DNA of 64,000 bases from NCBI RefSeq assembly GCF_900176005.1, contig NZ_LT838272.1, forward strand, positions 2,127,587 to 2,191,586, given 5' to 3'. Positions 1 to 64,000 of this stretch are shown one piece after another; positions within the stretch are counted from its first letter, which is position 1, and each line of letters opens with the position of its first letter. The position numbers and the translations under genes were made by a program. This DNA comes from Thermanaeromonas toyohensis ToBE. Its GTDB lineage: Bacteria; Bacillota; DSM-521; Neomoorellales; Neomoorellaceae. The notes below the pieces were generated by a model. That model did not search any database and was not told the DNA's origin. It saw nothing but the letters and a program-made list of their open reading frames with translations.

Positions 1-976
1 GAGGAACTTCTCTTCCTGAAATGTCGCTATTTATACCACTATATAGTGGCCGTATACCAGCATAGGCCCGCAAAATTCTTCTTTGCGTTAAGCCAGGTAT
101 CAGGTCGTCCCCCAGAGCGAGGAGATATTTTATTTCTTCTGCAGTAGGACACAGATCGTCAGGATCGCTCGTGGGAACATCAGTAGTACCAAATAAGCTA
201 ATAGAACCTGCCGGGACCAAGATGTCCCCGTCTCCTGGATAGCGCAAACGGTTAATCACTCTCGCAGTTAATCGCTGGGCGAATACCAATATGGTCCCTC
301 TACCATAAGCCATATTAAGGTGAATACCTGCCATAGCAGCAATCTTGGCAGCCCAGCTTCCAGCTGCATTTACAACAATTTGAGCTTCAACCTTGTATTT
401 CTCGCCAGTTTGTGTATTTTCAAGTATGGCACCTCTAACCCTTTCGCCTTCGATAACTAACTGAATGACCCGGGTTTGATTGAGTACTCTGGCCCCTCTT
501 TGCACAGCACCTCGGATATTCATCCATACTAGTTCGAAAGGATCAACAACCGCATCGGGGACCCAGAACACTCTACTGATGCGTTCCGAAAGTAAAGGCT
601 CCTTCTGCCTGGCTTCATGAACCCCTATCTCTTCAACGGGTATTTTAAGGCGTCTGGCAACTTTTACCCACTGTTTTAGGTATTCATAATCGTCACCGGG
701 AAGATATACAAAATAGCCCCCGGTATTTTCAATCGCCTTCCCCGCAATCCGCCGTAAAATTTGGTTCTCACGGTAACACTCTAAGGCTACGTCACTATCC
801 TGAATCAGATAGCGGCACCCGCTATGTAAGAGGCCATGACACCGGCCAGTTGCTCCATAGGCAGGATCATACTGCTCGACTAAAATTGCATCTATACCTC
901 TAAGAGAGAGATCCCATAAGATGCCAGCACCAGTAATGCCACTTCCAATTACCAGCACTTCAGTCGTAAGTTTCAT
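1..976 (-). CDS. FAD-dependent glycerol-3-phosphate dehydrogenase-like protein (GlpA type), 3' end cut by window
   Basis: I translated this by hand from the minus strand; about 325 N-terminal residues are visible and the rest lies beyond position 1. Residues 11-16 form the FAD-binding GSGITG fold, followed by GATGRCHGLLHSGCRY, which is the typical start of anaerobic GlpA-type dehydrogenases and related polyol-phosphate dehydrogenases such as EryB. A NAAGSW motif and an RILRAYAGIRPL stretch also match the family. Proteins of this family oxidise glycerol-3-phosphate or a similar polyol phosphate to the ketone and pass electrons to quinone. It is the last visible gene of the operon that starts with the regulator at 10059, so a polyol phosphate other than glycerol-3-phosphate is possible. 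An AAGGAG lies about 14 nt upstream of the ATG, which is rather far. Confidence 0.85.
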   Translation of the reverse strand, partial: MKLTTEVLVIGSGITGAGILWDLSLRGIDAILVEQYDPAYGATGRCHGLLHSGCRYLIQDSDVALECYRENQILRRIAGKAIENTGGYFVYLPGDDYEYLKQWVKVARRLKIPVEEIGVHEARQKEPLLSERISRVFWVPDAVVDPFELVWMNIRGAVQRGARVLNQTRVIQLVIEGERVRGAILENTQTGEKYKVEAQIVVNAAGSWAAKIAAMAGIHLNMAYGRGTILVFAQRLTARVINRLRYPGDGDILVPAGSISLFGTTDVPTSDPDDLCPTAEEIKYLLALGDDLIPGLTQRRILRAYAGIRPLYSGINSDISGREVP

Positions 977-1060
977 GTTTTCTAGTTCCACTCCTTACAT
1001 CTTTTGCTAATTACTTTTTATAGGGACGTTATGTAAAAGAGAGGGGTTACTTAATTTTAT

Positions 1061-1846
1061 TTAAGTCGAGCTTTTAATCTTGCTGCTAATGTAGTTAATC
1101 AACAAAAATGAGGCCACTGAAATATAAACTAGGATTGCTGAAACAGCACTAGCTATTCTCATATCATTGCGGAGCTGTTGGAATAAGACTAGAGGAAAGG
1201 TTTGGGCTTTAAACCCCGCTACCATACTGGTTACTTCAAATTCTCCCATCGATATAGCAAATACTAATAGGGAACCACTCAGAATACCGGGCATCACATT
1301 AGGAATCACCACATACCATAATCGCTGCCAAAGTGAAGCGCCCAAACTGGCAGCTGCTTCCGACAAAATGCGCTCATCTATAGTCCTGAAGCTAGCAAGA
1401 ACACTTCGAAACATAAATGGAAACCCTAAAAGCGTATGAGCTATAATTACTATATAAACTGTACCCGTAAGGGCTAAAGGTTCTCTAGTGAAAGACTGGA
1501 GCAAAGCTAACCCAACAATTAACGGTGGAATCACTAATGGAAGAACCTGAAAAGTGGTATCGATAAAATTACCTAAGAACCCTTTAAGGCGGGTAACAGT
1601 ATAAGCAGCTGGAACTGAAATAAATATATTAAGAAGAACAGCAGAACTAGCTACAATCAAAGAAACTATTGCTGCTGGTTTATATTTAGGATCACTCAAT
1701 ATCAATTGATACCATTTTAGAGTAAATCCTTCTGGCCAGAGCCCCTGCCAAAAGAGACTAAATGAATATATTACTGGGACTACCAAAGGGATAATAATAA
1801 ATGCTAGGAGAAGAAAGAAAATGGCTTGGTTTAATCGTCTTTGCAT
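1061..1846 (-). CDS. ABC transporter permease, PotC/FbpB-like
   Basis: A 261-residue inner-membrane protein with about six hydrophobic segments and the permease signature EAAASLGASLWQRLWYVVIP in the second half, the cytoplasmic loop that contacts the ATPase. It belongs to the spermidine/putrescine - iron - thiamine type permease family. Its start codon shares a base with the stop of the upstream permease gene, so the two are translationally coupled and presumably form a heterodimeric channel. Substrate cannot be read from the sequence; the operon context suggests a polyol or sugar acid. Confidence 0.9.
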   Translation of the reverse strand: MQRRLNQAIFFLLLAFIIIPLVVPVIYSFSLFWQGLWPEGFTLKWYQLILSDPKYKPAAIVSLIVASSAVLLNIFISVPAAYTVTRLKGFLGNFIDTTFQVLPLVIPPLIVGLALLQSFTREPLALTGTVYIVIIAHTLLGFPFMFRSVLASFRTIDERILSEAAASLGASLWQRLWYVVIPNVMPGILSGSLLVFAISMGEFEVTSMVAGFKAQTFPLVLFQQLRNDMRIASAVSAILVYISVASFLLINYISSKIKSST

Positions 1847-2706
1847 TAAGATTTACCCCTCCCTGGCTGCAAACGACGTTCTAAACTCGAAATAAGAATT
1901 AGAATAACGGCTATAAATATTGCTAACACTACAGCTAAAGCATCTGCCTGGGGAATATTAAAATTACTTTCCGAAGTATGGGAATAAATTTGTAAAGATA
2001 ATAGGTTTTTTTCCATCCCTGTTAAAGCTAAGGCAGTACCGAAAGCCCCCATCATTCCTGCAAAGAGAATAGAAATACCACCAAGAAATCCTGGTAATAA
2101 TACTGGAATGATAATGTATCTCCATAATTGCCACCCCTTGGCCCCCAAGCTTCTCCCTGCTTCTATAAGACTAACATCAAGGTTCTCCATGGCAGCTGAC
2201 ATCACTAAAGTCATCAATGGTACTTCAAAAAACGAATAAACTACTACAAGACCTACCCAAGTATAAAGGTCAAATTGCCAACCACCGGGTAACCTAAGTA
2301 GTTTTAAAATTATATTAAAAATCCCATTGCGCCCCAATAATACAATAAAAGCGAAGGCAACCACTAATCCAGAAAGAGTCATGGGAATAGAGAAAAGGGA
2401 CATTATAATACTCTTCATCCTTTGGGGAAATTTGGTGATAACAAAAGCAATAAAGGTCCCGGCCACTGCTCCTACTAATGTGGTAGCAATAGAAAAAAGA
2501 AGGCTATTTTTAATCGCATTTAGGTATTGGGGTGAAGTAAGTATATTGTAGTAATTAACTAGAGTAAGGCTCCCTGTATTATTATCTATGAAGCTACGTA
2601 CAAGGACATTTCCCAGCGGGAAAAGTATAAAAAGCCCTAAGAAAACGCCTATAGGAAGAAGAAAAATATGCTCAATTAAGTTTAGCCCTTGTAAGGTAAC
2701 TCTCAT
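1846..2706 (-). CDS. ABC transporter permease, PotB-like
   Basis: A 286-residue membrane protein with about six membrane segments and the EAA loop EAGRSLGAKGWQLWRYIIIP. It is the partner of the permease encoded directly downstream. It lies 90 nt after the solute-binding protein gene, separated from it by a strong hairpin, so its transcript level may be lower than that of the binding protein. Confidence 0.9.
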   Translation of the reverse strand: MRVTLQGLNLIEHIFLLPIGVFLGLFILFPLGNVLVRSFIDNNTGSLTLVNYYNILTSPQYLNAIKNSLLFSIATTLVGAVAGTFIAFVITKFPQRMKSIIMSLFSIPMTLSGLVVAFAFIVLLGRNGIFNIILKLLRLPGGWQFDLYTWVGLVVVYSFFEVPLMTLVMSAAMENLDVSLIEAGRSLGAKGWQLWRYIIIPVLLPGFLGGISILFAGMMGAFGTALALTGMEKNLLSLQIYSHTSESNFNIPQADALAVVLAIFIAVILILISSLERRLQPGRGKS

Positions 2707-2727
2707 AAGTTTTGGTAACCTCCTTGC

Positions 2728-2757
2728 GGGGGCCAGTTTTTAAATGAACTGGCCCCC
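2728..2757 (-). terminator. intercistronic hairpin between binding-protein and permease genes
   Basis: A perfect 11-bp inverted repeat (GGGGGCCAGTT ... AACTGGCCCCC) with a 8-nt loop sits between the binding-protein gene and the permeases. There is no T tract after it on the minus strand, so it is more likely an mRNA-stabilising or partial-stop element that favours the binding protein than a full terminator. Confidence 0.6.
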
Positions 2758-2796
2758 CTATTTATGCAGCTCCTTAACGGTTACAGTTGAGCAGGC

Positions 2797-3930
2797 CTAT
2801 TGCCCTACAGCCGTAGCCCAAGCCTGAGGAATTTGATCGGACACAGAGCTTTCTTTTTGGTAATCAATAAATATTGCCTTACTGTAGGCTTCTTTAGGAG
2901 GGAACTTCTTAGCTAGTTCAGGAGGAAGTTCTACATCTGGCCTTATAGGAGTAACATAGCCCCCTGCATAAAGTTGCTGCCCATATTTGGAGAAGAGAAA
3001 TTCCATGAATAGTTTAGCTGTATTAGGATGCGGGGCATTGCGAGCCATTATAACCGAGCCACCGCTGGTAACAGTGCCATCCGATGGGATTACAATTTCA
3101 CTAGGGACTCCTAATTCATCCCGCCATTTTAAAAGATTGTAATCAAAATTAATCAGGATTCCTACTTCTCCACGCTGAAATTTAGAAACAGTAACTTTGG
3201 GATCTACAGAAGCCACCACACCGCGTTTATGAAGCCGAGCAAGAAACTCTATACCAGCCTTGTAATTGTATGGATTTCCACTCATAGCCAGGGAAGCAGC
3301 TTCAACAGTATTAATACCTGTTCCTGTAGCGCGAGGATCGAGATAAGCTAAAAGTCCTTTATACTCATCACTATCCAGCTCTCTCCAAGTTCTTGGTATT
3401 TTCTTGACAAGTTTCGTATTCACAATCCAACCAATGGTCCCTTTATAAGCAGCCTGCCAAACACTGCCATCTCTTCCAACTCCCTTTTGCCCTTCAGGTA
3501 TTTTGTCCCATCCTGCTGGCTTATACTCAGATGTCAAACCCCGCTTGGCTAATTCCTCGGCTAGCGAAGGCTTTAGATCTGCTACATCATTCTTAGAAGC
3601 ATTCTCTTCCGTCATACGGGACAGGACAACTGTACTCCCCATATCAATATCTTGATGTTTAATCCCAAATAACCGTTCAAACTCTTTATAAATCTCTCCA
3701 TAGTTGGCCCATGTATCAGGCATTCCATAACTATTAATTACTCCTCCTTCGGCCTTAGCTTTCTGGGCTAATTCTTTAATGATTGGTGTGTCAAGTTCTG
3801 GAGGAAGTTTCAACTGTTCTTTTTTTCCTTCAACCTTAGATTGCTGCCCGCCACAACCATTTATCAAAATACCTATCAGCAAAACTATTACAACCAAATA
3901 GATACGTTTACCAAAGAAAACCTTAAACAT
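2797..3930 (-). CDS. extracellular solute-binding lipoprotein of the ABC importer
   Basis: A 377-residue type-2 periplasmic-binding-fold protein. The N-terminus is a lipoprotein signal: positive start, hydrophobic stretch, then lipobox LINGC with the acceptor Cys near residue 26. The rest resembles the Fe3+/polyamine/thiamine group of binding proteins (TGTGINTVEAASLAM and SGGSVIMARNAPHPNTAKLFMEFLFS). Anchored outside the membrane, it delivers the ligand to the two permeases downstream. The ligand is not evident; neighbouring kinase and dehydrogenase genes point to a sugar alcohol or sugar acid. Confidence 0.9.
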   Translation of the reverse strand: MFKVFFGKRIYLVVIVLLIGILINGCGGQQSKVEGKKEQLKLPPELDTPIIKELAQKAKAEGGVINSYGMPDTWANYGEIYKEFERLFGIKHQDIDMGSTVVLSRMTEENASKNDVADLKPSLAEELAKRGLTSEYKPAGWDKIPEGQKGVGRDGSVWQAAYKGTIGWIVNTKLVKKIPRTWRELDSDEYKGLLAYLDPRATGTGINTVEAASLAMSGNPYNYKAGIEFLARLHKRGVVASVDPKVTVSKFQRGEVGILINFDYNLLKWRDELGVPSEIVIPSDGTVTSGGSVIMARNAPHPNTAKLFMEFLFSKYGQQLYAGGYVTPIRPDVELPPELAKKFPPKEAYSKAIFIDYQKESSVSDQIPQAWATAVGQ

Positions 3931-4021
3931 TTAAATACCTCCTTTAATCCTAATTTTAGTCTTTACCGTCTTACTACACCCAAAATAATCGAATAAAACC
4001 CTTATTTTTTTAATCACCTCC

Positions 4022-4906
4022 CTAGTTCCTTAAGCATTCTTCTTCCCACCACTTTCTTAAGGTAGTTAAGCTACTAAGGTATTCTTCTGTATTACTCCTA
4101 GGAAGTTCTAACAAGAAGACTGTATTAGGGTTCATTAACCATAATTTCTTTAGGGCTTCGCGGTATTCTCGGGATAATTTGATTAACGGGAGGTGCAAAT
4201 CATATTTGCCATCATTAGTGTGAAGATGGGTATGCCAAATTAACCCCTCTAATTTTTCAATAAAAGCTTGGGGATCTTCTCCTGCCAATAAACTGTGGCC
4301 AAAGTCCAAAGTAACTCCTACGTTGGGATTATTTAGATCTTTGAGGAAAGCCATTATCTCATCTGAAGAGTTCATTAACTCCCAAGGACGATATAAATTT
4401 TCTATCGTTAGCTTAATGCCTAGATTAATAGCAAAATTTGCCAATTCGTCTATGCTTTCTAATGCAGCTTGTTTATGATCAGTTCTAACCTTTTGTAATT
4501 CTCCTTGTAAGAGGGATATATATGGATAATCCGGCGATGGAAAGTCAGACCAGTCAATAGTACCCAAGTGAAGTACTACTAATTTTGCTCCTATATTGGC
4601 GGCAAATTCTAAATCATGGTTCAATGCTTTTATAGTTGCACGTCGGACAACTTTATTAGGGGAGGAGAGATTAAGCCCAACAAAACGGCAATGTACTGAA
4701 ATATCAAAGTTATATTGGGAGGATAATTCTCGGAGTAAATTTTCAATATAATCTACAGCAGCTTTACCTAAGGGATCCGTTACTTCATCTATTTCTTCTG
4801 GCGACTTGATCTCCAACCATGAAAAACCTTTTTTCATTAAAGAAGGGATCCATCCCTCTAAAATTTCTTTTTCGCTAGGTACTGAAAAACCCCATCGTAT
4901 CGCCAT
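4022..4906 (-). CDS. sugar phosphate isomerase/epimerase, xylose-isomerase-like TIM barrel
   Basis: A 294-residue AP-endonuclease-2 / xylose-isomerase-like TIM barrel. Candidate metal ligands and catalytic residues appear in the expected order: Glu in LTIENLYRPW, Asp/His in GVTLDFGHSLLAG, His pair in IWHTHLHTNDGKYDLHLPL, and the closing Glu in FLLELPRS. These proteins isomerise or epimerise ketose/aldose substrates; EryC of erythritol catabolism is one example. It lies between the binding-protein and ATPase genes of the transporter, so it is part of the same pathway. Confidence 0.8.
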   Translation of the reverse strand: MAIRWGFSVPSEKEILEGWIPSLMKKGFSWLEIKSPEEIDEVTDPLGKAAVDYIENLLRELSSQYNFDISVHCRFVGLNLSSPNKVVRRATIKALNHDLEFAANIGAKLVVLHLGTIDWSDFPSPDYPYISLLQGELQKVRTDHKQAALESIDELANFAINLGIKLTIENLYRPWELMNSSDEIMAFLKDLNNPNVGVTLDFGHSLLAGEDPQAFIEKLEGLIWHTHLHTNDGKYDLHLPLIKLSREYREALKKLWLMNPNTVFLLELPRSNTEEYLSSLTTLRKWWEEECLRN

Positions 4907-4942
4907 AAGTAATGTTTTCTCCTTTTAACCTGTTAACTAATT

Positions 4943-6013
4943 TTAATCTGTAATTAAAGTAGCCACATCTGGTGGAAAGAAAGCAGTTACCCTTTCCCCT
5001 GGGAAAAAATCCGTTCCTAATTGAGAAGGGAGGTCGACCTTAAGTTCTATCCCGTTATCTATAGTAAGAATAATTCGTACTTGAGAACCTAAAAAAGTAG
5101 TCAATTGCACCTGTCCCTCAATAACATTCACTCCCGCTGGTACTTCTTTTTTATCCTTACAAATACTAATTCGCTCAGGACGTACGGCTAAGAGAGCCTT
5201 TTCCCCAGTAACTACTGACACTCTTTCATTAAGAATAAGCTTTCGCCCTTGCCAAAGGAATATATTACCAGCTACCACCTCTCCTTCTAAGAGATTGATG
5301 TTTCCAACAAAATTGGCTACAAATCTAGTCTTGGGCATGAAATAAATTTCTGAGGGAGAACCAACTTGTTGAATCACTCCATTTTGCATTACTACCACTC
5401 TATCAGAGATGGCCAACACTTCTTCCTGATCATGGGAAACATAAATAGTTGTAATCCCCAATTCTCTTTGAATCCGTCTAATTTCTAACCGCAGCTCCTC
5501 CCTGATTTTGGCATCTAAAGCTGAAAGAGGTTCATCAAGCAGTAGTACTTTGGGTTCCCGTGCCAAGGCTCTAGCCAAGGCCACTCTTTGTCGTTCACCA
5601 CCAGAAAGTTGCCAAATATAGCGATGCCCTTTTTCTTCTAATTTGACCATGGACAAAAGTTGTTTTATCTTGCGTTCTATTTCAGAACGAGGTTTGCGGG
5701 CAATAATCATGGGGAAAGCTATATTTCTCCAAACATTCATGTTAGGGAAAAGGGCATAATTTTGAAAAACCAGACCTATGTTACGTTTTTCTGGAGGGAT
5801 CTTGCTAACATCTTTTCCATTTATTAAAACAGTCCCCTCCTCGGGTTGTTCAAAACCGGCGATTATTCGTAATACTGTAGTCTTTCCACATCCCGAAGGG
5901 CCAAGAAGAGAGACAAACTCCCCTTCTCTAACATCAAGAGTAAAATTACGTAACACCTGAAGGGAGCCAAAACTTTTATTGATATTCTGCAGAGAAACAG
6001 CAATCTCTGCCAT
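4943..6013 (-). CDS. ABC transporter ATP-binding protein, PotA-like
   Basis: A 356-residue ATPase with Walker A GPSGCGKTT near residue 40, signature LSGGERQRVALARAL near 140, Walker B VLLLDEPLSALD near 160 and a C-terminal TOBE-like extension of about 110 residues typical of the PotA/FbpC/UgpC group. It energises the permease pair at 1061-2706. It lies 6 nt after the upstream SgcQ-like gene. Confidence 0.92.
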   Translation of the reverse strand: MAEIAVSLQNINKSFGSLQVLRNFTLDVREGEFVSLLGPSGCGKTTVLRIIAGFEQPEEGTVLINGKDVSKIPPEKRNIGLVFQNYALFPNMNVWRNIAFPMIIARKPRSEIERKIKQLLSMVKLEEKGHRYIWQLSGGERQRVALARALAREPKVLLLDEPLSALDAKIREELRLEIRRIQRELGITTIYVSHDQEEVLAISDRVVVMQNGVIQQVGSPSEIYFMPKTRFVANFVGNINLLEGEVVAGNIFLWQGRKLILNERVSVVTGEKALLAVRPERISICKDKKEVPAGVNVIEGQVQLTTFLGSQVRIILTIDNGIELKVDLPSQLGTDFFPGERVTAFFPPDVATLITD

Positions 6014-6019
6014 CAGCTC

Positions 6020-6835
6020 TTAAGCCTCCCCACGTACTCGCCGCACAACCTCCATTAACTCCTTTACCCGGCGGGGATCAACTGGATTCCAGGTAATACC
6101 ATCCACCTTAAGTCCTGAACCTACTATCGCACCGTCTGCTTGCTTAAGTAGCTCTTCTGCATTTTCCTTGCGCAGGCCGGTATTTAAAAATACCGGTATA
6201 TCCCTTACAGTAGACTTAACCTCGCGGAGTAGCCTCTCTTCTACCGCAGATCCAGTCATGGGACCGGAAACGCAAATAACATCGGGTAAGCAGGCAAAGG
6301 CTACTGAGCGTGCTACCTCTACAACGCTACGTCCTACACCCAAGGGAGCCGCAAACTCTGCATTGATATTGAAGAAAAGTTTAATGTGTTCGGCACCAAT
6401 AAGCCTGCGGTAACGGAAGAATTCACCCACCCGGTTATCCCAAAATCCCATATCGCTGGCGTAAACTCCGGTAAACACCTCCCGTATGAAGTAGGCACCC
6501 ACAGCATTAGCTACAGCTAGCGCACCAGCAGGATCCCACAATACATCTACCCCATAGGGAACGCATATCTTTTTCTTTAATTCAGTAACCACCCTTACCA
6601 TAGCGCTGATAGTAGCGGCATCTCCCCTTAAAATGTAAGGCCTGTCGTTTTCATTGCAGAACATTACACCATCAATTCCGCCTTCCTGGAGGGCTTCTAG
6701 ATCTGCTTCGGCAGCTTCTATAATCTCCTGTAAGCCGCCTTGTTCATTGTACAGGGGGCTGCCCGGCAGGGGTTTAAGATGGATCATGCCAATTATGGGC
6801 TTAAGAGTGCCAAAAGTTGATTCTAACCAGTTCAT
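6020..6835 (-). CDS. BtpA/SgcQ family TIM-barrel protein
   Basis: A 271-residue protein opening with GMIHLKPLPGSP, the hallmark of the BtpA/SgcQ family, and closing with the phosphate-binding-like ADGAIVGSGLKVDG. Members occur in sugar and polyol catabolic operons (SgcQ) and in photosystem assembly in cyanobacteria (BtpA); the enzymatic role is not settled. Here it sits between an SDR dehydrogenase and the transporter ATPase, supporting a catabolic role. Confidence 0.85.
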   Translation of the reverse strand: MNWLESTFGTLKPIIGMIHLKPLPGSPLYNEQGGLQEIIEAAEADLEALQEGGIDGVMFCNENDRPYILRGDAATISAMVRVVTELKKKICVPYGVDVLWDPAGALAVANAVGAYFIREVFTGVYASDMGFWDNRVGEFFRYRRLIGAEHIKLFFNINAEFAAPLGVGRSVVEVARSVAFACLPDVICVSGPMTGSAVEERLLREVKSTVRDIPVFLNTGLRKENAEELLKQADGAIVGSGLKVDGITWNPVDPRRVKELMEVVRRVRGEA

Positions 6836-6933
6836 CTCTAGCCTCCTTTACGTTCTTATAGTTGAATTTTAAACTTAGACTTAATAGATTGTAGTATTTT
6901 TGTATTTTATATGAAGCAGCTTTTTGAATAAGT

Positions 6934-7722
6934 CTAAATAAGATCTGCCCCGCCTGTAACATCTATGGCTTCACCCGTAATAAAATCAGCCGCGGGCGAA
7001 GCTAAAAACAGTACCACTTTCGCCACATCTTCCGGTTCCTCTAGCCTTCCCAGCGGAGTATTGCGAATATATTCAGCCTTCACCTCCTCCACTGTCATTC
7101 CCCTAAGGCGCGCTTCCCATACTAGTTCCCTTTCTTGCATGGAAGTGCGTACGTAACCCGGGCACACAGCATTGCAAGTAATGCCATACTTAGCTACTTC
7201 CAAAGCCAGGCTTTTAGTAAACCCGATCACCGCCCATTTGGAAGCTGCATAATGAGCTAGCAAAGGTACACCACGTTTGCCAGCCATAGAGGCTATGTTG
7301 ATGATTTTTCCCTGTTTTCTCTTTATCATTTGTGGCAACGCTGCCTGGGAGACCAGGAACACCCCCTTGGCGTTTACTTTGAAGTTAAAGTCCCATTCTT
7401 CTTCGCTCATGTCCTTGACCCAATTCATAGTAGAAACCCCGGCATTGTTAACGACTATATCGAGCCGTCCATACTCATTTACCAAGCTTTCTACTGCCTT
7501 ACTGCACGCTTCTTTTATAGTGACATCCAGTGCCAAGGGTAGGGCTTCGCCCCCTGCCTGCCTAATCTGGGCTGCCACCTCCTCTACGGCTTCCCATTCT
7601 ATATCACCTAACCCCACACGGGCACCTGCCCTGGCTAGGGCTTCAGCAATTGCCCGGCCTATACCTTTACCAGCACCGGTGACTAAAGCCACCTGGCCCT
7701 CTAAGAATTTGCTATCCAACAT
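6934..7722 (-). CDS. short-chain dehydrogenase/reductase
   Basis: A 262-residue classical SDR: nucleotide-binding TGAGKGIGRAIAEAL at residues about 16-30, NNAGVS near 92, catalytic Ser in INIASMAGKRG and the YAASK active site near 160. Probably oxidises a sugar alcohol (or reduces a keto sugar) with NAD(P). It lies 26 nt downstream of the FGGY kinase in the same operon and is close to sorbitol/ribitol-dehydrogenase-like proteins, but the substrate cannot be assigned from sequence. Confidence 0.9.
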   Translation of the reverse strand: MLDSKFLEGQVALVTGAGKGIGRAIAEALARAGARVGLGDIEWEAVEEVAAQIRQAGGEALPLALDVTIKEACSKAVESLVNEYGRLDIVVNNAGVSTMNWVKDMSEEEWDFNFKVNAKGVFLVSQAALPQMIKRKQGKIINIASMAGKRGVPLLAHYAASKWAVIGFTKSLALEVAKYGITCNAVCPGYVRTSMQERELVWEARLRGMTVEEVKAEYIRNTPLGRLEEPEDVAKVVLFLASPAADFITGEAIDVTGGADLI

Positions 7723-7747
7723 TAGCTTTACCTCCTGATTTTTTAAG

Positions 7748-9265
7748 CTAATTTTTTACTTCTATATGCTGAAGGGGTTGTAGAAGAGGGAAATCTGATT
7801 TTAAGTCTTCATATAGTTTGCGATAAACGCTATAAGCATTCTGGTATAACTTGACTTGTGTCTCATCAGGAATAAAACAGCGGCTGTGGCGGAGGAAAAG
7901 TTCAATTTCTTCCCAGGTCTTAAAAAGGCCTGCACTTTTGCCGGCCAGAAATGCTACCCCTAGAGCTGAACCTGGATGTCCAGGAAAGCTCCTAACCTCC
8001 CTCCCCAATATATCCGCCGCAATTTGAGTCCAGAGCTGGCTTTTAACCCCTCCATTGGTAGCAAATACCCGTCTTATATTGCATCCCATCTCTTCCAAGA
8101 CTTCCACGTGATGCCGGAAGCCAAAGATGACCGCCTCTAAGATAGCGCGAAAAATATGACCCCGGCCATGATGAAGGCTTAGTCCAAAGAAAACTCCTCG
8201 CGCTAGGGGATCCAAGATGGGAGTCTTTTCTCCTAAAAAGTAGGGTAATACTATTAATCCACCCGCCCCAGGAGGAACTCTTTTTGCCTCCCGGTCAAGT
8301 TGCGTTAATATTTCAGGAGTAGCGTCCTGCCCTAACACGTTAACCACAAACCACTTCACCAGCGAGCCGCTGGAAGCCATACAACCGTTAAGCAAAAATT
8401 TACCGGGTATAACATGAAAATCAATATATAATCGAGGATTAGTTTTAAGCTCGTCTATACAGTATAAGATATCCCCTGCTCCACCGAACTTAATCAGAAG
8501 ATCCCCTTCTTCCCGGACTCCAGCTGCCAGCGCAGAAGCCACGTGGTCAGCACTACCAGCGATTACCGGTGTTCCAGCCCGGAGGCCAGACTCTTTAGCA
8601 AAGGAAGGGCTCACTTCCCCTACTATCTCCAAAGATCTCCTAACAGGTGGGAAAAATTCCCTTAGAACCTCAGCCGCTTCCAAAAATTCAGGGATCCACT
8701 CCTGTTCCCAGATGTCAAAAAGACCGCTCTCCACTGCCCAGTTTATTTCAAGTGACAACTTGCCAGTTATCCGATAAACGAGGTAATCATAAGAACCACA
8801 GACAGCGCGTAAACGCCTCCATACGTCAGGTTCATTTCTTTTAACCCAGAGAAGCCGGGGACCTACATGTTGCTGGTTTATAAAGCTACCCGTTCGACGG
8901 TATACTTCCTGTGGATCTAATCTTTGCTGTAAGAGCTTGATCTCCTCTACTGCCCGGGCATCATTCTGCTGGATAGAGTAACGTAAGACTTCCCCTTTTT
9001 CATTAAGGAGGACCAAGGCAGGAACCATGCCGCTTATGCCAAGGCTTTTAATTTGGTTACTTTCTATGCCACTAGCCAGGAGCTCCTTAATAGCAGTTAC
9101 TACATTCTTATACCAAGCTGCCGTATCTTCTTCCGCCCAACTAGATTTAAGGGAAATCAGGTCATGGGGTTTATTAACTTCCCGTATTAGATTCCCTTCT
9201 TTATCGATCAAAACTGCTTTAACACCTGTAGTCCCTATATCGATACCTAGGGCAAGCTCAGACAT
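7748..9265 (-). CDS. FGGY-family carbohydrate kinase (xylulokinase-like)
   Basis: About 505 residues. The N-terminal GIDIGTTGVKAVLID is the phosphate-binding motif of FGGY kinases; the C-terminal FATNGGVKSQLWTQIAADILG is the second FGGY signature. It phosphorylates a sugar or polyol with ATP. I prefer the ATG at 9265 (MSELALGIDIG) because GAGGTGAAAAGT lies just upstream; an ATG nine bases earlier is also open. It follows the DeoR-type regulator by a few bases. Could act on a pentulose, erythritol-like tetritol or similar compound. Confidence 0.88.
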   Translation of the reverse strand: MSELALGIDIGTTGVKAVLIDKEGNLIREVNKPHDLISLKSSWAEEDTAAWYKNVVTAIKELLASGIESNQIKSLGISGMVPALVLLNEKGEVLRYSIQQNDARAVEEIKLLQQRLDPQEVYRRTGSFINQQHVGPRLLWVKRNEPDVWRRLRAVCGSYDYLVYRITGKLSLEINWAVESGLFDIWEQEWIPEFLEAAEVLREFFPPVRRSLEIVGEVSPSFAKESGLRAGTPVIAGSADHVASALAAGVREEGDLLIKFGGAGDILYCIDELKTNPRLYIDFHVIPGKFLLNGCMASSGSLVKWFVVNVLGQDATPEILTQLDREAKRVPPGAGGLIVLPYFLGEKTPILDPLARGVFFGLSLHHGRGHIFRAILEAVIFGFRHHVEVLEEMGCNIRRVFATNGGVKSQLWTQIAADILGREVRSFPGHPGSALGVAFLAGKSAGLFKTWEEIELFLRHSRCFIPDETQVKLYQNAYSVYRKLYEDLKSDFPLLQPLQHIEVKN

Positions 9266-9279
9266 ACTTTTCACCTCGC

Positions 9280-10059
9280 CTAGTCCCCCAGGGGAGCTAA
9301 TTCTATCCTTACTCCTGCCTTCGACCAGCTCGTGATTAGCTCCTGTTCTGCTCCCTCATCAGTAATAAGCAAGTGTGCTGCTTGCAGGGGAGCTATGGGA
9401 ACTACTGAAGACCGTCCTAATTTGGTGTGATCAACAAGGGCTATCACTTCTCGCGCCCGGCTTATAAAGGCTTTTTTAATTTCTACTTCTTCTAAATTGA
9501 AATCGCTAAATCCCTCTTTGAGGGTGACCCCCGCAGCGCTTAAGAAAAAACGATCAAAGCGCAAAGTTTCTATGGCTTGCCTGGTCAGCGCTCCCACAAG
9601 GGACATCTCACTGTCTCTTAGCTGGCCACCCAAAAGATAAACTGATACGCTAGAGCCTGCCAGAGCCTCTGCTATGGGGATGCCGTTAGTAAATACGGTT
9701 AAATGGGGGATCTTCCTAATTTCCTCGGCTAGGGCTAAGGTGGTAGTCCCCACATCTAAAGCTATAGCTTCTCCCGGCTTGATAAGCCGCATAGCCAAGC
9801 GTGCAATGGCCTTCTTTTCTTCCCTATTGAGCCCCTGGCGGCTAGTAAAAGAAGGCTCCCACTCTTCTAGCTTAGAGGCGAGAGAGGCACCGCCCCTTAT
9901 ACGATCGATTTTCTTTTCTTTCGAAAGGACTACTAAATCGCGTCTCACTGTAGCCTCTGATACCCCAAGCCGTCTAGCTAGCTCTTCTACCCTAAGGTAA
10001 GGAGATTCTTTAAGAAGTTCTAATATTGCTTCTCGACGTGCCAAAGAATTAATACTCAT
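9280..10059 (-). CDS. DeoR/GlpR-family transcriptional regulator
   Basis: 259 residues. Residues 5-60 form a DeoR-type helix-turn-helix (LRVEELARRLGVSEATVRRDL), followed by a ribose-5-phosphate-isomerase-like ligand domain (DVGTTTLALAEEI, FTNGIPIAEAL). Such proteins repress their own operon until a phosphorylated sugar binds. It is the first gene of the minus-strand operon that runs to the window edge, so it most likely controls everything from 10059 down to 1. Confidence 0.92.
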   Translation of the reverse strand: MSINSLARREAILELLKESPYLRVEELARRLGVSEATVRRDLVVLSKEKKIDRIRGGASLASKLEEWEPSFTSRQGLNREEKKAIARLAMRLIKPGEAIALDVGTTTLALAEEIRKIPHLTVFTNGIPIAEALAGSSVSVYLLGGQLRDSEMSLVGALTRQAIETLRFDRFFLSAAGVTLKEGFSDFNLEEVEIKKAFISRAREVIALVDHTKLGRSSVVPIAPLQAAHLLITDEGAEQELITSWSKAGVRIELAPLGD

Positions 10060-10200
10060 CTGAGCCTACCTCAAACATTATTCTTTAATTCCGCCTATAG
10101 TTTTAATACATATATTCGCACTTTCTTTTCAGATTCCTGCCAACCAATAAAAATTTTTTTGAGTGAATTTTGATCATATATTGCGCAGAAGTTGCTTAAA

Positions 10201-10251
10201 TAAGCTAAACTTAAAGCTTCCTGTTATAACAGGAGGCTTTAAGTTTAGCTT
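10201..10251 (-). terminator. long hairpin between HD-GYP gene and deoR-type operon
   Basis: An extended inverted repeat, TAAGCTAAACTTAAAGC and its complement, flanks a TCCTG/CAGGA core. It lies downstream of the HD-GYP fragment and upstream of the regulator. T content after the stem is modest on both strands, so it may be a structured stop or a bidirectional terminator. Confidence 0.55.
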
Positions 10252-10321
10252 ATTTTATACAATAGATAACCTTTCCCTTCTTACTATTTAAGGTTGTTTT
10301 GTCATGCCAACCTGCTAACTT

Positions 10322-10846
10322 TTACGGCGCAGAATTTGCAGTATGTAAACTTAGTACTCTTAGCGAAATCTCAACAAGGTATGGATCAAATTGGCTTCCT
10401 GCACATCTCTTAAGTTCTTGTAAGGCCTCCTCGTGGGTTAAGGGAAGGCGGTAAGGCCTTTTTAACGTCATGGCATCATAAGCATCAGCTATAGCCAGGA
10501 TGCGGCTCAAAAGGTGAATTTGCTCTCCCCGCAAGCCTTGGGGATAACCCCGCCCATCCCACCGCTCATGGTGCTGAAGAATATAAGGAGCTACTCTGGC
10601 CAGCTCCCCGGAAGAGAGGGCAATACGGTACCCCACCTCAGGATGCCGCCGGACTTCTTCCCATTCTTCTTCTGTAAGAGGACCAGGCTTTAATAAGATA
10701 CTGGCTGGCACTACCAGCTTGCCGATGTCGTGCACGTCCACCAGGAGGCGGAGATTATCTATTTCTTCGTGTGATAAACCCATCGCTTCTCCCAATAAGC
10801 AAACTATCTCTTTCATACGTTCCGTATTGTGGAAATGTGTGCACAT
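10322..10846 (-). CDS. stand-alone HD-GYP domain protein (N-terminally truncated)
   Basis: 174 residues that consist only of an HD-GYP phosphodiesterase domain: HDIGK near residue 39 holds the HD metal ligands, and HHERWDGRGYPQGL near 91 holds the GYP motif. Such domains hydrolyse c-di-GMP. The protein starts at HFHNTERM, that is at the first helix of the domain, with no sensor, receiver or membrane part, and begins directly after the terminator of the glucoamylase gene. No good ribosome-binding site is visible. It may be a decayed remnant or a minimal enzyme. Confidence 0.7.
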   Translation of the reverse strand: MCTHFHNTERMKEIVCLLGEAMGLSHEEIDNLRLLVDVHDIGKLVVPASILLKPGPLTEEEWEEVRRHPEVGYRIALSSGELARVAPYILQHHERWDGRGYPQGLRGEQIHLLSRILAIADAYDAMTLKRPYRLPLTHEEALQELKRCAGSQFDPYLVEISLRVLSLHTANSAP

Positions 10847-10853
10847 AAAGTGA

Positions 10854-10877
10854 AGCCCAGGATTTAAACCCTGGGCT
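10854..10877 (-). terminator. probable terminator of the glucoamylase gene
   Basis: Perfect 8-bp stem AGCCCAGG / CCTGGGCT with an 8-nt loop, 32 nt after the glucoamylase stop codon on the minus strand, followed by a moderately T-rich stretch. Confidence 0.6.
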
Positions 10878-10908
10878 CCTTACCCTCCCTTGTCATCCTT
10901 TGTCTCAT

Positions 10909-12711
10909 TTACTTTTGAGTTACCCCATAATGCCAATCGGCTCCACCATTGTTGTCCCATGTCCCTGCATTATTGACAAAGCAAAAATCAAATTTATATC
11001 TATCCGTAGGCATGGTAAGGGTAACTTCCCAGAAACCATCTGCTCTTTTACTCATAGCAACATCGTTAATAGTACCTGCTGCCCATCCATCAAACCCGTA
11101 ATGCAAAGTAATACTTCTGGTAGCCGGGTCGCTAGCCAGGAAACCTTTATAGTAAATCGTAACAGGCTGACCTTTTACTGGTGGATTAGGGAACATGTCT
11201 ACAGGAGTAATATAAGGACTGTAGCTGCGAGCAGTAATCGTGATGTGATAGTCTGCGCCTCCGTTATTATCCCAGTTAGTGCCATCTGTGAAGGCCATAT
11301 CGATTTGGGTAGCATTAGTCGGTACGCTTATAGTAACCTCCCATATACCATCACTGCGCTTAATCATCTTTTTATCCGCAATGGTTCCCGCTGCCCAATT
11401 GTTAATGCCCCAATGCATGATTACTTGAGCGCTATTTTTAAGGCTACCATTGTAGTAAATTGTAAGAGCCTTGCCCTGGGTTGCCTTCGCTGGATCCCAG
11501 TCTATAACCTTAAGGGGGTCGGGCTGGAAGGCATAGGTTACATACCGGTCCCTTACAATATCTAGCTGGTCAGCGATCTTACCGTAATATTTGGAAATGG
11601 CCAGGGTAACGTATTCTGCCATTGACCAGCCCAGCGGTGTCATAGATTTTGTAGGTGTACCTGGTGTATACCCTGCCGGTGCATTTAAATCCCAAACTTG
11701 TTCTGGGATCATATAACCACTGTTAGCAGCATTTCGCATGGCATCCAAATACGGGGTGGCATCGCCCCCGCTGGCAATAACATAATGGCCGCGTTCACCA
11801 GTAAAGATAGGCCACAGGCGACCAATACCTGCTCCATCATAGTTAGAGCCATCTGCATTTTCGCCGTACCCATCGTGCGGATAGCGGAACCAATAATCCC
11901 CTTTGCCGGGAATGGTCTGTTTAATAGCCCCATCGGTTTCTGCAAAGGATTGCTGGATATAAGGATCGTTATAAGGCTTTACTCCATGGCGCACTAACTC
12001 AGTAAAACTAGTATCCACAATGGAGCGCTCGTCCCAAGAGCCTCCCCCATTAGCTATGTTAATGGTATGGCCATCATTAGGGTCTCCCCAATCATCTATC
12101 CGTTCGAAGTACCACCCGTCACCTAAGGGGCCACTGGTGGTGAAAGTCCAGTTAGCTACAAGGCCTTGCAAATAATCAGCCCGTTCATAATACCGGTCGC
12201 GGTCAGCAGTATAACCATTAAGATCAGCGATTTTTCCAGCTGCCACCAGACCTGCCACTACAGCAGCGATGGTGGCAGGGGAATATCCTGCATTTTCCTC
12301 CCATCTCTCCTGGCCAGTGTAGGGTGCGTACTTGAGGAGATAATCCGCTGCTGGCTTGATTTCGTTTAGATAAAAAGTAGCATCAGTCTTACCCACTTTA
12401 TAAGCTAACATGATGGGGAAGGCCGTCTCATCGAGCTGTTGCCCAGTCCAGTAAGGTGTACCATCTACCCAGGAGTTTTGCGGGAAACTCCCGTCTGATT
12501 TTTGTTGTTTAGTGAATAACCATTCCACTGCTTCAGTAGGGGTAACTGTATCTCCTGCAGCTAGCAATGCGCTAGCTTTCTTATATAGATCCCGAGCCCA
12601 CACAAGATGATACCCGCCATTACTACTATCCCCTTGGGTGTCACCCCAGGGGTTACCAAGGCCAGCTACAATAGCGCCGCTAGCTTTATCTTTGCTAGCC
12701 CTTATTACCAT
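10909..12711 (-). CDS. GH15 glucoamylase, catalytic domain plus two CBM25-like modules (3' part of a frameshifted gene)
   Basis: 600 residues in a different frame from the upstream N-terminal half. Residues 1-380 are the (alpha/alpha)6 barrel of glycoside hydrolase family 15; the region IPEQVWDLNAP carries the likely catalytic Glu, and WARDLYK and GGGSWDERSIVDTSFTEL are further family blocks. Two tandem starch-binding modules of CBM25 type follow (about 400-495 and 505-600), both ending in WDNNGGADYH or WDNNGGADWH. The family releases glucose from starch. The reading frame begins at an internal ATG six bases after the stop of the first half, so this part alone has no signal peptide. Confidence 0.85.
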   Translation of the reverse strand: MVIRASKDKASGAIVAGLGNPWGDTQGDSSNGGYHLVWARDLYKKASALLAAGDTVTPTEAVEWLFTKQQKSDGSFPQNSWVDGTPYWTGQQLDETAFPIMLAYKVGKTDATFYLNEIKPAADYLLKYAPYTGQERWEENAGYSPATIAAVVAGLVAAGKIADLNGYTADRDRYYERADYLQGLVANWTFTTSGPLGDGWYFERIDDWGDPNDGHTINIANGGGSWDERSIVDTSFTELVRHGVKPYNDPYIQQSFAETDGAIKQTIPGKGDYWFRYPHDGYGENADGSNYDGAGIGRLWPIFTGERGHYVIASGGDATPYLDAMRNAANSGYMIPEQVWDLNAPAGYTPGTPTKSMTPLGWSMAEYVTLAISKYYGKIADQLDIVRDRYVTYAFQPDPLKVIDWDPAKATQGKALTIYYNGSLKNSAQVIMHWGINNWAAGTIADKKMIKRSDGIWEVTISVPTNATQIDMAFTDGTNWDNNGGADYHITITARSYSPYITPVDMFPNPPVKGQPVTIYYKGFLASDPATRSITLHYGFDGWAAGTINDVAMSKRADGFWEVTLTMPTDRYKFDFCFVNNAGTWDNNGGADWHYGVTQK

Positions 12712-12716
12712 AGCCG

Positions 12717-13718
12717 CTATACATAGTACTGCTGATCAGCTGTACCTCCAAGGGAATCGAGTGAATTACACCAAGTATTCCATTCTTGAATGTAAGTAGA
12801 CTTTAGGGTAGCAAAATCAGATCCCAAGGTACCTATAGTTGCATTTTGAGCGTCTGTAGCAGTGGCTCCAAAGCCTAATACTACTTTAAAAGATACTGAA
12901 GTAGCAGCTGGCTCCCCTAGATCAAGTAAAGCCATCTGGGCTACATTTCCATTAGTCGCGCTGTCATAGGTCCAATTCATAGTATAATCTGGAGCAGTGC
13001 CACCCTTAAGATCAGTCCAGCCATCGCTCACGCCGACAAAACCGTTCGACTGCATTCCACTCTGGAAGGGGATGGAAGTACCTAATACGGATGTCCTGCC
13101 GTTAGGATCGGAGGCTTGGAGGTATGTTTTCCCATTCACTACAACTGTTTGCCCTGTATCATTGTCTCCACTATTGGAAATAGTTGGATTATAAAGTACA
13201 TAAACAAGATAATCTCCCACTGTCCCCGTAAGGGCGGTAAAAGTTACCTCTTGAATTAGACTATCCCGTGTAGGATCGGTATAGATTATCTTCTCTATCT
13301 TATACTTGCCATCTTTATCGGTGTTGGTTACCTTCCAAATTAAAGCCCTGGGATCTACAAGGGTAACAACGTGGTCAGTATCTACTTTTTCTTCATCCAC
13401 CCACGTATGCGCTGCATCGCCCACCATGAACTGCAAGTCAGTAGTATTGGGTGTATCAGGCGTGGGCCAGAAAACTGCCCCTATAATTCCTTGAAACCCT
13501 GTAAAATACACTTTAGAAGTAGAATTATTAGCTGTACCAACAAAATAGTTAGTAGTCGGAGCCCACCATGATGGGTTACCAGGTGCTCCCGGGGCCTCGC
13601 CCGAAGTAAGAGCCCCAGCATAGCCAATAGTTGTAGATAATAGAATGAAAAATATACATAAAAGGCCTGCTAGCTTGGATAATCGCTTCTGTTTAATAGT
13701 GAAAATAGAGAAACCCAA
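12717..13718 (-). CDS. GH15 glucoamylase, signal peptide and N-terminal beta-sandwich domain (5' part of a frameshifted gene)
   Basis: 333 residues: a Sec signal peptide (KRLSKLAGLLCIFFILLSTTIGYAGA) and the super-beta-sandwich domain that precedes the catalytic barrel in bacterial glucoamylases (PSWWAPTTNYFVGTA, IIGAVFWPTPDTPNTTDLQF). It ends in TADQQYYV just where the family continues into the AAMVIRASKDK sequence found at the start of the next frame. A TTG start at 13718 is preceded by a GGAAGGAGG ribosome-binding site. A one-base loss or two-base gain near 12717 separates the halves; this is either a true mutation, a programmed shift or a sequencing error. Confidence 0.85.
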   Translation of the reverse strand: MGFSIFTIKQKRLSKLAGLLCIFFILLSTTIGYAGALTSGEAPGAPGNPSWWAPTTNYFVGTANNSTSKVYFTGFQGIIGAVFWPTPDTPNTTDLQFMVGDAAHTWVDEEKVDTDHVVTLVDPRALIWKVTNTDKDGKYKIEKIIYTDPTRDSLIQEVTFTALTGTVGDYLVYVLYNPTISNSGDNDTGQTVVVNGKTYLQASDPNGRTSVLGTSIPFQSGMQSNGFVGVSDGWTDLKGGTAPDYTMNWTYDSATNGNVAQMALLDLGEPAATSVSFKVVLGFGATATDAQNATIGTLGSDFATLKSTYIQEWNTWCNSLDSLGGTADQQYYV

Positions 13719-14094
13719 ATAAGTCGCCTCCTTCCTTTAGCTTTAATACGTGCTACAATTTACAATATCTTATATAAAGTCTAATATTATCTCCTCTCTT
13801 CCCCCCTTTCACCTCCTTATAGAGGTACTTTTAGACAATTAAGTATTTAATACGAACTGTTAAATTAATTTCGCAATAGAATTGGAAATTCCTCTGTATT
13901 TTTTAGCTAGCAATATGGGATTATTTTGGCTTCTTACCTTGTGAAAGTATATTAATGACAATAAAAAATCGATTATTTGGGTACAAAAAAATACGGGGTG
14001 GCCCCCTAAACTAAAAATAAGCATCAAATTTTTCGTTTGCGAATCTTTCCAATGAGCCCGAGGTGACCGATGTGTCTGGTTCCTACGTGGTCCC

Positions 14095-14605
14095 ATCACT
14101 AAGGTAATTAAGGTAGGCCACTGGATCAAAAAGGAAACAATGATAAGCATAAATCCTGCATATTGAGGATGGCGGACATATCTATATATTCCGTCGGTAA
14201 CCAATTCTCCCCGTGCTTTATGGATCTTTTTCCATCCAGCATATATAGTAACGCTATGAGCAATAAAATGTCGGTGCCTGGATGAATAATGAAAGAAACA
14301 ACAGGAGAGTTACCCAAGAAAACCTTTAGCAGGTGGCCGTTGGAATGTGAAAACGGGTCTGCCACAGGGTATCTCTCACCCAACCAAGAAGACAATAAAT
14401 ATATAGTTAAAGGAAAACCATACATTTCCGTAAACAGAGCAACAAAAAAGGCACTTAAAGCCCCCATATTCTTCCAATCTGTTTTGGTTTTGGGCTTAAA
14501 TGCTATAAGTACGAGAAACGTCATAAATAAAACGCTTCCAATCACAATCGGCCAATATCCATAGGCATATGCATTTGCGTAGGCATATACATTTGCGTGG
14601 TCCAT
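14095..14605 (-). pseudogene. decayed isoprenylcysteine carboxyl methyltransferase-like membrane protein
   Basis: The reading frame starting at 14605 (good AAGGAGG site upstream) encodes a multi-pass membrane protein (PIVIGSVLFMTFLVLIAF, TEMYGFPLTIYLLSSWLG). Near 14205-14225 the frame shifts: the family motif VTDGIYRYVRHPQYAGFMLI continues in another frame, and the end of the protein after LITLVM is replaced by unrelated sequence. Intact relatives continue with a further membrane segment and end in an EFGEKY-type tail. Two lesions make a functional product unlikely. Confidence 0.75.
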
Positions 14606-14688
14606 ACTAAAGCCTCCTTGCTCGATGGGGACCCAATGAAAATGCGTTAATGCTTTGGCTCAAGTAGGACCCTAGGCCTGGCTTGTAA

Positions 14689-14817
14689 CTATTCTGTTTT
14701 TTGCTTCTGTGTACCGGCCCCTTCCTGATGGTGACTATGAGCATCCGCTACTTCGCCGTGCCTGCGGTATCCGCCGTGTCCGTGACCTCCGCAACACCCA
14801 CCCCCATAGCGCATCAT
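14689..14817 (-). CDS. 42-residue Cys/Gly/His-rich small protein
   Basis: A short frame read by hand: an N-terminal MMRYGGGCCGGHGHGG, then RRHGEVADAHSHHQ and a charged tail. The Cys pair and seven His residues suggest metal binding. No convincing ribosome-binding site precedes it. It lies between the decayed methyltransferase and the divergent iron permease promoter, a setting typical of metal-handling genes. Function unknown. Confidence 0.4.
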   Translation of the reverse strand: MMRYGGGCCGGHGHGGYRRHGEVADAHSHHQEGAGTQKQKTE

Positions 14818-14856
14818 TAAAAGGAACAAGCGTTTTTATACTACAACAAATAGGTA

Positions 14857-14884
14857 TTGACTCTATACCCCCGATGGGTATATT
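14857..14884 (+). promoter_or_regulatory. FTR1 promoter with CsoR-like operator
   Basis: TTGACT (14857-14862), a 16-bp spacer and TATATT (14879-14884) form a good sigma-A-type promoter. The spacer and -10 contain TATACCCCCGATGGGTATA (14864-14882), with perfect 7-bp arms around a 5-nt centre. C-tract/G-tract palindromes of this kind are the operators of CsoR/RcnR-family metal sensors. Binding there would block the promoter. Confidence 0.65.
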
Positions 14885-14891
14885 GTAGAGA

Positions 14892-14906
14892 TGAAAATAA
14901 TTATCA
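14892..14906 (+). promoter_or_regulatory. Fur-box-like site
   Basis: TGAAAATAATTATCA matches the 7-1-7 Fur consensus TGATAATNATTATCA at all positions but one. It lies just downstream of the -10 element and upstream of the translation start of the iron permease gene, where bound Fur would repress. Confidence 0.6.
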
Positions 14907-14926
14907 TACTCAGGGAGGGTTTACTG

Positions 14927-15757
14927 GTGCTGGCAGGGATGTTGATTACTATCCGGGAGGGTTTAGAGGCTTTTTTAATCGTTGGGATTCTATTAGGTTA
15001 CTTAAAAAAGATTGGCCAGGAACGGTTTGCCAAACATATCTGGTTAGGCTTTTTTGCTGCGTTAACATCCAGCGTGACACTGGCGTGGGTTTTTCAGTTG
15101 CTGGCTGTGCAATTCGAAGGGACCAGTGCGCTGGTGTTTGAAATGGTTATCTCCCTCGTGGCGGTAGGAGTATTGACATATATGGTCCTCTGGATGCAAC
15201 AGCAGAGCCTTACCATCAAATCAGACTTGGAAAACCAGGTAAACGCCGCCTTGTCGGCCAATAACGTCCTGGCCCTGGCCGGACTGGCTTTCGTATCGGT
15301 ATTGCGGGAGGGACTGGAGACAGCGCTATTCCTCACCGCCCTGGCGGGCAGTTCCGAAACCGGCAGCCTCCTCCCGGGAGCGCTTTTAGGGTTGGCTGTT
15401 GCTGCACTGGTCGCCTTCGCTTTCTTCAGGGCAGCCGTTCGCCTGAACCTGCGCAAGTTTTTCCTGGTGACCGGGTTTCTCTTGATCTTCATTGCCGCAG
15501 GCCTGGTAGGGCACGCAATATTGGCCTCCCATGAACTTGGTCTTGTCCCTCCTATTATCAGTGAAGTATGGAACACCAACGGCATTATTGATGAAGAAGG
15601 CCTCCTGGGACGGGTTCTGCATGCCTTTATCGGTTACGACGGGAATCCTTCGTTGATGTGGGTCCTGGGGTATTTCGGTTACGTTTTGGTTTTCGGGCGG
15701 AAGTTCCTGCAACAGATCGGCAGAGCCCGGTCAGCCCCCACCAGTTCCCAGAGGTGA
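14927..15757 (+). CDS. FTR1-family iron permease
   Basis: About 276 residues with seven hydrophobic segments. It carries two REGLE motifs (TIREGLEAF near the N-terminus and LREGLETALF in the middle), the signature of FTR1/EfeU high-affinity iron permeases, where the Glu residues bind iron during transport across the cytoplasmic membrane. I prefer the GTG at 14927 because AGGGAGGG lies 7 nt upstream; the frame is open from an ATG at 14891, but that ATG falls inside the Fur-like box. No EfeO or EfeB partner lies next to it. Confidence 0.88.
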   Translation: MLAGMLITIREGLEAFLIVGILLGYLKKIGQERFAKHIWLGFFAALTSSVTLAWVFQLLAVQFEGTSALVFEMVISLVAVGVLTYMVLWMQQQSLTIKSDLENQVNAALSANNVLALAGLAFVSVLREGLETALFLTALAGSSETGSLLPGALLGLAVAALVAFAFFRAAVRLNLRKFFLVTGFLLIFIAAGLVGHAILASHELGLVPPIISEVWNTNGIIDEEGLLGRVLHAFIGYDGNPSLMWVLGYFGYVLVFGRKFLQQIGRARSAPTSSQR

Positions 15758-15875
15758 GAAATAACATGGGTCAGAAGTAATATGTACCGGTGATACACCT
15801 GGCGTAACTTCCGAAGTGTCCAGGCAAGGGCTCCCGAATGCAAGCGCGCAATCCCAGACGAGCCACCCAAAACAA

Positions 15876-17558
15876 TTAAACCGCAGCCAGGTAAATAATT
15901 TGTTTAGAAACATTCAAAAAGGCCGCTACAACATCTGGATCATATAAGGTGCCAGCTCCTCGCTTCAATTCCTCTAAAGCCTCGTTAATAGTTAGGGCTC
16001 GGCGATACGGTCTGTTCGTTGTCATAGCATCAAAGCTATCGACCACTCGCAGAATCCTAGCGCCAAGAGGTATTAACTCACCTTTCCGCCTGAAGGGATA
16101 ACCCGAACCATCAAAATTCTCATGATGAGCGATAATTATAGGAGCACATTTTGCTAAAGGCGGTACACAGCGAACTATTTCAGCTCCCCATATGGGGTGC
16201 TGCTTAAAAATAGAACGTTCTTCTTCGCTTAAAGGAGTTGCCTTGTTTAAAAGCTCTCGCTCTATCTCTATCTTACCTATATCATGGAGAAAGGCGCTGA
16301 GCTTTATAGTTTGGAGGTCTTCTTGGGGCAGACCTAGATACTCCCCGACAATGACCGCATACTTTGTAACCCGTTCTGAATGCCCACGAGTATATCGATC
16401 CTTGGCATGAATCACACTTAGAAGGGTTTTTAGAGTATGGAGCAGGTCTTCATCGGTGCTGGTATGGGAATTACATAGCTCGTCGAGTACAGAAAAATAA
16501 ATTTCTGTTCTGTTTTTACGACCCAGTTTGGCACGGAAAAGTGCATCATCGGCACGGCTAATAAGCTCCTTAGGCGTGTTGGCGTGAACAGGGTAAGTAG
16601 CAATGCCAAGGGATAAAGTAACCTTTTGGGCAGGCTGATATTCTTTACCGAAGAAAGGATAATTTTCCACTTCCTTACGTATTTGTTCAGCCACAGCCAG
16701 CGCCTCTTGGCTGGAGTATCCGGGTAAAATTATGGCAAACTCTTCTCCGCCATAACGCACAGCTACGGCTCCGGGAGGACTTTTACGGCATATTATCTCA
16801 CCAATTTTCTTTAAAGCCTCGTCCCCTTGAAGGTGCCCCAAAGCGTCATTGTACGTTTTAAAGTAGTCAACATCGGCAAAAATCAAAGAGAGGTTGGCAT
16901 TTTCCTTTATAGCCCAAGCAAACAGTTCCTCTAACACCTGGTAAAAATAACGTTTATTCCATAACCCTGTAAGGTCGTCTTTATTAGCCAGTTCTGCTAG
17001 TTTCTTTATGGTTTCCCTTTCTATATCGATAAAACCCCCGATAAGCCAGGCCGCGATAAACATAATTAGACTAAGGATTAAGTCAGCTTCAAAAGTCTTA
17101 TTGATCTCTGTAAAAAAAGCATGTAACAAGTCAATAACTAATATGGGGGCAAGGCATAAACAAGAAAATATGATACCCCATTTCCGCCCGTGATTTATAG
17201 CCGCGTATATTACTGGTACAAAGTAAAGTATTTTAAAAGAGCTTCCCTTTAGATCTAAAATAAACACAATAACTGCGGTAAAAATTAAAAGGAGAAAACT
17301 CAATATCACGCTAATAATATTTGGGGATTCGCTAGAAGTGAATACAGTTAAACTATTTTTGGCAAAATATAGCATTCCACTTAAAGCAAAAGTACCTAAA
17401 ATAATACCCAATATCGACCAATAACGATATATTATATATAGCCTGAAAGGTACTCCCAAGGTGCTCATTATAGCTATAGCCATAACGGTCAAGGCGCACA
17501 GGTGAAAGAACAGTATATATTCCGCTAGTCGCTTGCTACGTTCTTCCTTCCAGTCCAT
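15876..17558 (-). CDS. membrane-bound GGDEF / HD-GYP dual-domain protein
   Basis: 560 residues. Residues 10-175 contain five or six membrane helices with no recognised sensor family. A GGDEF domain follows (DDLTGLWNKRYF near 193; active-site motif YGGEEFAIILPG, that is GGEEF, so probably active as diguanylate cyclase). The C-terminal 180 residues are an HD-GYP domain (HDIGK and HHENFDGSGYP). The protein could both make and destroy c-di-GMP in response to a membrane signal. It lies downstream of the agr-like locus, beyond that locus's terminator. Confidence 0.9.
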   Translation of the reverse strand: MDWKEERSKRLAEYILFFHLCALTVMAIAIMSTLGVPFRLYIIYRYWSILGIILGTFALSGMLYFAKNSLTVFTSSESPNIISVILSFLLLIFTAVIVFILDLKGSSFKILYFVPVIYAAINHGRKWGIIFSCLCLAPILVIDLLHAFFTEINKTFEADLILSLIMFIAAWLIGGFIDIERETIKKLAELANKDDLTGLWNKRYFYQVLEELFAWAIKENANLSLIFADVDYFKTYNDALGHLQGDEALKKIGEIICRKSPPGAVAVRYGGEEFAIILPGYSSQEALAVAEQIRKEVENYPFFGKEYQPAQKVTLSLGIATYPVHANTPKELISRADDALFRAKLGRKNRTEIYFSVLDELCNSHTSTDEDLLHTLKTLLSVIHAKDRYTRGHSERVTKYAVIVGEYLGLPQEDLQTIKLSAFLHDIGKIEIERELLNKATPLSEEERSIFKQHPIWGAEIVRCVPPLAKCAPIIIAHHENFDGSGYPFRRKGELIPLGARILRVVDSFDAMTTNRPYRRALTINEALEELKRGAGTLYDPDVVAAFLNVSKQIIYLAAV

Positions 17559-17580
17559 AATAAACCTTCCCTAAAAATTT

Positions 17581-17608
17581 TCTAGAGAGGTGATCCCACC
17601 TCTCTAGA
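17581..17608 (-). terminator. terminator of the agr-like operon
   Basis: An 11-bp perfect stem, TCTAGAGAGGT / ACCTCTCTAGA, with a 6-nt loop lies 9 nt after the agrD stop codon on the minus strand and is followed by AAAATTTTT. Confidence 0.75.
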
Positions 17609-17616
17609 CTCTCAAT

Positions 17617-17748
17617 TTACTTTCTTAACATTCGTGGTACTTCAGGCTCATAGGCTAGATAGTAGCACGCTGAAGCAGCATTTATGTAGGCCAAAAAAGT
17701 GGCCGCAAAGGCAAGTGCCGCCAGTAACAGCACGGTTAAACGCCTCAT
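17617..17748 (-). CDS. agrD: AgrD-like cyclic autoinducer peptide precursor (43 aa)
   Basis: Read by hand. A 43-residue peptide: charged start MRR, hydrophobic amphipathic stretch (residues 4-26), then ACYYLAYEPEVPRMLRK. The spacing from the Cys at residue 28 to EPEVP is the same as in Staphylococcus aureus AgrD (C-D-F-I-M-D-EPEVP), so the likely product is a five-residue thiolactone ring, Cys-Tyr-Tyr-Leu-Ala, cut before Tyr-Glu-Pro. Its ATG overlaps the stop codon of agrB (ATGA), so the two are translationally coupled. Confidence 0.85.
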   Translation of the reverse strand: MRRLTVLLLAALAFAATFLAYINAASACYYLAYEPEVPRMLRK

Positions 17749-18353
17749 CCCCATCTCACCTCCTTATTGTAAAGGATACTGGCAAGAAAAATTATAGCGC
17801 CCTGCCAGGCCAGGCCTACAGCCCCGGCCAGGGCCAGGGAAGGCCACCGACTACTAATAAGAAGCAAAAGGAGGGGAACTACTATAGAAACTCCCACGGC
17901 GGTTCTGCGTAACCTGCGCCGTATAACAGGTGAATTTATCGGCTTGGTAGGACTCGTTACAGGGGCCTGCCAGAAGCTGGCAGCTAAACTTAACAGGCCA
18001 CTAAAAAGGATCGCAAACGCTATGTAGGGCTTATCAAGCGAATATCCTGTTATCCCGCGGCTTAGAAACCCCATAATACTGAAGATTACCGCGGTAAAAG
18101 ATAAGCACTTAACCGGTGAACTTAGATGTATTCCTCCACCAGGAAGCCTCAATAAGCTGGCCGAAATTAGAGCTGCCAAGGTCTCGGCCGGAGCCCCCAC
18201 CAGGTAACCCGCGAGGGCTACAGCCAGTAGCCCGATGGCTCCCAGGAAAATCAACTCCAAACCATACGCTAAGACTTCTTCCTGTGCCTTTGTGGTTTTT
18301 AGTTCCGTGCTCAAATACCTGGCCAAGCTGTGGGCCGCTTTATTGATACTCAT
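17745..18353 (-). CDS. agrB: AgrB-like peptide-processing membrane protease
   Basis: 202 residues with several membrane helices. The AgrB active-site block RLPGGGIHLSSPVKC is present with His76 and Cys83 seven residues apart, the same spacing as the catalytic His77/Cys84 of the staphylococcal enzyme. AgrB cleaves AgrD and closes the thiolactone ring at the membrane. The AgrD gene overlaps its end by 4 nt. Confidence 0.9.
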   Translation of the reverse strand: MSINKAAHSLARYLSTELKTTKAQEEVLAYGLELIFLGAIGLLAVALAGYLVGAPAETLAALISASLLRLPGGGIHLSSPVKCLSFTAVIFSIMGFLSRGITGYSLDKPYIAFAILFSGLLSLAASFWQAPVTSPTKPINSPVIRRRLRRTAVGVSIVVPLLLLLISSRWPSLALAGAVGLAWQGAIIFLASILYNKEVRWG

Positions 18354-18356
18354 CTC

Positions 18357-18824
18357 TTAAACGCCTGGCTCCTTTTTAAGCCGCTTATTATGGATTTTGG
18401 TAGCCAATGTTGCTACCAGCAAGAGCAGTAACACATTAGGCCAGCCTGACAGCGCCCTCAGCCAGATATTTCCGTAAATCTCCTCAAACGTTAGTCCCGA
18501 AGCCCAGACAAAGAGCGGGAGAAATACCGTATCCGCTATGACCACAGTGACTAATGCTGCCAATCCACTTCTTATAGCTAGGGCTAAACTGCAGGAGGTG
18601 GCTTTTCTAAAGACCACTATAGTAAATAAAAAGTTTAGTAAAGTATGAATGCCAAAAGATATAGGAAGCCAACGTATCAAGTAAAAGGTTACACCAAAAA
18701 GAACACCAACAGGTAAGATGGAACGCCACGGGAAACCCAGACCGGCAACGGAGTACATAAGGGCTGCTATTCCGATAGCCTCAGGCAACCCCTGCAACAG
18801 CCAAACTACAAACGGGATTTTCAT
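18357..18824 (-). CDS. multi-pass membrane protein of the agr-like locus, possible receptor without kinase
   Basis: 155 residues, almost entirely hydrophobic, with about five membrane helices and a basic C-terminal tail (KIHNKRLKKE). The RWLPISFGIHTLLNF stretch and overall layout recall the membrane sensor half of AgrC-like histidine kinases, but no dimerisation or ATPase domain follows. It ends 3 nt before agrB, so it belongs to the same operon. I do not recognise it with confidence; receptor, peptide exporter or accessory factor are all open. Confidence 0.6.
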   Translation of the reverse strand: MKIPFVVWLLQGLPEAIGIAALMYSVAGLGFPWRSILPVGVLFGVTFYLIRWLPISFGIHTLLNFLFTIVVFRKATSCSLALAIRSGLAALVTVVIADTVFLPLFVWASGLTFEEIYGNIWLRALSGWPNVLLLLLVATLATKIHNKRLKKEPGV

Positions 18825-18846
18825 CTTCTCTTCACCTGGAATGATT

Positions 18847-18874
18847 TATTCGACATATACCGTAATTTTCCTTC
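18847..18874 (-). promoter_or_regulatory. upstream motif copy 1 (Spo0A-box-like)
   Basis: On the minus strand this reads GGAAAATTACGG, then TATATGTCGAATAA. It resembles the two near-identical copies at 20481 and 21594 and contains TGTCGAA, the Spo0A box. It begins 23 nt upstream of the first gene of the agr-like operon. Confidence 0.5.
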
Positions 18875-19080
18875 AGTGAAGGCAACTTACCCTGCACGAT
18901 TTTCTAGCCCTTATTTGCCTGAGGGAAAAGCCTGACGTAAGGATTTTCGTCTACCGCCCATCATCCCAGCAGTTTTGTATAATGGGGCCTAAAAAATATT
19001 CTAAAGCCCAAAAGCATTTTCGTAGATAATATCTTGCTGCCCCTATAATGACCCCCCTATCATGACCCAATACGCCACAG

Positions 19081-20436
19081 TTAGCTCGCCTTATCCCGCA
19101 GCATAATGACGCTCAAAGTGCGCAAGATTATGCGCAGGTCAGTAAGGAGGGAAGCGCTCTTGCCATACATCAGATCATACCTTAGCTTGTCCTCTGGCGG
19201 GGTGCTATACCTTCCTTCCACCTGGGCTAAGCCCGTAATGCCTGCTGGGAGATGATGCCGCAGGTGGTAGCCCGGTATCTCTTTTTTAAGCTGCTCTACA
19301 AAATAAGGCCTCTCCGGCCGTGGCCCCACAAAACTCATCTCCCCTTTAAGCACGTTCCAGAGCTGGGGAAGCTCATCAATCCGGGTAGCCCGTAAGAATC
19401 GCCCCACTCTGGTAAGCCGGGGGTCATCTGGGGTGGCTAAGGTGGGCCCTGTCTCTTCCTCCGCTCCTGGAATCATAGTCCTAAGCTTAATAAGGCGGAA
19501 CACCCGTCCACCTTTACCCACCCTCTCCTGCATATAAAACACAGGCCAGTGGGGGTTTTCCAGTTTTAAAGCTAGGGCCGCCAAAAGCATTACCGGCAGC
19601 GCTGGCCCAAGCAAAAGTAACCCCATCACTATATCCAGTAACCTCTTCCACCCTAAAGCGGCCTCCTCCTGTATCCTAGGAATCCTAAAGACCGGGATGC
19701 CGTCGATCTGTTCCAGGGAAGCACCAGCGAGGAAGATATCCTCTAGATCCGGTATGAGAAAAATGGCTAGATCTTCTTCCACAGCTTTTTTAAGAATCTT
19801 AGCTCTCTCTTCCCGGGGTAAACCTGAACATAGGAGAACCCCCTTGGGCCCTGCATGTTTAAGGCTTGCAACTAGCTCGGCATAGGTACCCAGCCAAGGG
19901 ATGTCGGGTTGCCCCTCCCCCCCTTTATCAAGGGTAACATCCGTTACTACTCCCGCCACCTGGAAAAGGTACGGCTCCTGGCTTTGCAAAAGCTTAGCCC
20001 GCATCAACGCCTCCTCTTTAGGCCCCACCACTAAAAGGGTAAGGGGACCTTGCCTGGCCAGGGACCAGGCCCACACAAAGCGCCGCCACAAAATAAGGAA
20101 AAACAAATGAAAAGGAGCAGCCAAGAGGAAAATAGACCGGGGAAAAGCGTAGGTCTGGAAGAGGTAAGAAGTACTTAAACCTATCGGCAAAAGAAGGGTT
20201 ACTACACATACCAAGGAAGAGAAAACTTCCGCCCAGCGCCGCCTCTGGCTGGAGAACAAACCATAACTGTGAAGGAGAATAAGGGCTGCTAAAGAAAGAT
20301 AGGGTGCAACCGCAAGATAGGCTTTAAAATTGGCCTCCGGTAGGCTCCCATGGAAACGGATAAGAAAGGCTGCTATGTACCCGCAATGCACACAGGCTAA
20401 ATCGCCTAAAACTTTGCCCACCTTAGTCCAGCGCAT
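19081..20436 (-). CDS. polyprenyl-phosphate sugar-1-phosphate transferase (initiating glycosyltransferase, WbaP/WsaP-like)
   Basis: 451 residues. Four to five membrane helices (about 10-130), a soluble Rossmann-like region (about 135-250), another helix, and the C-terminal bacterial sugar transferase domain with FRLIKLRTM, ATRIDELPQLWNVLKGEMSFVGPRPERP. These enzymes transfer a sugar phosphate to undecaprenyl phosphate and so start a polysaccharide or S-layer glycan chain. It is preceded by motif copy 2 and stands alone between the agr locus and the epimerase gene. Confidence 0.92.
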   Translation of the reverse strand: MRWTKVGKVLGDLACVHCGYIAAFLIRFHGSLPEANFKAYLAVAPYLSLAALILLHSYGLFSSQRRRWAEVFSSLVCVVTLLLPIGLSTSYLFQTYAFPRSIFLLAAPFHLFFLILWRRFVWAWSLARQGPLTLLVVGPKEEALMRAKLLQSQEPYLFQVAGVVTDVTLDKGGEGQPDIPWLGTYAELVASLKHAGPKGVLLCSGLPREERAKILKKAVEEDLAIFLIPDLEDIFLAGASLEQIDGIPVFRIPRIQEEAALGWKRLLDIVMGLLLLGPALPVMLLAALALKLENPHWPVFYMQERVGKGGRVFRLIKLRTMIPGAEEETGPTLATPDDPRLTRVGRFLRATRIDELPQLWNVLKGEMSFVGPRPERPYFVEQLKKEIPGYHLRHHLPAGITGLAQVEGRYSTPPEDKLRYDLMYGKSASLLTDLRIILRTLSVIMLRDKAS

Positions 20437-20480
20437 CTAAGATTAGCCTCCATTTTACACCCGTTCCCTCATCCCCTTTC

Positions 20481-20509
20481 CTTTTTCGACATACAGGTTA
20501 ATTTTTCCT
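20481..20509 (-). promoter_or_regulatory. upstream motif copy 2 (Spo0A-box-like)
   Basis: On the minus strand the core reads AACCTGTATGTCGAAA and differs from copy 3 at one base over 29. It contains TGTCGAA and lies about 45 nt upstream of the sugar transferase start; a TGTAAAAT -10-like element lies between. Confidence 0.6.
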
Positions 20510-20591
20510 CCTTTATGAGGCCCTTTTCTAGAAGAGATAGCAGTTGTAGATGGCCTCCATCTTGGCAAGGAATTAAGCGAACTACTTGGCA

Positions 20592-21551
20592 TTAGCGGAT
20601 TTCCGGTGTTAAACTTTGCACAGTGTGTTTAAGCCCTTCCTCAAGCTTTACTTCTGCCCTCCAGCCGAGCTCCTGCCAGGCTTTGCTGCAGTCTAAATAT
20701 ATTCTTTTTAGCTCTCCAGCGCGCGTAGGCCCATATATTGCCTCGCCTTGATAACCTATAACCTTCTTAAGTAGGTGGAAAAGCTCATTTACCGACGTAC
20801 CTTTACCCGTACCTATGTTATAGGCCAGGCCATCTATACCCTTTCCTAAGGAAGGATAGGACTTTTTAGCGAGTTTTTCCATAGCCAAGAGATTTGCCTT
20901 TACCACATCCTGCACGTAGACATAGTCGCGTAACTGTTCTCCATCTCCATAGATAGTAGGAGTTTCACCTTTAAGCATCTTGTTGCCAAATATGGCCACC
21001 ACTCCTGCTTCACCGTGAGGGTCCTGCCGGGGACCGTACACATTCCCATAGCGCAAGGTAATATAGGGTAGCCCGTGTACCTGAGCAAAACAGTAAAGAT
21101 AGTATTCTGAAGCCAGCTTGCTAACCCCGTAAGGGGAGAGCGGCCCCTTGGGGTACCCTTCCTTTACGGGGAGTTCGGTCGGCTCTCCATACACCACCCC
21201 GCCTGAGGAAGCGAAAATAAACCCCTTCACACCATAACGCACACAGTTCTTAAGAAGGTTTAAAAGCCCTACTATGTTTACCCTGGCATCCTCATGAGGG
21301 TCAGCTACCGAACGCCTCACATCTATTTGGGCTGCGTGATGATTCACCAGCTCAGGCTTTTCCTTTCTGAAGACCTCCTCCATCTCTGGAGAGCATATAT
21401 CCATAAAGTAGAAGCGCGCTGCCGGGTTAATATTTTCTTTACGGCCAGAAGTTAAATTATCCACCACTATAACCTCATGACCTTGGGTAATTAAAGCATC
21501 TACTATGTGGGAACCTATAAATCCAGCACCACCGGTGACTAAAATCCGCAA
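20592..21551 (-). CDS. NAD-dependent sugar-nucleotide epimerase, GalE-like
   Basis: 319 residues of the extended SDR family: NAD-binding TGGAGFIGSHIVDAL at residues 7-21, SSGGVVYGE near 115 and the YGVSK active site near 144, then LRYGNVYGPRQDPHGEAGVV. This pattern fits UDP-glucose / UDP-N-acetylglucosamine 4-epimerases. It would supply UDP-galactose or a related sugar to the polysaccharide cluster. Preceded by motif copy 3. Confidence 0.88.
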   Translation of the reverse strand: MRILVTGGAGFIGSHIVDALITQGHEVIVVDNLTSGRKENINPAARFYFMDICSPEMEEVFRKEKPELVNHHAAQIDVRRSVADPHEDARVNIVGLLNLLKNCVRYGVKGFIFASSGGVVYGEPTELPVKEGYPKGPLSPYGVSKLASEYYLYCFAQVHGLPYITLRYGNVYGPRQDPHGEAGVVAIFGNKMLKGETPTIYGDGEQLRDYVYVQDVVKANLLAMEKLAKKSYPSLGKGIDGLAYNIGTGKGTSVNELFHLLKKVIGYQGEAIYGPTRAGELKRIYLDCSKAWQELGWRAEVKLEEGLKHTVQSLTPEIR

Positions 21552-21593
21552 AAACTATCCTTCCTTTCTTTACCCTTTCCTGCTACCTTACAT

Positions 21594-21623
21594 GCTTTTT
21601 CGACGTACAGGTTAATTTTTCCT
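21594..21623 (-). promoter_or_regulatory. upstream motif copy 3
   Basis: Core on the minus strand AACCTGTACGTCGAAA, near-identical to copy 2. The Spo0A-box heptamer is CGTCGAA here instead of TGTCGAA. It lies about 43 nt upstream of the epimerase start. Confidence 0.6.
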
Positions 21624-21650
21624 TCTTAGTGGCTTCTTTAAAGCACAACT

Positions 21651-22031
21651 TTAGCCATCTGCCTCAAGGAACTCGAGAAAACCCTCTAGTTCCACCTGAA
21701 GACGCCGAAAAAGTTCTGGCAAACTCTCCACAAGTGGAGCTATCTTCGCTGGAGAAAGATGGAATGCATATACGTTTCTCACAACATGGCGAAACCCTCT
21801 ATAGTCATCCAGTTCATCTCTTGTTGTCTTTGATATAACCGGAGGACGTATTAACTTAATCTCCGAAGCCATTTGCTGCAGCAAGGCCTGGTGCCAGTTT
21901 TCTCCCAATGGCTTGCTCTGGTCAACAGCATCGGCAATCATCTCAAAAATTTTTTCAATAGCAGTATAGAAGCTGTGCAAGTTGAGAGCTACACTATCCA
22001 GGTAGAAATCATCACCAGTCTTCTTCTTCAT
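21651..22031 (-). CDS. HepT-like toxin of an MNT/HepT module
   Basis: 126 mostly helical residues. YRGFRHVVRNVYAFHL carries an Arg-X4-6-His arrangement like that of HEPN/HepT ribonucleases. Its start overlaps the stop of the nucleotidyltransferase gene by 4 nt. In such pairs the nucleotidyltransferase AMPylates and neutralises the HEPN toxin. Confidence 0.75.
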   Translation of the reverse strand: MKKKTGDDFYLDSVALNLHSFYTAIEKIFEMIADAVDQSKPLGENWHQALLQQMASEIKLIRPPVISKTTRDELDDYRGFRHVVRNVYAFHLSPAKIAPLVESLPELFRRLQVELEGFLEFLEADG

Positions 22032-22402
22032 ACTTCAATCCCTTCACTTTCGATGCCCCTGCGTATGCGCTCCGGGCACTCCATGGCGTCTACCAGGTCC
22101 ACCTTAAACTCCGCGCTCAACCCGGTTACGGCTCCGACTGCCGCATAGAAACGTTCGTCTGGGATGCCCCACGCGGCGAGGTCAATATCCGATGACCGCT
22201 TGAACCTGGAACGGTCCGTAAGAGAACCAAATACAACAACTTTCCTCGCTCCAAACCGCTCCTTCAAGAGAGCCGCTGCCTCACCTGCCAGTTTCCAGGC
22301 CTTCTTATATCGCAACGTTAGATCATCATCGTCCCTGGCAAATGACAAAGGATATTTCTCCTTGTAATAATGAGCCCATTCCTCGGCCTTCATGCGTAAC
22401 AC
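22028..22402 (-). CDS. nucleotidyltransferase-domain antitoxin (MNT family)
   Basis: 124 residues. The minimal nucleotidyltransferase motif VFGSLTDRSRFKRSSDIDLA (GS...DxD) near residue 55 places it in the MNT/DNA-polymerase-beta-like family. Coupled by a 4-nt overlap to the HepT-like gene downstream. Confidence 0.85.
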   Translation of the reverse strand: MLRMKAEEWAHYYKEKYPLSFARDDDDLTLRYKKAWKLAGEAAALLKERFGARKVVVFGSLTDRSRFKRSSDIDLAAWGIPDERFYAAVGAVTGLSAEFKVDLVDAMECPERIRRGIESEGIEV

Positions 22403-22506
22403 CCTTCTTTTTGTTACCTGCCACTCACTTCCATTCTACCCGTCTGGCACACTCCCGGTCAAGGAATATATTCCTCACGATACGCAAGCGGATGGTCCTA
22501 GGTAGC

Positions 22507-23646
22507 TCATTTAAACAAGAGGTACCGACTGTAGATGGCCTCCATCTCAGTGAGGGCTTTTTCCAAGGAGTAATCTTTTATCTTCTCCCGGCCTGCTGCC
22601 CCAAAGCTTAAACGTAAACTTTCATCCCGTGCCAGCATCTCTAAATACCCTGCCAGCCCTTCCACATCCCCTAGCTCTACCAGGAAGCCCGTCCTGCCAT
22701 GCTCTATTAAATCCCTGTTGCCCCTCACGTTGCTCGCCACTACAGGTTTTCCCGCGGCCATGGCTTCCATAACGGCCCGGGGAAGCCCCTCGCGGCACGA
22801 AACCAGCACAAAGATATCTGTATCTTGTAACACTTTAGGTATGTCTTGCCGGAAGCCTAAAAAATAAACTCTAGGTATCCCCAGAGTTTGCACTTTATGC
22901 TCCAGCCTCTTTCTAAGCTTTCCCTCCCCCACAAGGCACAGGTGGACCCCTGTTATCGAGGAAGCTACTTTTTCCCACGCCTTTAATAAAAATGCATGGT
23001 TTTTAACCGGGGAAAACTCCGCTATGCAGGTTATAACTATTTCCTCTTGGCTTATCCCTAGCTCCTTCCTTAAAGCGCCGGATCCCGGGGGCCCCGTATA
23101 CTTTTCCAAATCTACCCCCACCCCGGGCACATAAAAAAGGTTTTTCCCCGGTTTAAAGCCCATCCTTCGGGCGACCTGGTAGTCTTCATCGTTTATCACT
23201 ATAAGCCCGTCCGTTAGCGGGGCCGCCAGGCGCTCCAGGGGATAATAAAGAAGCCAGTTTTTTAAAGGCGCACCATGGTAAAAGTGAAATCCATGGGCGG
23301 TATAAAGCACTGGGCCCTGGCCTTGGGCTCTGGCCAGGTACCTCCCTAGAAAAGCGGCCACGGGGGTATGGACATGGATAAGATCAAAGCGATAAACCTC
23401 AAACAGGCGGGATAATTCCTTAAAAGCGCGCCAATTTTTAAGGCTATAGGGTGAGCGGGAAAAGGGAATATCCCAACACCTTACCCCTATAGCCTCTACC
23501 TCCTCTTTTCTTCCCTCATCAGGGGAAGCTGCTACGTGTACTTCATAGCCTTTGTTTTGCAAAAGCTGCATGAATGGTATATGAAAAGAAGCCAGGTGGG
23601 TGTAGACTGTGGCTAAGAAAAGAACCCTACCTCGAAAGCCAGGCAA
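22507..23646 (-). CDS. glycosyltransferase family 4
   Basis: 379 residues with the two-Rossmann GT-B fold of GT4: N-terminal acceptor domain (VYTHLASFHIPFMQLLQNKG), donor-domain ITCIAEFSPVKNH and the CREGLPRAVMEAMAAGKPVVA block (E-X7-E retaining motif near residue 285). It adds a sugar, often from a UDP or GDP donor, to the growing glycan on the inner face of the membrane. Confidence 0.9.
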   Translation of the reverse strand: MPGFRGRVLFLATVYTHLASFHIPFMQLLQNKGYEVHVAASPDEGRKEEVEAIGVRCWDIPFSRSPYSLKNWRAFKELSRLFEVYRFDLIHVHTPVAAFLGRYLARAQGQGPVLYTAHGFHFYHGAPLKNWLLYYPLERLAAPLTDGLIVINDEDYQVARRMGFKPGKNLFYVPGVGVDLEKYTGPPGSGALRKELGISQEEIVITCIAEFSPVKNHAFLLKAWEKVASSITGVHLCLVGEGKLRKRLEHKVQTLGIPRVYFLGFRQDIPKVLQDTDIFVLVSCREGLPRAVMEAMAAGKPVVASNVRGNRDLIEHGRTGFLVELGDVEGLAGYLEMLARDESLRLSFGAAGREKIKDYSLEKALTEMEAIYSRYLLFK

Positions 23647-23712
23647 GTTTATTCCCTGCTTTCTCTTATAACCTTTTAACCCCTATACAAGGGGCACTTG
23701 GTCGGGTATAGC

Positions 23713-23991
23713 TTACTTGAAATATTGCTTCCAGTCCTTATAAGTCTTTTCGTTACGCCTGCTAACCGCGCCTATAAGAACTAGTTTTTCAGCGTCAAAT
23801 ATTTGGTAAAGGATGCGGATATCCCCGACTCGCAGCCTGTAATAATTCTTTTCCAAGCAGATGCATCCCGGCGGCCGAGGGTTTTCAGCCAATTCCTCTA
23901 AGGCACATCGGACCCTCTCACGTTCCTTGGGAGAGAGCCTTGCGTAGTCGTGGCGGAAGCGGTTAACATTCTTGGGCTTAACGCTATACAT
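23713..23991 (-). CDS. RelE/ParE-superfamily toxin
   Basis: 92 residues: NRFRHDYARLSPKERERVRCALEELAENP followed by YYRLRVGDIRILYQI, the RelE/ParE fold. Such toxins cut mRNA at the ribosome or poison gyrase. The gene overlaps the antitoxin gene end by 8 nt. Confidence 0.88.
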   Translation of the reverse strand: MYSVKPKNVNRFRHDYARLSPKERERVRCALEELAENPRPPGCICLEKNYYRLRVGDIRILYQIFDAEKLVLIGAVSRRNEKTYKDWKQYFK

Positions 23992-24268
23992 CCTTCTGCT
24001 CTTCGATTTCCCGCATTATCTCAAACACGTCTTTATCTTCAGGGTTGTCGGTGGGCTGCTCGAAGATCTCGCGGGCCAGCTTCATATCCTGCACGAGTTC
24101 ATAAGCTTCTAGCAGTTCTCTATAAGCCTCTGTGCTGAGCAGCACCCCCTCCACTTCGTTGTTTTTAAGTATCAACAGGGGCTTCTCCTTGCACTTGGCC
24201 AGGTATTTCCCCGGCGACCTGGACAGCGCGGTTGCGCTTACCAGGCTATCGAGGTCGAATTGCAGCAT
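23984..24268 (-). CDS. Phd/YefM-type antitoxin
   Basis: 94 residues: SPGKYLAKCKEKPLLILKNNEVEGVLLSTEAYREL is the Phd/YefM DNA-binding fold, followed by an acidic tail that would wrap the toxin. I choose the ATG at 24268 with AAAGGAGG 8 nt upstream; a GTG nine bases earlier overlaps that ribosome-binding site. Confidence 0.85.
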   Translation of the reverse strand: MLQFDLDSLVSATALSRSPGKYLAKCKEKPLLILKNNEVEGVLLSTEAYRELLEAYELVQDMKLAREIFEQPTDNPEDKDVFEIMREIEEQKDV

Positions 24269-24365
24269 GGGTTGCACCTCCTTTTAGGTTTATCATACGC
24301 AAAATAATACGTAAAATCAATGCAATATCCTGCTAAGCTATCCCCACTCTTTAGCCTGCCGCATC

Positions 24366-24490
24366 TGAAACAAGCGCGGCTCCTCGTTTCCTAGCTGCCG
24401 CGCCCGCATCAAAGCCTCGCTTGAGGCCCTACAACCAGAAGGGTAAGGGGACCCTGCTTTGCCAAGGGCCACGTCCACACAAGCCATCCC
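24366..24490 (-). pseudogene. remnant of the sugar-transferase gene
   Basis: This stretch aligns base by base with part of the sugar-transferase gene at about 19965-20085: both share GCCCGCATCAA, then AAGGGTAAGGGGACC and CCACACAA in the same order, with many substitutions and small indels. It has no open frame. It is a decayed partial duplicate lying in the gap between two toxin-antitoxin modules. Confidence 0.75.
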
Positions 24491-24558
24491 TCGCTCGGGC
24501 CTAGGTATCAAATATCACTGTTTACAAGTCCTAGCTTCGCTAGAAAGAAGACCGACAC

Positions 24559-25014
24559 TCAATGAAACTCCTCCAAATACTTCACGTATTTTTTCTTACC
24601 TGCGATGGCGCTGACAAGCTTTTCATCAGCCGTCCAATACTCGCACTCCTCACCCGTCTTCTCCGCCACCACTTCCGCAACAGCCAGGAAAGCCGCATCA
24701 TACAGCGTGGGTAGGTCGAGTTCGCAGCTTAACTTCCATGCTCGTTCGCCAATCTCTTCGTCGTTCACGTACTCCACGCCCGGGAACTGCCGAAATTCCA
24801 TCCAAAGGCCGTCTGCTTCCTCTAAAGATAGCTCGTCCCGCCTGTATTTTTTCCGCAGTACACTTCCCACCTCGGCCCATGCAAACGCAGGAAGAACCAC
24901 AAGTGCATCTTCTCTGATTATCCTATCTATAAGCAAAGTAGCTTTATCACTTCCCTGTTCTTCAATAAGGAACTTGATGACCACGGAAGTATCCAGGCAC
25001 ATATACTTACTCAT
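24559..25014 (-). CDS. PIN-domain toxin (VapC-like)
   Basis: 151 residues of PIN-domain type: N-terminal CLDTSVVIKFL with Asp8, a conserved Glu in FAWAEVGSVLRKK, Asp in LPTLYDAAFLAVAE and the late Asp in EYWTADEKLV. VapC toxins cleave tRNA or rRNA. Overlaps the antitoxin gene by 8 nt. Confidence 0.88.
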   Translation of the reverse strand: MSKYMCLDTSVVIKFLIEEQGSDKATLLIDRIIREDALVVLPAFAWAEVGSVLRKKYRRDELSLEEADGLWMEFRQFPGVEYVNDEEIGERAWKLSCELDLPTLYDAAFLAVAEVVAEKTGEECEYWTADEKLVSAIAGKKKYVKYLEEFH

Positions 25015-25318
25015 TTCGCCCCTGCCCTTCTCTTAACCTGCGGAGAAGCAAAACAGAATCTTCCTGTCTAGTAGCCTTACCAGCCATCTTGGTCCTCAGC
25101 GAGAGTACTCTGTCGTAAATCTCCCGTCTCCTTTCTCTAAGCGAAACACGCCCGTCCGCATGCCACAGCTTTTCAAAAGTTTCGGGATCGACCAAGTAAG
25201 CCACCGGTCTGGAACGCTGGAGGACAACGATAGGTTCCCTGGTCTTGGCCAGTTCAGAAAGAACTTCCCGGATGCCGGTTCTTATCTCAGTTACGTTTAC
25301 CATCCGCACGGTCATCAA
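25007..25318 (-). CDS. Phd-family antitoxin of the PIN toxin
   Basis: 103 residues: VNVTEIRTGIREVLSELAKTREPIVVLQRSRPVAYLVDPETFEKL is a Phd/prevent-host-death fold. The start could be the internal ATG at MVNVTEI (25303). Encoded just upstream of, and overlapping, the PIN toxin. Confidence 0.85.
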   Translation of the reverse strand: MMTVRMVNVTEIRTGIREVLSELAKTREPIVVLQRSRPVAYLVDPETFEKLWHADGRVSLRERRREIYDRVLSLRTKMAGKATRQEDSVLLLRRLREGQGRNE

Positions 25319-25377
25319 CTCCCAATCGTAATGTTAATGATACGTTTAATGATACAGTTTGTTATAATTTTAACATA

Positions 25378-26766
25378 TCAGTTTTCTAGCGTCAAATATT
25401 CCCACTCAAACGCTCCTACAGCAGGAAACTTAAGAAGCGCCTCCTGCATAATCGCACAAATCTCCTTTAGCCCCCCTATTGTCTTAGCCTCGCATCTGGC
25501 TACCAGGACCGGCTGGGTATTGGAGGCCCGCACCAGGCCCCAGCCACTAGGGAATATAACCCTTGCGCCATCCACATCTATAACCTCGTAGTCCCTTTCT
25601 TTAAAATGCTTAACTATCCCCGCCACAACTTCTGCTTTTTGCTCATCCGGGCAGGGTATGCGGGTCTCGGGGGTGGCGTAATACTTGGGCACATCTTCCA
25701 AGAGGCAAGATAAGGGCCTTTCTTCCCGCGATAGAAGTCGAAGGAGCCTCGCTGCCGCATAAAGGGCGTCATCGTACCCGTAATACTCATCAGCAAAGAA
25801 GAAATGACCGGACATTTCACCGGTGAAGAGGGCGCCTATCTCCCGCATCTTGGCCTTGATTAAGGAGTGGCCGGTTTTATAGAAAAAGGGCCGGCCTCCT
25901 AACCTTTCTATCTCTTCTACCAGTGCTTGCGAGCATTTGACTTCTACAATAGCCGGAGCCCCGGGATGACGGGGCAGTATCTCCCGCCAGAAAAGGATCT
26001 GCAGCATATCTCCCCAGAGGATGTTTCCTTTCTCATCTATTACCCCCAGCCGGTCGCCGTCCCCGTCCAGGGCCAGGCCTACGTCGGCCCTCTCGGCAAG
26101 GACCACCTCTTTTAAATCTTTTAGGTTGGCGGGGATGGTGGGGTCGGGATGGTGGTGGGGGTAGGTGCTGTCAGGCTCGCAGTATAGGGGTATCACCTCG
26201 CAGCCCAGGGCTTTAAGGAGCTCTACCGCCAGGGGCCCGGCTACTCCGTTGCCTGCATCCACTGCTACCTTAAGGGGCCTAGCCAGCTTTATCCTCTCTT
26301 TTATAGAGCTTATGTAGGCTTCCCTGGGGTCTTTCTCCTCTAGATAGCCTTCTCCCCCCACAAATTCTTTTTGTTCCAGGAGGCGGCGTATTTTTTGGAT
26401 TTCCTCTCCATGTATGGTTGTTCCCCCGGAGGATATTTTAAACCCGTTATCTTCCGGAGGGTTATGGCTGGCGGTGATCATGACCCCGGCTGTCAAGCCG
26501 TAATAGTGATGGGAAAAATAAAAGACAGGGGTGGGGTTCTCCCCTATATCCACCACCCGGCAGCCACCGGCTATAAGACCTTCTATTAAGCTTTGGCGGA
26601 GAAGGGGGGAGTGCTTCCGGTTGTCCCGGGCTACTATTACCTCCTTTTCTCCCCGGCTTTTAAAGTAAGTGGCCAGCGCCCGGCCCAAAAGTTTTACTTC
26701 TTCTGGGGGAAAGTCTACCTCAGCCTTGCCCCTTATATCATAAGCGCGGAAAACTAAAGGATTCAT
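25378..26766 (-). CDS. manB: phosphomannomutase/phosphoglucomutase
   Basis: 462 residues of the alpha-D-phosphohexomutase family: FRAYDIRGKAEVDFP at the N-terminus, active-site phosphoserine in TASHNPPEDNG near residue 99, metal-binding DGDGDR near 241 and the C-terminal phosphate-binding RASNTQPVLVARCEA. It converts mannose-6-phosphate (or glucose-6-phosphate) to the 1-phosphate, feeding ManC encoded 7 nt upstream. Confidence 0.92.
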   Translation of the reverse strand: MNPLVFRAYDIRGKAEVDFPPEEVKLLGRALATYFKSRGEKEVIVARDNRKHSPLLRQSLIEGLIAGGCRVVDIGENPTPVFYFSHHYYGLTAGVMITASHNPPEDNGFKISSGGTTIHGEEIQKIRRLLEQKEFVGGEGYLEEKDPREAYISSIKERIKLARPLKVAVDAGNGVAGPLAVELLKALGCEVIPLYCEPDSTYPHHHPDPTIPANLKDLKEVVLAERADVGLALDGDGDRLGVIDEKGNILWGDMLQILFWREILPRHPGAPAIVEVKCSQALVEEIERLGGRPFFYKTGHSLIKAKMREIGALFTGEMSGHFFFADEYYGYDDALYAAARLLRLLSREERPLSCLLEDVPKYYATPETRIPCPDEQKAEVVAGIVKHFKERDYEVIDVDGARVIFPSGWGLVRASNTQPVLVARCEAKTIGGLKEICAIMQEALLKFPAVGAFEWEYLTLEN

Positions 26767-26773
26767 CTTTTTT

Positions 26774-28270
26774 CTACCCTACCCTTCCGTATTCATCTTG
26801 CAGCCGCACTACGTCATCTAGTTCGGGTGTGGATACCTCTAGGAAAGTAATATCGGTAATGGCCGAAACTCTATGTATAGTGCCCGGTAAAATATCTACA
26901 ATTAATCCGGGGTAAATGGACATCTTCTCTTCCCCTAGTTCTAAAATACCCTCACCAGAGAGGAACATCATGGTTTCTTGCTTCAGGCGGTGGTACTGAC
27001 GGCTTAAAGAATGCCCTCCCCGGACGTATATCACCTTGCCTACATATTTTTCAGTGACGCTCCACCATACCTCCCGCCCCCAGGGTTTTTCTTGTATATG
27101 GCAATGGGGGAAAGCTCCGCCTCTCAAGAAGGCCAGCCCGAAAGCCTGGGGCCTGCCCCCTTCCCCGCTGCTTGCGGTTTTGGAGGTTAAATACTGTTCT
27201 AGACCCCGGCGTTTAAGCTCTAAAATAACTTCTTTAAGCTGGGGGGCGCGGGATTTATCGGCTACCAGTAACACATCTTCGGTGTCAATGATGAGGGTGT
27301 TTTTTACCCCGAAGGCGACAACTAGTTTGTCTTCTTTCTGGGCCCGTATGACGCTACCTTCGGTGTCCATAAGCACAGCCTGGGCTTGCAAGAGGTTGCC
27401 TTGCCCGTCAAGCTCGCACACCCTTTCCAGGGCCGTCCAGGTCCCCAGGTCGTCCCAGGCAAAATCCCCGGGGATCACCAAAACTCTATCTGCCTTCTCC
27501 ATCACGCCGTAATCGATGGATATGCGGGGGAGCCCAGGGAACTCTTGGGCCAGTATCTCGGCTTCCCTCTCGCTTCCCAGGTGAGCTTCTATACGCTTTA
27601 AACCCTGGAAAAGCTCGGGCAGGTAGCGCTCGATGGCTTTAAGTATCACCTTTACCTTCCAGATAAACATCCCGCTGTTCCACAGGTATTGATTGGTGCT
27701 TAAAAAGAGAAGGGCTCTTTCGAGGTTCGGCTTTTCGGTGAATTCCTTTGCCCAGAACACAGGCTTGCCCCATTCTCCCGGGTAGGGCTCGCCCAGGCGG
27801 ATATAGCCGTAACCTGTCTCCGGCCTGGTGGGGCGGATGCCTACAGTGATTAAAAAGTCTGTGCTACCGGCCAGCTCTTTGGCCACGTGCAGGGTATCGG
27901 CGAAACGATCTTCATCGGGTATAAAGTGGTCTGCTGGCAGCACTATCATGACCTGCTCGGAGTCCTTATGGGCAAGGTAGAGGGCCGCCAGGCCAATGCA
28001 AGGCGCTGTATCCCGGCCCACAGGCTCTAGGATAATGTTTTTGGGATTTATCTCGGGTACCTGCTGCCTTACGGCATCTACCAGTTCCTCGCTGGTAACT
28101 ATGTACAGCTCTTCCCAAGGTACCAGCCTTAGCGCCCGCCGAACTGCTTGCTGCAGGAGGGTACCTTCCCCCACTACTTGTAGGAACTGCTTGGGGTAGT
28201 CAGTACGGCTGTAAGGCCAGAACCTCTCCCCCCGGCCACCGGCCATGATCACTACTGAGGCTTTGTGCAA
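26774..28270 (-). CDS. manC: mannose-1-phosphate guanylyltransferase / mannose-6-phosphate isomerase
   Basis: 498 residues. The nucleotidyltransferase domain begins VVIMAGGRGERFWPYSR and holds VLPADHFIPDE and FTEKPN; the C-terminal 110 residues form a type II mannose-6-phosphate isomerase cupin (VRGGHSLSRQYHRLKQE). It makes GDP-mannose, the precursor of GDP-D-rhamnose through Gmd and Rmd in this cluster. Confidence 0.93.
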   Translation of the reverse strand: MHKASVVIMAGGRGERFWPYSRTDYPKQFLQVVGEGTLLQQAVRRALRLVPWEELYIVTSEELVDAVRQQVPEINPKNIILEPVGRDTAPCIGLAALYLAHKDSEQVMIVLPADHFIPDEDRFADTLHVAKELAGSTDFLITVGIRPTRPETGYGYIRLGEPYPGEWGKPVFWAKEFTEKPNLERALLFLSTNQYLWNSGMFIWKVKVILKAIERYLPELFQGLKRIEAHLGSEREAEILAQEFPGLPRISIDYGVMEKADRVLVIPGDFAWDDLGTWTALERVCELDGQGNLLQAQAVLMDTEGSVIRAQKEDKLVVAFGVKNTLIIDTEDVLLVADKSRAPQLKEVILELKRRGLEQYLTSKTASSGEGGRPQAFGLAFLRGGAFPHCHIQEKPWGREVWWSVTEKYVGKVIYVRGGHSLSRQYHRLKQETMMFLSGEGILELGEEKMSIYPGLIVDILPGTIHRVSAITDITFLEVSTPELDDVVRLQDEYGRVG

Positions 28271-28705
28271 AGGAGATCCTCCCCTTTAGACTTTAGGCTT
28301 AATTTAAGTCTATCTATTAAGAAAATATCGGCGTAAACTTTACTACTCTGCCTGTTACTACAAAAATAAAGCCCGCCCTGATAGGCAAAAGAAAGGGCTA
28401 GCCCCTGGGTTTTGAGTACTCCCAAGGGGGCCAGGGCCAGCCAAAAGGCTGTCTGCATTGCACCCAGAGCGTCTGGCGAGGAAGGCACGAGCAGCCCAGG
28501 TTTTGACGTCTGCAACGATCAAAATCTTTTAAAACTGTGAAGTATCTTGCCCAGGTCGACGCGACCAAGATATAGCAGGTAAAACCTTCCCCTAATGTCT
28601 GGAGAGATTCCCGCTTCGACCTTTTTTAAGCATTTTTACTCCGACGAGTATTGATAAACCCTTGCACACTACGACGCAAATTCCTACATACAAGGTTTTT
28701 CCCCC
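28271..28705 (-). other. 435-bp gap with no supported gene
   Basis: Between manC and the next glycosyltransferase gene. An open frame at 28252-28515 overlaps the manC start, has no ribosome-binding site and no recognisable sequence. I see no repeat, promoter or RNA I can support. Confidence 0.5.
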
Positions 28706-29815
28706 TCAGTCAGAACTGAGAACAAGGTCCTTCGCCTTGACGCAAGAGTGGTAGACTCGTTCCGCTACAATATCCCAATTCCACTCCTCCATTGCTTTTT
28801 GGTAGCCTGCCGTGCCCATCTCACGTGCGAGCGCCTCATCTTCGAGCAACCTTATGCAAGCTTCGGCCAGGGCATCCGGTTCAGAAGGTGGCACGAGGTA
28901 TCCAGTGTTCCCGTGAATAACCTGCTCTCCGAGACCCCCTGTCTTGGTAGCGACGACGGGGAGGCCAAAAGAATACGCTATAGGGATAACACCAGATTGG
29001 GTAGCTTCCTTATAAGGAAGCACTACTAGACTCGCTCGCTCAAAAAAGCCAGCAACCTCCTCCTCTGCAATCCACCTGTTTACTACTTCTATGTTGTTCA
29101 AACCTTCCAGGAGTTGCGCGTAGGGCTTTAATTCGCCGCTTCCCGCTATAATCAACCTTGCCTCCGGCACCTTTTCTTTTATTTTAGGAAAAGCCCGCAG
29201 GAGTACATCCAGCCCTTTATACGGAATAATACGCCCGAAAAATAAGATTGTTTTTTCCCTAGAAGAGGGCTTGACCCCCTTTTTCCACCGCAAGTAATAA
29301 GAAAACACACCATGATGGATAATATCTATCTTGTTGCGCGGTATCCCCTTACCTACTAGATTATTCTCAAATACCCTACTCAAGATTATTAGTCGCGTGG
29401 CCTGGCGAATACTCGCAATTTGCACAAGTCGTCTGAAAAGGTCCCTTTCCCCAAGGTGCAAAACCGGGTCATGGAGTGTAACAACCTTTGGGATGCGAGG
29501 GAAAAAACTGTTAATTAAAGGTGTCCACAAATGGATCATTGGGTAGTAAAGGACTTCCGGCTTCAGTTGCTTAATTTTTAAGGCTATCCTCCACCAGCGG
29601 TAGAAAAATAAAGTAGAAAGGAAGAACTCTCCCATATTCCTGTACGTTGGGACGGTAATAACCTTAATCCCTGACTCTTCCCATGCATTTAGATTTTCTA
29701 CCTGCTCTGAAATGAAGGCAGTTAAATCACACTTCTTGGCAAGGACTCTTGCTACCTCGAGGCTGTATACTGCACCTCCGCCAAGCCTGCCTAGGTAGAT
29801 TAGCGCAACTCTCAC
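28706..29815 (-). CDS. glycosyltransferase family 4
   Basis: 369 residues, GT-B fold: LGRLGGGAVYSLEVARVLAKK at the N-terminus, donor-domain ILFFGRIIPYKGLDVLLRAFP and GVIPIAYSFGLPVVATKTGGLGEQV. The usual EGFG is replaced by KEATQSG, as in several GT4 subgroups. Probably extends the glycan on the cytoplasmic side. It lies 12 nt after the next GT4 gene. Confidence 0.9.
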   Translation of the reverse strand: MRVALIYLGRLGGGAVYSLEVARVLAKKCDLTAFISEQVENLNAWEESGIKVITVPTYRNMGEFFLSTLFFYRWWRIALKIKQLKPEVLYYPMIHLWTPLINSFFPRIPKVVTLHDPVLHLGERDLFRRLVQIASIRQATRLIILSRVFENNLVGKGIPRNKIDIIHHGVFSYYLRWKKGVKPSSREKTILFFGRIIPYKGLDVLLRAFPKIKEKVPEARLIIAGSGELKPYAQLLEGLNNIEVVNRWIAEEEVAGFFERASLVVLPYKEATQSGVIPIAYSFGLPVVATKTGGLGEQVIHGNTGYLVPPSEPDALAEACIRLLEDEALAREMGTAGYQKAMEEWNWDIVAERVYHSCVKAKDLVLSSD

Positions 29816-29827
29816 GGCTCGTTTACC

Positions 29828-31006
29828 TCATCTCTCAACCAACGTATAAAAGAGATTAAGATGGTCAGTAGCAGTTTTTTCCCAATTAAAGAAGGCGGCT
29901 CTTTCCTTCCCTTTTTTGACCAGCTTGCTTCTTAAATCAGCTTGTTCTATAAGCAAGGTCATCTTTGAGGCTATCTCCTCCACATCTAAAGGATCCGCAT
30001 AGAGGGCAGCATCGGAAAGTATCTCCCTGAATACCGGTATATCTGAGACCAGCACAGGTATCCCACAAGCCATCGCTTCGAGCGGCGGGAGGCCAAATCC
30101 CTCGTACAGTGACATGTAGACAAAAAAGGAAGCTAAATTGTAATAATACGGCAAGTCCTGGGCAGAAACGTACCCAATGTATAGCACGTTTTCTGTAGAA
30201 GCGATAGCCTCCATTACCTCACGGTTTTTCCAACCCTTAAAGCCAACCAATACAAGTTTATACTCTCGTTTTATATGGGGAGGAAGAAGTGAGTACGCTT
30301 TTATCACTTTTAACAGGTTCTTCCTGGGTTCTATATTGCCGACGTAAAGAATAAAGTTTGACGGTAGTCTATTTAAATATGCCCAATCCATAAGCATATC
30401 TCTGGGATATTCTCTAAAACGGTTATGGTCAACCCCGTTGTAAATGCTTACAACCCTATCCTCAGGTAAATTAAGGGTATTGCACACCTCTTCTTTCACT
30501 GTTCTGGAACCGGTAATTACCCTGTCCGCATATCCGAGTTTTTTTATGAATACTTCTTTAAACTGAAGCACACCCTCAACAAACCACTCGGGATGGAGGT
30601 AAAAAGATAGGTCATGAACTGTTACAACTTTTTTTTTCGCAGGCAGGTCTAAAAGTATAAAATTAGGTTCAAAGTATACATCTATACCTTGGTATACGTC
30701 TAAAGGACGCCCCAATGCTTTTTTTATCGTTTTGAGCAGGTTCCAGCTCCGTCTGGCCACCTGTTCGACAAAAGGGATGGTGGAGAGACAGCTTTTTGCT
30801 ACTTCTTTGAGCCGGTAAAACTGCTGTAATGGCTTTGACGTTTCGTAGGTTATAAGCCTGCGACTCACCCTGCCATTGTAAAAATAAAGATACTCATTTT
30901 CGGGAGCCAGGAGGTTAAATTGCTCTGCTAAATTTAAGATGTAATTTCCTATCCCTGTTAAAGGGTGCAATAGAGGGGTCGTGTTTAGGAGGAGCTTTAG
31001 GCTCAT
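29828..31006 (-). CDS. glycosyltransferase family 4
   Basis: About 392 residues: LHPLTGIGNYILNLAEQF (N-terminal acceptor-side glycine motif), LYVGNIEPRKNLLKVIKAY and SLYEGFGLPPLEAMACGIPVLVSD, the GT4 mannosyl/rhamnosyltransferase pattern. I choose the ATG at 31006 because GGAGG lies 9 nt upstream; the frame is open 36 nt further. Confidence 0.9.
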   Translation of the reverse strand: MSLKLLLNTTPLLHPLTGIGNYILNLAEQFNLLAPENEYLYFYNGRVSRRLITYETSKPLQQFYRLKEVAKSCLSTIPFVEQVARRSWNLLKTIKKALGRPLDVYQGIDVYFEPNFILLDLPAKKKVVTVHDLSFYLHPEWFVEGVLQFKEVFIKKLGYADRVITGSRTVKEEVCNTLNLPEDRVVSIYNGVDHNRFREYPRDMLMDWAYLNRLPSNFILYVGNIEPRKNLLKVIKAYSLLPPHIKREYKLVLVGFKGWKNREVMEAIASTENVLYIGYVSAQDLPYYYNLASFFVYMSLYEGFGLPPLEAMACGIPVLVSDIPVFREILSDAALYADPLDVEEIASKMTLLIEQADLRSKLVKKGKERAAFFNWEKTATDHLNLFYTLVER

Positions 31007-31224
31007 TGAATAATACCTCCGGCAATTTTTATACCATACCATTTAAACTTGCTTTCCCTGGCCAAAATTGTATAATCAGCGAAACGGCGCCAGGATATCT
31101 TGCTTGGAAGAAACTTGATACCTAAAAAGGTGGTCACCTATTTACATTGAAAGGGATCAAAGAAGCTGGATAACAGAAGCTGAAAATATAAAATGGGTGA
31201 CTTTGTTCATTTTTTAGCCCTTAA

Positions 31225-32090
31225 CTATTCTTTTTTAACCGGTTCCCATGCTTTGTACCACTGTCCACTCAAGATTACATCTACCAACCTGCGGGTACTT
31301 TCCTCCCAGGTCAGCCATGGCATGTCCTTCAATTTCAGCGCTTTACCTGCTTTGTAAAGGGCAAACCATTCTTTTAAAGCGCTTGCCAGGACTTCAGGCG
31401 ACCTGCTGTTTTCAAAGTAAAAGGCATGTTCCCCCGCTACCTCACGGAATACTGGAATATCGCGGACAATAATGGGGAGCCCGTGCTGGGCAGCTTCAAC
31501 AAGAGGAAACCCAAATCCCTCTCCTTCTCAAGCAGCAAGAAACGCGGTACAGGAACCATATAGCCTTAGCAGCACCTCATCGCTTGCTCCCTTCAGCCAG
31601 AAGAGCCTACGGTTAAGTTCGGGATGAATTCGCAGGCGTTCAATAAACTGTTCCACCATCCAGCCCTGCTTGCCAACGATCACGAGGTTAACCTGAAGAC
31701 CCTCCTGCCAGAGCTTTTCAAAGGCGGAGAGCGCCTGGGTGTAGCCTTTTCTGGGCTCAATGGTGCCGACCATAAGGATGGCTGGACAGGTGCGCACCAT
31801 TTCCAGTACCCGCTCGCTTTCCGGGGCCAGGCCAGTGGTGGGAAGGCTGTTTGGGATATCGGCACCCAGGTGGAAGTACCAATCTTGAGTGCGCCCTTCC
31901 GCACCGGCGGGTTCTCTTCCAGCCAGTCTATCACCTCATCCGCCACCTAGCGGAAAATGCATACAAGGCCATCCGCCTGCTGCGCAATAGGGTGAGCCGG
32001 TTGTTAAACAGCATTTTAGCCACTTCAGGGAAGCCGCCAGTTTTTTCGCAGGCCATAGCGGGCGTCAATATCAATGTATATATTTTTATT
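31225..32090 (-). pseudogene. decayed glycosyltransferase family 4 gene
   Basis: Pieces of one GT4 protein can be read in order on the minus strand but in several frames: GGFPEVAKMLFNNR (about 32040), then ADGLVCIFR, an in-frame stop (31949-31947), VADEVIDWLEENPPVRKG, a one-base frameshift near 31890, YFHLGADIPNSLPTT, MVGTIEPRKGYTQAL, another in-frame TGA (31529-31527) where EGEGFGFPLVEAA should follow, and an end at WEPVKKE (31225). Two stops and at least two frameshifts rule out a working product. Confidence 0.85.
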
Positions 32091-32891
32091 ACGCTTCATA
32101 ATTTAGGCTTAAAAGGCTTTACCTCCTGCTCAAGAGGGTTGATAAAATGATAGCAAAACAAAATTATTTTTCAATCCCCGACCCATACAGTGACGCACGA
32201 CCAGTGGCAGCGGCACCTGCCCCCAGTAGCACAGATTAAGTATAGAAAGTACCCGGATAGTAAAGAGTTGCTGGAATTTCTCCATATCATTTCTGGATCC
32301 TTCTACCGTCTGCGTAGAGTTTGAACTCCAACCTTGGCGGCCTATCCAACGGAACTTGGACTTCCTGAATAAAGAAGGATAGGCAGGATCTCCTAAGTTG
32401 TCATGCGATAACGATGTATAGCGTGTCGAGGTCTACAACCCCGAGGAAGTAGTAGCAGTCTTGCCCTGTACAATTGGTACCGTATAACCTTCTGCTCGGT
32501 TCAAAGTATTGGCCCTCCAGGATTGAGATTAATTTGGGAGACAATCTCTTAACCGCCATGGTTTGTGACCCCCTATCTTTTATCCGCCCATAGTTAAAAC
32601 TACAGGTTACCCAACAGGCTCCAAGACTGACTAACTGACGAGTGGCTAAGCCTTATAAGGTGAGCTGCCTACCCATTATAGCCCATAAAATTGCTCAGAC
32701 CACAATCCCATTAGCAAGATACGAATTTAAATTTTTAGGTGTGGAAACATAAAGTTAATGTGAATATTACATTTGATACGATTTTGGTAATCGATTTTTC
32801 TTTTTTACACTTAATTTTAGTCTTAGTATTAAGCTCGGCTGTATATCACTTCATAGTACCATGTTTACGTTTGGATCCCTATTTTTCGTGT
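32091..32891. other. 800-bp gap with decayed sequence
   Basis: Between the decayed GT4 gene and the large glycosyltransferase gene. Apart from the short frame at 32401-32559 no supported gene is present. A + strand stretch around 32190-32320 reads QIKYRKYPDSKELLEFL before a stop and may be the remains of a gene, but I cannot identify it. Confidence 0.5.
32401..32559 (-). CDS. short unidentified ORF (52 aa)
   Basis: Read by hand: ATG at 32559 preceded by GGGGGT about 9 nt upstream; the product starts MAVKRLSPKLISILEG, contains GTNCTGQDCYYFLGVV and ends at TLYIVIA. I do not recognise it. It may be a small gene or the surviving start of a decayed one. Confidence 0.3.
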   Translation of the reverse strand: MAVKRLSPKLISILEGQYFEPSRRLYGTNCTGQDCYYFLGVVDLDTLYIVIA

Positions 32892-35800
32892 CTAAATTTC
32901 TGGGTCTATTATAGCCCCTCCCTGCCGCAGCGCACACAACATTCCATACAGCCTATTACCTAAACGAGAATATTGATGTTCCTTAACCCACCGTTTGGCC
33001 ACCTCTTTTTTTGCCCTTATTGGCTCTGTATCAGCAGCTATATCAAGAAGTAGTTGTTTGATCCCTTGAGCTATCTCCTTGGGGGTAAATCCTGGTAGAT
33101 AGAAGACCGCCGGAGATACGTCATCAAAGATCGCCAGGGGTGTCACTGCCACCGGCCGTCCCGTGGCGAGACCGTAACGTACGGCACCACTTGCGGACTC
33201 GCTAGTGTGTTGGTAGGGGAAAACGATTAGATCCGCATCAGCGAGAAGAGATAGGCTATCTTCGTCAGATAGGAAATTTGTTGTCAGTTTGACAAAATCT
33301 GAAATGCCAAATTCGCGAATTTTCTTTTTGGCCTCTTGAATTAGGTACGCCGATTCGGGTATCGGATACTCAGCATTGACCATCTTTAGGGAGACATCAA
33401 AGCCCTCGAGACGTAGCATCGCAACGGCTTCAATGAGCTCGAGCAGTCCCTTATGCGGGAGGAAAAAGCCATAGGAAGCAATCGTAAATCTAGTGGTTGA
33501 TCCCGGATGAGACACAGGGGTATAGTCGATTATTCCATGAGGAAACAGAGTGACATTTTCAACTAATCCCAATGCTTTCAGTCGATTTAGATCACTAACG
33601 CTGTGAACAAGGATACGATGACAACGTTTGAGCGGTTCTTGTAGCTTGCTAAGCTTCTTGTGTGGAACGTGTTCCGGATCTATTGTAGAGTGAAGCGTCA
33701 GAACAACCGTTCTCCCTGCATCGAGCTGTACCCTCAGAAAGCGGGCAAAGTAGTCGAAGTTGAAAAATCCATAATTGAACTGCACCACAACCGTGTCGAT
33801 ATCTTTCTCTTCGATCCGTCGGCTCAATTCTTCCAATGAATCCTCGTCACCTGCTTTCCAGCAACGAAAAACGTTGGGCCCGTCGGTTGCAGTAGGTGCC
33901 TTGGTATAAGACGCCAGAATAGTCACTTCGGCGGGCATGTTGCTAATTAGATGAGCCGAATAAGAAGCTATACCACATCGCGTATTCCATGTTGTCACCC
34001 ATCCAATACGGGGTTTTGGTGGAGGCGGCATAAGGGACCATGAGCGCGCTGAGGCAACAACACGCTCGGCAACATTTCTCCAGCGAAAACTGTTCAAGAG
34101 AAGCTCACGCCCACGTGCTGAACGTTTGCTTCTTTCCGAAGGAGGCATTTCATACACCTGACGCATTGTCCGTGCTAGGTGGTCAACATCAGGTTCGGCC
34201 CAGACAGAATCAAATAATCCAAAATGGGTTTGGGCGTACTTGAAGGTATAATCAATAAGCCATGCTGTCTCTTCTGTGCAAAAGTCAAGCTGTCCACCCC
34301 ATGCTGTCGTAATAACAGCAAGCCCTGAAAGCATAGCCTCAGCCAACGGCAACCCGAAGCCTTCAGCCCGGCTTGGAGCCACAAGTACGTGACAGGACTC
34401 ATATAAGGCCTTGAGTGTCCCGGCGTCCAGATCATCCTCGATTAGTACTACGTCTGGGTAATCTTCGTGAGTAGCACGAAACTTGGCCAACAACTGGCGC
34501 ACATTGTTATGTGGGTTAGGAAAGGTTTTAATAATCAATGTTACATCATCTTTATCACTAAAGGCTTTTCCGTAAGCTTCAAGTAAAACGTCCACCCCTT
34601 TACGTGGAAAGCACGAAGAGACATGCAAAAACCGAAACCGCTTCCACAATACCGGTGGGGGCGAAGTAGCGGTAATGCGTTCCCAGTGATCCACGCCACA
34701 GCCGGATGTAGCCATTGGAATATGGACGCCTGCATCAGTAAGGATTTTCTGGACATGACGAGACAGGCATGTGATACCCTGCAAATGTTCATTGAAGGAC
34801 TCAGCCCACTCAAGAGGAAAGCCGGATTCTTCCCAGGCATAGAGATGCAGCAGGTTGAAACGTCCTGTCATATCTGCCACGCGAGGCGGATACAAATTGC
34901 GACTGACGATATCCGCCTCCTCCGGAGGTAGATTATGACTCGCAGTGTAAAGGGAAGCGATGTCCGGATTAGACTCCAGAAAAGATGGGGAAGGCTCAAA
35001 ATCACCGGGTCCTTCTGTTGAATGCAAAACCACCTTATGGCCGAGCTGAGATAATGCACGGGCAATCTCACGGTTAAGAAGTGCAAGGCTATAGCTACTA
35101 TCAAACGGTCCCTCGATACGCCAATTAAGGCGCTCGGGTAATACGCGTCTTCGATCAATATCGTCTGTAACCTTGAGGTTATGGGCAATACAGATAGCTG
35201 TTTGACGAAGGTCAGTTTCAGTAGGTGCGCTCGGGTTATGAGGGATCCTTGCCACAGCATCCACAAGCTTTCTATAGTTTTTTTCGCGTTCTCGCTTCAA
35301 ATCGACCCAAGCAGTAGCCACACGACGAGTGTTTTCTCCAATTTTTTGCTCAAAGACATCCAACACGCGACGGGCGGATTCATCCCATGAAAACTTCCTC
35401 GCTTGTTTTATCCCATGCTCGCGCAAGCGGGCGCGAAATTCTTCATCACTAAGGGCTTGAGTTATTTTGGCAGCTATGGAGTCAATGTTTAACGGATCGA
35501 AAAGTGCCTCCTTCCACCCGATGACCTCCGGAATGCTGGTGCAATTACTACCCAAAGTAGGAACCCCGCAAGCCATCGCTTCTAACGCCGGCAGACCAAA
35601 GCCCTCATACCAGGAGGGTAACACAAATAGTGTTGCCATATTGTACAAGGCCAATAAATCTTCATCGGGGATATAGCCAGTCAACACTACATCATCCGCA
35701 GCCAACCTTACTTTATTTTTTACCTGCTGTAGACGTACCTTGTCTACTTCAGAAACCCTGCCTATCAATACCAATTGGTACTCTCGCCGCAAGGTGTCAG

Positions 35801-36551
35801 GCAAGCGGGCATAGGCAGTAATCAGTCTTTCAAGATTCTTGCGATGGTCAAAGCCGCCGGTGTACATTATAAAAGGCCGCGAAAGACCATAACGTGCCCG
35901 CAACGTAATCTGCTGTTCGGTAGATATGTTAACAGGACGAAATCGGTCGTCAACGCCAGTGGAAATATTTACCACCCGATCTTGAGGTAGGTTAAGAGCC
36001 TCTATAGCCTCACGGCGACTGTAGTCGGAAATAGCCAACAGTAACCCGGCATTTTTTAGGAAGTGAAGCTTGCGATAATACCAATGTCGTATCTGTTCGT
36101 TTTGTAGATAGGTTTCGGCGTTGAGTAAGGGTATGAGGTCATATAGTATCACTGCTGTACTTTTTCCAGTTGTCAGCAATCCTATAGAAGTTACGCCATC
36201 ATCGACAAACCCTTCAAACAAGCTGGAAACAAACACAAAGTCTGGCTTAAGGCTTAACAGAAAGTGCTCACGCACTACCTCTGCCGCACGTGCACGCCAG
36301 AAGTTATGTGGATCTTGCTCTGCCACTGGGCCCGGCACTTCAAAAACCCGGATGCGGTCGGTGGGAATCAGTCCCTGGAAGGCCTGAAGGATATCCAATA
36401 CATTGTCCGTAAATAGTCCATTTAGAGCCAGCCAGATCTCATGCGCACCGGCATTGCGCGCTATCGCCTGTGCTAGGGCGAGCGAATAGCGCCCGATTCC
36501 CCGAAAGCGACTTTCCGTCTGGGCACCTTGTAGGTCAATAATAATACGCAT
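32892..36551 (-). CDS. large multi-domain GT4 glycosyltransferase (about 1219 aa)
   Basis: Three GT-B modules in one chain. Module 1 (about 1-415): IIIDLQGAQTESRFRGIGRYS, MYTGGFDHRKNLERLITAY, WYEGFGLPALEAMACGVPTL. Module 2 (about 470-850): LHVSSCFPRKGVDVLLEAY and SRAEGFGLPLAEAMLSGLAV. Module 3 (about 860-1215): IASYGFFLPHKGLLELIEA and a SASGAVRYGLATGRPVAV block without the canonical EGFG, perhaps inactive. Chains like this build glycan repeats with several linkages. Start at 36551 chosen for the GGAGG 8 nt upstream; an in-frame start 24 nt earlier would overlap the FkbM gene. Confidence 0.88.
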   Translation of the reverse strand: MRIIIDLQGAQTESRFRGIGRYSLALAQAIARNAGAHEIWLALNGLFTDNVLDILQAFQGLIPTDRIRVFEVPGPVAEQDPHNFWRARAAEVVREHFLLSLKPDFVFVSSLFEGFVDDGVTSIGLLTTGKSTAVILYDLIPLLNAETYLQNEQIRHWYYRKLHFLKNAGLLLAISDYSRREAIEALNLPQDRVVNISTGVDDRFRPVNISTEQQITLRARYGLSRPFIMYTGGFDHRKNLERLITAYARLPDTLRREYQLVLIGRVSEVDKVRLQQVKNKVRLAADDVVLTGYIPDEDLLALYNMATLFVLPSWYEGFGLPALEAMACGVPTLGSNCTSIPEVIGWKEALFDPLNIDSIAAKITQALSDEEFRARLREHGIKQARKFSWDESARRVLDVFEQKIGENTRRVATAWVDLKREREKNYRKLVDAVARIPHNPSAPTETDLRQTAICIAHNLKVTDDIDRRRVLPERLNWRIEGPFDSSYSLALLNREIARALSQLGHKVVLHSTEGPGDFEPSPSFLESNPDIASLYTASHNLPPEEADIVSRNLYPPRVADMTGRFNLLHLYAWEESGFPLEWAESFNEHLQGITCLSRHVQKILTDAGVHIPMATSGCGVDHWERITATSPPPVLWKRFRFLHVSSCFPRKGVDVLLEAYGKAFSDKDDVTLIIKTFPNPHNNVRQLLAKFRATHEDYPDVVLIEDDLDAGTLKALYESCHVLVAPSRAEGFGLPLAEAMLSGLAVITTAWGGQLDFCTEETAWLIDYTFKYAQTHFGLFDSVWAEPDVDHLARTMRQVYEMPPSERSKRSARGRELLLNSFRWRNVAERVVASARSWSLMPPPPKPRIGWVTTWNTRCGIASYSAHLISNMPAEVTILASYTKAPTATDGPNVFRCWKAGDEDSLEELSRRIEEKDIDTVVVQFNYGFFNFDYFARFLRVQLDAGRTVVLTLHSTIDPEHVPHKKLSKLQEPLKRCHRILVHSVSDLNRLKALGLVENVTLFPHGIIDYTPVSHPGSTTRFTIASYGFFLPHKGLLELIEAVAMLRLEGFDVSLKMVNAEYPIPESAYLIQEAKKKIREFGISDFVKLTTNFLSDEDSLSLLADADLIVFPYQHTSESASGAVRYGLATGRPVAVTPLAIFDDVSPAVFYLPGFTPKEIAQGIKQLLLDIAADTEPIRAKKEVAKRWVKEHQYSRLGNRLYGMLCALRQGGAIIDPEI

Positions 36552-36555
36552 CAGG

Positions 36556-37839
36556 CTACCTCCACTCTCTCTCAATCGCTTGTTTCAGGTCGTTATACAC
36601 GCGTTCTGCAATGGTAGATATTAAATGATGCCTAGAAGTATACCTAGTATTGTGATAACAATATGGAGCTTGACAAACGTTATATAGTTTGGACTCTGAG
36701 GTTTCGGTATCTAGCATTATCCCGGGTATCGCGCACGATATCCAGCACTTTAGGCGGGCCTTGAAAGTCGGAAACCGGTTCAGTACCTGAAGCGCTATGG
36801 ATTTCAACGTGGTCGTCTTAATTACAAACAGTACGAAACGCTTCAAGAAACCTTTGGCAAGGCGTTTAGGTAAGGACGAGACCCTAATAAGGTATATGCG
36901 TAGATGTTGGCGCACATCTCTGACTATACATCCCACCCATCGTAACGGTTTGGTTATCTGCCATGACCGGCTGGCGTAGACAGCCCTGAGTTCTTCTTCC
37001 ACCCGGGCGGCATGTTGCCGGGAATTACTCAACTCCTCTTCTAGTCTGGCAGCGCGCTGGCGGAAACTCTCCAGTTCCTTCTGTAACTGGCTGGCTTGTT
37101 GACGAGAATTGCTTATTTCTTTTTCTAGCTGGACAGCTCGCTGGCGAGCCAACCACTCGCTATATCGTATAAAGCCATCAAAAACATTAGGAGGGGCGTT
37201 AAAGGCACTCTTAAGTTCCTGGCGTTCCTTTGCAATATAGAAACGATTTACTCCGTCAAAATAAACAAAGTCATACCTATGCTCCGTAAGGTAAGATTCC
37301 CATCCCTTAAAATTCTCTATTGTAGAATTCGGCTCTGTCGCCTCAACCAGTATAATCCAGGGCCGAAACCGTTCAAGGTCTACACTTGCGAGCACAGCAC
37401 CCTCGGCTCCTTCAACGTCGATCTTTAAAAAATGGATCTCGCTGACCGAATAACTATTGCATATCGAATTTAAGGTGAGGGCAGGGACAAAATACTCTTG
37501 TATTTGAAAGCCAGCTTGGCGATGTTTTTCAGCCACCTCCGGCACCAAAGTGGACAGCCCGGTGTCAATCACTTCGTACAGGCGCACCAACCCTGGCTCA
37601 TTGCTTATAGCAATCTGAAGGTTTATATCCTCAGGCCTATCCTCCACAAGACGTTCAAACCACTTTTTTACCGGCTCAATATTAATACCGCGCCATCCCC
37701 GCTCATAAAACGCCTTGGTAACAGAATCGACAACCGGGTCACAAGCACCTACATCAATATAAAAACCTTTACCTACATCCTTTAGAGCACGGTAAAGCAT
37801 AACATCCTCATAATTTTGCGCGTAGGAAATAAATGTCAT
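36556..37839 (-). CDS. FkbM-family methyltransferase with coiled-coil extension
   Basis: 427 residues. Residues 1-205 are an FkbM-type SAM-dependent methyltransferase (FYIDVGACDPVVDSVTKAF, LNSICNSYSVSEIHFLKIDVEGAEGAVL). Residues about 235-285 form a heptad coiled coil rich in LEKEISNSRQQ / LQKELESFRQR repeats, followed by a basic tail. In polysaccharide clusters such enzymes methylate sugar hydroxyls, sometimes capping the chain and setting its length. It ends 4 nt before the large glycosyltransferase start. Confidence 0.88.
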   Translation of the reverse strand: MTFISYAQNYEDVMLYRALKDVGKGFYIDVGACDPVVDSVTKAFYERGWRGINIEPVKKWFERLVEDRPEDINLQIAISNEPGLVRLYEVIDTGLSTLVPEVAEKHRQAGFQIQEYFVPALTLNSICNSYSVSEIHFLKIDVEGAEGAVLASVDLERFRPWIILVEATEPNSTIENFKGWESYLTEHRYDFVYFDGVNRFYIAKERQELKSAFNAPPNVFDGFIRYSEWLARQRAVQLEKEISNSRQQASQLQKELESFRQRAARLEEELSNSRQHAARVEEELRAVYASRSWQITKPLRWVGCIVRDVRQHLRIYLIRVSSLPKRLAKGFLKRFVLFVIKTTTLKSIALQVLNRFPTFKARLKCWISCAIPGIMLDTETSESKLYNVCQAPYCYHNTRYTSRHHLISTIAERVYNDLKQAIEREWR

Positions 37840-37929
37840 AGCTGGTCAGGCCTCCGGTTGAACTAACTCTCTTTATAGCTAGAGCTTTTTAGAGTGCTCC
37901 GTTTTAGAAACAAAGCAGCTAATTTTAGT

Positions 37930-39902
<1,973 letters not shown>

Positions 39903-39969
39903 CTATCTATATGATTTCGTAATTTCATTTTCACTTTTAAACCTTATAAAGCTAGCGCGGCAAATTTTT

Positions 39970-40725
39970 TTACCCCGCCGCGCCAACCATAAATTCCCCA
40001 TATGCCCTTGCCACTTCCCTGGCCGGGCCCTGCATCCTTATCTCTCCCTTGTCAAGCCAAACAGCCAGGTCGCATAGCTCCTCCACTTGCTGGGGTGAGT
40101 GGGTGACAAAGATAATGGTAGTACCGTTTTTTTGCAATTCCTTTATCCTCCCCAAGCATTTCTCTTGAAAAGCTAAGTCGCCCACAGCTAGGACTTCATC
40201 TATAAGGAGGATCTCCGGGTCTACGTGCACGGCCACCGCAAAGCCCAGCCGCATGTACATCCCGGAAGAATAGTTGCGCACAGGATTATCAATGAAGTCG
40301 CCGAGTTCGGCAAAGGAAATAATGTCGTTAAGGCGCTCTTTTACTTCCTTGCGGCTAAGCCCCAGGATGGAGGCGTTTAAGAAAATATTTTCCCGGCCGG
40401 TGAAATCCGGATGGAAGCCAGCCCCAAGCTCCAAAAGAGTGGAAACCCGGCCGTTTACTTTTACTTCCCCTCTGGTAGGGTAAAGGATGCGGCTTATTAT
40501 TTTTAAAAGGGTGCTTTTGCCTGAGCCATTGCGGCCTATAAGCCCTACGGTGCTGCCTTTGGGTACGCTTAAGTTTATGCCTTTTAAGGCCCAGAAGTCC
40601 TCGGCCCTACTTCGTCCCCAAAAGAGAACCCTTTCCTTCAGGCTATAAGCCTTGTCGTGATAAAGGCGAAATTTTTTCCATACATTTTTTACTTCTATAG
40701 CCACTTCTTTAGCTTCTTTGGCCAA
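39970..40725 (-). CDS. wzt: polysaccharide ABC exporter ATPase (Wzt-like)
   Basis: 251 residues: Walker A GLIGRNGSGKST near 60, signature NYSSGMYMRLGFAVAV near 150, Walker B EILLIDEVLAVGD near 172. It drives export of a completed polyprenyl-linked polysaccharide. It has no C-terminal carbohydrate-binding domain, so export is not expected to depend on recognising a chain-end modification through Wzt. Confidence 0.92.
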   Translation of the reverse strand: MAKEAKEVAIEVKNVWKKFRLYHDKAYSLKERVLFWGRSRAEDFWALKGINLSVPKGSTVGLIGRNGSGKSTLLKIISRILYPTRGEVKVNGRVSTLLELGAGFHPDFTGRENIFLNASILGLSRKEVKERLNDIISFAELGDFIDNPVRNYSSGMYMRLGFAVAVHVDPEILLIDEVLAVGDLAFQEKCLGRIKELQKNGTTIIFVTHSPQQVEELCDLAVWLDKGEIRMQGPAREVARAYGEFMVGAAG

Positions 40726-40748
40726 GCTAGACCATTCCCTTATCTTTC

Positions 40749-41528
40749 CTATACTTCTTCAGCTACGGCCCGCTGCCAGCGCTCAAAGGCTAAAAGGCTT
40801 ATACAGAAAAATAAGAGGTAGCCTAAAGCGAGGTAAAGAAGCATCCCCCAGTCAGGCCAGGTGCCCTCAAAAAATATGTCCCGGTAAGCCTCGATAAGAG
40901 GGGCTGCCGGGTTTAGGGCGAAAAATTTTCTTACGTTACTAGGCACTATTTCGGCCGGGTAGAGGACCGGGGTGAGGAAAAACCATATGGTCATGAAGAC
41001 CCCGGTTATGTGTTCCAGGTCCCGGAAATAGACATTACCCACTGAGACTAAAAGGGCCAAGGAAGCCACTAAAAGAGTTTCTGTAAAAAGAACTAAAGGA
41101 AAGGCTAGAAGGGCGCTGGTCAGCCGCACTTTAAAGAGCAGAAGGGCCGGTATAAGTATAAGTAGGCTTAAAAGGTAGTTCACCAGGTTAGCCAGCACCA
41201 CCGAGAGGGGTAACACCTCCCGGGGGAAGTATACTTTTTTTATCAGCCCTGCGTTCTGCACGAGGCTGGCCGCCCCCTGGAGGATAGAGTTAGATAAGTA
41301 ATTCCAGGGAAGGAGCGCTACAAACAAGAACATGGCGTAGTTTTTTATGTTCGACCGCATAATAAAGGAAAAAACAATGCTGTACACTATTAGCATAAGA
41401 AGGGGATTAAAAAAGGTCCAGAAGAAGCCTAGGACTGAACCTTTGTATCTCGCCCGCAGCTCTTTGGCTACTAGGTTTAGTAGCATCTCACGGTAAGCAT
41501 ATATTTCTTTAAGGCGACCCCACATGGC
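40749..41528 (-). CDS. wzm: polysaccharide ABC exporter permease (Wzm-like)
   Basis: About 259 residues with six membrane helices of the ABC-2 type: ELRARYKGSVLGFFWTFFNPLLMLIVYS, FPREVLPLSVVLANLVNYLLS, FFLTPVLYPAEIVP. I choose the ATG at 41528 because AGGAG lies 8 nt upstream and the length matches the family; the frame stays open to 41762 but that 78-residue extension is highly basic and unlike other members. Partner of Wzt encoded 23 nt downstream. Confidence 0.9.
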   Translation of the reverse strand, partial: AMWGRLKEIYAYREMLLNLVAKELRARYKGSVLGFFWTFFNPLLMLIVYSIVFSFIMRSNIKNYAMFLFVALLPWNYLSNSILQGAASLVQNAGLIKKVYFPREVLPLSVVLANLVNYLLSLLILIPALLLFKVRLTSALLAFPLVLFTETLLVASLALLVSVGNVYFRDLEHITGVFMTIWFFLTPVLYPAEIVPSNVRKFFALNPAAPLIEAYRDIFFEGTWPDWGMLLYLALGYLLFFCISLLAFERWQRAVAEEV

Positions 41529-42012
41529 AGTTGCTCCTACCTCTATTTCCCTGCTCTTTATTCGTTCCCACCAGGTTGTGTTTGTTTTACCTCCACTTGG
41601 CAAATTGAGTGCCTTATAATTTCTTTTGATCCTTTTATTTCCCTCTTCCTTTTTATCCTTTTTCGGTCCGGGCCTCCCAAATTTAACCTTTACATTATTC
41701 GTCAAAAAGAGCGTGATTCCTCCATTTAATCCAAGTAGCTTCTTTATAATTTTACGTCCCAAAATTAAAGGGCGGTGTCCCTCCCCGTATACATTTCTCT
41801 AAATACGTTTTAAGTTATGCTCAAAGCCCTGTCTAGATCCTTGTCAAGTCGCGGCGCATTATTTCGATCTCCGGCCGTTGTTAGAAAAGCGCAGGCGGCA
41901 AATGATAGTCAGGACCTTGGGAGGCGGCTCAAATAGCGCCTCCTGAATGAAGGACTCGTCGTTCAGCCCCTTCGGGGTTGGTACAAAAGCTAGAGCTAGA
42001 TATTGGCTACAT
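41529..42012. other. gap upstream of wzm with no supported gene
   Basis: The proximal 230 bp are open in the wzm frame. Further up, a minus frame (41859-42071) contains LNDESFIQEALFEPPPKVLTI but overlaps the nucleotidyltransferase gene and is not recognisable; it may be the remains of a gene. No repeat or clear promoter seen. Confidence 0.4.
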
Positions 42013-42432
42013 CTAGAATAAGAGGTCGTGGAAAAAGGCCCTGAATAGTGGCTGGCAGTCAAAATACTCACGCCAGGTTTCCTCCAGGAAGGTATACCGA
42101 GCCAATTCGTCTTTGCTTACCAGCACATCGCCGCGGGTAGCGTGGTAGCGCAGGGCAACGGAAGCGTGGTTCAGCACTAGCACATCTATGGGCATACCTA
42201 CCAGGGGCTCCAGAGCCCCACTTAAGCTTGCCTCGTATTCCCAGACTCTCACCTTGAGCGCGCTTTCCTCCACATATACAGCAATATCTACGTCGCCACA
42301 GGGGACCGGCAAAAGGAAAGAGCCATGTAGATAGGCAAAAACGATTTCTCCCCGGCGGGACAATGCCCTTTTCAAGATCCTTTTAATTTTTCTTTTTTCT
42401 GCAGGTGTAAGAAGACGCTTATCCTTGGTCAT
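42013..42432 (-). CDS. nucleotidyltransferase-domain antitoxin (MntA-like)
   Basis: 139 residues with the nucleotidyltransferase motif YLHGSFLLPVPCGDVDIAVYV near residue 35 (GS and DVD). It overlaps the end of the HepT gene by 14 nt. Pairs of this kind neutralise the HEPN toxin by AMPylation. Here the toxin gene comes first, the reverse of the module at 21651-22402. Confidence 0.85.
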   Translation of the reverse strand: MTKDKRLLTPAEKRKIKRILKRALSRRGEIVFAYLHGSFLLPVPCGDVDIAVYVEESALKVRVWEYEASLSGALEPLVGMPIDVLVLNHASVALRYHATRGDVLVSKDELARYTFLEETWREYFDCQPLFRAFFHDLLF

Positions 42433-42907
42433 GTTCTTGTTCCTTTTCCACTGCCTTTAAGAAGGACTTTATTTCACCTATATACCGGAGAAGATTACCA
42501 AGATCTTTTCTTAATACGTCGAAGACAATGTAGTCATTAATTTTCCCATACTGGTGTACCAGCAGGTTTCGAAATTTAGCCGCAGAAGCCATTTTCTGGG
42601 CTATTTCTTCGGAAATAACGCTGTTTTTCCTAAGAATGTAAAAACAATCTGCATAGCTTGCGGGAGCTTCTTTGGCCACCCGAGCGGCCAAATGATTACA
42701 TATACTCTGGGCTGCTTCAATGGCCACTATGAGCTGGTATTTGGCTCCCGAAATAAGCATTTCATCGCTTAGGAATTCTTCGAGTGATTTTGAGGCTATC
42801 TTTTCTAAAAGAGCAACTGCCTTTTCAATATCGGCCATCTTTTCTCGAAGCAAATCGTAGTTGAGATAGAGTTCTTTTTTGGCCAATGGATCTTTCCTCC
42901 AGTTCAT
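42419..42907 (-). CDS. HepT-like HEPN ribonuclease toxin (DUF86)
   Basis: 162 helical residues with the HepT signature FRNLLVHQYGKI (Arg-X4-6-His-X-Tyr) near residue 110 and the DUF86 pattern of N-terminal helices (DYDLLREKMADIEKAV-like region). Second MNT/HepT module of the window. Confidence 0.88.
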   Translation of the reverse strand: MNWRKDPLAKKELYLNYDLLREKMADIEKAVALLEKIASKSLEEFLSDEMLISGAKYQLIVAIEAAQSICNHLAARVAKEAPASYADCFYILRKNSVISEEIAQKMASAAKFRNLLVHQYGKINDYIVFDVLRKDLGNLLRYIGEIKSFLKAVEKEQEHDQG

Positions 42908-43097
42908 ACTATCCCTGTCACTGTTATTTTCATTGTAACACCTATTTATGGAAAAAACAACAAACTAAGAAGCCCGTACTCTTTTCAGCGCAAGATTTCG
43001 TCTCTCCCCCTCAGCCTGCTGCTTGTCTTGGGCACGATGCATCCAGTTCTGCCTTATGGCATCCCAAGTACAACCATCTTTACCGTTGGGGATGGTA

Positions 43098-44171
43098 TTA
43101 TTTCCTCGGCCTGCCCTTTTCCCAAGCTTGTAGGGCCTCACGAGCAAGCTGGTACGTTTCACGATCTATTTTCCCTTTAGCTGCCACTAATTCCCGTAAC
43201 ACACCTATAGCTTCTTCTTTTTTGCCCTTCTCTTCTAAAAAAAGGGCATAGCGGTACCGTCCAAAATGCCAATTAGGTAGTGTAGCAAACAAATTCTGGT
43301 ACTCTTTCTCGGCCTCCTCCACCCTGCCTATCTGGGCTAGCAAATCTGCTTTATCACACCAATAATTCCCTTTTTCCTCCTCATTTTTAGCCAGGGCCAT
43401 TAACCTTTCGGTTACCTGGAGACCTTTCTTTTTTAAGGAACGGTGATTCATACACAAGAGCTGTAGATCTTGAAGGGCATTGCCCAACAACTTTCCTCCC
43501 CGGACAGTCTCAGCTAAAGCAACATTTTCTTCTAGGGCCTGCCTGGCGCCTTGAATATCTCCTTGCTCTTCTAGGAAGCGAGCAATATGAGCCCGGTTTT
43601 CTAATTGCAGAAGGGGGTCTAAAGGATCTTGGATAATAGTTTCCAAACGGCCAATTATGTATGCTCCCTGCCCGAGGCAAAGGCTTCCTGCTAATTTGGA
43701 GATTTCGAACGCATCTTTCTTGGTAGCACAGCAGTGCTTAAATTTGCGTCCGCTACCGCAAGGGCAGGGATCGTTTCTCCCCACTCCTTTTATATCAGTT
43801 CCTAGTAGGCGAAGCTGGCGTTTATATCTTTCTTTATCAAAGGGTTTCTTATGATAAAATGCTTCATAAAAAAATTCAATAAATACCCTGGTAACGCAGC
43901 CTCGCGCGGCATGTCTGGTCAGACCCTCACTTTCTAGCCTCTCGATGGTTTCTTTAACTTCTGGAAGTTCAGGCTCCTGTAGCTGGTTTTCCACTATTCC
44001 TTCTAAGAGCACATGGAGTATAGGGTTAACTCCGTTAATTTCTATTGGAGTGGGCAATTTATGCCGCCTTTGAAAAAGTATTTTAACTTCAGGGTGTTCA
44101 TTTAAAATCGTTTTAACTCCTGCGTCATACTCTTCCAAGAAAGACACATACGAATCTTTGGCCACTGGCAA
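43098..44171 (-). CDS. SEC-C motif protein with tetratricopeptide-like repeats
   Basis: 357 residues. A SEC-C zinc motif, GRNDPCPCGSGRKFKHCC, lies near residue 135; helical TPR-like repeats fill the C-terminal half (AQIGRVEEAEKEYQNLFATLP and ALFLEEKGKKEEAIGVLREL). The N-terminal part is unrecognised. SEC-C motifs bind zinc and mediate protein contacts. The TTG at 44171 or GTG at 44165 could be the start; AAAGGAG precedes both. Last gene of the recA operon. Confidence 0.85.
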   Translation of the reverse strand: MPVAKDSYVSFLEEYDAGVKTILNEHPEVKILFQRRHKLPTPIEINGVNPILHVLLEGIVENQLQEPELPEVKETIERLESEGLTRHAARGCVTRVFIEFFYEAFYHKKPFDKERYKRQLRLLGTDIKGVGRNDPCPCGSGRKFKHCCATKKDAFEISKLAGSLCLGQGAYIIGRLETIIQDPLDPLLQLENRAHIARFLEEQGDIQGARQALEENVALAETVRGGKLLGNALQDLQLLCMNHRSLKKKGLQVTERLMALAKNEEEKGNYWCDKADLLAQIGRVEEAEKEYQNLFATLPNWHFGRYRYALFLEEKGKKEEAIGVLRELVAAKGKIDRETYQLAREALQAWEKGRPRK

Positions 44172-44200
44172 AGCACTCCTTTGCTTTAATATATAGGTCC

Positions 44201-45190
44201 TTATTTAAGCCCGGCGTTTTTAAGCGGCAGCCGGGGAAAGAGATTAAACCAAAAGAAGGAAGTAGCCAGCCATTCGCGTGCCCCAGGGGTATGGCGCCAT
44301 ACCTCTAAAGCCAGGTCAGCGTAAACTATAGCCTCACTTTCTTCACCCAATACATAAGCCTCCGGCAAGTGACGGGGTAATTTTTTCTTTCCTAACAAAT
44401 AGGAAGGCACAAAGTCATTTTCCTCCATGGCTTCCTTTAAGGCCCGGTTAGCTCTATTGCTAGGCCCTTCATGCCGGAATAGCCATAATGCTTCAGAATA
44501 AAGCCAAAAGGCTGTCGGATCCCCTTTGTAACTATTTAAAAGAGCCCTGGCCTCCTTGTCCCTCCCTTCGTACAATAGCCAGTTAATAAGTTCGTATCGC
44601 AATCCTTGATTGTCGCCGGGATTAAGGCGGAGCATATCCTGTAGGTGGTCGATGGCTTCGCTCCTTTGACCTAACTTCCATAAGCACCTGGCCAAACCCG
44701 CTCTAGCCCTCATGTAAGGCCGCGTCTTTATAATTCCCCAAAAATGGCCGGCCTGCTTTTCAAAGGTTTCTGGTCCCAAGCTCCTTTCCCCTGCTCTAAC
44801 CCCACGTTCATAAAATTCCTTGGCTTCTTCTAGGCTCTTAGCTTTATCTTCAGCTAAAATCACGTAAGCATCTGCACAGTCTGGCCAAAGCTCTAAAGCT
44901 TGCTCGGCTAAACGGATGCGTGATTTTTTATCCTCCATTTCCCAGGCATCATATATCAAATCTTGTGCCTTCTCTTCCGGCGTGCGCTCCCTGGATAAGG
45001 GTATCTTCCCCTCAGGCGTCATCACTTGCTCCAAGAATTTATTCATTTCCTCTACAGATGAGAACTCGCGGCCCTCTAATACCCTGCCCACCTCTGCCAT
45101 TACTTTCTCTGTAAGCCTTTTCCCTGAACTGCCTGCACTCATAAATTGGATTATGGGCAGCCTTTCTTTATCCTTATCCTTGCGTTTCAT
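44201..45190 (-). CDS. tetratricopeptide-repeat protein
   Basis: 329 residues with TPR-like helical repeats through the middle ([56 protein letters not shown]). It resembles ST7-like repeat proteins. It overlaps the recA 3' end by 17 nt and is followed 30 nt later by the SEC-C gene, so the three are co-transcribed. Function unknown. Confidence 0.8.
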
Positions 45191-46229
45191 AAAGTTTACC
45201 CCCCATTGTTTTACTTGCCCCTTCTCCTCTTAATTTTTCTTGTATAGCGCTTCCTAAAGCCTGCAATAAACCAGGATTCTCTTTTAGGTAGTGGCAAGCA
45301 TTTTCTCTGCCCTGGCCCAGACGTTCTTCACCCCATATATACCACGTACCTCTTTTTTCTACAATCCCCGCCTCCACAGCCATATCCAGTAGGGCGCCTT
45401 CTACCGATACACCTTGGCCGTAGATCATATCCACTTTGCAGCTCCGGAAAGGAGGGGCCACTTTATTTTTTACCACCCGCAGCACCAGTTCGTGCCCGTA
45501 TATGGAGGTGCCGCTTTTAAGCTTGTCTCCTTGACGGGCTTCAATCCGTACAGAAGCATAAAATTTAAGGGCCCTACCGCCGGGTGTAGTTACCGGTGGC
45601 CCACCCTGAAAACCCCCGCCAGCTATCTTTTCCCGTAGCTGGTTTATAAAAATAACCACTGTTTTGGATCTGGCCACTAACCCGGCGAGTTTCCGCATGG
45701 CCTGGGACATCAAGCGAGCCTGTAGCCCCACCTGCTGGTCACCCATAGCACCTTCTAACTCACTTTTAGGCAGGAGGGCAGCCACGGAATCTATTACTAC
45801 CACGTCCACCGCTGCCGACTGGATAAGCTGGGTAGCTATGTCTAAAGCCTGTTCCCCGTAATCCGGCTGCGATACTAAAAGGTTTTCGATGTCTACTCCT
45901 AGGTTTGCAGCATATCTAGGATCCAAGGCGTGCTCGGCATCAATGAAGACCGCGTTTCCGCCCATCTTTTGGGCCGAGGCAATGGCATGTAGCGCTACTG
46001 TGGTTTTGCCCGAACCTTCTTCACCGAAGACTTCCACTATGCGACCCCGAGGAAGCCCCCCTACTCCCAAGGCGAGATCCAAGGGGAGTATACCTGTGGG
46101 GATCACCTCTACTTCCAAAGACGGCCTCTGGCCCAGGCGCATAATGGAGCCCTTGCCGAACTTCCGCTCGATCTCCATAAGGGCTTTTTCTAAAACTTTA
46201 CTCCGTTCTTCTCTGCGTTCTTCTGTCAT
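45174..46229 (-). CDS. recA: divergent RecA recombinase
   Basis: 351 residues, clearly Rec[68 protein letters not shown] and RLGQGRENA. Two regions depart from the usual sequence: Walker A is GEEGSGKTT instead of GPESSGKTT, and the DNA-binding loop 2 is [18 protein letters not shown] instead of KIGVMFGNPETTTPGG. It lacks the usual pgsA-cinA-recA-rny setting. It may therefore be a second RecA rather than the housekeeping copy. No LexA box seen nearby. Confidence 0.88.
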
Positions 46230-46257
46230 TATCTATCCCCCCGGAAGGATATTTGAC

Positions 46258-46848
46258 CTAAAACACAAGTATTTCGCCTGTGTCCTTGTTCACCCGTATA
46301 GTCATGTAAGTTCCCGGTTTCTCCATCAGCGGTTCTCTTGCTAACCCTTCGTGTAGTTTTTGGCTCTGCTGCCTGACATTCTGTCCTTCCTGTATGCGTG
46401 GGGCGAGCCGCTCAAATTTGATGAGGCAGAACAGCTTTTGTCCTCCTTCAAACTGAATAACGCTTTGAAAACCCTTGGGGGCCTCTTCTTTTTGCACCCT
46501 GCTACAGGAATAAACCTTTTGGACTACCACATAACCCGTAGCCCCTTCATCCCGCGTACGGGGGCGACGTACAGGCACTGGTACTAGGGTCATGTAGGGT
46601 CCTAAAGCTAAAGGGCGGACATATTTACGCCCTTCTACAGCCCAAGCGGCATACACTTGCCGGATATCAACGCCCAGGAAAGAGGCTACGTTTTTTAACA
46701 CTGTCTTGATTTTCTTCTTGACAAGGTACTTTCTACCATCTTCCATCCACACTTCCGTAAAGTTTCCCCCACCCACACCTTCTACATAAACAGGGACAAA
46801 GCAGATCACTTTTGTGAGTTCCTTAAGCCAGGCGTATTCACTTACCAT
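46258..46848 (-). CDS. ComK-like protein (tentative), paralogue of the gene at 47851
   Basis: About 196 residues. Shares with the protein at 47851-48369 the blocks GNFTEVW / GNYTELW, GPYMTLVPVPVRRP / GPNFTLVPIPVRRP, TGYVV and GGQKLFCL / GGQRLFCL. The order P-L-A-L-x-P, hydrophobic PVRRP, then F-x-G-x-Q-x-L-F recalls the competence regulator ComK (PIAIDP ... FPTTSP ... FSNNQHVFLPI). This is my reading of weak similarity, not a proven match. The ATG at 46848 follows GGGGGC 7 nt upstream, 2 nt after the preceding gene; recA follows 28 nt downstream. Confidence 0.6.
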   Translation of the reverse strand: MVSEYAWLKELTKVICFVPVYVEGVGGGNFTEVWMEDGRKYLVKKKIKTVLKNVASFLGVDIRQVYAAWAVEGRKYVRPLALGPYMTLVPVPVRRPRTRDEGATGYVVVQKVYSCSRVQKEEAPKGFQSVIQFEGGQKLFCLIKFERLAPRIQEGQNVRQQSQKLHEGLAREPLMEKPGTYMTIRVNKDTGEILVF

Positions 46849-46850
46849 CT

Positions 46851-47369
46851 TTAAGCCCCCTTGCTTAATGTGGAAGAACCCAGCATCTGTTGGATTTTTT
46901 GAAGGCCTGTAGAGGTTATGCGCCATCTTTTACCTTCCTGGGCTACCCAGCCTTGTCTTTTAGCCCTCTGTAGGTAGGTAGTCATGCTGTTCAGCACTAC
47001 GTCCTTCTCTCTAAGCTCCTCCCGCAAAAGCCGCCGGATTTCCTCGTTGCTTGGCGGGTTTTTCTGGCAATAATCAGCATAATAAATCACCAGGGTAACT
47101 AGTTCCTTATTATTAGCCACATTAGCTTGAGCTCGTAGCTCAGGTAAGGTTAGCAACGGTTCTGCTTGCTCAACAGGCACAGCAGTAGGAGCAGAAGTAG
47201 GGGTAGCAGGTGTATCTTCTTCTACAGGTTTCCATTCACATATCCCGCTCATCAAGCAGCCTTCTAAAAACTTTTTCAGTGTGTCACCCAGTACCTCCTT
47301 TAGAAAAGCTTGTTCAACTTTAAGATCCACTCGTACGCCTTTGGCCATAAACCTAAAATATCCCCTCAT
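46851..47369 (-). CDS. unidentified protein with C-terminal winged-helix-like segment
   Basis: 172 residues. The N-terminal third (RVDLKVEQAFLKEVLGDTLKKFLEGC) is helical; a Pro/Thr-rich linker near 55-75 follows; the last 60 residues (VVLNSMTTYLQRAKRQGWVAQEGKRWRITSTGLQKIQQML) look like a winged helix. Start at 47369 chosen because GGGAGG lies 8 nt upstream; an ATG at 47387 lies before it. First gene of the recA operon and a candidate DNA-binding regulator. Confidence 0.65.
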   Translation of the reverse strand: MRGYFRFMAKGVRVDLKVEQAFLKEVLGDTLKKFLEGCLMSGICEWKPVEEDTPATPTSAPTAVPVEQAEPLLTLPELRAQANVANNKELVTLVIYYADYCQKNPPSNEEIRRLLREELREKDVVLNSMTTYLQRAKRQGWVAQEGKRWRITSTGLQKIQQMLGSSTLSKGA

Positions 47370-47406
47370 AGGAAGTACCTCCCTCATACGGTAAATCCTG
47401 CTATAT

Positions 47407-47435
47407 ACTATAACACAACTGTCAGTTTAAAGCAA
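47407..47435 (-). promoter_or_regulatory. promoter of the recA operon
   Basis: On the minus strand TTGCTT (47435-47430), a 17-bp spacer and TATAGT (47412-47407), ending 38 nt upstream of the first start codon. Confidence 0.65.
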
Positions 47436-47514
47436 TAGAGGATACAAAAAATTCTCTCGAACATTTTAAGCAAGGCACCAGCGGAACATAAAGTTCTGTA
47501 AGCCTAACTACATA

Positions 47515-47535
47515 GTGTTCACCCTTAGTGAACAC
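47515..47535. promoter_or_regulatory. palindromic operator-like site 1
   Basis: GTGTTCAC-CCTTA-GTGAACAC, perfect 8-bp arms around a 5-nt centre, in the gap upstream of the recA operon promoter. A second, imperfect copy lies at 47658. Confidence 0.55.
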
Positions 47536-47657
47536 GAGCATTGAGGGTATTGTAGGTGTAGATGCTTAGTCGATGTCCTACTGTGTAGGGTTTCTGCCTG
47601 TACTGTGAATTTGACTTAATTTTGGTATATAGGGTACTAGGGTATAGTACACATTCA

Positions 47658-47678
47658 GCGTTCACTTATGGTGTACAT
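47658..47678. promoter_or_regulatory. palindromic operator-like site 2
   Basis: GCGTTCAC-TTATG-GTGTACAT, the same layout and spacing as the site at 47515 with three mismatches. The left halves share GTTCAC, the right halves GTG-ACA. Confidence 0.45.
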
Positions 47679-47770
47679 AGTAAAGACCTTTCCCACTTCA
47701 CCAGTGATATTAATGTATTCGCGGGCAAAAACTATGGAATGGCTTCAAGGTAAGCGGGGGTTTATCCGTT

Positions 47771-47804
47771 AAAAAAGCCCTCCTTAGCTAAACTAGGAGG
47801 GCTT
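47771..47804 (-). terminator. terminator of the second ComK-like gene
   Basis: Stem AGCCCTCCT / AGGAGGGCT extended by TAG/CTA, followed on the minus strand by TTTTTT; a standard intrinsic terminator 47 nt after the stop codon at 47851. Confidence 0.8.
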
Positions 47805-47850
47805 ACCTTTTGGAGGTTAGGTTTTTTGATTTCTGTCTTTAAAGGTTTGT

Positions 47851-48369
47851 TTAAGGTATCTCTTCCTGGCCTAAAAGCTGGGCATAAAGTTTTTGGCTAC
47901 GTTGGGTTACCTTATCTGCCTCAGCCAAGCGCATAAGAAGGCTTAAAGGATTTAGCAAACAGAATAGCCTCTGACCCCCAGCAAGCCATAGACAAGTGCG
48001 GAACTCTCCTTCTTCTACTTTCTCCCAAGAGAGGATCTTCTGCCTTACTACATAACCTGTCCCGCCAGCATCCTTAAAAGGTGGGCGCCTTACCGGGATA
48101 GGAACTAGGGTAAAGTTAGGGCCTAATACAAGGGGTAAGGCGTGGCGCCTAGCTTCAGTTGCCCAAGCCGCTAACTCCTGCTTAATATTTACCCCTAGAT
48201 AACAAGCAATGTACTGGATAACAGTCTTTAGCCTATTTTGGGCTAGATACTTTTTCCCACTGGAAAACCATAGCTCAGTGTAATTTCCCCCATCTTCCAG
48301 GTGATGAATGGGAATTAGGCAATTAAGATGGGCTAGTTCTTGTTCTTTAAGCCAGGGATAAAACCGCAT
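47851..48369 (-). CDS. ComK-like protein (tentative), second copy
   Basis: 172 residues, similar along its whole length to the protein at 46258-46848 (GNYTELWFSSGKKYLAQNRLKTV, LPLVLGPNFTLVPIPVRRP, GTGYVVRQKI, GGQRLFCLLNPLSLLMRLAEA). The same weak resemblance to ComK applies. It forms its own unit: AAAGGAGG before the ATG, terminator after the stop, and a perfect palindrome TTGTTATAACAA about 40 nt upstream. Confidence 0.6.
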   Translation of the reverse strand: MRFYPWLKEQELAHLNCLIPIHHLEDGGNYTELWFSSGKKYLAQNRLKTVIQYIACYLGVNIKQELAAWATEARRHALPLVLGPNFTLVPIPVRRPPFKDAGGTGYVVRQKILSWEKVEEGEFRTCLWLAGGQRLFCLLNPLSLLMRLAEADKVTQRSQKLYAQLLGQEEIP

Positions 48370-48604
48370 TTTAGTGCCTCCTTTTTTATAACGTCAATTA
48401 AGGATTTTTGTTATAACAATTATTTTCCAGGTAGCCCCTAAAAGACAAATAAAGGTAGGTATGTTTTTACCTACATTATTTTTAAAATCCTGGATACTTT
48501 CGGTTAACCCTTCTACGGAAAATGTAATATTTCGCCTTTATCTTACCTGTCCCATGTAAAAAGGCTATTCTTATTTAAAAAGGGGAGGAAAAAGGAATAA
48601 AGCC
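48370..48604. other. divergent gap between the ComK-like gene and nadE promoter
   Basis: A+T-rich. It holds the palindrome TTGTTATAACAA at 48408-48419, which lies in the probable promoter region of the minus-strand gene. No gene seen. Confidence 0.5.
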
Positions 48605-48633
48605 TTGAGGTAAAAGGATAAGCGGGGTATAAT
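48605..48633 (+). promoter_or_regulatory. promoter of the nadE-mqn operon
   Basis: TTGAGG (48605-48610), 17-bp spacer, TATAAT (48628-48633): a near-consensus sigma-A promoter. Transcription would begin near 48640. Confidence 0.8.
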
Positions 48634-48648
48634 AAAAAAGGGCGAAGG

Positions 48649-48688
48649 AGCCCGGGGTTAAAACCTGCGGGCTTTTTCTTTTATTTAA
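48649..48688 (+). terminator. leader terminator / attenuator before nadE
   Basis: AGCCCG, an inner GGTT/AACC pair and CGGGCT form a strong stem, followed by TTTTTCTTTT. It lies only about 15 nt after the predicted transcription start and about 35 nt before the nadE start, so it would stop most transcripts unless prevented. Confidence 0.7.
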
Positions 48689-48723
48689 GGATAGAGGCTT
48701 TATATCAAAAGGGGGCCTATTTT

Positions 48724-49446
48724 ATGGAAGAATTAGCCCAAAAACTTGTTTCCTGGATCCAGGAGAAAGTAAAGGAAGGCGGGTGCCGGGGTGTGGTATT
48801 TGGTTTAAGCGGAGGGGTGGATTCTGCTACGGTAGCAGCCCTCTGCCATCGCGCCTTTCCTAAAGCTTGCTTGGGGCTTATCATGCCCTGTCATAGCCAT
48901 CCCCGTGATGCGGAGGATGCCCGCCGGGTAGCGGAAATTTTCTCTATCCCCGTTAAAACTGTGCTCTTAGATCCGGTGTACGATACCCTGGTGGAAGCCT
49001 TGACTGGCCATCCCTATGATCCGGAGAAGCGCTCCCTGGCCCTGGCCAATTTGAAGCCGCGCTTACGCATGACTGTTCTTTATTATTGGGCCAACGAGCT
49101 TAATTATCTGGTGGTAGGCACTGGTAACCGGAGCGAGCTAGCTGTCGGTTATTTTACTAAATATGGCGACGGAGGTGTAGATATTTTACCTTTAGGCAAC
49201 CTCGTTAAAACTCAGGTTAGGGAGCTAGCGAGTTATCTCGGGGTGCCTAAAGAGATCATCAACAAACCTCCCAGCGCTGGTCTATGGGAGGGCCAGACGG
49301 ATGAAGGGGAGATGGGGTTAACTTATGCTGAGCTTGATCACTACCTTTTAACAGGAGAGGCTCCTCCTAAAGTAGCTGAGCGGATTAAGGCCTTGGCCAC
49401 GGGAAGCGAACATAAAAGGCGCCTACCGGCTATACCACCTTTTTAA
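48724..49446 (+). CDS. nadE: NH3-dependent NAD+ synthetase
   Basis: 240 residues, the glutaminase-free form. PP-loop ATP site VFGLSGGVDSATVAALC near residue 25, then NYLVVGTGNRSELAVGYFTKYGDGGVDILPLG and KPPSAGLWEGQTDEGEMGLTY. It adenylates nicotinic acid adenine dinucleotide and amidates it with ammonia. First gene of the plus-strand operon. Confidence 0.95.
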   Translation: MEELAQKLVSWIQEKVKEGGCRGVVFGLSGGVDSATVAALCHRAFPKACLGLIMPCHSHPRDAEDARRVAEIFSIPVKTVLLDPVYDTLVEALTGHPYDPEKRSLALANLKPRLRMTVLYYWANELNYLVVGTGNRSELAVGYFTKYGDGGVDILPLGNLVKTQVRELASYLGVPKEIINKPPSAGLWEGQTDEGEMGLTYAELDHYLLTGEAPPKVAERIKALATGSEHKRRLPAIPPF

Positions 49447-49512
49447 ATTTACTGTTCTTGACGCTAACGGAGTAAAGAGGTAGAGTAAGTAGAGAGAGAA
49501 AGGGGGATTTCT

Positions 49513-50376
49513 ATGCTTAAAGAACAGGAGATCCCCCAGGTACCTTTAGCCTTTATCGGGGGTTCGGGGACCTTTTCCCTAGACTTGCCGGAGGATCTGG
49601 GCTTGCCGGGGGTTGAAGTTTTAGGCCGGGAACTAGTCTATTCTACGCCCTTTGGCCCTAGCCCGCCTTTTAAACTTTTTTCCCTTCCTACTACTCCCCC
49701 GCGGCTGGTCCTGACTGTCAAAATGCACGGCCGGATGCCAGGGATCCCTTGGGGGGAAGCCTCCCGGCGGCTCTTCTGGGTCTTAAACAAGGCTGGAGTA
49801 AAGAAGGTGATCGCCGAAGGCGGTGTGGGGAGCATTAATCCTTTACTCGACCCCCTAGATATCGTAATCCCTACAGATTATATAGATTTTTCCTTAAGGC
49901 GCCACATAACTTTAAGCGAAGATTATCTTCTTATCATGCGGCAGCCCTTGTGCCCTTCCTTACGCTTTACACTTTTACGGGTAGCTAAAGAAATGCCCCT
50001 TAACCGCGTGTTCGGGCGGGGGGTCTATCTGGTTACCGAAGGGCGCCACTTTGAGAGCGAAGCGGAGATCCGTGTCTTTAGGCAGTGGGGGGCAGACATA
50101 GTCGGGCAAACCCTGTGCCCTGAGGTATACCTGGCCCGGGAGATAGGGGCCTGCTATGCAGGCATATATCTAGTGGTGAACTACGCTGAAGGGGTGGTAA
50201 AGCCCTGGGAGCATAAAGTTTTAAAAGATATTTTCTTTAAGCAAGCGGAGCCCTTCGCCCGGATTATTTTCCGGGCTTTAGCGGAAGCCCCTTTAGAGGA
50301 TACCTGCGAATGCCAAAACTTGCGTAAAGAGACTCTACTGCGGCCAGAAAACATAGGACGCGGCCGGCCAAAATAG
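49513..50376 (+). CDS. methylthioadenosine phosphorylase / PNP-family nucleoside phosphorylase
   Basis: 287 residues. Family landmarks: phosphate-binding FIGGSGTF near residue 16, MHGRMPGIPWGEASRRLFWVL, GGVGSINPLLDPLDIVIPTDYIDF, and TEGRHFESEAEIRVFRQWGADIVGQTLCPEVYLAREIGACYAGI. The usual GPRFET and MT-P motifs are altered, so substrate may differ from methylthioadenosine. Its place before three menaquinone genes hints at a nucleoside of the futalosine pathway or the 5'-deoxyadenosine made by MqnC. Confidence 0.82.
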   Translation: MLKEQEIPQVPLAFIGGSGTFSLDLPEDLGLPGVEVLGRELVYSTPFGPSPPFKLFSLPTTPPRLVLTVKMHGRMPGIPWGEASRRLFWVLNKAGVKKVIAEGGVGSINPLLDPLDIVIPTDYIDFSLRRHITLSEDYLLIMRQPLCPSLRFTLLRVAKEMPLNRVFGRGVYLVTEGRHFESEAEIRVFRQWGADIVGQTLCPEVYLAREIGACYAGIYLVVNYAEGVVKPWEHKVLKDIFFKQAEPFARIIFRALAEAPLEDTCECQNLRKETLLRPENIGRGRPK

Positions 50377-50407
50377 TTCTTTAAGTAAATTTAAGGGGAA
50401 AAGGAGA

Positions 50408-51505
50408 ATGCTTAAGGAAGCTGTTCTTAAGGGCCCCCTGGGGGATATAGCTGAAAAGGTGTTCCAGGGGGAAAGGCTAAGCAGGGAAGACGGGATACGC
50501 CTGATGGAGAGCAATGATCTCCTGGCCTTGGGTTTTTTGGCCGATTTTGTACGCCGGCGAAAGGTGGGTGATGAAGTCTATTTTATCAACAACGCCCACA
50601 TTAATTATACTAACATATGCCGGAATCTTTGCCGTTTCTGCGCCTTTGGCCGGCCCGCCGGGGCAGAAGGGGCTTATACGTTGACCTTAGAGGAGATCGC
50701 CCAAAAGGCCCGGCGTTACCGGGAGTATAATCCCACTGAGATCCATATTGTGGGCGGCCTTAATCCCGCCCTTCCTTTCAGTTACTACGAAGATATGCTG
50801 CGCACTATAAAGGAAATCCTGCCCAACGCCCATTTGCAGGCCTTCGATGCGGTGGAAATCGATTTTTTAAGTGAGATCTCGGGCTTTAGCGTGGAAGAAG
50901 TGCTGCTCCGGCTAAAAAAAGCAGGGTTAGGTTCCTTACCTGGAGGTGGGGCCGAGATCTTTAACCCGGCCATACGTAAAGAGATCTGCCCCCGCAAGAT
51001 TAGCGGGGAGCGCTGGCTTAAGGTGCACGCCACCGCCCATAAGTTAGGCCTGCGTTCCAATGCCACTATGCTGTATGGGCACATCGAAAGCCTTGCAGAC
51101 CGGGTGGATCACCTTCTAGCCTTGCGCAAACAGCAGGACGAGACGGGAGGGTTCATGGCCTTTATCCCCCTGCCCTTTCACCCTGCCAACACCCAATTAG
51201 CCCACCTACCCCCCACCACGGGATATGACGATTTAAAAACTTTAGCTGTCTCGCGGCTTCTTCTAGATAATTTTGATCATATCAAGGCCTTTTGGATAAT
51301 GCTTACCCCCAAGGTGGCCCAGATAGCCCTGCATTTCGGGGTAGATGATCTAGATGGGACAGTGCGAGAAGAGCACATCGCCCATGATGCTGGCGCCGAG
51401 ACCCCCCAGTACCACCCAGCGGAAGAATTCTTACGCCTTATCCGGGAGGCCGGCCGGATTCCAGTGGAACGGGATACTCTGTATAATGTTGTTCGGAGAT
51501 ACTAG
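50408..51505 (+). CDS. mqnE: aminofutalosine synthase
   Basis: 365 residues, radical-SAM enzyme with the cluster motif CRNLCRFC near residue 72, then FGRPAGAEGAYTLTLEE, HIVGGLNPALPFSYYEDML, LGSLPGGGAEIFNPAIRKEICP and the C-terminal AGRIPVERDTLYNVV. It joins SAM to 3-enolpyruvoyl-benzoate, the second step of the futalosine route to menaquinone. Upstream of mqnA and mqnC. Confidence 0.93.
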   Translation: MLKEAVLKGPLGDIAEKVFQGERLSREDGIRLMESNDLLALGFLADFVRRRKVGDEVYFINNAHINYTNICRNLCRFCAFGRPAGAEGAYTLTLEEIAQKARRYREYNPTEIHIVGGLNPALPFSYYEDMLRTIKEILPNAHLQAFDAVEIDFLSEISGFSVEEVLLRLKKAGLGSLPGGGAEIFNPAIRKEICPRKISGERWLKVHATAHKLGLRSNATMLYGHIESLADRVDHLLALRKQQDETGGFMAFIPLPFHPANTQLAHLPPTTGYDDLKTLAVSRLLLDNFDHIKAFWIMLTPKVAQIALHFGVDDLDGTVREEHIAHDAGAETPQYHPAEEFLRLIREAGRIPVERDTLYNVVRRY

Positions 51506-51541
51506 TAAAGTATGGCAAAGATAAGATAGATGGGATGAGCG

Positions 51542-52405
51542 ATGGGTAATGAAAAAGCAGAAGCTATTTTTCCCCGCATAGGCAGGGTGGCCTATTTAAA
51601 CTGCCTGCCTGTTTTTTATGCCCTGGAACAGGGGTGGATAAGTATCCCTGGCCACGTGGTAGCCGGGCATCCTGCGGAGTTGAACCGGGCCTTGGCGGAA
51701 GGAGAGCTGGAGATCACGGCGGTATCTTCCCTGGCTTATGCTTACCACTTTGAGCAATGCCTTATACTGCCTGATCTTTCCATCTCCTCCTTGGGCCAGG
51801 TTAAAAGCGTGGCTCTGCTCAGTAAATTGCCGGTAAAAGAGTTAGAAGGCAAATATATTTCCCTTACTCCTTATTCCTCCACTAGCGTGGCTCTGCTTTC
51901 TATTTTGCTTAAAAGTTTCTATGGTGTAAAGGCGCACTTTTTTACCCGGCCGGCAGGCGTCTCATTATGGTGGGCAAAGCCAGGCTGTAAAGAACCAGCA
52001 GCGGCTTTGGCCATAGGAGATGAAGCTCTGCTTTGGGTAAACAAAAGCCAAGGCCTGTTTGTTTATGATCTAGGGGAAGAGTGGCACAGGTTCACTGGCC
52101 AGCCTATGGTATTCGCCCTGTGGGTGGTAAAGAGAAGCTTTGCCCGGGAGTACCCTGAAAAGGTGGAAGTTATATGGCGGGGGTTGGTGGATTCTAAAAA
52201 ATGGGGGAAAGAGCATCTTAAGGAATTAGCCTTGCAAGCTTCCAGGCTCTCAGGGTTACCCTTCTCCCTTCTCCTTGAGTATTTCCATGTTTTACAGCAC
52301 GACCTTACCCCTAAGTATCTAGAAGGCTTAAGAACTTTTTACCAGTATGCTTATAGGGAAGGCTGGCTTCCCACCTTCCCCCAGATAGAGATCTGGCAGC
52401 CCTAG
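51542..52405 (+). CDS. mqnA: chorismate dehydratase
   Basis: 287 residues, periplasmic-binding-like fold: RIGRVAYLNCLPVFYAL at the N-terminus, GHPAELNRALAEGELEITAVSSLAYAY, then the AIGDEALLW block. It removes water from chorismate to give 3-enolpyruvoyl-benzoate, the first step of the futalosine pathway. Lies between the two radical-SAM genes. Confidence 0.93.
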   Translation: MGNEKAEAIFPRIGRVAYLNCLPVFYALEQGWISIPGHVVAGHPAELNRALAEGELEITAVSSLAYAYHFEQCLILPDLSISSLGQVKSVALLSKLPVKELEGKYISLTPYSSTSVALLSILLKSFYGVKAHFFTRPAGVSLWWAKPGCKEPAAALAIGDEALLWVNKSQGLFVYDLGEEWHRFTGQPMVFALWVVKRSFAREYPEKVEVIWRGLVDSKKWGKEHLKELALQASRLSGLPFSLLLEYFHVLQHDLTPKYLEGLRTFYQYAYREGWLPTFPQIEIWQP

Positions 52406-52423
52406 GGGGTGAAGGAACTATAA

Positions 52424-53482
52424 ATGCAGGAGATTATAGAAAAGGTCCTCGCTGGGGAAAGGATCACCTTTGAGGAAGGGCTTAAGCTCTGGGAAAGGGC
52501 CGATACCCTTCTTCTGGGGTATCTGGCGGATACGGTACGGCGACGCCTTCATCCGGAAGGCGTGGTTACCTTTGTAGTGGACCGGAACATAAATTACACG
52601 AACATTTGTATTTGCGGCTGTCGCTTTTGTGCCTTTTTTAGGCCCCCTGGCCACCCTGAAGGGTTTGTATTAACGAGGGAGGAAATTTATGAGAAGATCG
52701 AGGAAACCTTAAAAGCCGGGGGGACGCAAATATTAATGCAGGGGGGGCTTAACCCGAATTTAAGGCTTTCCTATTTTGAAGAGTTGTTCCGCGACATTAA
52801 GGCTCGCTATCCTATCACCCTGCACTCCCTTTCTCCTGTAGAGATAGACTTTCTTTCCCAGCAGGAAGGCTTATCCCTAGAAGAAGTGCTCCGCCGGCTA
52901 AAGGAAAGCGGGCTCGATTCTTTGCCTGGCGGGGGCGCTGAAATATTAGTGGATAGGGTGCGGGAAAACTTAAGCCCCCGTAAGACCCCTGCTTCCCGCT
53001 GGCTTGAGGTTATGCGGGTAGCCCACCGCTTAAAGATAAGATCTACAGCTACTATGATGTTCGGAAGTATAGAAACCCTCGAGGATCGCCTAAAGCACCT
53101 GGAAGCAATACGAAAGCTCCAGGATGAGACAGGGGGCTTTACCGCCTTCATACCCTGGAGTTACCAGCCAGGAAACACTAGTTTAGGAGGCCAGCCGGCC
53201 ACAGCTGTAGATTACCTGCGTACCTTAGCCATAAGCCGGATTTATCTCGATAACATTCCCCATATACAGGTTTCCTGGGTAACCCAGGGACCAAAAGTGG
53301 CCCAGATCGCCCTTTCCTTCGGCGCCGACGATTTCGGCTCCACCATGCTAGAAGAAAACGTGGTGAGGGCCGCCGGAGCTGTCCACCGCTGCTCTAAGGA
53401 AGAGATCATAAGGGTGATCAAAAGGGCCGGTTTTCTCCCCGCCCAGCGCGACAACCTATATAATATCCTACGGCACTTTTAA
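52424..53482 (+). CDS. mqnC: cyclic dehypoxanthine futalosine synthase
   Basis: 352 residues, radical SAM: CICGCRFC near residue 63 (CX3CX2C), FFRPPGHPEGFVLTREE, LMQGGLNPNLRLSYFEEL, LDSLPGGGAEILVDRVRE and AGFLPAQRDNLYNIL. It closes the carbocycle to cyclic DHFL. Homologous to MqnE two genes upstream. MqnB and MqnD are not in the window. Confidence 0.94.
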   Translation: MQEIIEKVLAGERITFEEGLKLWERADTLLLGYLADTVRRRLHPEGVVTFVVDRNINYTNICICGCRFCAFFRPPGHPEGFVLTREEIYEKIEETLKAGGTQILMQGGLNPNLRLSYFEELFRDIKARYPITLHSLSPVEIDFLSQQEGLSLEEVLRRLKESGLDSLPGGGAEILVDRVRENLSPRKTPASRWLEVMRVAHRLKIRSTATMMFGSIETLEDRLKHLEAIRKLQDETGGFTAFIPWSYQPGNTSLGGQPATAVDYLRTLAISRIYLDNIPHIQVSWVTQGPKVAQIALSFGADDFGSTMLEENVVRAAGAVHRCSKEEIIRVIKRAGFLPAQRDNLYNILRHF

Positions 53483-53499
53483 ACCTGCGCAAAACCCAC

Positions 53500-53530
53500 G
53501 CCGGCGCCCTTGCCGCCACTTTTTTATCCA
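53500..53530 (+). terminator. possible terminator of the mqn operon
   Basis: A short GGCG/CGCC stem followed by ACTTTTTTA, just after the mqnC stop. The stem is weak, but the genes converge here. Confidence 0.35.
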
Positions 53531-53808
53531 GCCCCCTGACCTTCTAGTTCTATCACTTCCTCAATATCTTTAAGTAAGCCCTGCTCTTTCCGGATCCTTA
53601 CCTTTTTTTCGAGCTTTACTACCCCCTTAAGAACCTCCAAAGCCTTCCCTTCTTCCTCCCTATCTACTTCTAGGACCAGGCCGCATAACGAGCTTATCTC
53701 CCGGGGCATGGGCAAAAGCCTCCCTTCTAATCCTGCGGCCTGTAGCACCCTTTCGGCCTTTAAGGCCTGGTGGGTGGAGGGAAAGGTAAAAAGGGTAAAC
53801 TCCTGCAT
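53524..53808 (-). CDS. DUF3343 protein, putative sulfur/selenium carrier
   Basis: 94 residues of DUF3343: FTLFTFPSTHQALKAERVLQAAGLEGRLLPMPREISSLCGLVLEV, with the conserved Cys in SSLCGL. The family is found next to cysteine desulfurases and is thought to carry sulfur or selenium. ATG at 53808 follows AAGGAGGTGA. It overlaps the desulfurase gene by 49 nt. Confidence 0.85.
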   Translation of the reverse strand: MQEFTLFTFPSTHQALKAERVLQAAGLEGRLLPMPREISSLCGLVLEVDREEEGKALEVLKGVVKLEKKVRIRKEQGLLKDIEEVIELEGQGAG

Positions 53809-54956
53809 TCGCCCCTCACCTCCTTGACCAGTTCCCTTAAACCGGCGAGGGCCTTCTCTATCTCCTCTTCGGTGTTGAAGAAACCGGGGCTTAAACGTAA
53901 AGTGCCTGTAGCTAGGGTGCCTATGGTCTGGTGGGCGAGAGGGGCGCAGTGCAGGCCAGAGCGGGTTATAATACCGTAACGTTCGGCCAGCCAAGCGCAG
54001 GCCTCCCCAGGGGAGATGCCTTCAATATTGAGGGAGACTACAGGGATCATGGAATCACTTTTACCGGGGCCGTAAAGGGTGAGGCCGGGTATCTCCTTTA
54101 GGCCCTCTAAAAGAAATTCTAAGAGCCTTAGGTTGTGGGCACGGATGCGCTCTAGCCCGGTCTTAAGGATAAATTTCACTCCTGCCCCCAAGGCTGCGAT
54201 ACCAGGAGCATTGGGGGTGCCGCTTTCAAACTTATCGGGCATTATCTCGGGCTGGGTAAAGGCTTCTGAGTGGCTACCCGTTCCTCCTTCTATAAGGGGA
54301 TAAAGTTTTTCCGGATGGCGGATATACAGGCCGCCCGTGCCCGGGGGTCCGAAAAGGGCTTTATGGCCGGTGAAGGCCAAAAAATCTATATGGGCTTCTT
54401 CCACGTCAATAGAAAGCTCCCCAGCGGTCTGGGCAGCATCCACTAGGAAGTATACACCATGGCGCCGGGCTATCTCCCCCACTTCAGCTATGGGTAGGAT
54501 AGCGCCCGTCACGTTGGAAGCGTGGGTTAAGCAGATAAGTTTGGTGCGGGGAGAGATAAGGGCTTCTACTTCCCGGGGATCTAAAGTTCCCTCCGGGGAA
54601 CACTGAGCTATGCTAACCTCCACCCCGGAGGCCCGGAGGGAGAAGAGGGGCCGCGCCACCGAATTATGCTCCATGCTGCTTATGATTACATGATCTCCGG
54701 GGTTAAGGAAGCCTTTAAGGGCTAAGTTTAAAGACATAGTGGCGCCAGAGGTGAAGATTATATGCTCTGGTTCCTGGATATTAAAGAGGGTAGCTAAAAG
54801 CTCCCGGGTTTCCACCAAGGTCTGGCCAGTCTCCAGGCTCCAGGAGCTATGGCCCCGGCCAGGGCTTCCTGCTAGATGGCGTAAGGTATAATCAGCGGCT
54901 CGATACACATCTTCGGGCTTGGGCCAGGAAGTGGCTGCATTGTTTAGATATATCAT
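53760..54956 (-). CDS. cysteine desulfurase family protein
   Basis: 398 residues, class V aminotransferase fold: MIYLNNAATSWPKPEDVY, the PLP lysine in FTGHKALFGPPGTGGLYI near 197, and the active-site Cys in RSGLHCAPLAHQTIGT near 335. It takes sulfur (or selenium) from cysteine and loads it on a carrier, probably the DUF3343 protein. A good promoter lies about 95 nt upstream. Confidence 0.92.
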   Translation of the reverse strand: MIYLNNAATSWPKPEDVYRAADYTLRHLAGSPGRGHSSWSLETGQTLVETRELLATLFNIQEPEHIIFTSGATMSLNLALKGFLNPGDHVIISSMEHNSVARPLFSLRASGVEVSIAQCSPEGTLDPREVEALISPRTKLICLTHASNVTGAILPIAEVGEIARRHGVYFLVDAAQTAGELSIDVEEAHIDFLAFTGHKALFGPPGTGGLYIRHPEKLYPLIEGGTGSHSEAFTQPEIMPDKFESGTPNAPGIAALGAGVKFILKTGLERIRAHNLRLLEFLLEGLKEIPGLTLYGPGKSDSMIPVVSLNIEGISPGEACAWLAERYGIITRSGLHCAPLAHQTIGTLATGTLRLSPGFFNTEEEIEKALAGLRELVKEVRGECRSLPFLPFPPPTRP

Positions 54957-55051
54957 GCTTTATGTAAGCCTTTCCCTCGCTGAGTTTTATTTTGCCCTAA
55001 AATTTGGCTTAAAATTTTATTTCTCCCCTCACTTTGAACTTACCTGCATGG

Positions 55052-55080
55052 ATTATATGACTTTTTGTTATTATATTCAA
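55052..55080 (-). promoter_or_regulatory. promoter of the cysteine desulfurase gene
   Basis: Minus strand TTGAAT (55080-55075), 17-bp spacer, TATAAT (55057-55052). It lies in the gap after cbiO, so desulfurase can be transcribed independently of the cbi operon. Confidence 0.8.
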
Positions 55081-55084
55081 CTGC

Positions 55085-55972
55085 TTAAAGGGAAGAACTG
55101 GCTACTACCCGCAAAGGCACCCGGGTTTCCGGCGGGCAGGGGAGCCTTTTTAAAAGCTCTTCTTTGCTCCGGGGAGGGGGGAACTCCAGGGGCCAGCCCA
55201 ACTCTTTAAGCTTCTGGTAGACTTCCCATATCCAGGGGAGGGCCAAACCCGCCCCTTCTACCAGTTCCTGGTCGGCAAACACTTCTTCAGGCCGACCTTT
55301 AGCAGCTAGCTCACCTGCCTTAAGAATAAAAATCTGATCAGCCCAGGTGTAAGCTAGATCCACGTCGTGGGTAGAAAGGATCACTGTCTGGCCTGCCCGG
55401 TGAAGCTCCTCTAGGAAATCCACAAGCTGCTTTACCAGCTTGGGATCCAAGTAAGCTGTGGGCTCATCAAGGATAAGGACCTCAGGTTCCATAGCCAGGA
55501 CTGCGGCCAGGCATACCCGTTTCTTTTGCCCATAACTTAAAAAATGAGTAGGTTTATCAGCTAGATCCTCTATTCCCGTAAGGGCCAGAGCCTTTTCCAC
55601 CCTTTTTTTGACTTCCGTGGACGACAAGCCCAGGTTAAAGGGACCGAAGGATACTTCTTGTACCACGCTGGCCGCAAAAAGCTGGGTATCGGGATCCTGG
55701 AACACAATACCCACTTTTTGACGCAAGTTTAAAAGGGAAGCCCGATCATACCGCAGCTCCTTCCCCTCATATATTACTTTTCCCCGCTGGGGTTTTAAAA
55801 TCCCATTAAAGTGTAAAAATAGGGTGGATTTTCCAGCTCCGTTAGGGCCTAAGATAGCCGTCTTACTACCCTTTACTATCTTTAAAGAAACTCCCCTTAA
55901 AGCCTGGGTACCATTGGGATAGGTGTATTCCAGGCTTTCTGTAGCCAATATGTAAGACAAACCCTTAAGCAC
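55085..55972 (-). CDS. cbiO: cobalt ECF transporter ATPase
   Basis: 295 residues: Walker A AILGPNGAGKSTLFLHFNGIL, Q-loop VFQDPDTQLFAASVVQEVSFGP, signature LSYGQKKRVCLAAVLA and Walker B EVLILDEPTAYLDP. It powers the CbiMNQ cobalt importer. Overlaps cbiQ by 8 nt. Confidence 0.93.
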   Translation of the reverse strand: MLKGLSYILATESLEYTYPNGTQALRGVSLKIVKGSKTAILGPNGAGKSTLFLHFNGILKPQRGKVIYEGKELRYDRASLLNLRQKVGIVFQDPDTQLFAASVVQEVSFGPFNLGLSSTEVKKRVEKALALTGIEDLADKPTHFLSYGQKKRVCLAAVLAMEPEVLILDEPTAYLDPKLVKQLVDFLEELHRAGQTVILSTHDVDLAYTWADQIFILKAGELAAKGRPEEVFADQELVEGAGLALPWIWEVYQKLKELGWPLEFPPPRSKEELLKRLPCPPETRVPLRVVASSSL

Positions 55973-56744
55973 CTCCCCCGAGCCAGGCTAGGGCTCCTAG
56001 CCCTATTAACCATAGCCCAATCAAAATTAAATTGCGCTGGGAAAGGCGGAAGGAGGGTTCCAGGACGCGGAATTCTCCCTGATAACCCCGGGAACTTAAA
56101 GTTATATTTAACATTCTAGCCTGTTCATAGGTTTTAAGAAATAGGTTGCTTATAAGATACCCCAAGGAACGAAAGGAACGGGATAGGGAGCTGTAACCTA
56201 GCCTAGAAGACTGGGAGATATGCATCTTTGTAGCTGTATCCAAAAGAACAGAACTAAAACGGTAGACCAGAGTCAAGAGATCGATCCATAATCCTGGAAC
56301 CCGGAGACGGCAAAGTACATTAGTGATCTCCACCATAGGAGTGGTCAGGGCCAGGAAATAAAGGCAAGAGACGCTGGCCAAGGCCTTAAGACAGATCTGA
56401 AAAGCAGCCAACAGGCCCGCCTGGGTCACCCCTAGAGTTAATTTTCCCAGGGACAAGCTAAAGAGGAATTCTTTAGAGGAACTAAGGGTAACCGTAAGGG
56501 CTATACCGGCTCCACTGGTTATTAAAAACGAAAGGGGTAAAAGAAGGAGCCGCAAGTAAAAAGCTATAGGGATGCCCGCCATACCTATTAAAAGGCCGCT
56601 CATCACAACCAGTACAAGTAGATATACCTTAGTTTGGGACGTCCCTAAAAGGAAAATCAAGGTAGCCAGGGCAAAAAGTATCTTTTCCCCTGGGTGTACA
56701 AACCGGAGGCGGTTGCTGTAAGCATACTGCTCAAGGACGCTCAC
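55965..56744 (-). CDS. cbiQ: cobalt ECF transporter transmembrane protein
   Basis: 259 residues with five to six membrane helices and the coupling-helix motif SRSFRSLGYLISNLFLKTYEQARMLNITLSSRGYQG, which ends in the A-R-G pattern contacting the ATPase. Starts LRFVHPGEKILFALATLIF. Overlaps cbiN by 14 nt. Confidence 0.92.
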   Translation of the reverse strand: MSVLEQYAYSNRLRFVHPGEKILFALATLIFLLGTSQTKVYLLVLVVMSGLLIGMAGIPIAFYLRLLLLPLSFLITSGAGIALTVTLSSSKEFLFSLSLGKLTLGVTQAGLLAAFQICLKALASVSCLYFLALTTPMVEITNVLCRLRVPGLWIDLLTLVYRFSSVLLDTATKMHISQSSRLGYSSLSRSFRSLGYLISNLFLKTYEQARMLNITLSSRGYQGEFRVLEPSFRLSQRNLILIGLWLIGLGALAWLGGGA

Positions 56745-57030
56745 GGTTTCCCTCCCTATCCTTCCGCCCCTTAAGATAGCCTAAATAGTAGCAGACAATA
56801 CCGCTCCCAATGGCGGCCTGGGTAGCGAAGAGAAAACTTTCTACCTCGCTGCTGGGTGGCTCCCATAAGACGTTAAACCAAGGCTTATATTCGGGCTTAA
56901 CTTCGCTTATCACCTCTTCAGCCCGGCTATCCGCCCCTCCAAACTCGGCCCCTTTTTGGATTATGAAGGGGGCTACGACAAGGATTATTACAATAAGAAG
57001 CAAAAGGGTATTTTTCCAAGCTAGGTTCAA
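56731..57030 (-). CDS. cbiN: cobalt ECF transporter accessory subunit
   Basis: 99 residues, two membrane helices flanking an extracellular loop with ADSRAEEVISEVKPEYKPWF, the CbiN pattern. It works with CbiM to load cobalt. Ends overlapping cbiQ. Confidence 0.92.
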   Translation of the reverse strand: MNLAWKNTLLLLIVIILVVAPFIIQKGAEFGGADSRAEEVISEVKPEYKPWFNVLWEPPSSEVESFLFATQAAIGSGIVCYYLGYLKGRKDREGNRERP

Positions 57031-57031
57031 T

Positions 57032-57790
57032 TTAGTTTCCCTCCTCCCGCAGGACAGCTAACTCTTTAAGTTCTTCTTTGTTGTAAGCAAAGAGGTAATT
57101 AAACACCACCACAGTGAGTAGACCCTCACTGATGGCTAGAGGGATTTGGGTCACCGCAAAGATCCCTATAAACTTAACGAAGGATCCCCAGATCCCAGTA
57201 TCCGGTGCTGGGAAGGCCAGGGCTAGCTGCAGGGAAGTAACGGCGTAGGTGGCCAGATCCCCTAAGGCGGCAGCTAAGAAAATGTTGATGCTTAAAGGTA
57301 CCCTGGCTTTCTGCAAGAACTTATAAATACCGTAAGAAACCAGAGGGCCTACTACAGCCATAGAAAAAGTATTGGCTCCTAAAGTGGTTAACCCACCATG
57401 GGCCAGGAGAAGGGCCTGGAACAAGAGCACTATAGCGCCTAGTACGCTCATGGCTGCTGGCCCGAAGAGGATGGCCCCTAAACCTACTCCTGTAGGGTGA
57501 GAACAGCTTCCGGTCACCGAAGGAAGTTTCAAAGCAGAGAGGACAAAGGTGAAAGCCCCTGCCAGGCCCAGAAGAAGTTTAAGACTGGGTTGACCAGAAA
57601 CCTTCACTTTAAGGCTCTTTAACCCCCAGGCCCAGAAGGGAAGAACTAAAAGAAACCAGAAGGCTGCCCAGCCTAGGGGTAGGAACCCTTCCATGATGTG
57701 CATGGCATAGGCTGGGGGCGGCGCTAAGAGGGAAACGAAAATAAGGTAGGAAGTTAGAGTTAAAATTAATTTGATATATCTAGAAAGCAT
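57032..57790 (-). CDS. cbiM: cobalt ECF transporter substrate-binding membrane protein
   Basis: 252 residues. A signal peptide ends at APPPAYA, leaving the mature N-terminus [17 protein letters not shown]; the second-position His is a metal ligand in CbiM/NikM. Further motifs: [18 protein letters not shown] and [20 protein letters not shown]. The S-component for cobalt. Confidence 0.94.
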
Positions 57791-57835
57791 CTTTAGCGGG
57801 TTAAAAACCCTGGCCTCCTTTCTTACTCCTTAAGG

Positions 57836-58627
57836 CTATTCGCCTAAAAGTTTAAATATTTCCTCCAGAGAGGTTACCGGATGCTGGTGCTTTATAGGGG
57901 GACGTTTAATAACTACTACAGGTATACGGAGATCTAAGGCGGCCTCTATTTTAGTATCTGTCCCTCCTTGAGGGCCCGAGTCCCGGGTAACCACTACTTT
58001 AGCTTTGTAGGCTCTGAATATAGCTTTATTTAATTCCCGGGAAAAGGGGCCCTGCATGGCTACTATATCCCGGGGAGTAAGCCCCAGATCCTGGCATTTT
58101 TTGATCACGCGGTGTTCGGGCAAAACCCGGACCACTACTCGCTTGCCCTTCAATTCCTGGCTGGATAGGAATACTTCCAGGTTGTAGGTACCGGTGGTAA
58201 GGAAAATGGTATTCCCCAGTTTCGCGGCCACTTGGGCTGCCTCGGCCCACCCGTAGACTTCATGGATCAAAGGGTGGCGGGGAAGCTCTGTCTCAGAACG
58301 GAAGAAACGTACACAAGGGAGGTTCCACCTGGAGCAGTAATCCTCCAGTAAAGTGGAAACTTCATTAGGATAAGGCAAGCTAAAATCTACTACCATATTA
58401 ACTCCATGTTCCTGAATTACGCGCTGTAAGGCTTCTTCACTAATAGGTTCTATAAGGGTTATGTTCGCCCCATCCTCTAGGGCAAGTTTCCGCCCGTACT
58501 CGCTGCCTGTCCAGACCACCACAGTATAACCTTGATCTCCGAGCCTGCGCGTTAATTCTCGGCTTTCCCTTGTACCCCCGATTACCAGTATAGCTTTTCC
58601 TTCCCCCTCACCTGCCCTCCGTACCAT
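57836..58627 (-). CDS. cbiJ: precorrin-6A / cobalt-precorrin-6A reductase
   Basis: 263 residues, CobK/CbiJ family: ILVIGGTRESRELTRRLGDQGY, VVDFSLPYPNEVS, FLTTGTYNLEVF, GPFSRELNKAIF and VVTRDSGPQGGTDTKIEAAL, the last being the family signature. It reduces the corrin ring with NAD(P)H. First gene of the cobalt operon, under the cobalamin riboswitch. Confidence 0.93.
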   Translation of the reverse strand: MVRRAGEGEGKAILVIGGTRESRELTRRLGDQGYTVVVWTGSEYGRKLALEDGANITLIEPISEEALQRVIQEHGVNMVVDFSLPYPNEVSTLLEDYCSRWNLPCVRFFRSETELPRHPLIHEVYGWAEAAQVAAKLGNTIFLTTGTYNLEVFLSSQELKGKRVVVRVLPEHRVIKKCQDLGLTPRDIVAMQGPFSRELNKAIFRAYKAKVVVTRDSGPQGGTDTKIEAALDLRIPVVVIKRPPIKHQHPVTSLEEIFKLLGE

Positions 58628-58660
58628 GGGCTCTTATCTCGCCCCCCATGGAGAGATTAC

Positions 58661-58690
58661 GAAAAAACCCCGGTTTGTCCACTACCGGGG
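58661..58690 (-). terminator. second leader terminator before cbiJ
   Basis: CCCCGGT / ACCGGGG stem followed on the minus strand by TTTTTTC, 33 nt upstream of the cbiJ start. It follows the unidentified structured RNA. Confidence 0.75.
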
Positions 58691-58699
58691 ATAGATAAA

Positions 58700-58835
58700 G
58701 GCTTAAATTTCGCCCCCGGGAGACAAACCCACCCCTCTTTCACCAGGCAGGTCTTCCCGGGCGGCAGTCATAGCCTACCTCAAGTTACCCTTCCATTAAT
58801 TTTTATGAAGGGAACCTTTTTGAGGCGGCTCCTCC
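58700..58835 (-). ncRNA. unidentified structured leader RNA
   Basis: Two strong stem-loops on the minus strand. One pairs 58712-58724 with 58751-58765 (GCCGCCCGGGA against TCCCGGGGGC, plus AGAC/GTCT) around a loop with CCTGCCTGGTGAAAGAG. The other pairs 58773-58793 with 58807-58829 over about 18 bp with bulges. A terminator follows. The layout is that of a riboswitch, but I could not assign a class; a variant cobalamin or molybdenum-cofactor-type aptamer should be tested. Confidence 0.55.
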
Positions 58836-58885
58836 TCCCGTCTCAACCTTTTAGGCCTTGCCTTCTCGAGGCCAAGCCACCTGGA

Positions 58886-58925
58886 AAAATAAAAAACCTT
58901 CTGCCCTACCACGGTAACAGAAGGC
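58886..58925 (-). terminator. terminator of the cobalamin riboswitch
   Basis: CCTTCTG / CAGAAGG with an inner TACC/GGTA pair, followed by TTTTTTATTTTT on the minus strand, about 55 nt after the aptamer. It is the likely OFF-state terminator. Confidence 0.85.
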
Positions 58926-58978
58926 GCTAGCTTATCATGCACCACCCCCTATCCCTCGTAGGGACATGGTACAAAGAA

Positions 58979-59150
58979 GACAGGCAGGTCTCCTGGCTCC
59001 AGTTCATCGCTACCCACGCCTTCCCAGGCTTAAACCTAAAGCCCAGTGGCTTTTTGATGTGGGCCTGCTCCCTGTCACAGTGGCGGGACCGCGTCAGATT
59101 CTCACTGACTTCCCTCGGCTACCTATAGAGGTAGCCATCCCGTCTTCCTT
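58979..59150 (-). promoter_or_regulatory. cobalamin riboswitch
   Basis: On the minus strand the conserved core reads GGGAAGTCAGTGAGAATCTG, then CGCGGTCCCGCCACTG (the B12 box) and, at the 3' end, GCCAGGAGACCTGCCTGTC. These are the hallmark segments of class-I cobalamin riboswitches. It lies upstream of cbiJMNQO and would switch off cobalt uptake and corrin synthesis when B12 is plentiful. Confidence 0.95.
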
Positions 59151-59167
59151 ATTGACTTGTCGTTTTT

Positions 59168-59197
59168 ATTATACTGGAGTTCTACCCCCTATAGCAA
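59168..59197 (-). promoter_or_regulatory. promoter of the riboswitch-cbi operon
   Basis: Minus strand TTGCTA (59197-59192), 18-bp spacer, TATAAT (59173-59168), placing the transcript start just before the aptamer. Confidence 0.7.
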
Positions 59198-59258
59198 GGG
59201 GTATTTCAAAAGAATAGCATATGGTGTAAGCACTCTTTTAAGAAAGGAGCGGATAACC

Positions 59259-59702
59259 TTGGAAGATATTAACCGCTTCTTAACGATTATGGGGGCCATC
59301 TTTGCTGCCACCCAGGGGATAGTGGAACAGCTTAAAGCCCGCTGGCCCTGGCTAGGTAAGGAAGAGGCCGACCCTATAAAGGAAGAAAAAAGGAGAACCC
59401 GCGTGCTTTTGGTTAGCGCCGTGGTGGCTGCTCTACTAGCTGGTATGGCGGCCGTGGATGTCTTCGGGTTATTGGGTATAAATGGGCTCCTCTCCGCCCT
59501 TAAAGTTAGCCACCCTGGCCTCTATCGGCTCCTTAATATGATAGTGGTGGGGCTCCTTTCTACCTTCGGTAGCCCCTTCCTGCACGAGATCTTAGACATT
59601 CTTATTGAATTTAAGCAACATATAAGGCTTCGTAACCAGGATGCGGAGCTTCGTTTGCTAAAGATATCTTCTGGGGATACCAGCCAACCTCCCAAAGTTT
59701 AA
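59259..59702 (+). CDS. small membrane protein of unknown function
   Basis: 147 residues from the TTG at 59259, chosen because AAAGGAG lies 9 nt upstream; the frame is open from 59157 but that part overlaps the riboswitch promoter. A hydrophobic N-terminal segment (FLTIMGAIFAATQG), a basic linker, a membrane helix (VLLVSAVVAALLAGMAAVDVFGLLG) and a second near residue 100 (LLNMIVVGLLSTFGSPFLHEILDILIEF). The pattern recalls holin-like or phage-tail-associated membrane proteins, but I do not recognise it. Confidence 0.65.
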   Translation: MEDINRFLTIMGAIFAATQGIVEQLKARWPWLGKEEADPIKEEKRRTRVLLVSAVVAALLAGMAAVDVFGLLGINGLLSALKVSHPGLYRLLNMIVVGLLSTFGSPFLHEILDILIEFKQHIRLRNQDAELRLLKISSGDTSQPPKV

Positions 59703-59708
59703 AGAAAC

Positions 59709-59735
59709 ACAGGCGGCCTACTTTCAGGGCCGCCT
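59709..59735. terminator. hairpin between converging genes
   Basis: AGGCGGCC / GGCCGCCT stem between the plus-strand membrane protein and the end of lysC; the minus side is followed by TGTGTTTCTTT, so it probably ends the threonine operon. Confidence 0.65.
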
Positions 59736-59742
59736 ACATGAT

Positions 59743-60963
59743 CTAAGCTTCCTGATCTAACCTAAACCATTTGTGTAGGGCCTGCATGGCCCTGGTAAGG
59801 TGTTCTTCATCGATAATGCAGGATACCTTTATCTCGGAGGTGCTTATCATGTGGATGTTGATACCTTCCTCAGCTAGGCAGGCGAACATACCCGCTGCCA
59901 CCCCAGGATTGGTGATCATTCCCGCACCCACGATGGAAACCTTGGCTACCTTGTCATCATAAGCTACGGCGCTGGCCCCGATCTGTTCTTTGACCCTTTC
60001 CGTCACTTCCACGGCTTTAGCCAGGTCATCGCGGGCTACCGTAAAGGCTATATCATTTATACCGTCCCGCATGGCGCTCTGCACGATCATATCTACATTG
60101 ATGTTTTCCTTAGCCAGGGCTTCAAAAAGGGCCCGGGCGATGCCCGGCCGGTCAGGAACATCATAGATAGCTATCCTGGCTACATTGCGGTCACCGGCTA
60201 CGCCGGTTACTACCATGGCTTTTTCCATATCCTGCACCTCTTTCACTATGGTGCCTTCATTATTGTTAAAGCTTGAGCGGACTTCTAAGACTACCTTATG
60301 GAGCTTGGCGAACTCCACCGAGCGAGCCTGAAGGACTTTGGCCCCTAGACTGGCCAGTTCCAGCATTTCATCGTAAGAAATACAAGAGAGTTTGCGGGCT
60401 TCAGGAACCACCCGGGGATCAGCTGTATAGACCCCGTCTACGTCGGTATAAATCTGGCAGAGGTCTGCCTTTAAAGCCGCGGCCAGGGCTACAGCGGTAG
60501 TATCCGAACCCCCCCGTCCTAAAGTGGTAATTTCGTTATCGGGTGTGGCACCCTGGAACCCAGCCACAATCACGATTTTGCCCGCTTCCAGCTCGCGTCT
60601 TAGCCTTGTGCAGTTAACCTCCAGGATGCGGGCTTTGGTATGCACTCCATCAGTCAAGATGCCCACTTGGGGTCCGGTAAGGGAGATCACCGGCTCTCCC
60701 AGATCCTGTATGGCCATGGCCAGAAGAGCTATGGACATCTGCTCTCCTGTAGCTAGCAACATGTCCAGCTCCCGGGCAGGGGGATTGGGGCTTATTTCCT
60801 TGGCCATGGCTATAAGCCGGTCGGTAGTATCGCCAGGCGCTGAAACTACCACCACTACTTGGTGTCCAGCCCGCCGGGTCTCCACTACCCTGCGGGCTAC
60901 ATTCTTTACCCTCTCTGGGCCATCCACAGATGTACCCCCGTACTTTTGTACAATCAAGGCCAT
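59743..60963 (-). CDS. lysC: aspartate kinase
   Basis: 406 residues, monofunctional: kinase signature VQKYGGTSVDGPERV at residues 4-18, GFQGATPDNEITTLGRGGSDTTAVALAA, and two ACT domains in the last 140 residues that would bind lysine and/or threonine. It phosphorylates aspartate, the first step towards lysine, methionine and threonine. Last gene of the hom-thrC-thrB-lysC series. The family has an internal start producing a beta subunit; I did not test for it. Confidence 0.95.
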   Translation of the reverse strand: MALIVQKYGGTSVDGPERVKNVARRVVETRRAGHQVVVVVSAPGDTTDRLIAMAKEISPNPPARELDMLLATGEQMSIALLAMAIQDLGEPVISLTGPQVGILTDGVHTKARILEVNCTRLRRELEAGKIVIVAGFQGATPDNEITTLGRGGSDTTAVALAAALKADLCQIYTDVDGVYTADPRVVPEARKLSCISYDEMLELASLGAKVLQARSVEFAKLHKVVLEVRSSFNNNEGTIVKEVQDMEKAMVVTGVAGDRNVARIAIYDVPDRPGIARALFEALAKENINVDMIVQSAMRDGINDIAFTVARDDLAKAVEVTERVKEQIGASAVAYDDKVAKVSIVGAGMITNPGVAAGMFACLAEEGINIHMISTSEIKVSCIIDEEHLTRAMQALHKWFRLDQEA

Positions 60964-61020
60964 AGTTAACCCTTCTCCTCCTCGGTACGGTGAAGTTTCA
61001 TCCCGCCTGATATGCCTGCA

Positions 61021-61911
61021 TTAACAAAGAATAGCGCCCTGGCTTGCAGGTTTAAGTTCTTTGACCTCACATTTCACGCCGTGCTCCTCAAAGGCCTCCT
61101 TCATAGCCTTTCCTACTTTAGGTAAGCTTCCACGACAGAAGGCTATAACGGCAGGTCCTGATCCGCTTAAAGTCACCGCCAGGGCTCCAGCCTTAAGGGC
61201 CGCTTCAAATACGTAAGGCATTCCAGGGATGAGGCGCAGGCGATAGGGTTGGTGCAAGCGGTCTTCCATAGCCTTGCCCATGAGCTCTAGATCCCCTGCT
61301 TGCGCTGCCGCAATAAGCAAAGCCGTTCGGCTTAAGTTAAATACAGCATCTTCCACCGGTACCATGGCTGGTAAGACACCCCGGGAAACCCTAGTAGATA
61401 AGGTAAAATGGGGTATGGCTACCTGCAGGCTTAAGCCCGGCGGCGGGTCCAGGCGCTGGTAGTACACTTGTTGGCCGTTTAAGACCACTACTACCAGGCC
61501 CCCTAAGAGGGCAGGGGCCACATTATCTGGATGGCCTTCAAGCCTTGCAGCCAAGGATACTAACTCTTCCTGGGGCAAGGGATAGCCCAGGAGCGCGTTA
61601 GCTCCCACCAGCCCCGCCACCACGGCTGCCGCGCTGGAACCTAAGCCCCTGGCCACCGGAATATGGTTTTCAAAGGCGATTTTAAATCCAGGCACCTTCC
61701 GCCCTACCCGGGCGTATACGGCAGCAGCCGCCCGGTAAGCTATATTATCCGGTCCCCGGGGAATGGAGTTTTCGCCTTCTCCCTGTACGGTTATCTCGAG
61801 TTCAGGAGCTTCTTCTATAGAGACATAGTCATATAATTCTAAGGCCAGCCCTAGGGCATCAAAACCAGGGCCTAGATTGGCTGTAGTGGCTGGGACCCGC
61901 ACTCGGGGCAT
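61021..61911 (-). CDS. thrB: homoserine kinase
   Basis: 296 residues, GHMP kinase: N-terminal RVRVPATTANLGPGFDALGLAL, the ATP loop IPVARGLGSSAAAVVAGLVGAN near 87-108, and the C-terminal AVTLSGSGPAVIAF. It makes O-phosphohomoserine, the substrate of ThrC encoded 30 nt upstream. Confidence 0.95.
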   Translation of the reverse strand: MPRVRVPATTANLGPGFDALGLALELYDYVSIEEAPELEITVQGEGENSIPRGPDNIAYRAAAAVYARVGRKVPGFKIAFENHIPVARGLGSSAAAVVAGLVGANALLGYPLPQEELVSLAARLEGHPDNVAPALLGGLVVVVLNGQQVYYQRLDPPPGLSLQVAIPHFTLSTRVSRGVLPAMVPVEDAVFNLSRTALLIAAAQAGDLELMGKAMEDRLHQPYRLRLIPGMPYVFEAALKAGALAVTLSGSGPAVIAFCRGSLPKVGKAMKEAFEEHGVKCEVKELKPASQGAILC

Positions 61912-61941
61912 ACAGCTTCCTCGCCTTCCTCCTGCCTTAAG

Positions 61942-62988
61942 TTACAATACAACCTCCAGGACCGCCTCCTCATCCGGTGGTAGGGATAAGGGCTGGCCGG
62001 CCTGTCTTATAGCTATGTCGGGATCCTTAAGACCATTACCGGTCAATACGCATACGATTACATCTTCAGGCTTAAATAGCCCTTTCTGAACATATTTGAT
62101 GACCCCGGCCAGGGAAGCGGCCGAAGCCGGTTCGGCAAATATCCCTTCAGCGGTGGCGAGCAAGCGCTGAGCAGCTAGGATCTCCTCATCGGTAACGCTA
62201 TCGATAAATCCCCCAGATTCCCGGGCTGCCTCTACCGCTGGGCGCCAGCTAGCCGGGTTACCTATACGGATGGCGGTGGCCACCGTCTGGGGATTAGGGA
62301 TTATCTGGCCTTTCACAATGGGAGCCGCACCTTCCGCCTGAAAGCCTATCATCCGGGGAAGTTTCCTACTTCTCCCTGCCACCTTATATTCTTTAAACCC
62401 TTTCCAATAAGCCGTTATGTTCCCGGCATTGCCCACGGGTATAGCCAGATAATCCGGAGCCTCACCTAAAGCATCGCATACTTCAAAGGCCGCTGTCTTC
62501 TGCCCTTCTATACGGTGGGGATTAAGGGAGTTCACCAAGGTTATGGGGTGCTCGGAGGTGATTTTGCGCACCAGGGCTAGGGCCGCATCAAAGTTTCCCT
62601 GGATGGCTATGACCTGGGCTCCATAAAAAAGGGCCTGGGCGAGTTTCCCCAGGGCGATATGACCTTCAGGTATAAGTACACTACACTTAAGGCCGCAGTG
62701 GGCAGCATAGGCGGCCGCAGAGGCTGAAGTATTCCCAGTTGATGCGCACATGATGGCCCGCGATCCAGACTCCAGGGCCTTGGCCACAGCCATGACCATA
62801 CCCCGGTCTTTGAAAGAACCAGTGGGATTAAGCCCTTCATATTTAAAATATAACCTTAGGCCTAGCTCGCGGGAAAGCCTACCTGCCGGGATAAGGGGTG
62901 TATTGCCTTCCAAAAGGGTGATGAGGGGGGTTTTTTCGGTGACCGGCAGGAATTCCTTATAAGCTGTAAGGACTCCGGGCCACCTCAT
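61942..62988 (-). CDS. thrC: threonine synthase
   Basis: 348 residues, PLP fold type [18 protein letters not shown], the PLP lysine in [21 protein letters not shown] near 60, and [18 protein letters not shown] near 85. It converts O-phosphohomoserine to threonine. Start overlaps the end of hom by 4 nt. Confidence 0.95.
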
Positions 62989-64000
62989 TGTTCCGGCCCC
63001 CCTTCTACCCGGATAACGCTAGCTACTTGGTTTACCACCGGAAGACCGGAGATGATTTCCACCGCTTCCCGTAAGTTTTGCTCCCGTACCTTATGGGTTA
63101 TAAATACCAGCTCGGCCTGTTCTCCTACCATCCCTACCTGGATTACGGAAGCCAGGCTCACCTGCCGGTCGCCGAAAACTTTAGCGATGGCGGCCAAAAC
63201 CCCCGGCCGGTCCTTGACGATCATACGGAGGTAATACCGCGTTTCAATATCCCATATGGGTTTTACCGGTTTATGGGCTAGGCAAGTGCAGGACAAGCGT
63301 CCTGTCGTACCGTGGATAAGATTCCGGGCGGCCTCCATAATATCCCCTACTACGGCGCTGGCCGTGGGCATCTCCCCGGCTCCTTGGCCGTAAAACATAG
63401 CTTGCCCTACAGCGTCGCCCTCAACAAAAATAGCATTGAAGGCCCCTTGGACTATAGCCAAAGGGTGCTCGAGGGGTACCAGGGCCGGGTGAACCCGGAC
63501 CTCCACCATCCCCTCTTCTTCCCGGGCTATACCTAAAAGTTTTATGGCGTACCCCAACCGGGCAGCATACTTTATATCCTGGGGATGAAGCTGGGAGATG
63601 CCTTCGTGGTATACCTGGGGATAAGTAATACGGGTGCCAAAAGCAATGGAGGCGAGGATGGCCATTTTACGGGCCGCATCATCCCCTTCGATATCTGAGG
63701 TTGGATCGGGTTCAGCATAACCTAAACGCTGGGCTTCCGCTAAAACCTCAGCGAAGGGCCGGCCTTCCTGGCTCATTTTAGTGAGGATGTAATTAGTAGT
63801 GCCGTTCACGATCCCCATAACCTGGCTGATGCGGTTTCCCGCCAGGCACTCTTTGAGAGAATGGATAATGGGGATGCCTCCACCTACACTCGCTTCAAAG
63901 AGGAGATCCCGGCCTGTAGCCTCGGCAGCGGCGAAAAGCTCCTTACCATGGAGGGCCAGGAGGTCCTTGTTAGCGGTAACTACGCTTTTACCTTGCCGGA
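62985..64000 (-). CDS. hom: homoserine dehydrogenase, 5' end beyond window
   Basis: The frame is open from 62985 to the window edge. The visible part begins [22 protein letters not shown] and includes [19 protein letters not shown] and [15 protein letters not shown], the catalytic-domain signature, with [14 protein letters not shown]; the last 80 residues are an ACT domain ([20 protein letters not shown]). It reduces aspartate semialdehyde to homoserine. The N-terminal NAD-binding part is missing. Confidence 0.95.

Follow-up and report, generated by a model that had tools for sequence, protein, structure and literature searches.

The signal-making pair and the enzyme beside it

The window, as we call the whole 64,000-nucleotide stretch of Thermanaeromonas toyohensis ToBE DNA that was analysed, carries on its reverse strand a compact cassette in which the gene for a small membrane protein, here called X, is followed by agrB, agrD and a gene for a membrane-bound GGDEF/HD-GYP protein. 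The processing protease AgrB (202 aa; 17745-18353, minus strand) matches PF04647 with an E-value of 4.3e-31 and 108 bits against a curated cut-off of 23, and its His76 and Cys83 (codons 18126-18128 and 18105-18107, minus strand), seven residues apart, are invariant in all 13 aligned AgrBs. The agrD frame runs for 45 codons from its first ATG (17754) and for 43 from its second (17748), at which the start codon and the agrB stop share ATGA; the second start is common to orthologues in three genomes (G013, G014 and G016) and to a T. toyohensis paralogue (L066), and we place agrD at 17617-17748 (minus strand). With a hydrophobic N-terminus, a Cys, variable ring residues and an E/Q-P-x-x-P tail, AgrD meets the pattern of NCBIfam TIGR04223 and scores 36.1 bits against a curated cut-off of 19. 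The staphylococcal family PF05931 matches only weakly (E 0.054), but the alignment spans 25 positions on each side (20-44 to 17-41), so the spacing from Cys to EPEVP agrees with that of staphylococcal AgrD. Because differences between close orthologues of agrD fall mainly on third codon positions (9, 7 and 19 sites in codon positions 1, 2 and 3 for the window against L067), and because homologues occupy the equivalent position at most of some 55 other loci, the frame is not a product of chance. A search of genome contigs for relatives of the narrow AgrB set returned four records, from Moorella stamsii, M. sulfitireducens and two Clostridia MAGs; no relatives of the window AgrB were found in the phage records searched.

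The sequence-only reading had described a complete AgrBD pair with a 43-residue AgrD, a Cys28, an ATGA overlap, the His76/Cys83 pair of AgrB and a Cys-to-EPEVP distance like that of S. aureus. Each of these claims held, the last on the weak alignment just given. Its statement that agrD is short enough to be missed by gene callers needs correction, since an NCBI model exists and modern annotation probably finds such peptides, and it was incomplete in stopping at agrBD and leaving out the flanking X and GGDEF/HD-GYP genes. The two genes are genuine, intact and conserved; taken alone, the pair is a further member of the known AgrB and AgrD families. Cutting and cyclization of AgrD by AgrB are established for these families and inferred here from sequence.

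The earlier claim of an exact ring, Cys28-Tyr-Tyr-Leu-Ala32 (17653-17667, minus strand), is supported by comparison but not proven. AgrD sequences were gathered from 59 places, of which 57 fit a common pattern, and the nucleophile was read as the residue five places before a conserved Tyr/His/Phe-(Q/E)-P. Among the 57, which include two AgrDs (L147 and L152) with one additional ring residue each, the nucleophile position holds Cys in 46, Ser in 8 and Thr in 1. Positions +1 to +4 are highly variable; position +5 is Tyr in 49, His in 7 and Phe in 1, followed by Gln (50) or Glu (7) and then Pro. The cut site of S. aureus AgrD lies at the same boundary between variable and conserved residues, and the five-membered thiolactone has been described as by far the commoner form (PMC10301443); the Cys-Tyr-Tyr-Leu-Ala ring is thus well supported, although the mature five-residue ring remains a prediction inferred from sequence. 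Comparison of the AgrD core across related loci, which the sequence-only reading had proposed as a check, finds it conserved and favours a five-membered ring. Given L147 and L152, six-residue rings elsewhere are possible and cannot be excluded. The Ser-type AgrDs, one of which is encoded in the T. toyohensis genome (L064), are predicted to yield lactones, and in an AgrD-like frame at another locus of that genome (L065, 3365-3487) Thr or another residue replaces the Cys.

Between agrD and the enzyme gene, a scan, fold z scores and alignment identify a 12-bp stem-loop with a T-rich tail (17581-17608, minus strand) that resembles a terminator or attenuator. Its fold z score is -3.3 in the window and -2.0 to -4.3 in L067-L069, and it is kept in close orthologues (four Moorella-type sequences in the alignment). 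It could uncouple the expression of agrD from that of the enzyme gene; an attenuator role is possible.

The 560-aa enzyme (15876-17558, minus strand) is a predicted cyclase/phosphodiesterase of c-di-GMP that consists of an N-terminal membrane domain, N6 (residues 1-186; 17001-17558), a GGDEF domain (residues 191-350; 16509-16988; PF00990, E 1.1e-41) with the motif GGEEF, and an HD-GYP domain (residues 381-543; 15930-16418; PF13487, E 2e-41) with the motifs HDIGK (HDxGK) and HHENFDGSGYP. All catalytic motifs are present, and enzymatic activity is predicted from them. No Pfam family matches N6 above its cut-off, DUF4118 being marginal (E 0.006), and the N6 model is of low confidence (pLDDT mostly about 54-87). 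Of 47 agrD-linked HD-GYP outputs, 45 have an intact HHExxDGxGYP, whereas the GGDEF half carries a canonical GG[DE]EF in only 29, a variant such as GSDEF or GNDEF in 13 and no match to the pattern in 5, which argues that phosphodiesterase activity is the constant function. With 8 c-di-GMP-I riboswitches and 17 HD-GYP-type matches in its genome, T. toyohensis does use c-di-GMP.

Exopolysaccharide-type genes (a sugar transferase, an epimerase and several glycosyltransferases; 19081-37839, minus strand) lie just upstream of the cassette and are a possible c-di-GMP-linked target. We rejected this operon as a conserved partner, since the cassette of the window is preceded by glycosyltransferase genes and those of the Moorella orthologues are not. 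Elsewhere on the minus strand, the window contains a Cobalamin riboswitch (58966-59158), a borderline group II intron fragment (32429-32668; 49.5 bits against a cut-off of 49) and a glucoamylase/glucodextranase-type gene that is apparently split (10909-13718). The parts of the latter, one in 12717-13718 with a Glucodextran_N domain and the other a C-terminal stretch of 600 aa in 10909-12711, are 5 bp apart in different frames; a frameshift, a sequencing error or a real split are all possible.

Gene order and co-inheritance in the phylum

A profile search with N6 in 398 genomes of the phylum found 98 places in 78 genomes, 66 of them within 4 kb of AgrB (55 of 87 once the 11 places from which the profile was built are excluded). 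Nearly all of these N6 domains are encoded on the same strand as AgrB, which lies 180-310 bp upstream, just the room needed for agrD; gene-by-gene inspection of 61 loci indeed placed agrD in this gap in almost all of them. X, AgrB and N6 occur together in at least 55 places in 45 genomes, and the order X-AgrB-N6 is kept in 49 of 51 loci, X usually being encoded directly before AgrB and often overlapping it. These co-occurrence counts, for which an AgrB remnant of one genome (G008) was added, are probably lower bounds. AgrB was not found within 4 kb of N6 at 32 of the 98 places, in some cases only because the set of AgrBs compared was incomplete or the contig ends.

T. toyohensis itself has four agr loci. 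Two (the window and L066) share the c-di-GMP layout, and the other two (L064 and L065) have X with a kinase gene; at L065 a 426-aa transposase-like gene (3820-5100), apparently a separating insertion, lies between X/kinase and agrB. The window locus lacks an AgrC histidine kinase, and no SPOB_a match was found within the window; three LytTR regulators are encoded in the genome, none of them near the four agr loci.

Several observations suggest that X and N6 are partners. The distances of X and those of N6 correlate at 0.91 across 45 cassettes. The partial correlation is 0.60 for X-N6 when AgrB is held constant, higher than for AgrB-N6 (0.46) or X-AgrB (0.35). X-N6 pairs also exist without a nearby agrB (L191, L193, where the genes overlap by 4 bp, and L194), a second X-N6 pair adjoins the main one at L171 and L180, and X, agrD and N6 are present without agrB in genome G003. 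The Moorella-group genome G008 has lost X and retains only an 89-aa remnant of agrB and a truncated agrD (L072, 10418-12559), yet its GGDEF/HD-GYP gene is intact; the enzyme can thus outlive the signal. In genome G309, a 51-aa frame between X and an N6 kinase looks like a fusion of the first part of AgrB with the last part of AgrD (L190, 3494-3649).

The output attached to N6 has changed repeatedly from HD-GYP to histidine kinase or back: on a tree of 58 N6 rows, parsimony requires at least 7 switches, 5 of which are forced by well-supported branches. The kinases on N6 carry PAS, GAF or receiver domains. This repeated swapping marks N6 as a portable input module.

One alternative is that the pair is an ordinary AgrBD whose true receptor is encoded elsewhere, the c-di-GMP gene being merely a neighbour with an input of its own. 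In its favour, the stem-loop with its T-rich tail parts agrD from the enzyme gene, the genome does encode LytTR regulators, and some agrBD loci, such as C. difficile agr1, lack a linked agrCA (PMC3901668). Against it stand the same-order linkage throughout the phylum and the co-inheritance, together with the make-up of the four agr loci in the genome, of which two share this layout while the other two have X and a kinase instead. We consider this explanation very unlikely. Another alternative places the enzyme upstream, sensing something else and controlling production or export of the peptide through c-di-GMP. Only the shared operon direction and the tight order speak for it; histidine kinases replace the enzyme at the same place, suggesting a receiver, and no c-di-GMP riboswitch was found in the window. 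We consider this possibility remote.

X as the proposed half of a split receptor

X (155 aa; 18357-18824, minus strand), encoded directly upstream of agrB and almost touching it, is a five-helix membrane protein without a kinase. It is collinear with residues 10-149 of L081, a 460-aa SPOB_a/HATPase kinase (E 5.5e-15), and also with L062 (E 8.7e-9). In four loci, two of them from T. toyohensis (L064 and L065) and two others (L080 and L083), a distinct kinase gene comes after X and encodes two helices, SPOB_a and HATPase; in L081 and L062 X and kinase are fused, X making up residues of about 1-160 and the kinase about 170-455. The separate X and kinase proteins of L064, L080 and L083, and more weakly those of L065, align end to end with the fused forms, and among PDB sequences L081 matches the S. 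aureus AgrC kinase module best. On these grounds, we read X as the sensor half of an AgrC-like receptor that is split in two. Homology of X to this half is shown; a sensor role rests on the fusion with AgrC-like kinases, and binding of the autoinducing peptide by X is inferred, there being no binding data. X is part of long fused frames in 22 of 150 listed matches, and those examined are AgrC-like kinases without N6.

X nevertheless resists assignment to a known family. Neither Pfam nor NCBIfam offers a convincing family for X or for any of 57 relatives. The AlphaFold model (pLDDT 92.6) is a confident helical membrane bundle, but its fold has no match in the PDB at E<=0.001. The sole sequence match, to a viral rhodopsin (E 0.003), is taken as generic similarity among membrane helices. 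Membership in the canonical AgrC sensor family was rejected, as no match was obtained with the N-terminus of Listeria AgrC or with a LytTR-type agr locus, and kinship with N6 was rejected as well (hhalign probability 1.3 between the profiles).

Since their profiles are unrelated, either X or N6 could be the binding subunit. A rival reading makes N6 itself the peptide receptor and X only an accessory of AgrB or of peptide release, or an immunity-like partner. N6 is a multi-helix membrane domain that occupies the agrC position of agrBDCA, following agrD as AgrC does in S. aureus, and the usual place of X just before AgrB, often with an overlap, would suit an accessory. However, X can act as an input, as the fusions to AgrC-like kinases without N6 indicate, and X-N6 pairs persist without agrB. 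We regard this rival as unlikely.

We favour, with a probability of roughly 0.68, a split agr receptor that converts an autoinducing peptide into c-di-GMP turnover, X, agrB, agrD and the GGDEF/HD-GYP gene forming a single signalling unit. AgrB would cut AgrD and close the five-residue thiolactone, Cys-Tyr-Tyr-Leu-Ala with a short tail, which would then be released. At the membrane, the peptide would be sensed by X, acting together with N6, and N6 would relay the signal directly to the attached enzyme, taking the place of autophosphorylation and AgrA. The turnover of c-di-GMP would change as a result, probably through the HD-GYP phosphodiesterase half. What the sequences show is that the genes are present, how they are related, ordered and inherited together, and that outputs have been exchanged on N6; peptide release, binding to X, contact between X and N6, control of the enzyme and the direction of the c-di-GMP change are inferred, with no experiment behind them. 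The lack of experiment weighs against a split receptor, as do the lack of similarity of X to Listeria AgrC or to a solved fold, the N6 places without AgrB nearby, the surviving enzyme of G008 and the stem-loop, which may uncouple expression. The c-di-GMP-I riboswitches of the genome and the absence of LytTR regulators near its agr loci count in favour.

An agr variant with a proposed c-di-GMP output

The locus shares with agrBDCA of S. aureus and with agrBD/agrCA of clostridia the His/Cys pair of AgrB, a short AgrD with a Cys and four residues before Q/E-P-x-x-P, and a membrane sensor encoded in the same locus. It differs in having neither an AgrC kinase nor AgrA; X stands alone, and the output is GGDEF/HD-GYP. 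The agr loci with X and a separate kinase (L064, L065, L080 and L083) and the fused X-kinases (L081 and L062) have the same X family, with AgrB and AgrD adjoining in most, but have a whole or split AgrC-like kinase module as output rather than N6-GGDEF/HD-GYP. Bifunctional membrane-bound GGDEF/HD-GYP enzymes, in turn, match the protein of the window in domain architecture and catalytic motifs, but the latter has the N6 domain and the linkage to AgrBD. A connection between agr and c-di-GMP has a precedent in Clostridioides difficile R20291, where agr alters transcripts of c-di-GMP enzymes via AgrA (PMC3754575); that link is transcriptional and AgrA-dependent, whereas here the enzyme itself stands in the receptor position. 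The open-access literature searched yielded no account of AgrBD in linkage with a GGDEF/HD-GYP receptor; an earlier mention is not excluded, as subscription papers and preprints were mostly outside the search.

The locus is a conserved agr variant in which the receptor appears to be split and the output to be c-di-GMP turnover, peptide sensing and control of the enzyme being inferred. A bolder reading, towards which we lean by a narrow margin, is that of a widespread and undescribed form of peptide quorum sensing, in which X and N6 would make up a receptor with c-di-GMP phosphodiesterase/cyclase output and histidine kinases would have been substituted time and again; it would amount to an agr system that does without two-component signalling. 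Peptide quorum sensing in Gram-positive bacteria usually proceeds from peptide to kinase to transcription factor, or from peptide to cytoplasmic receptor. X is a family of membrane proteins without a database entry that recurs beside AgrB across the phylum. If our reading is true, a secreted cyclic peptide would act directly on c-di-GMP, and a single operon would unite two major signalling systems; it would also supply a naturally modular receptor and hint at a way in which spore-forming anaerobes (acetogens and their kin) could link cell density with a surface-bound or motile life.
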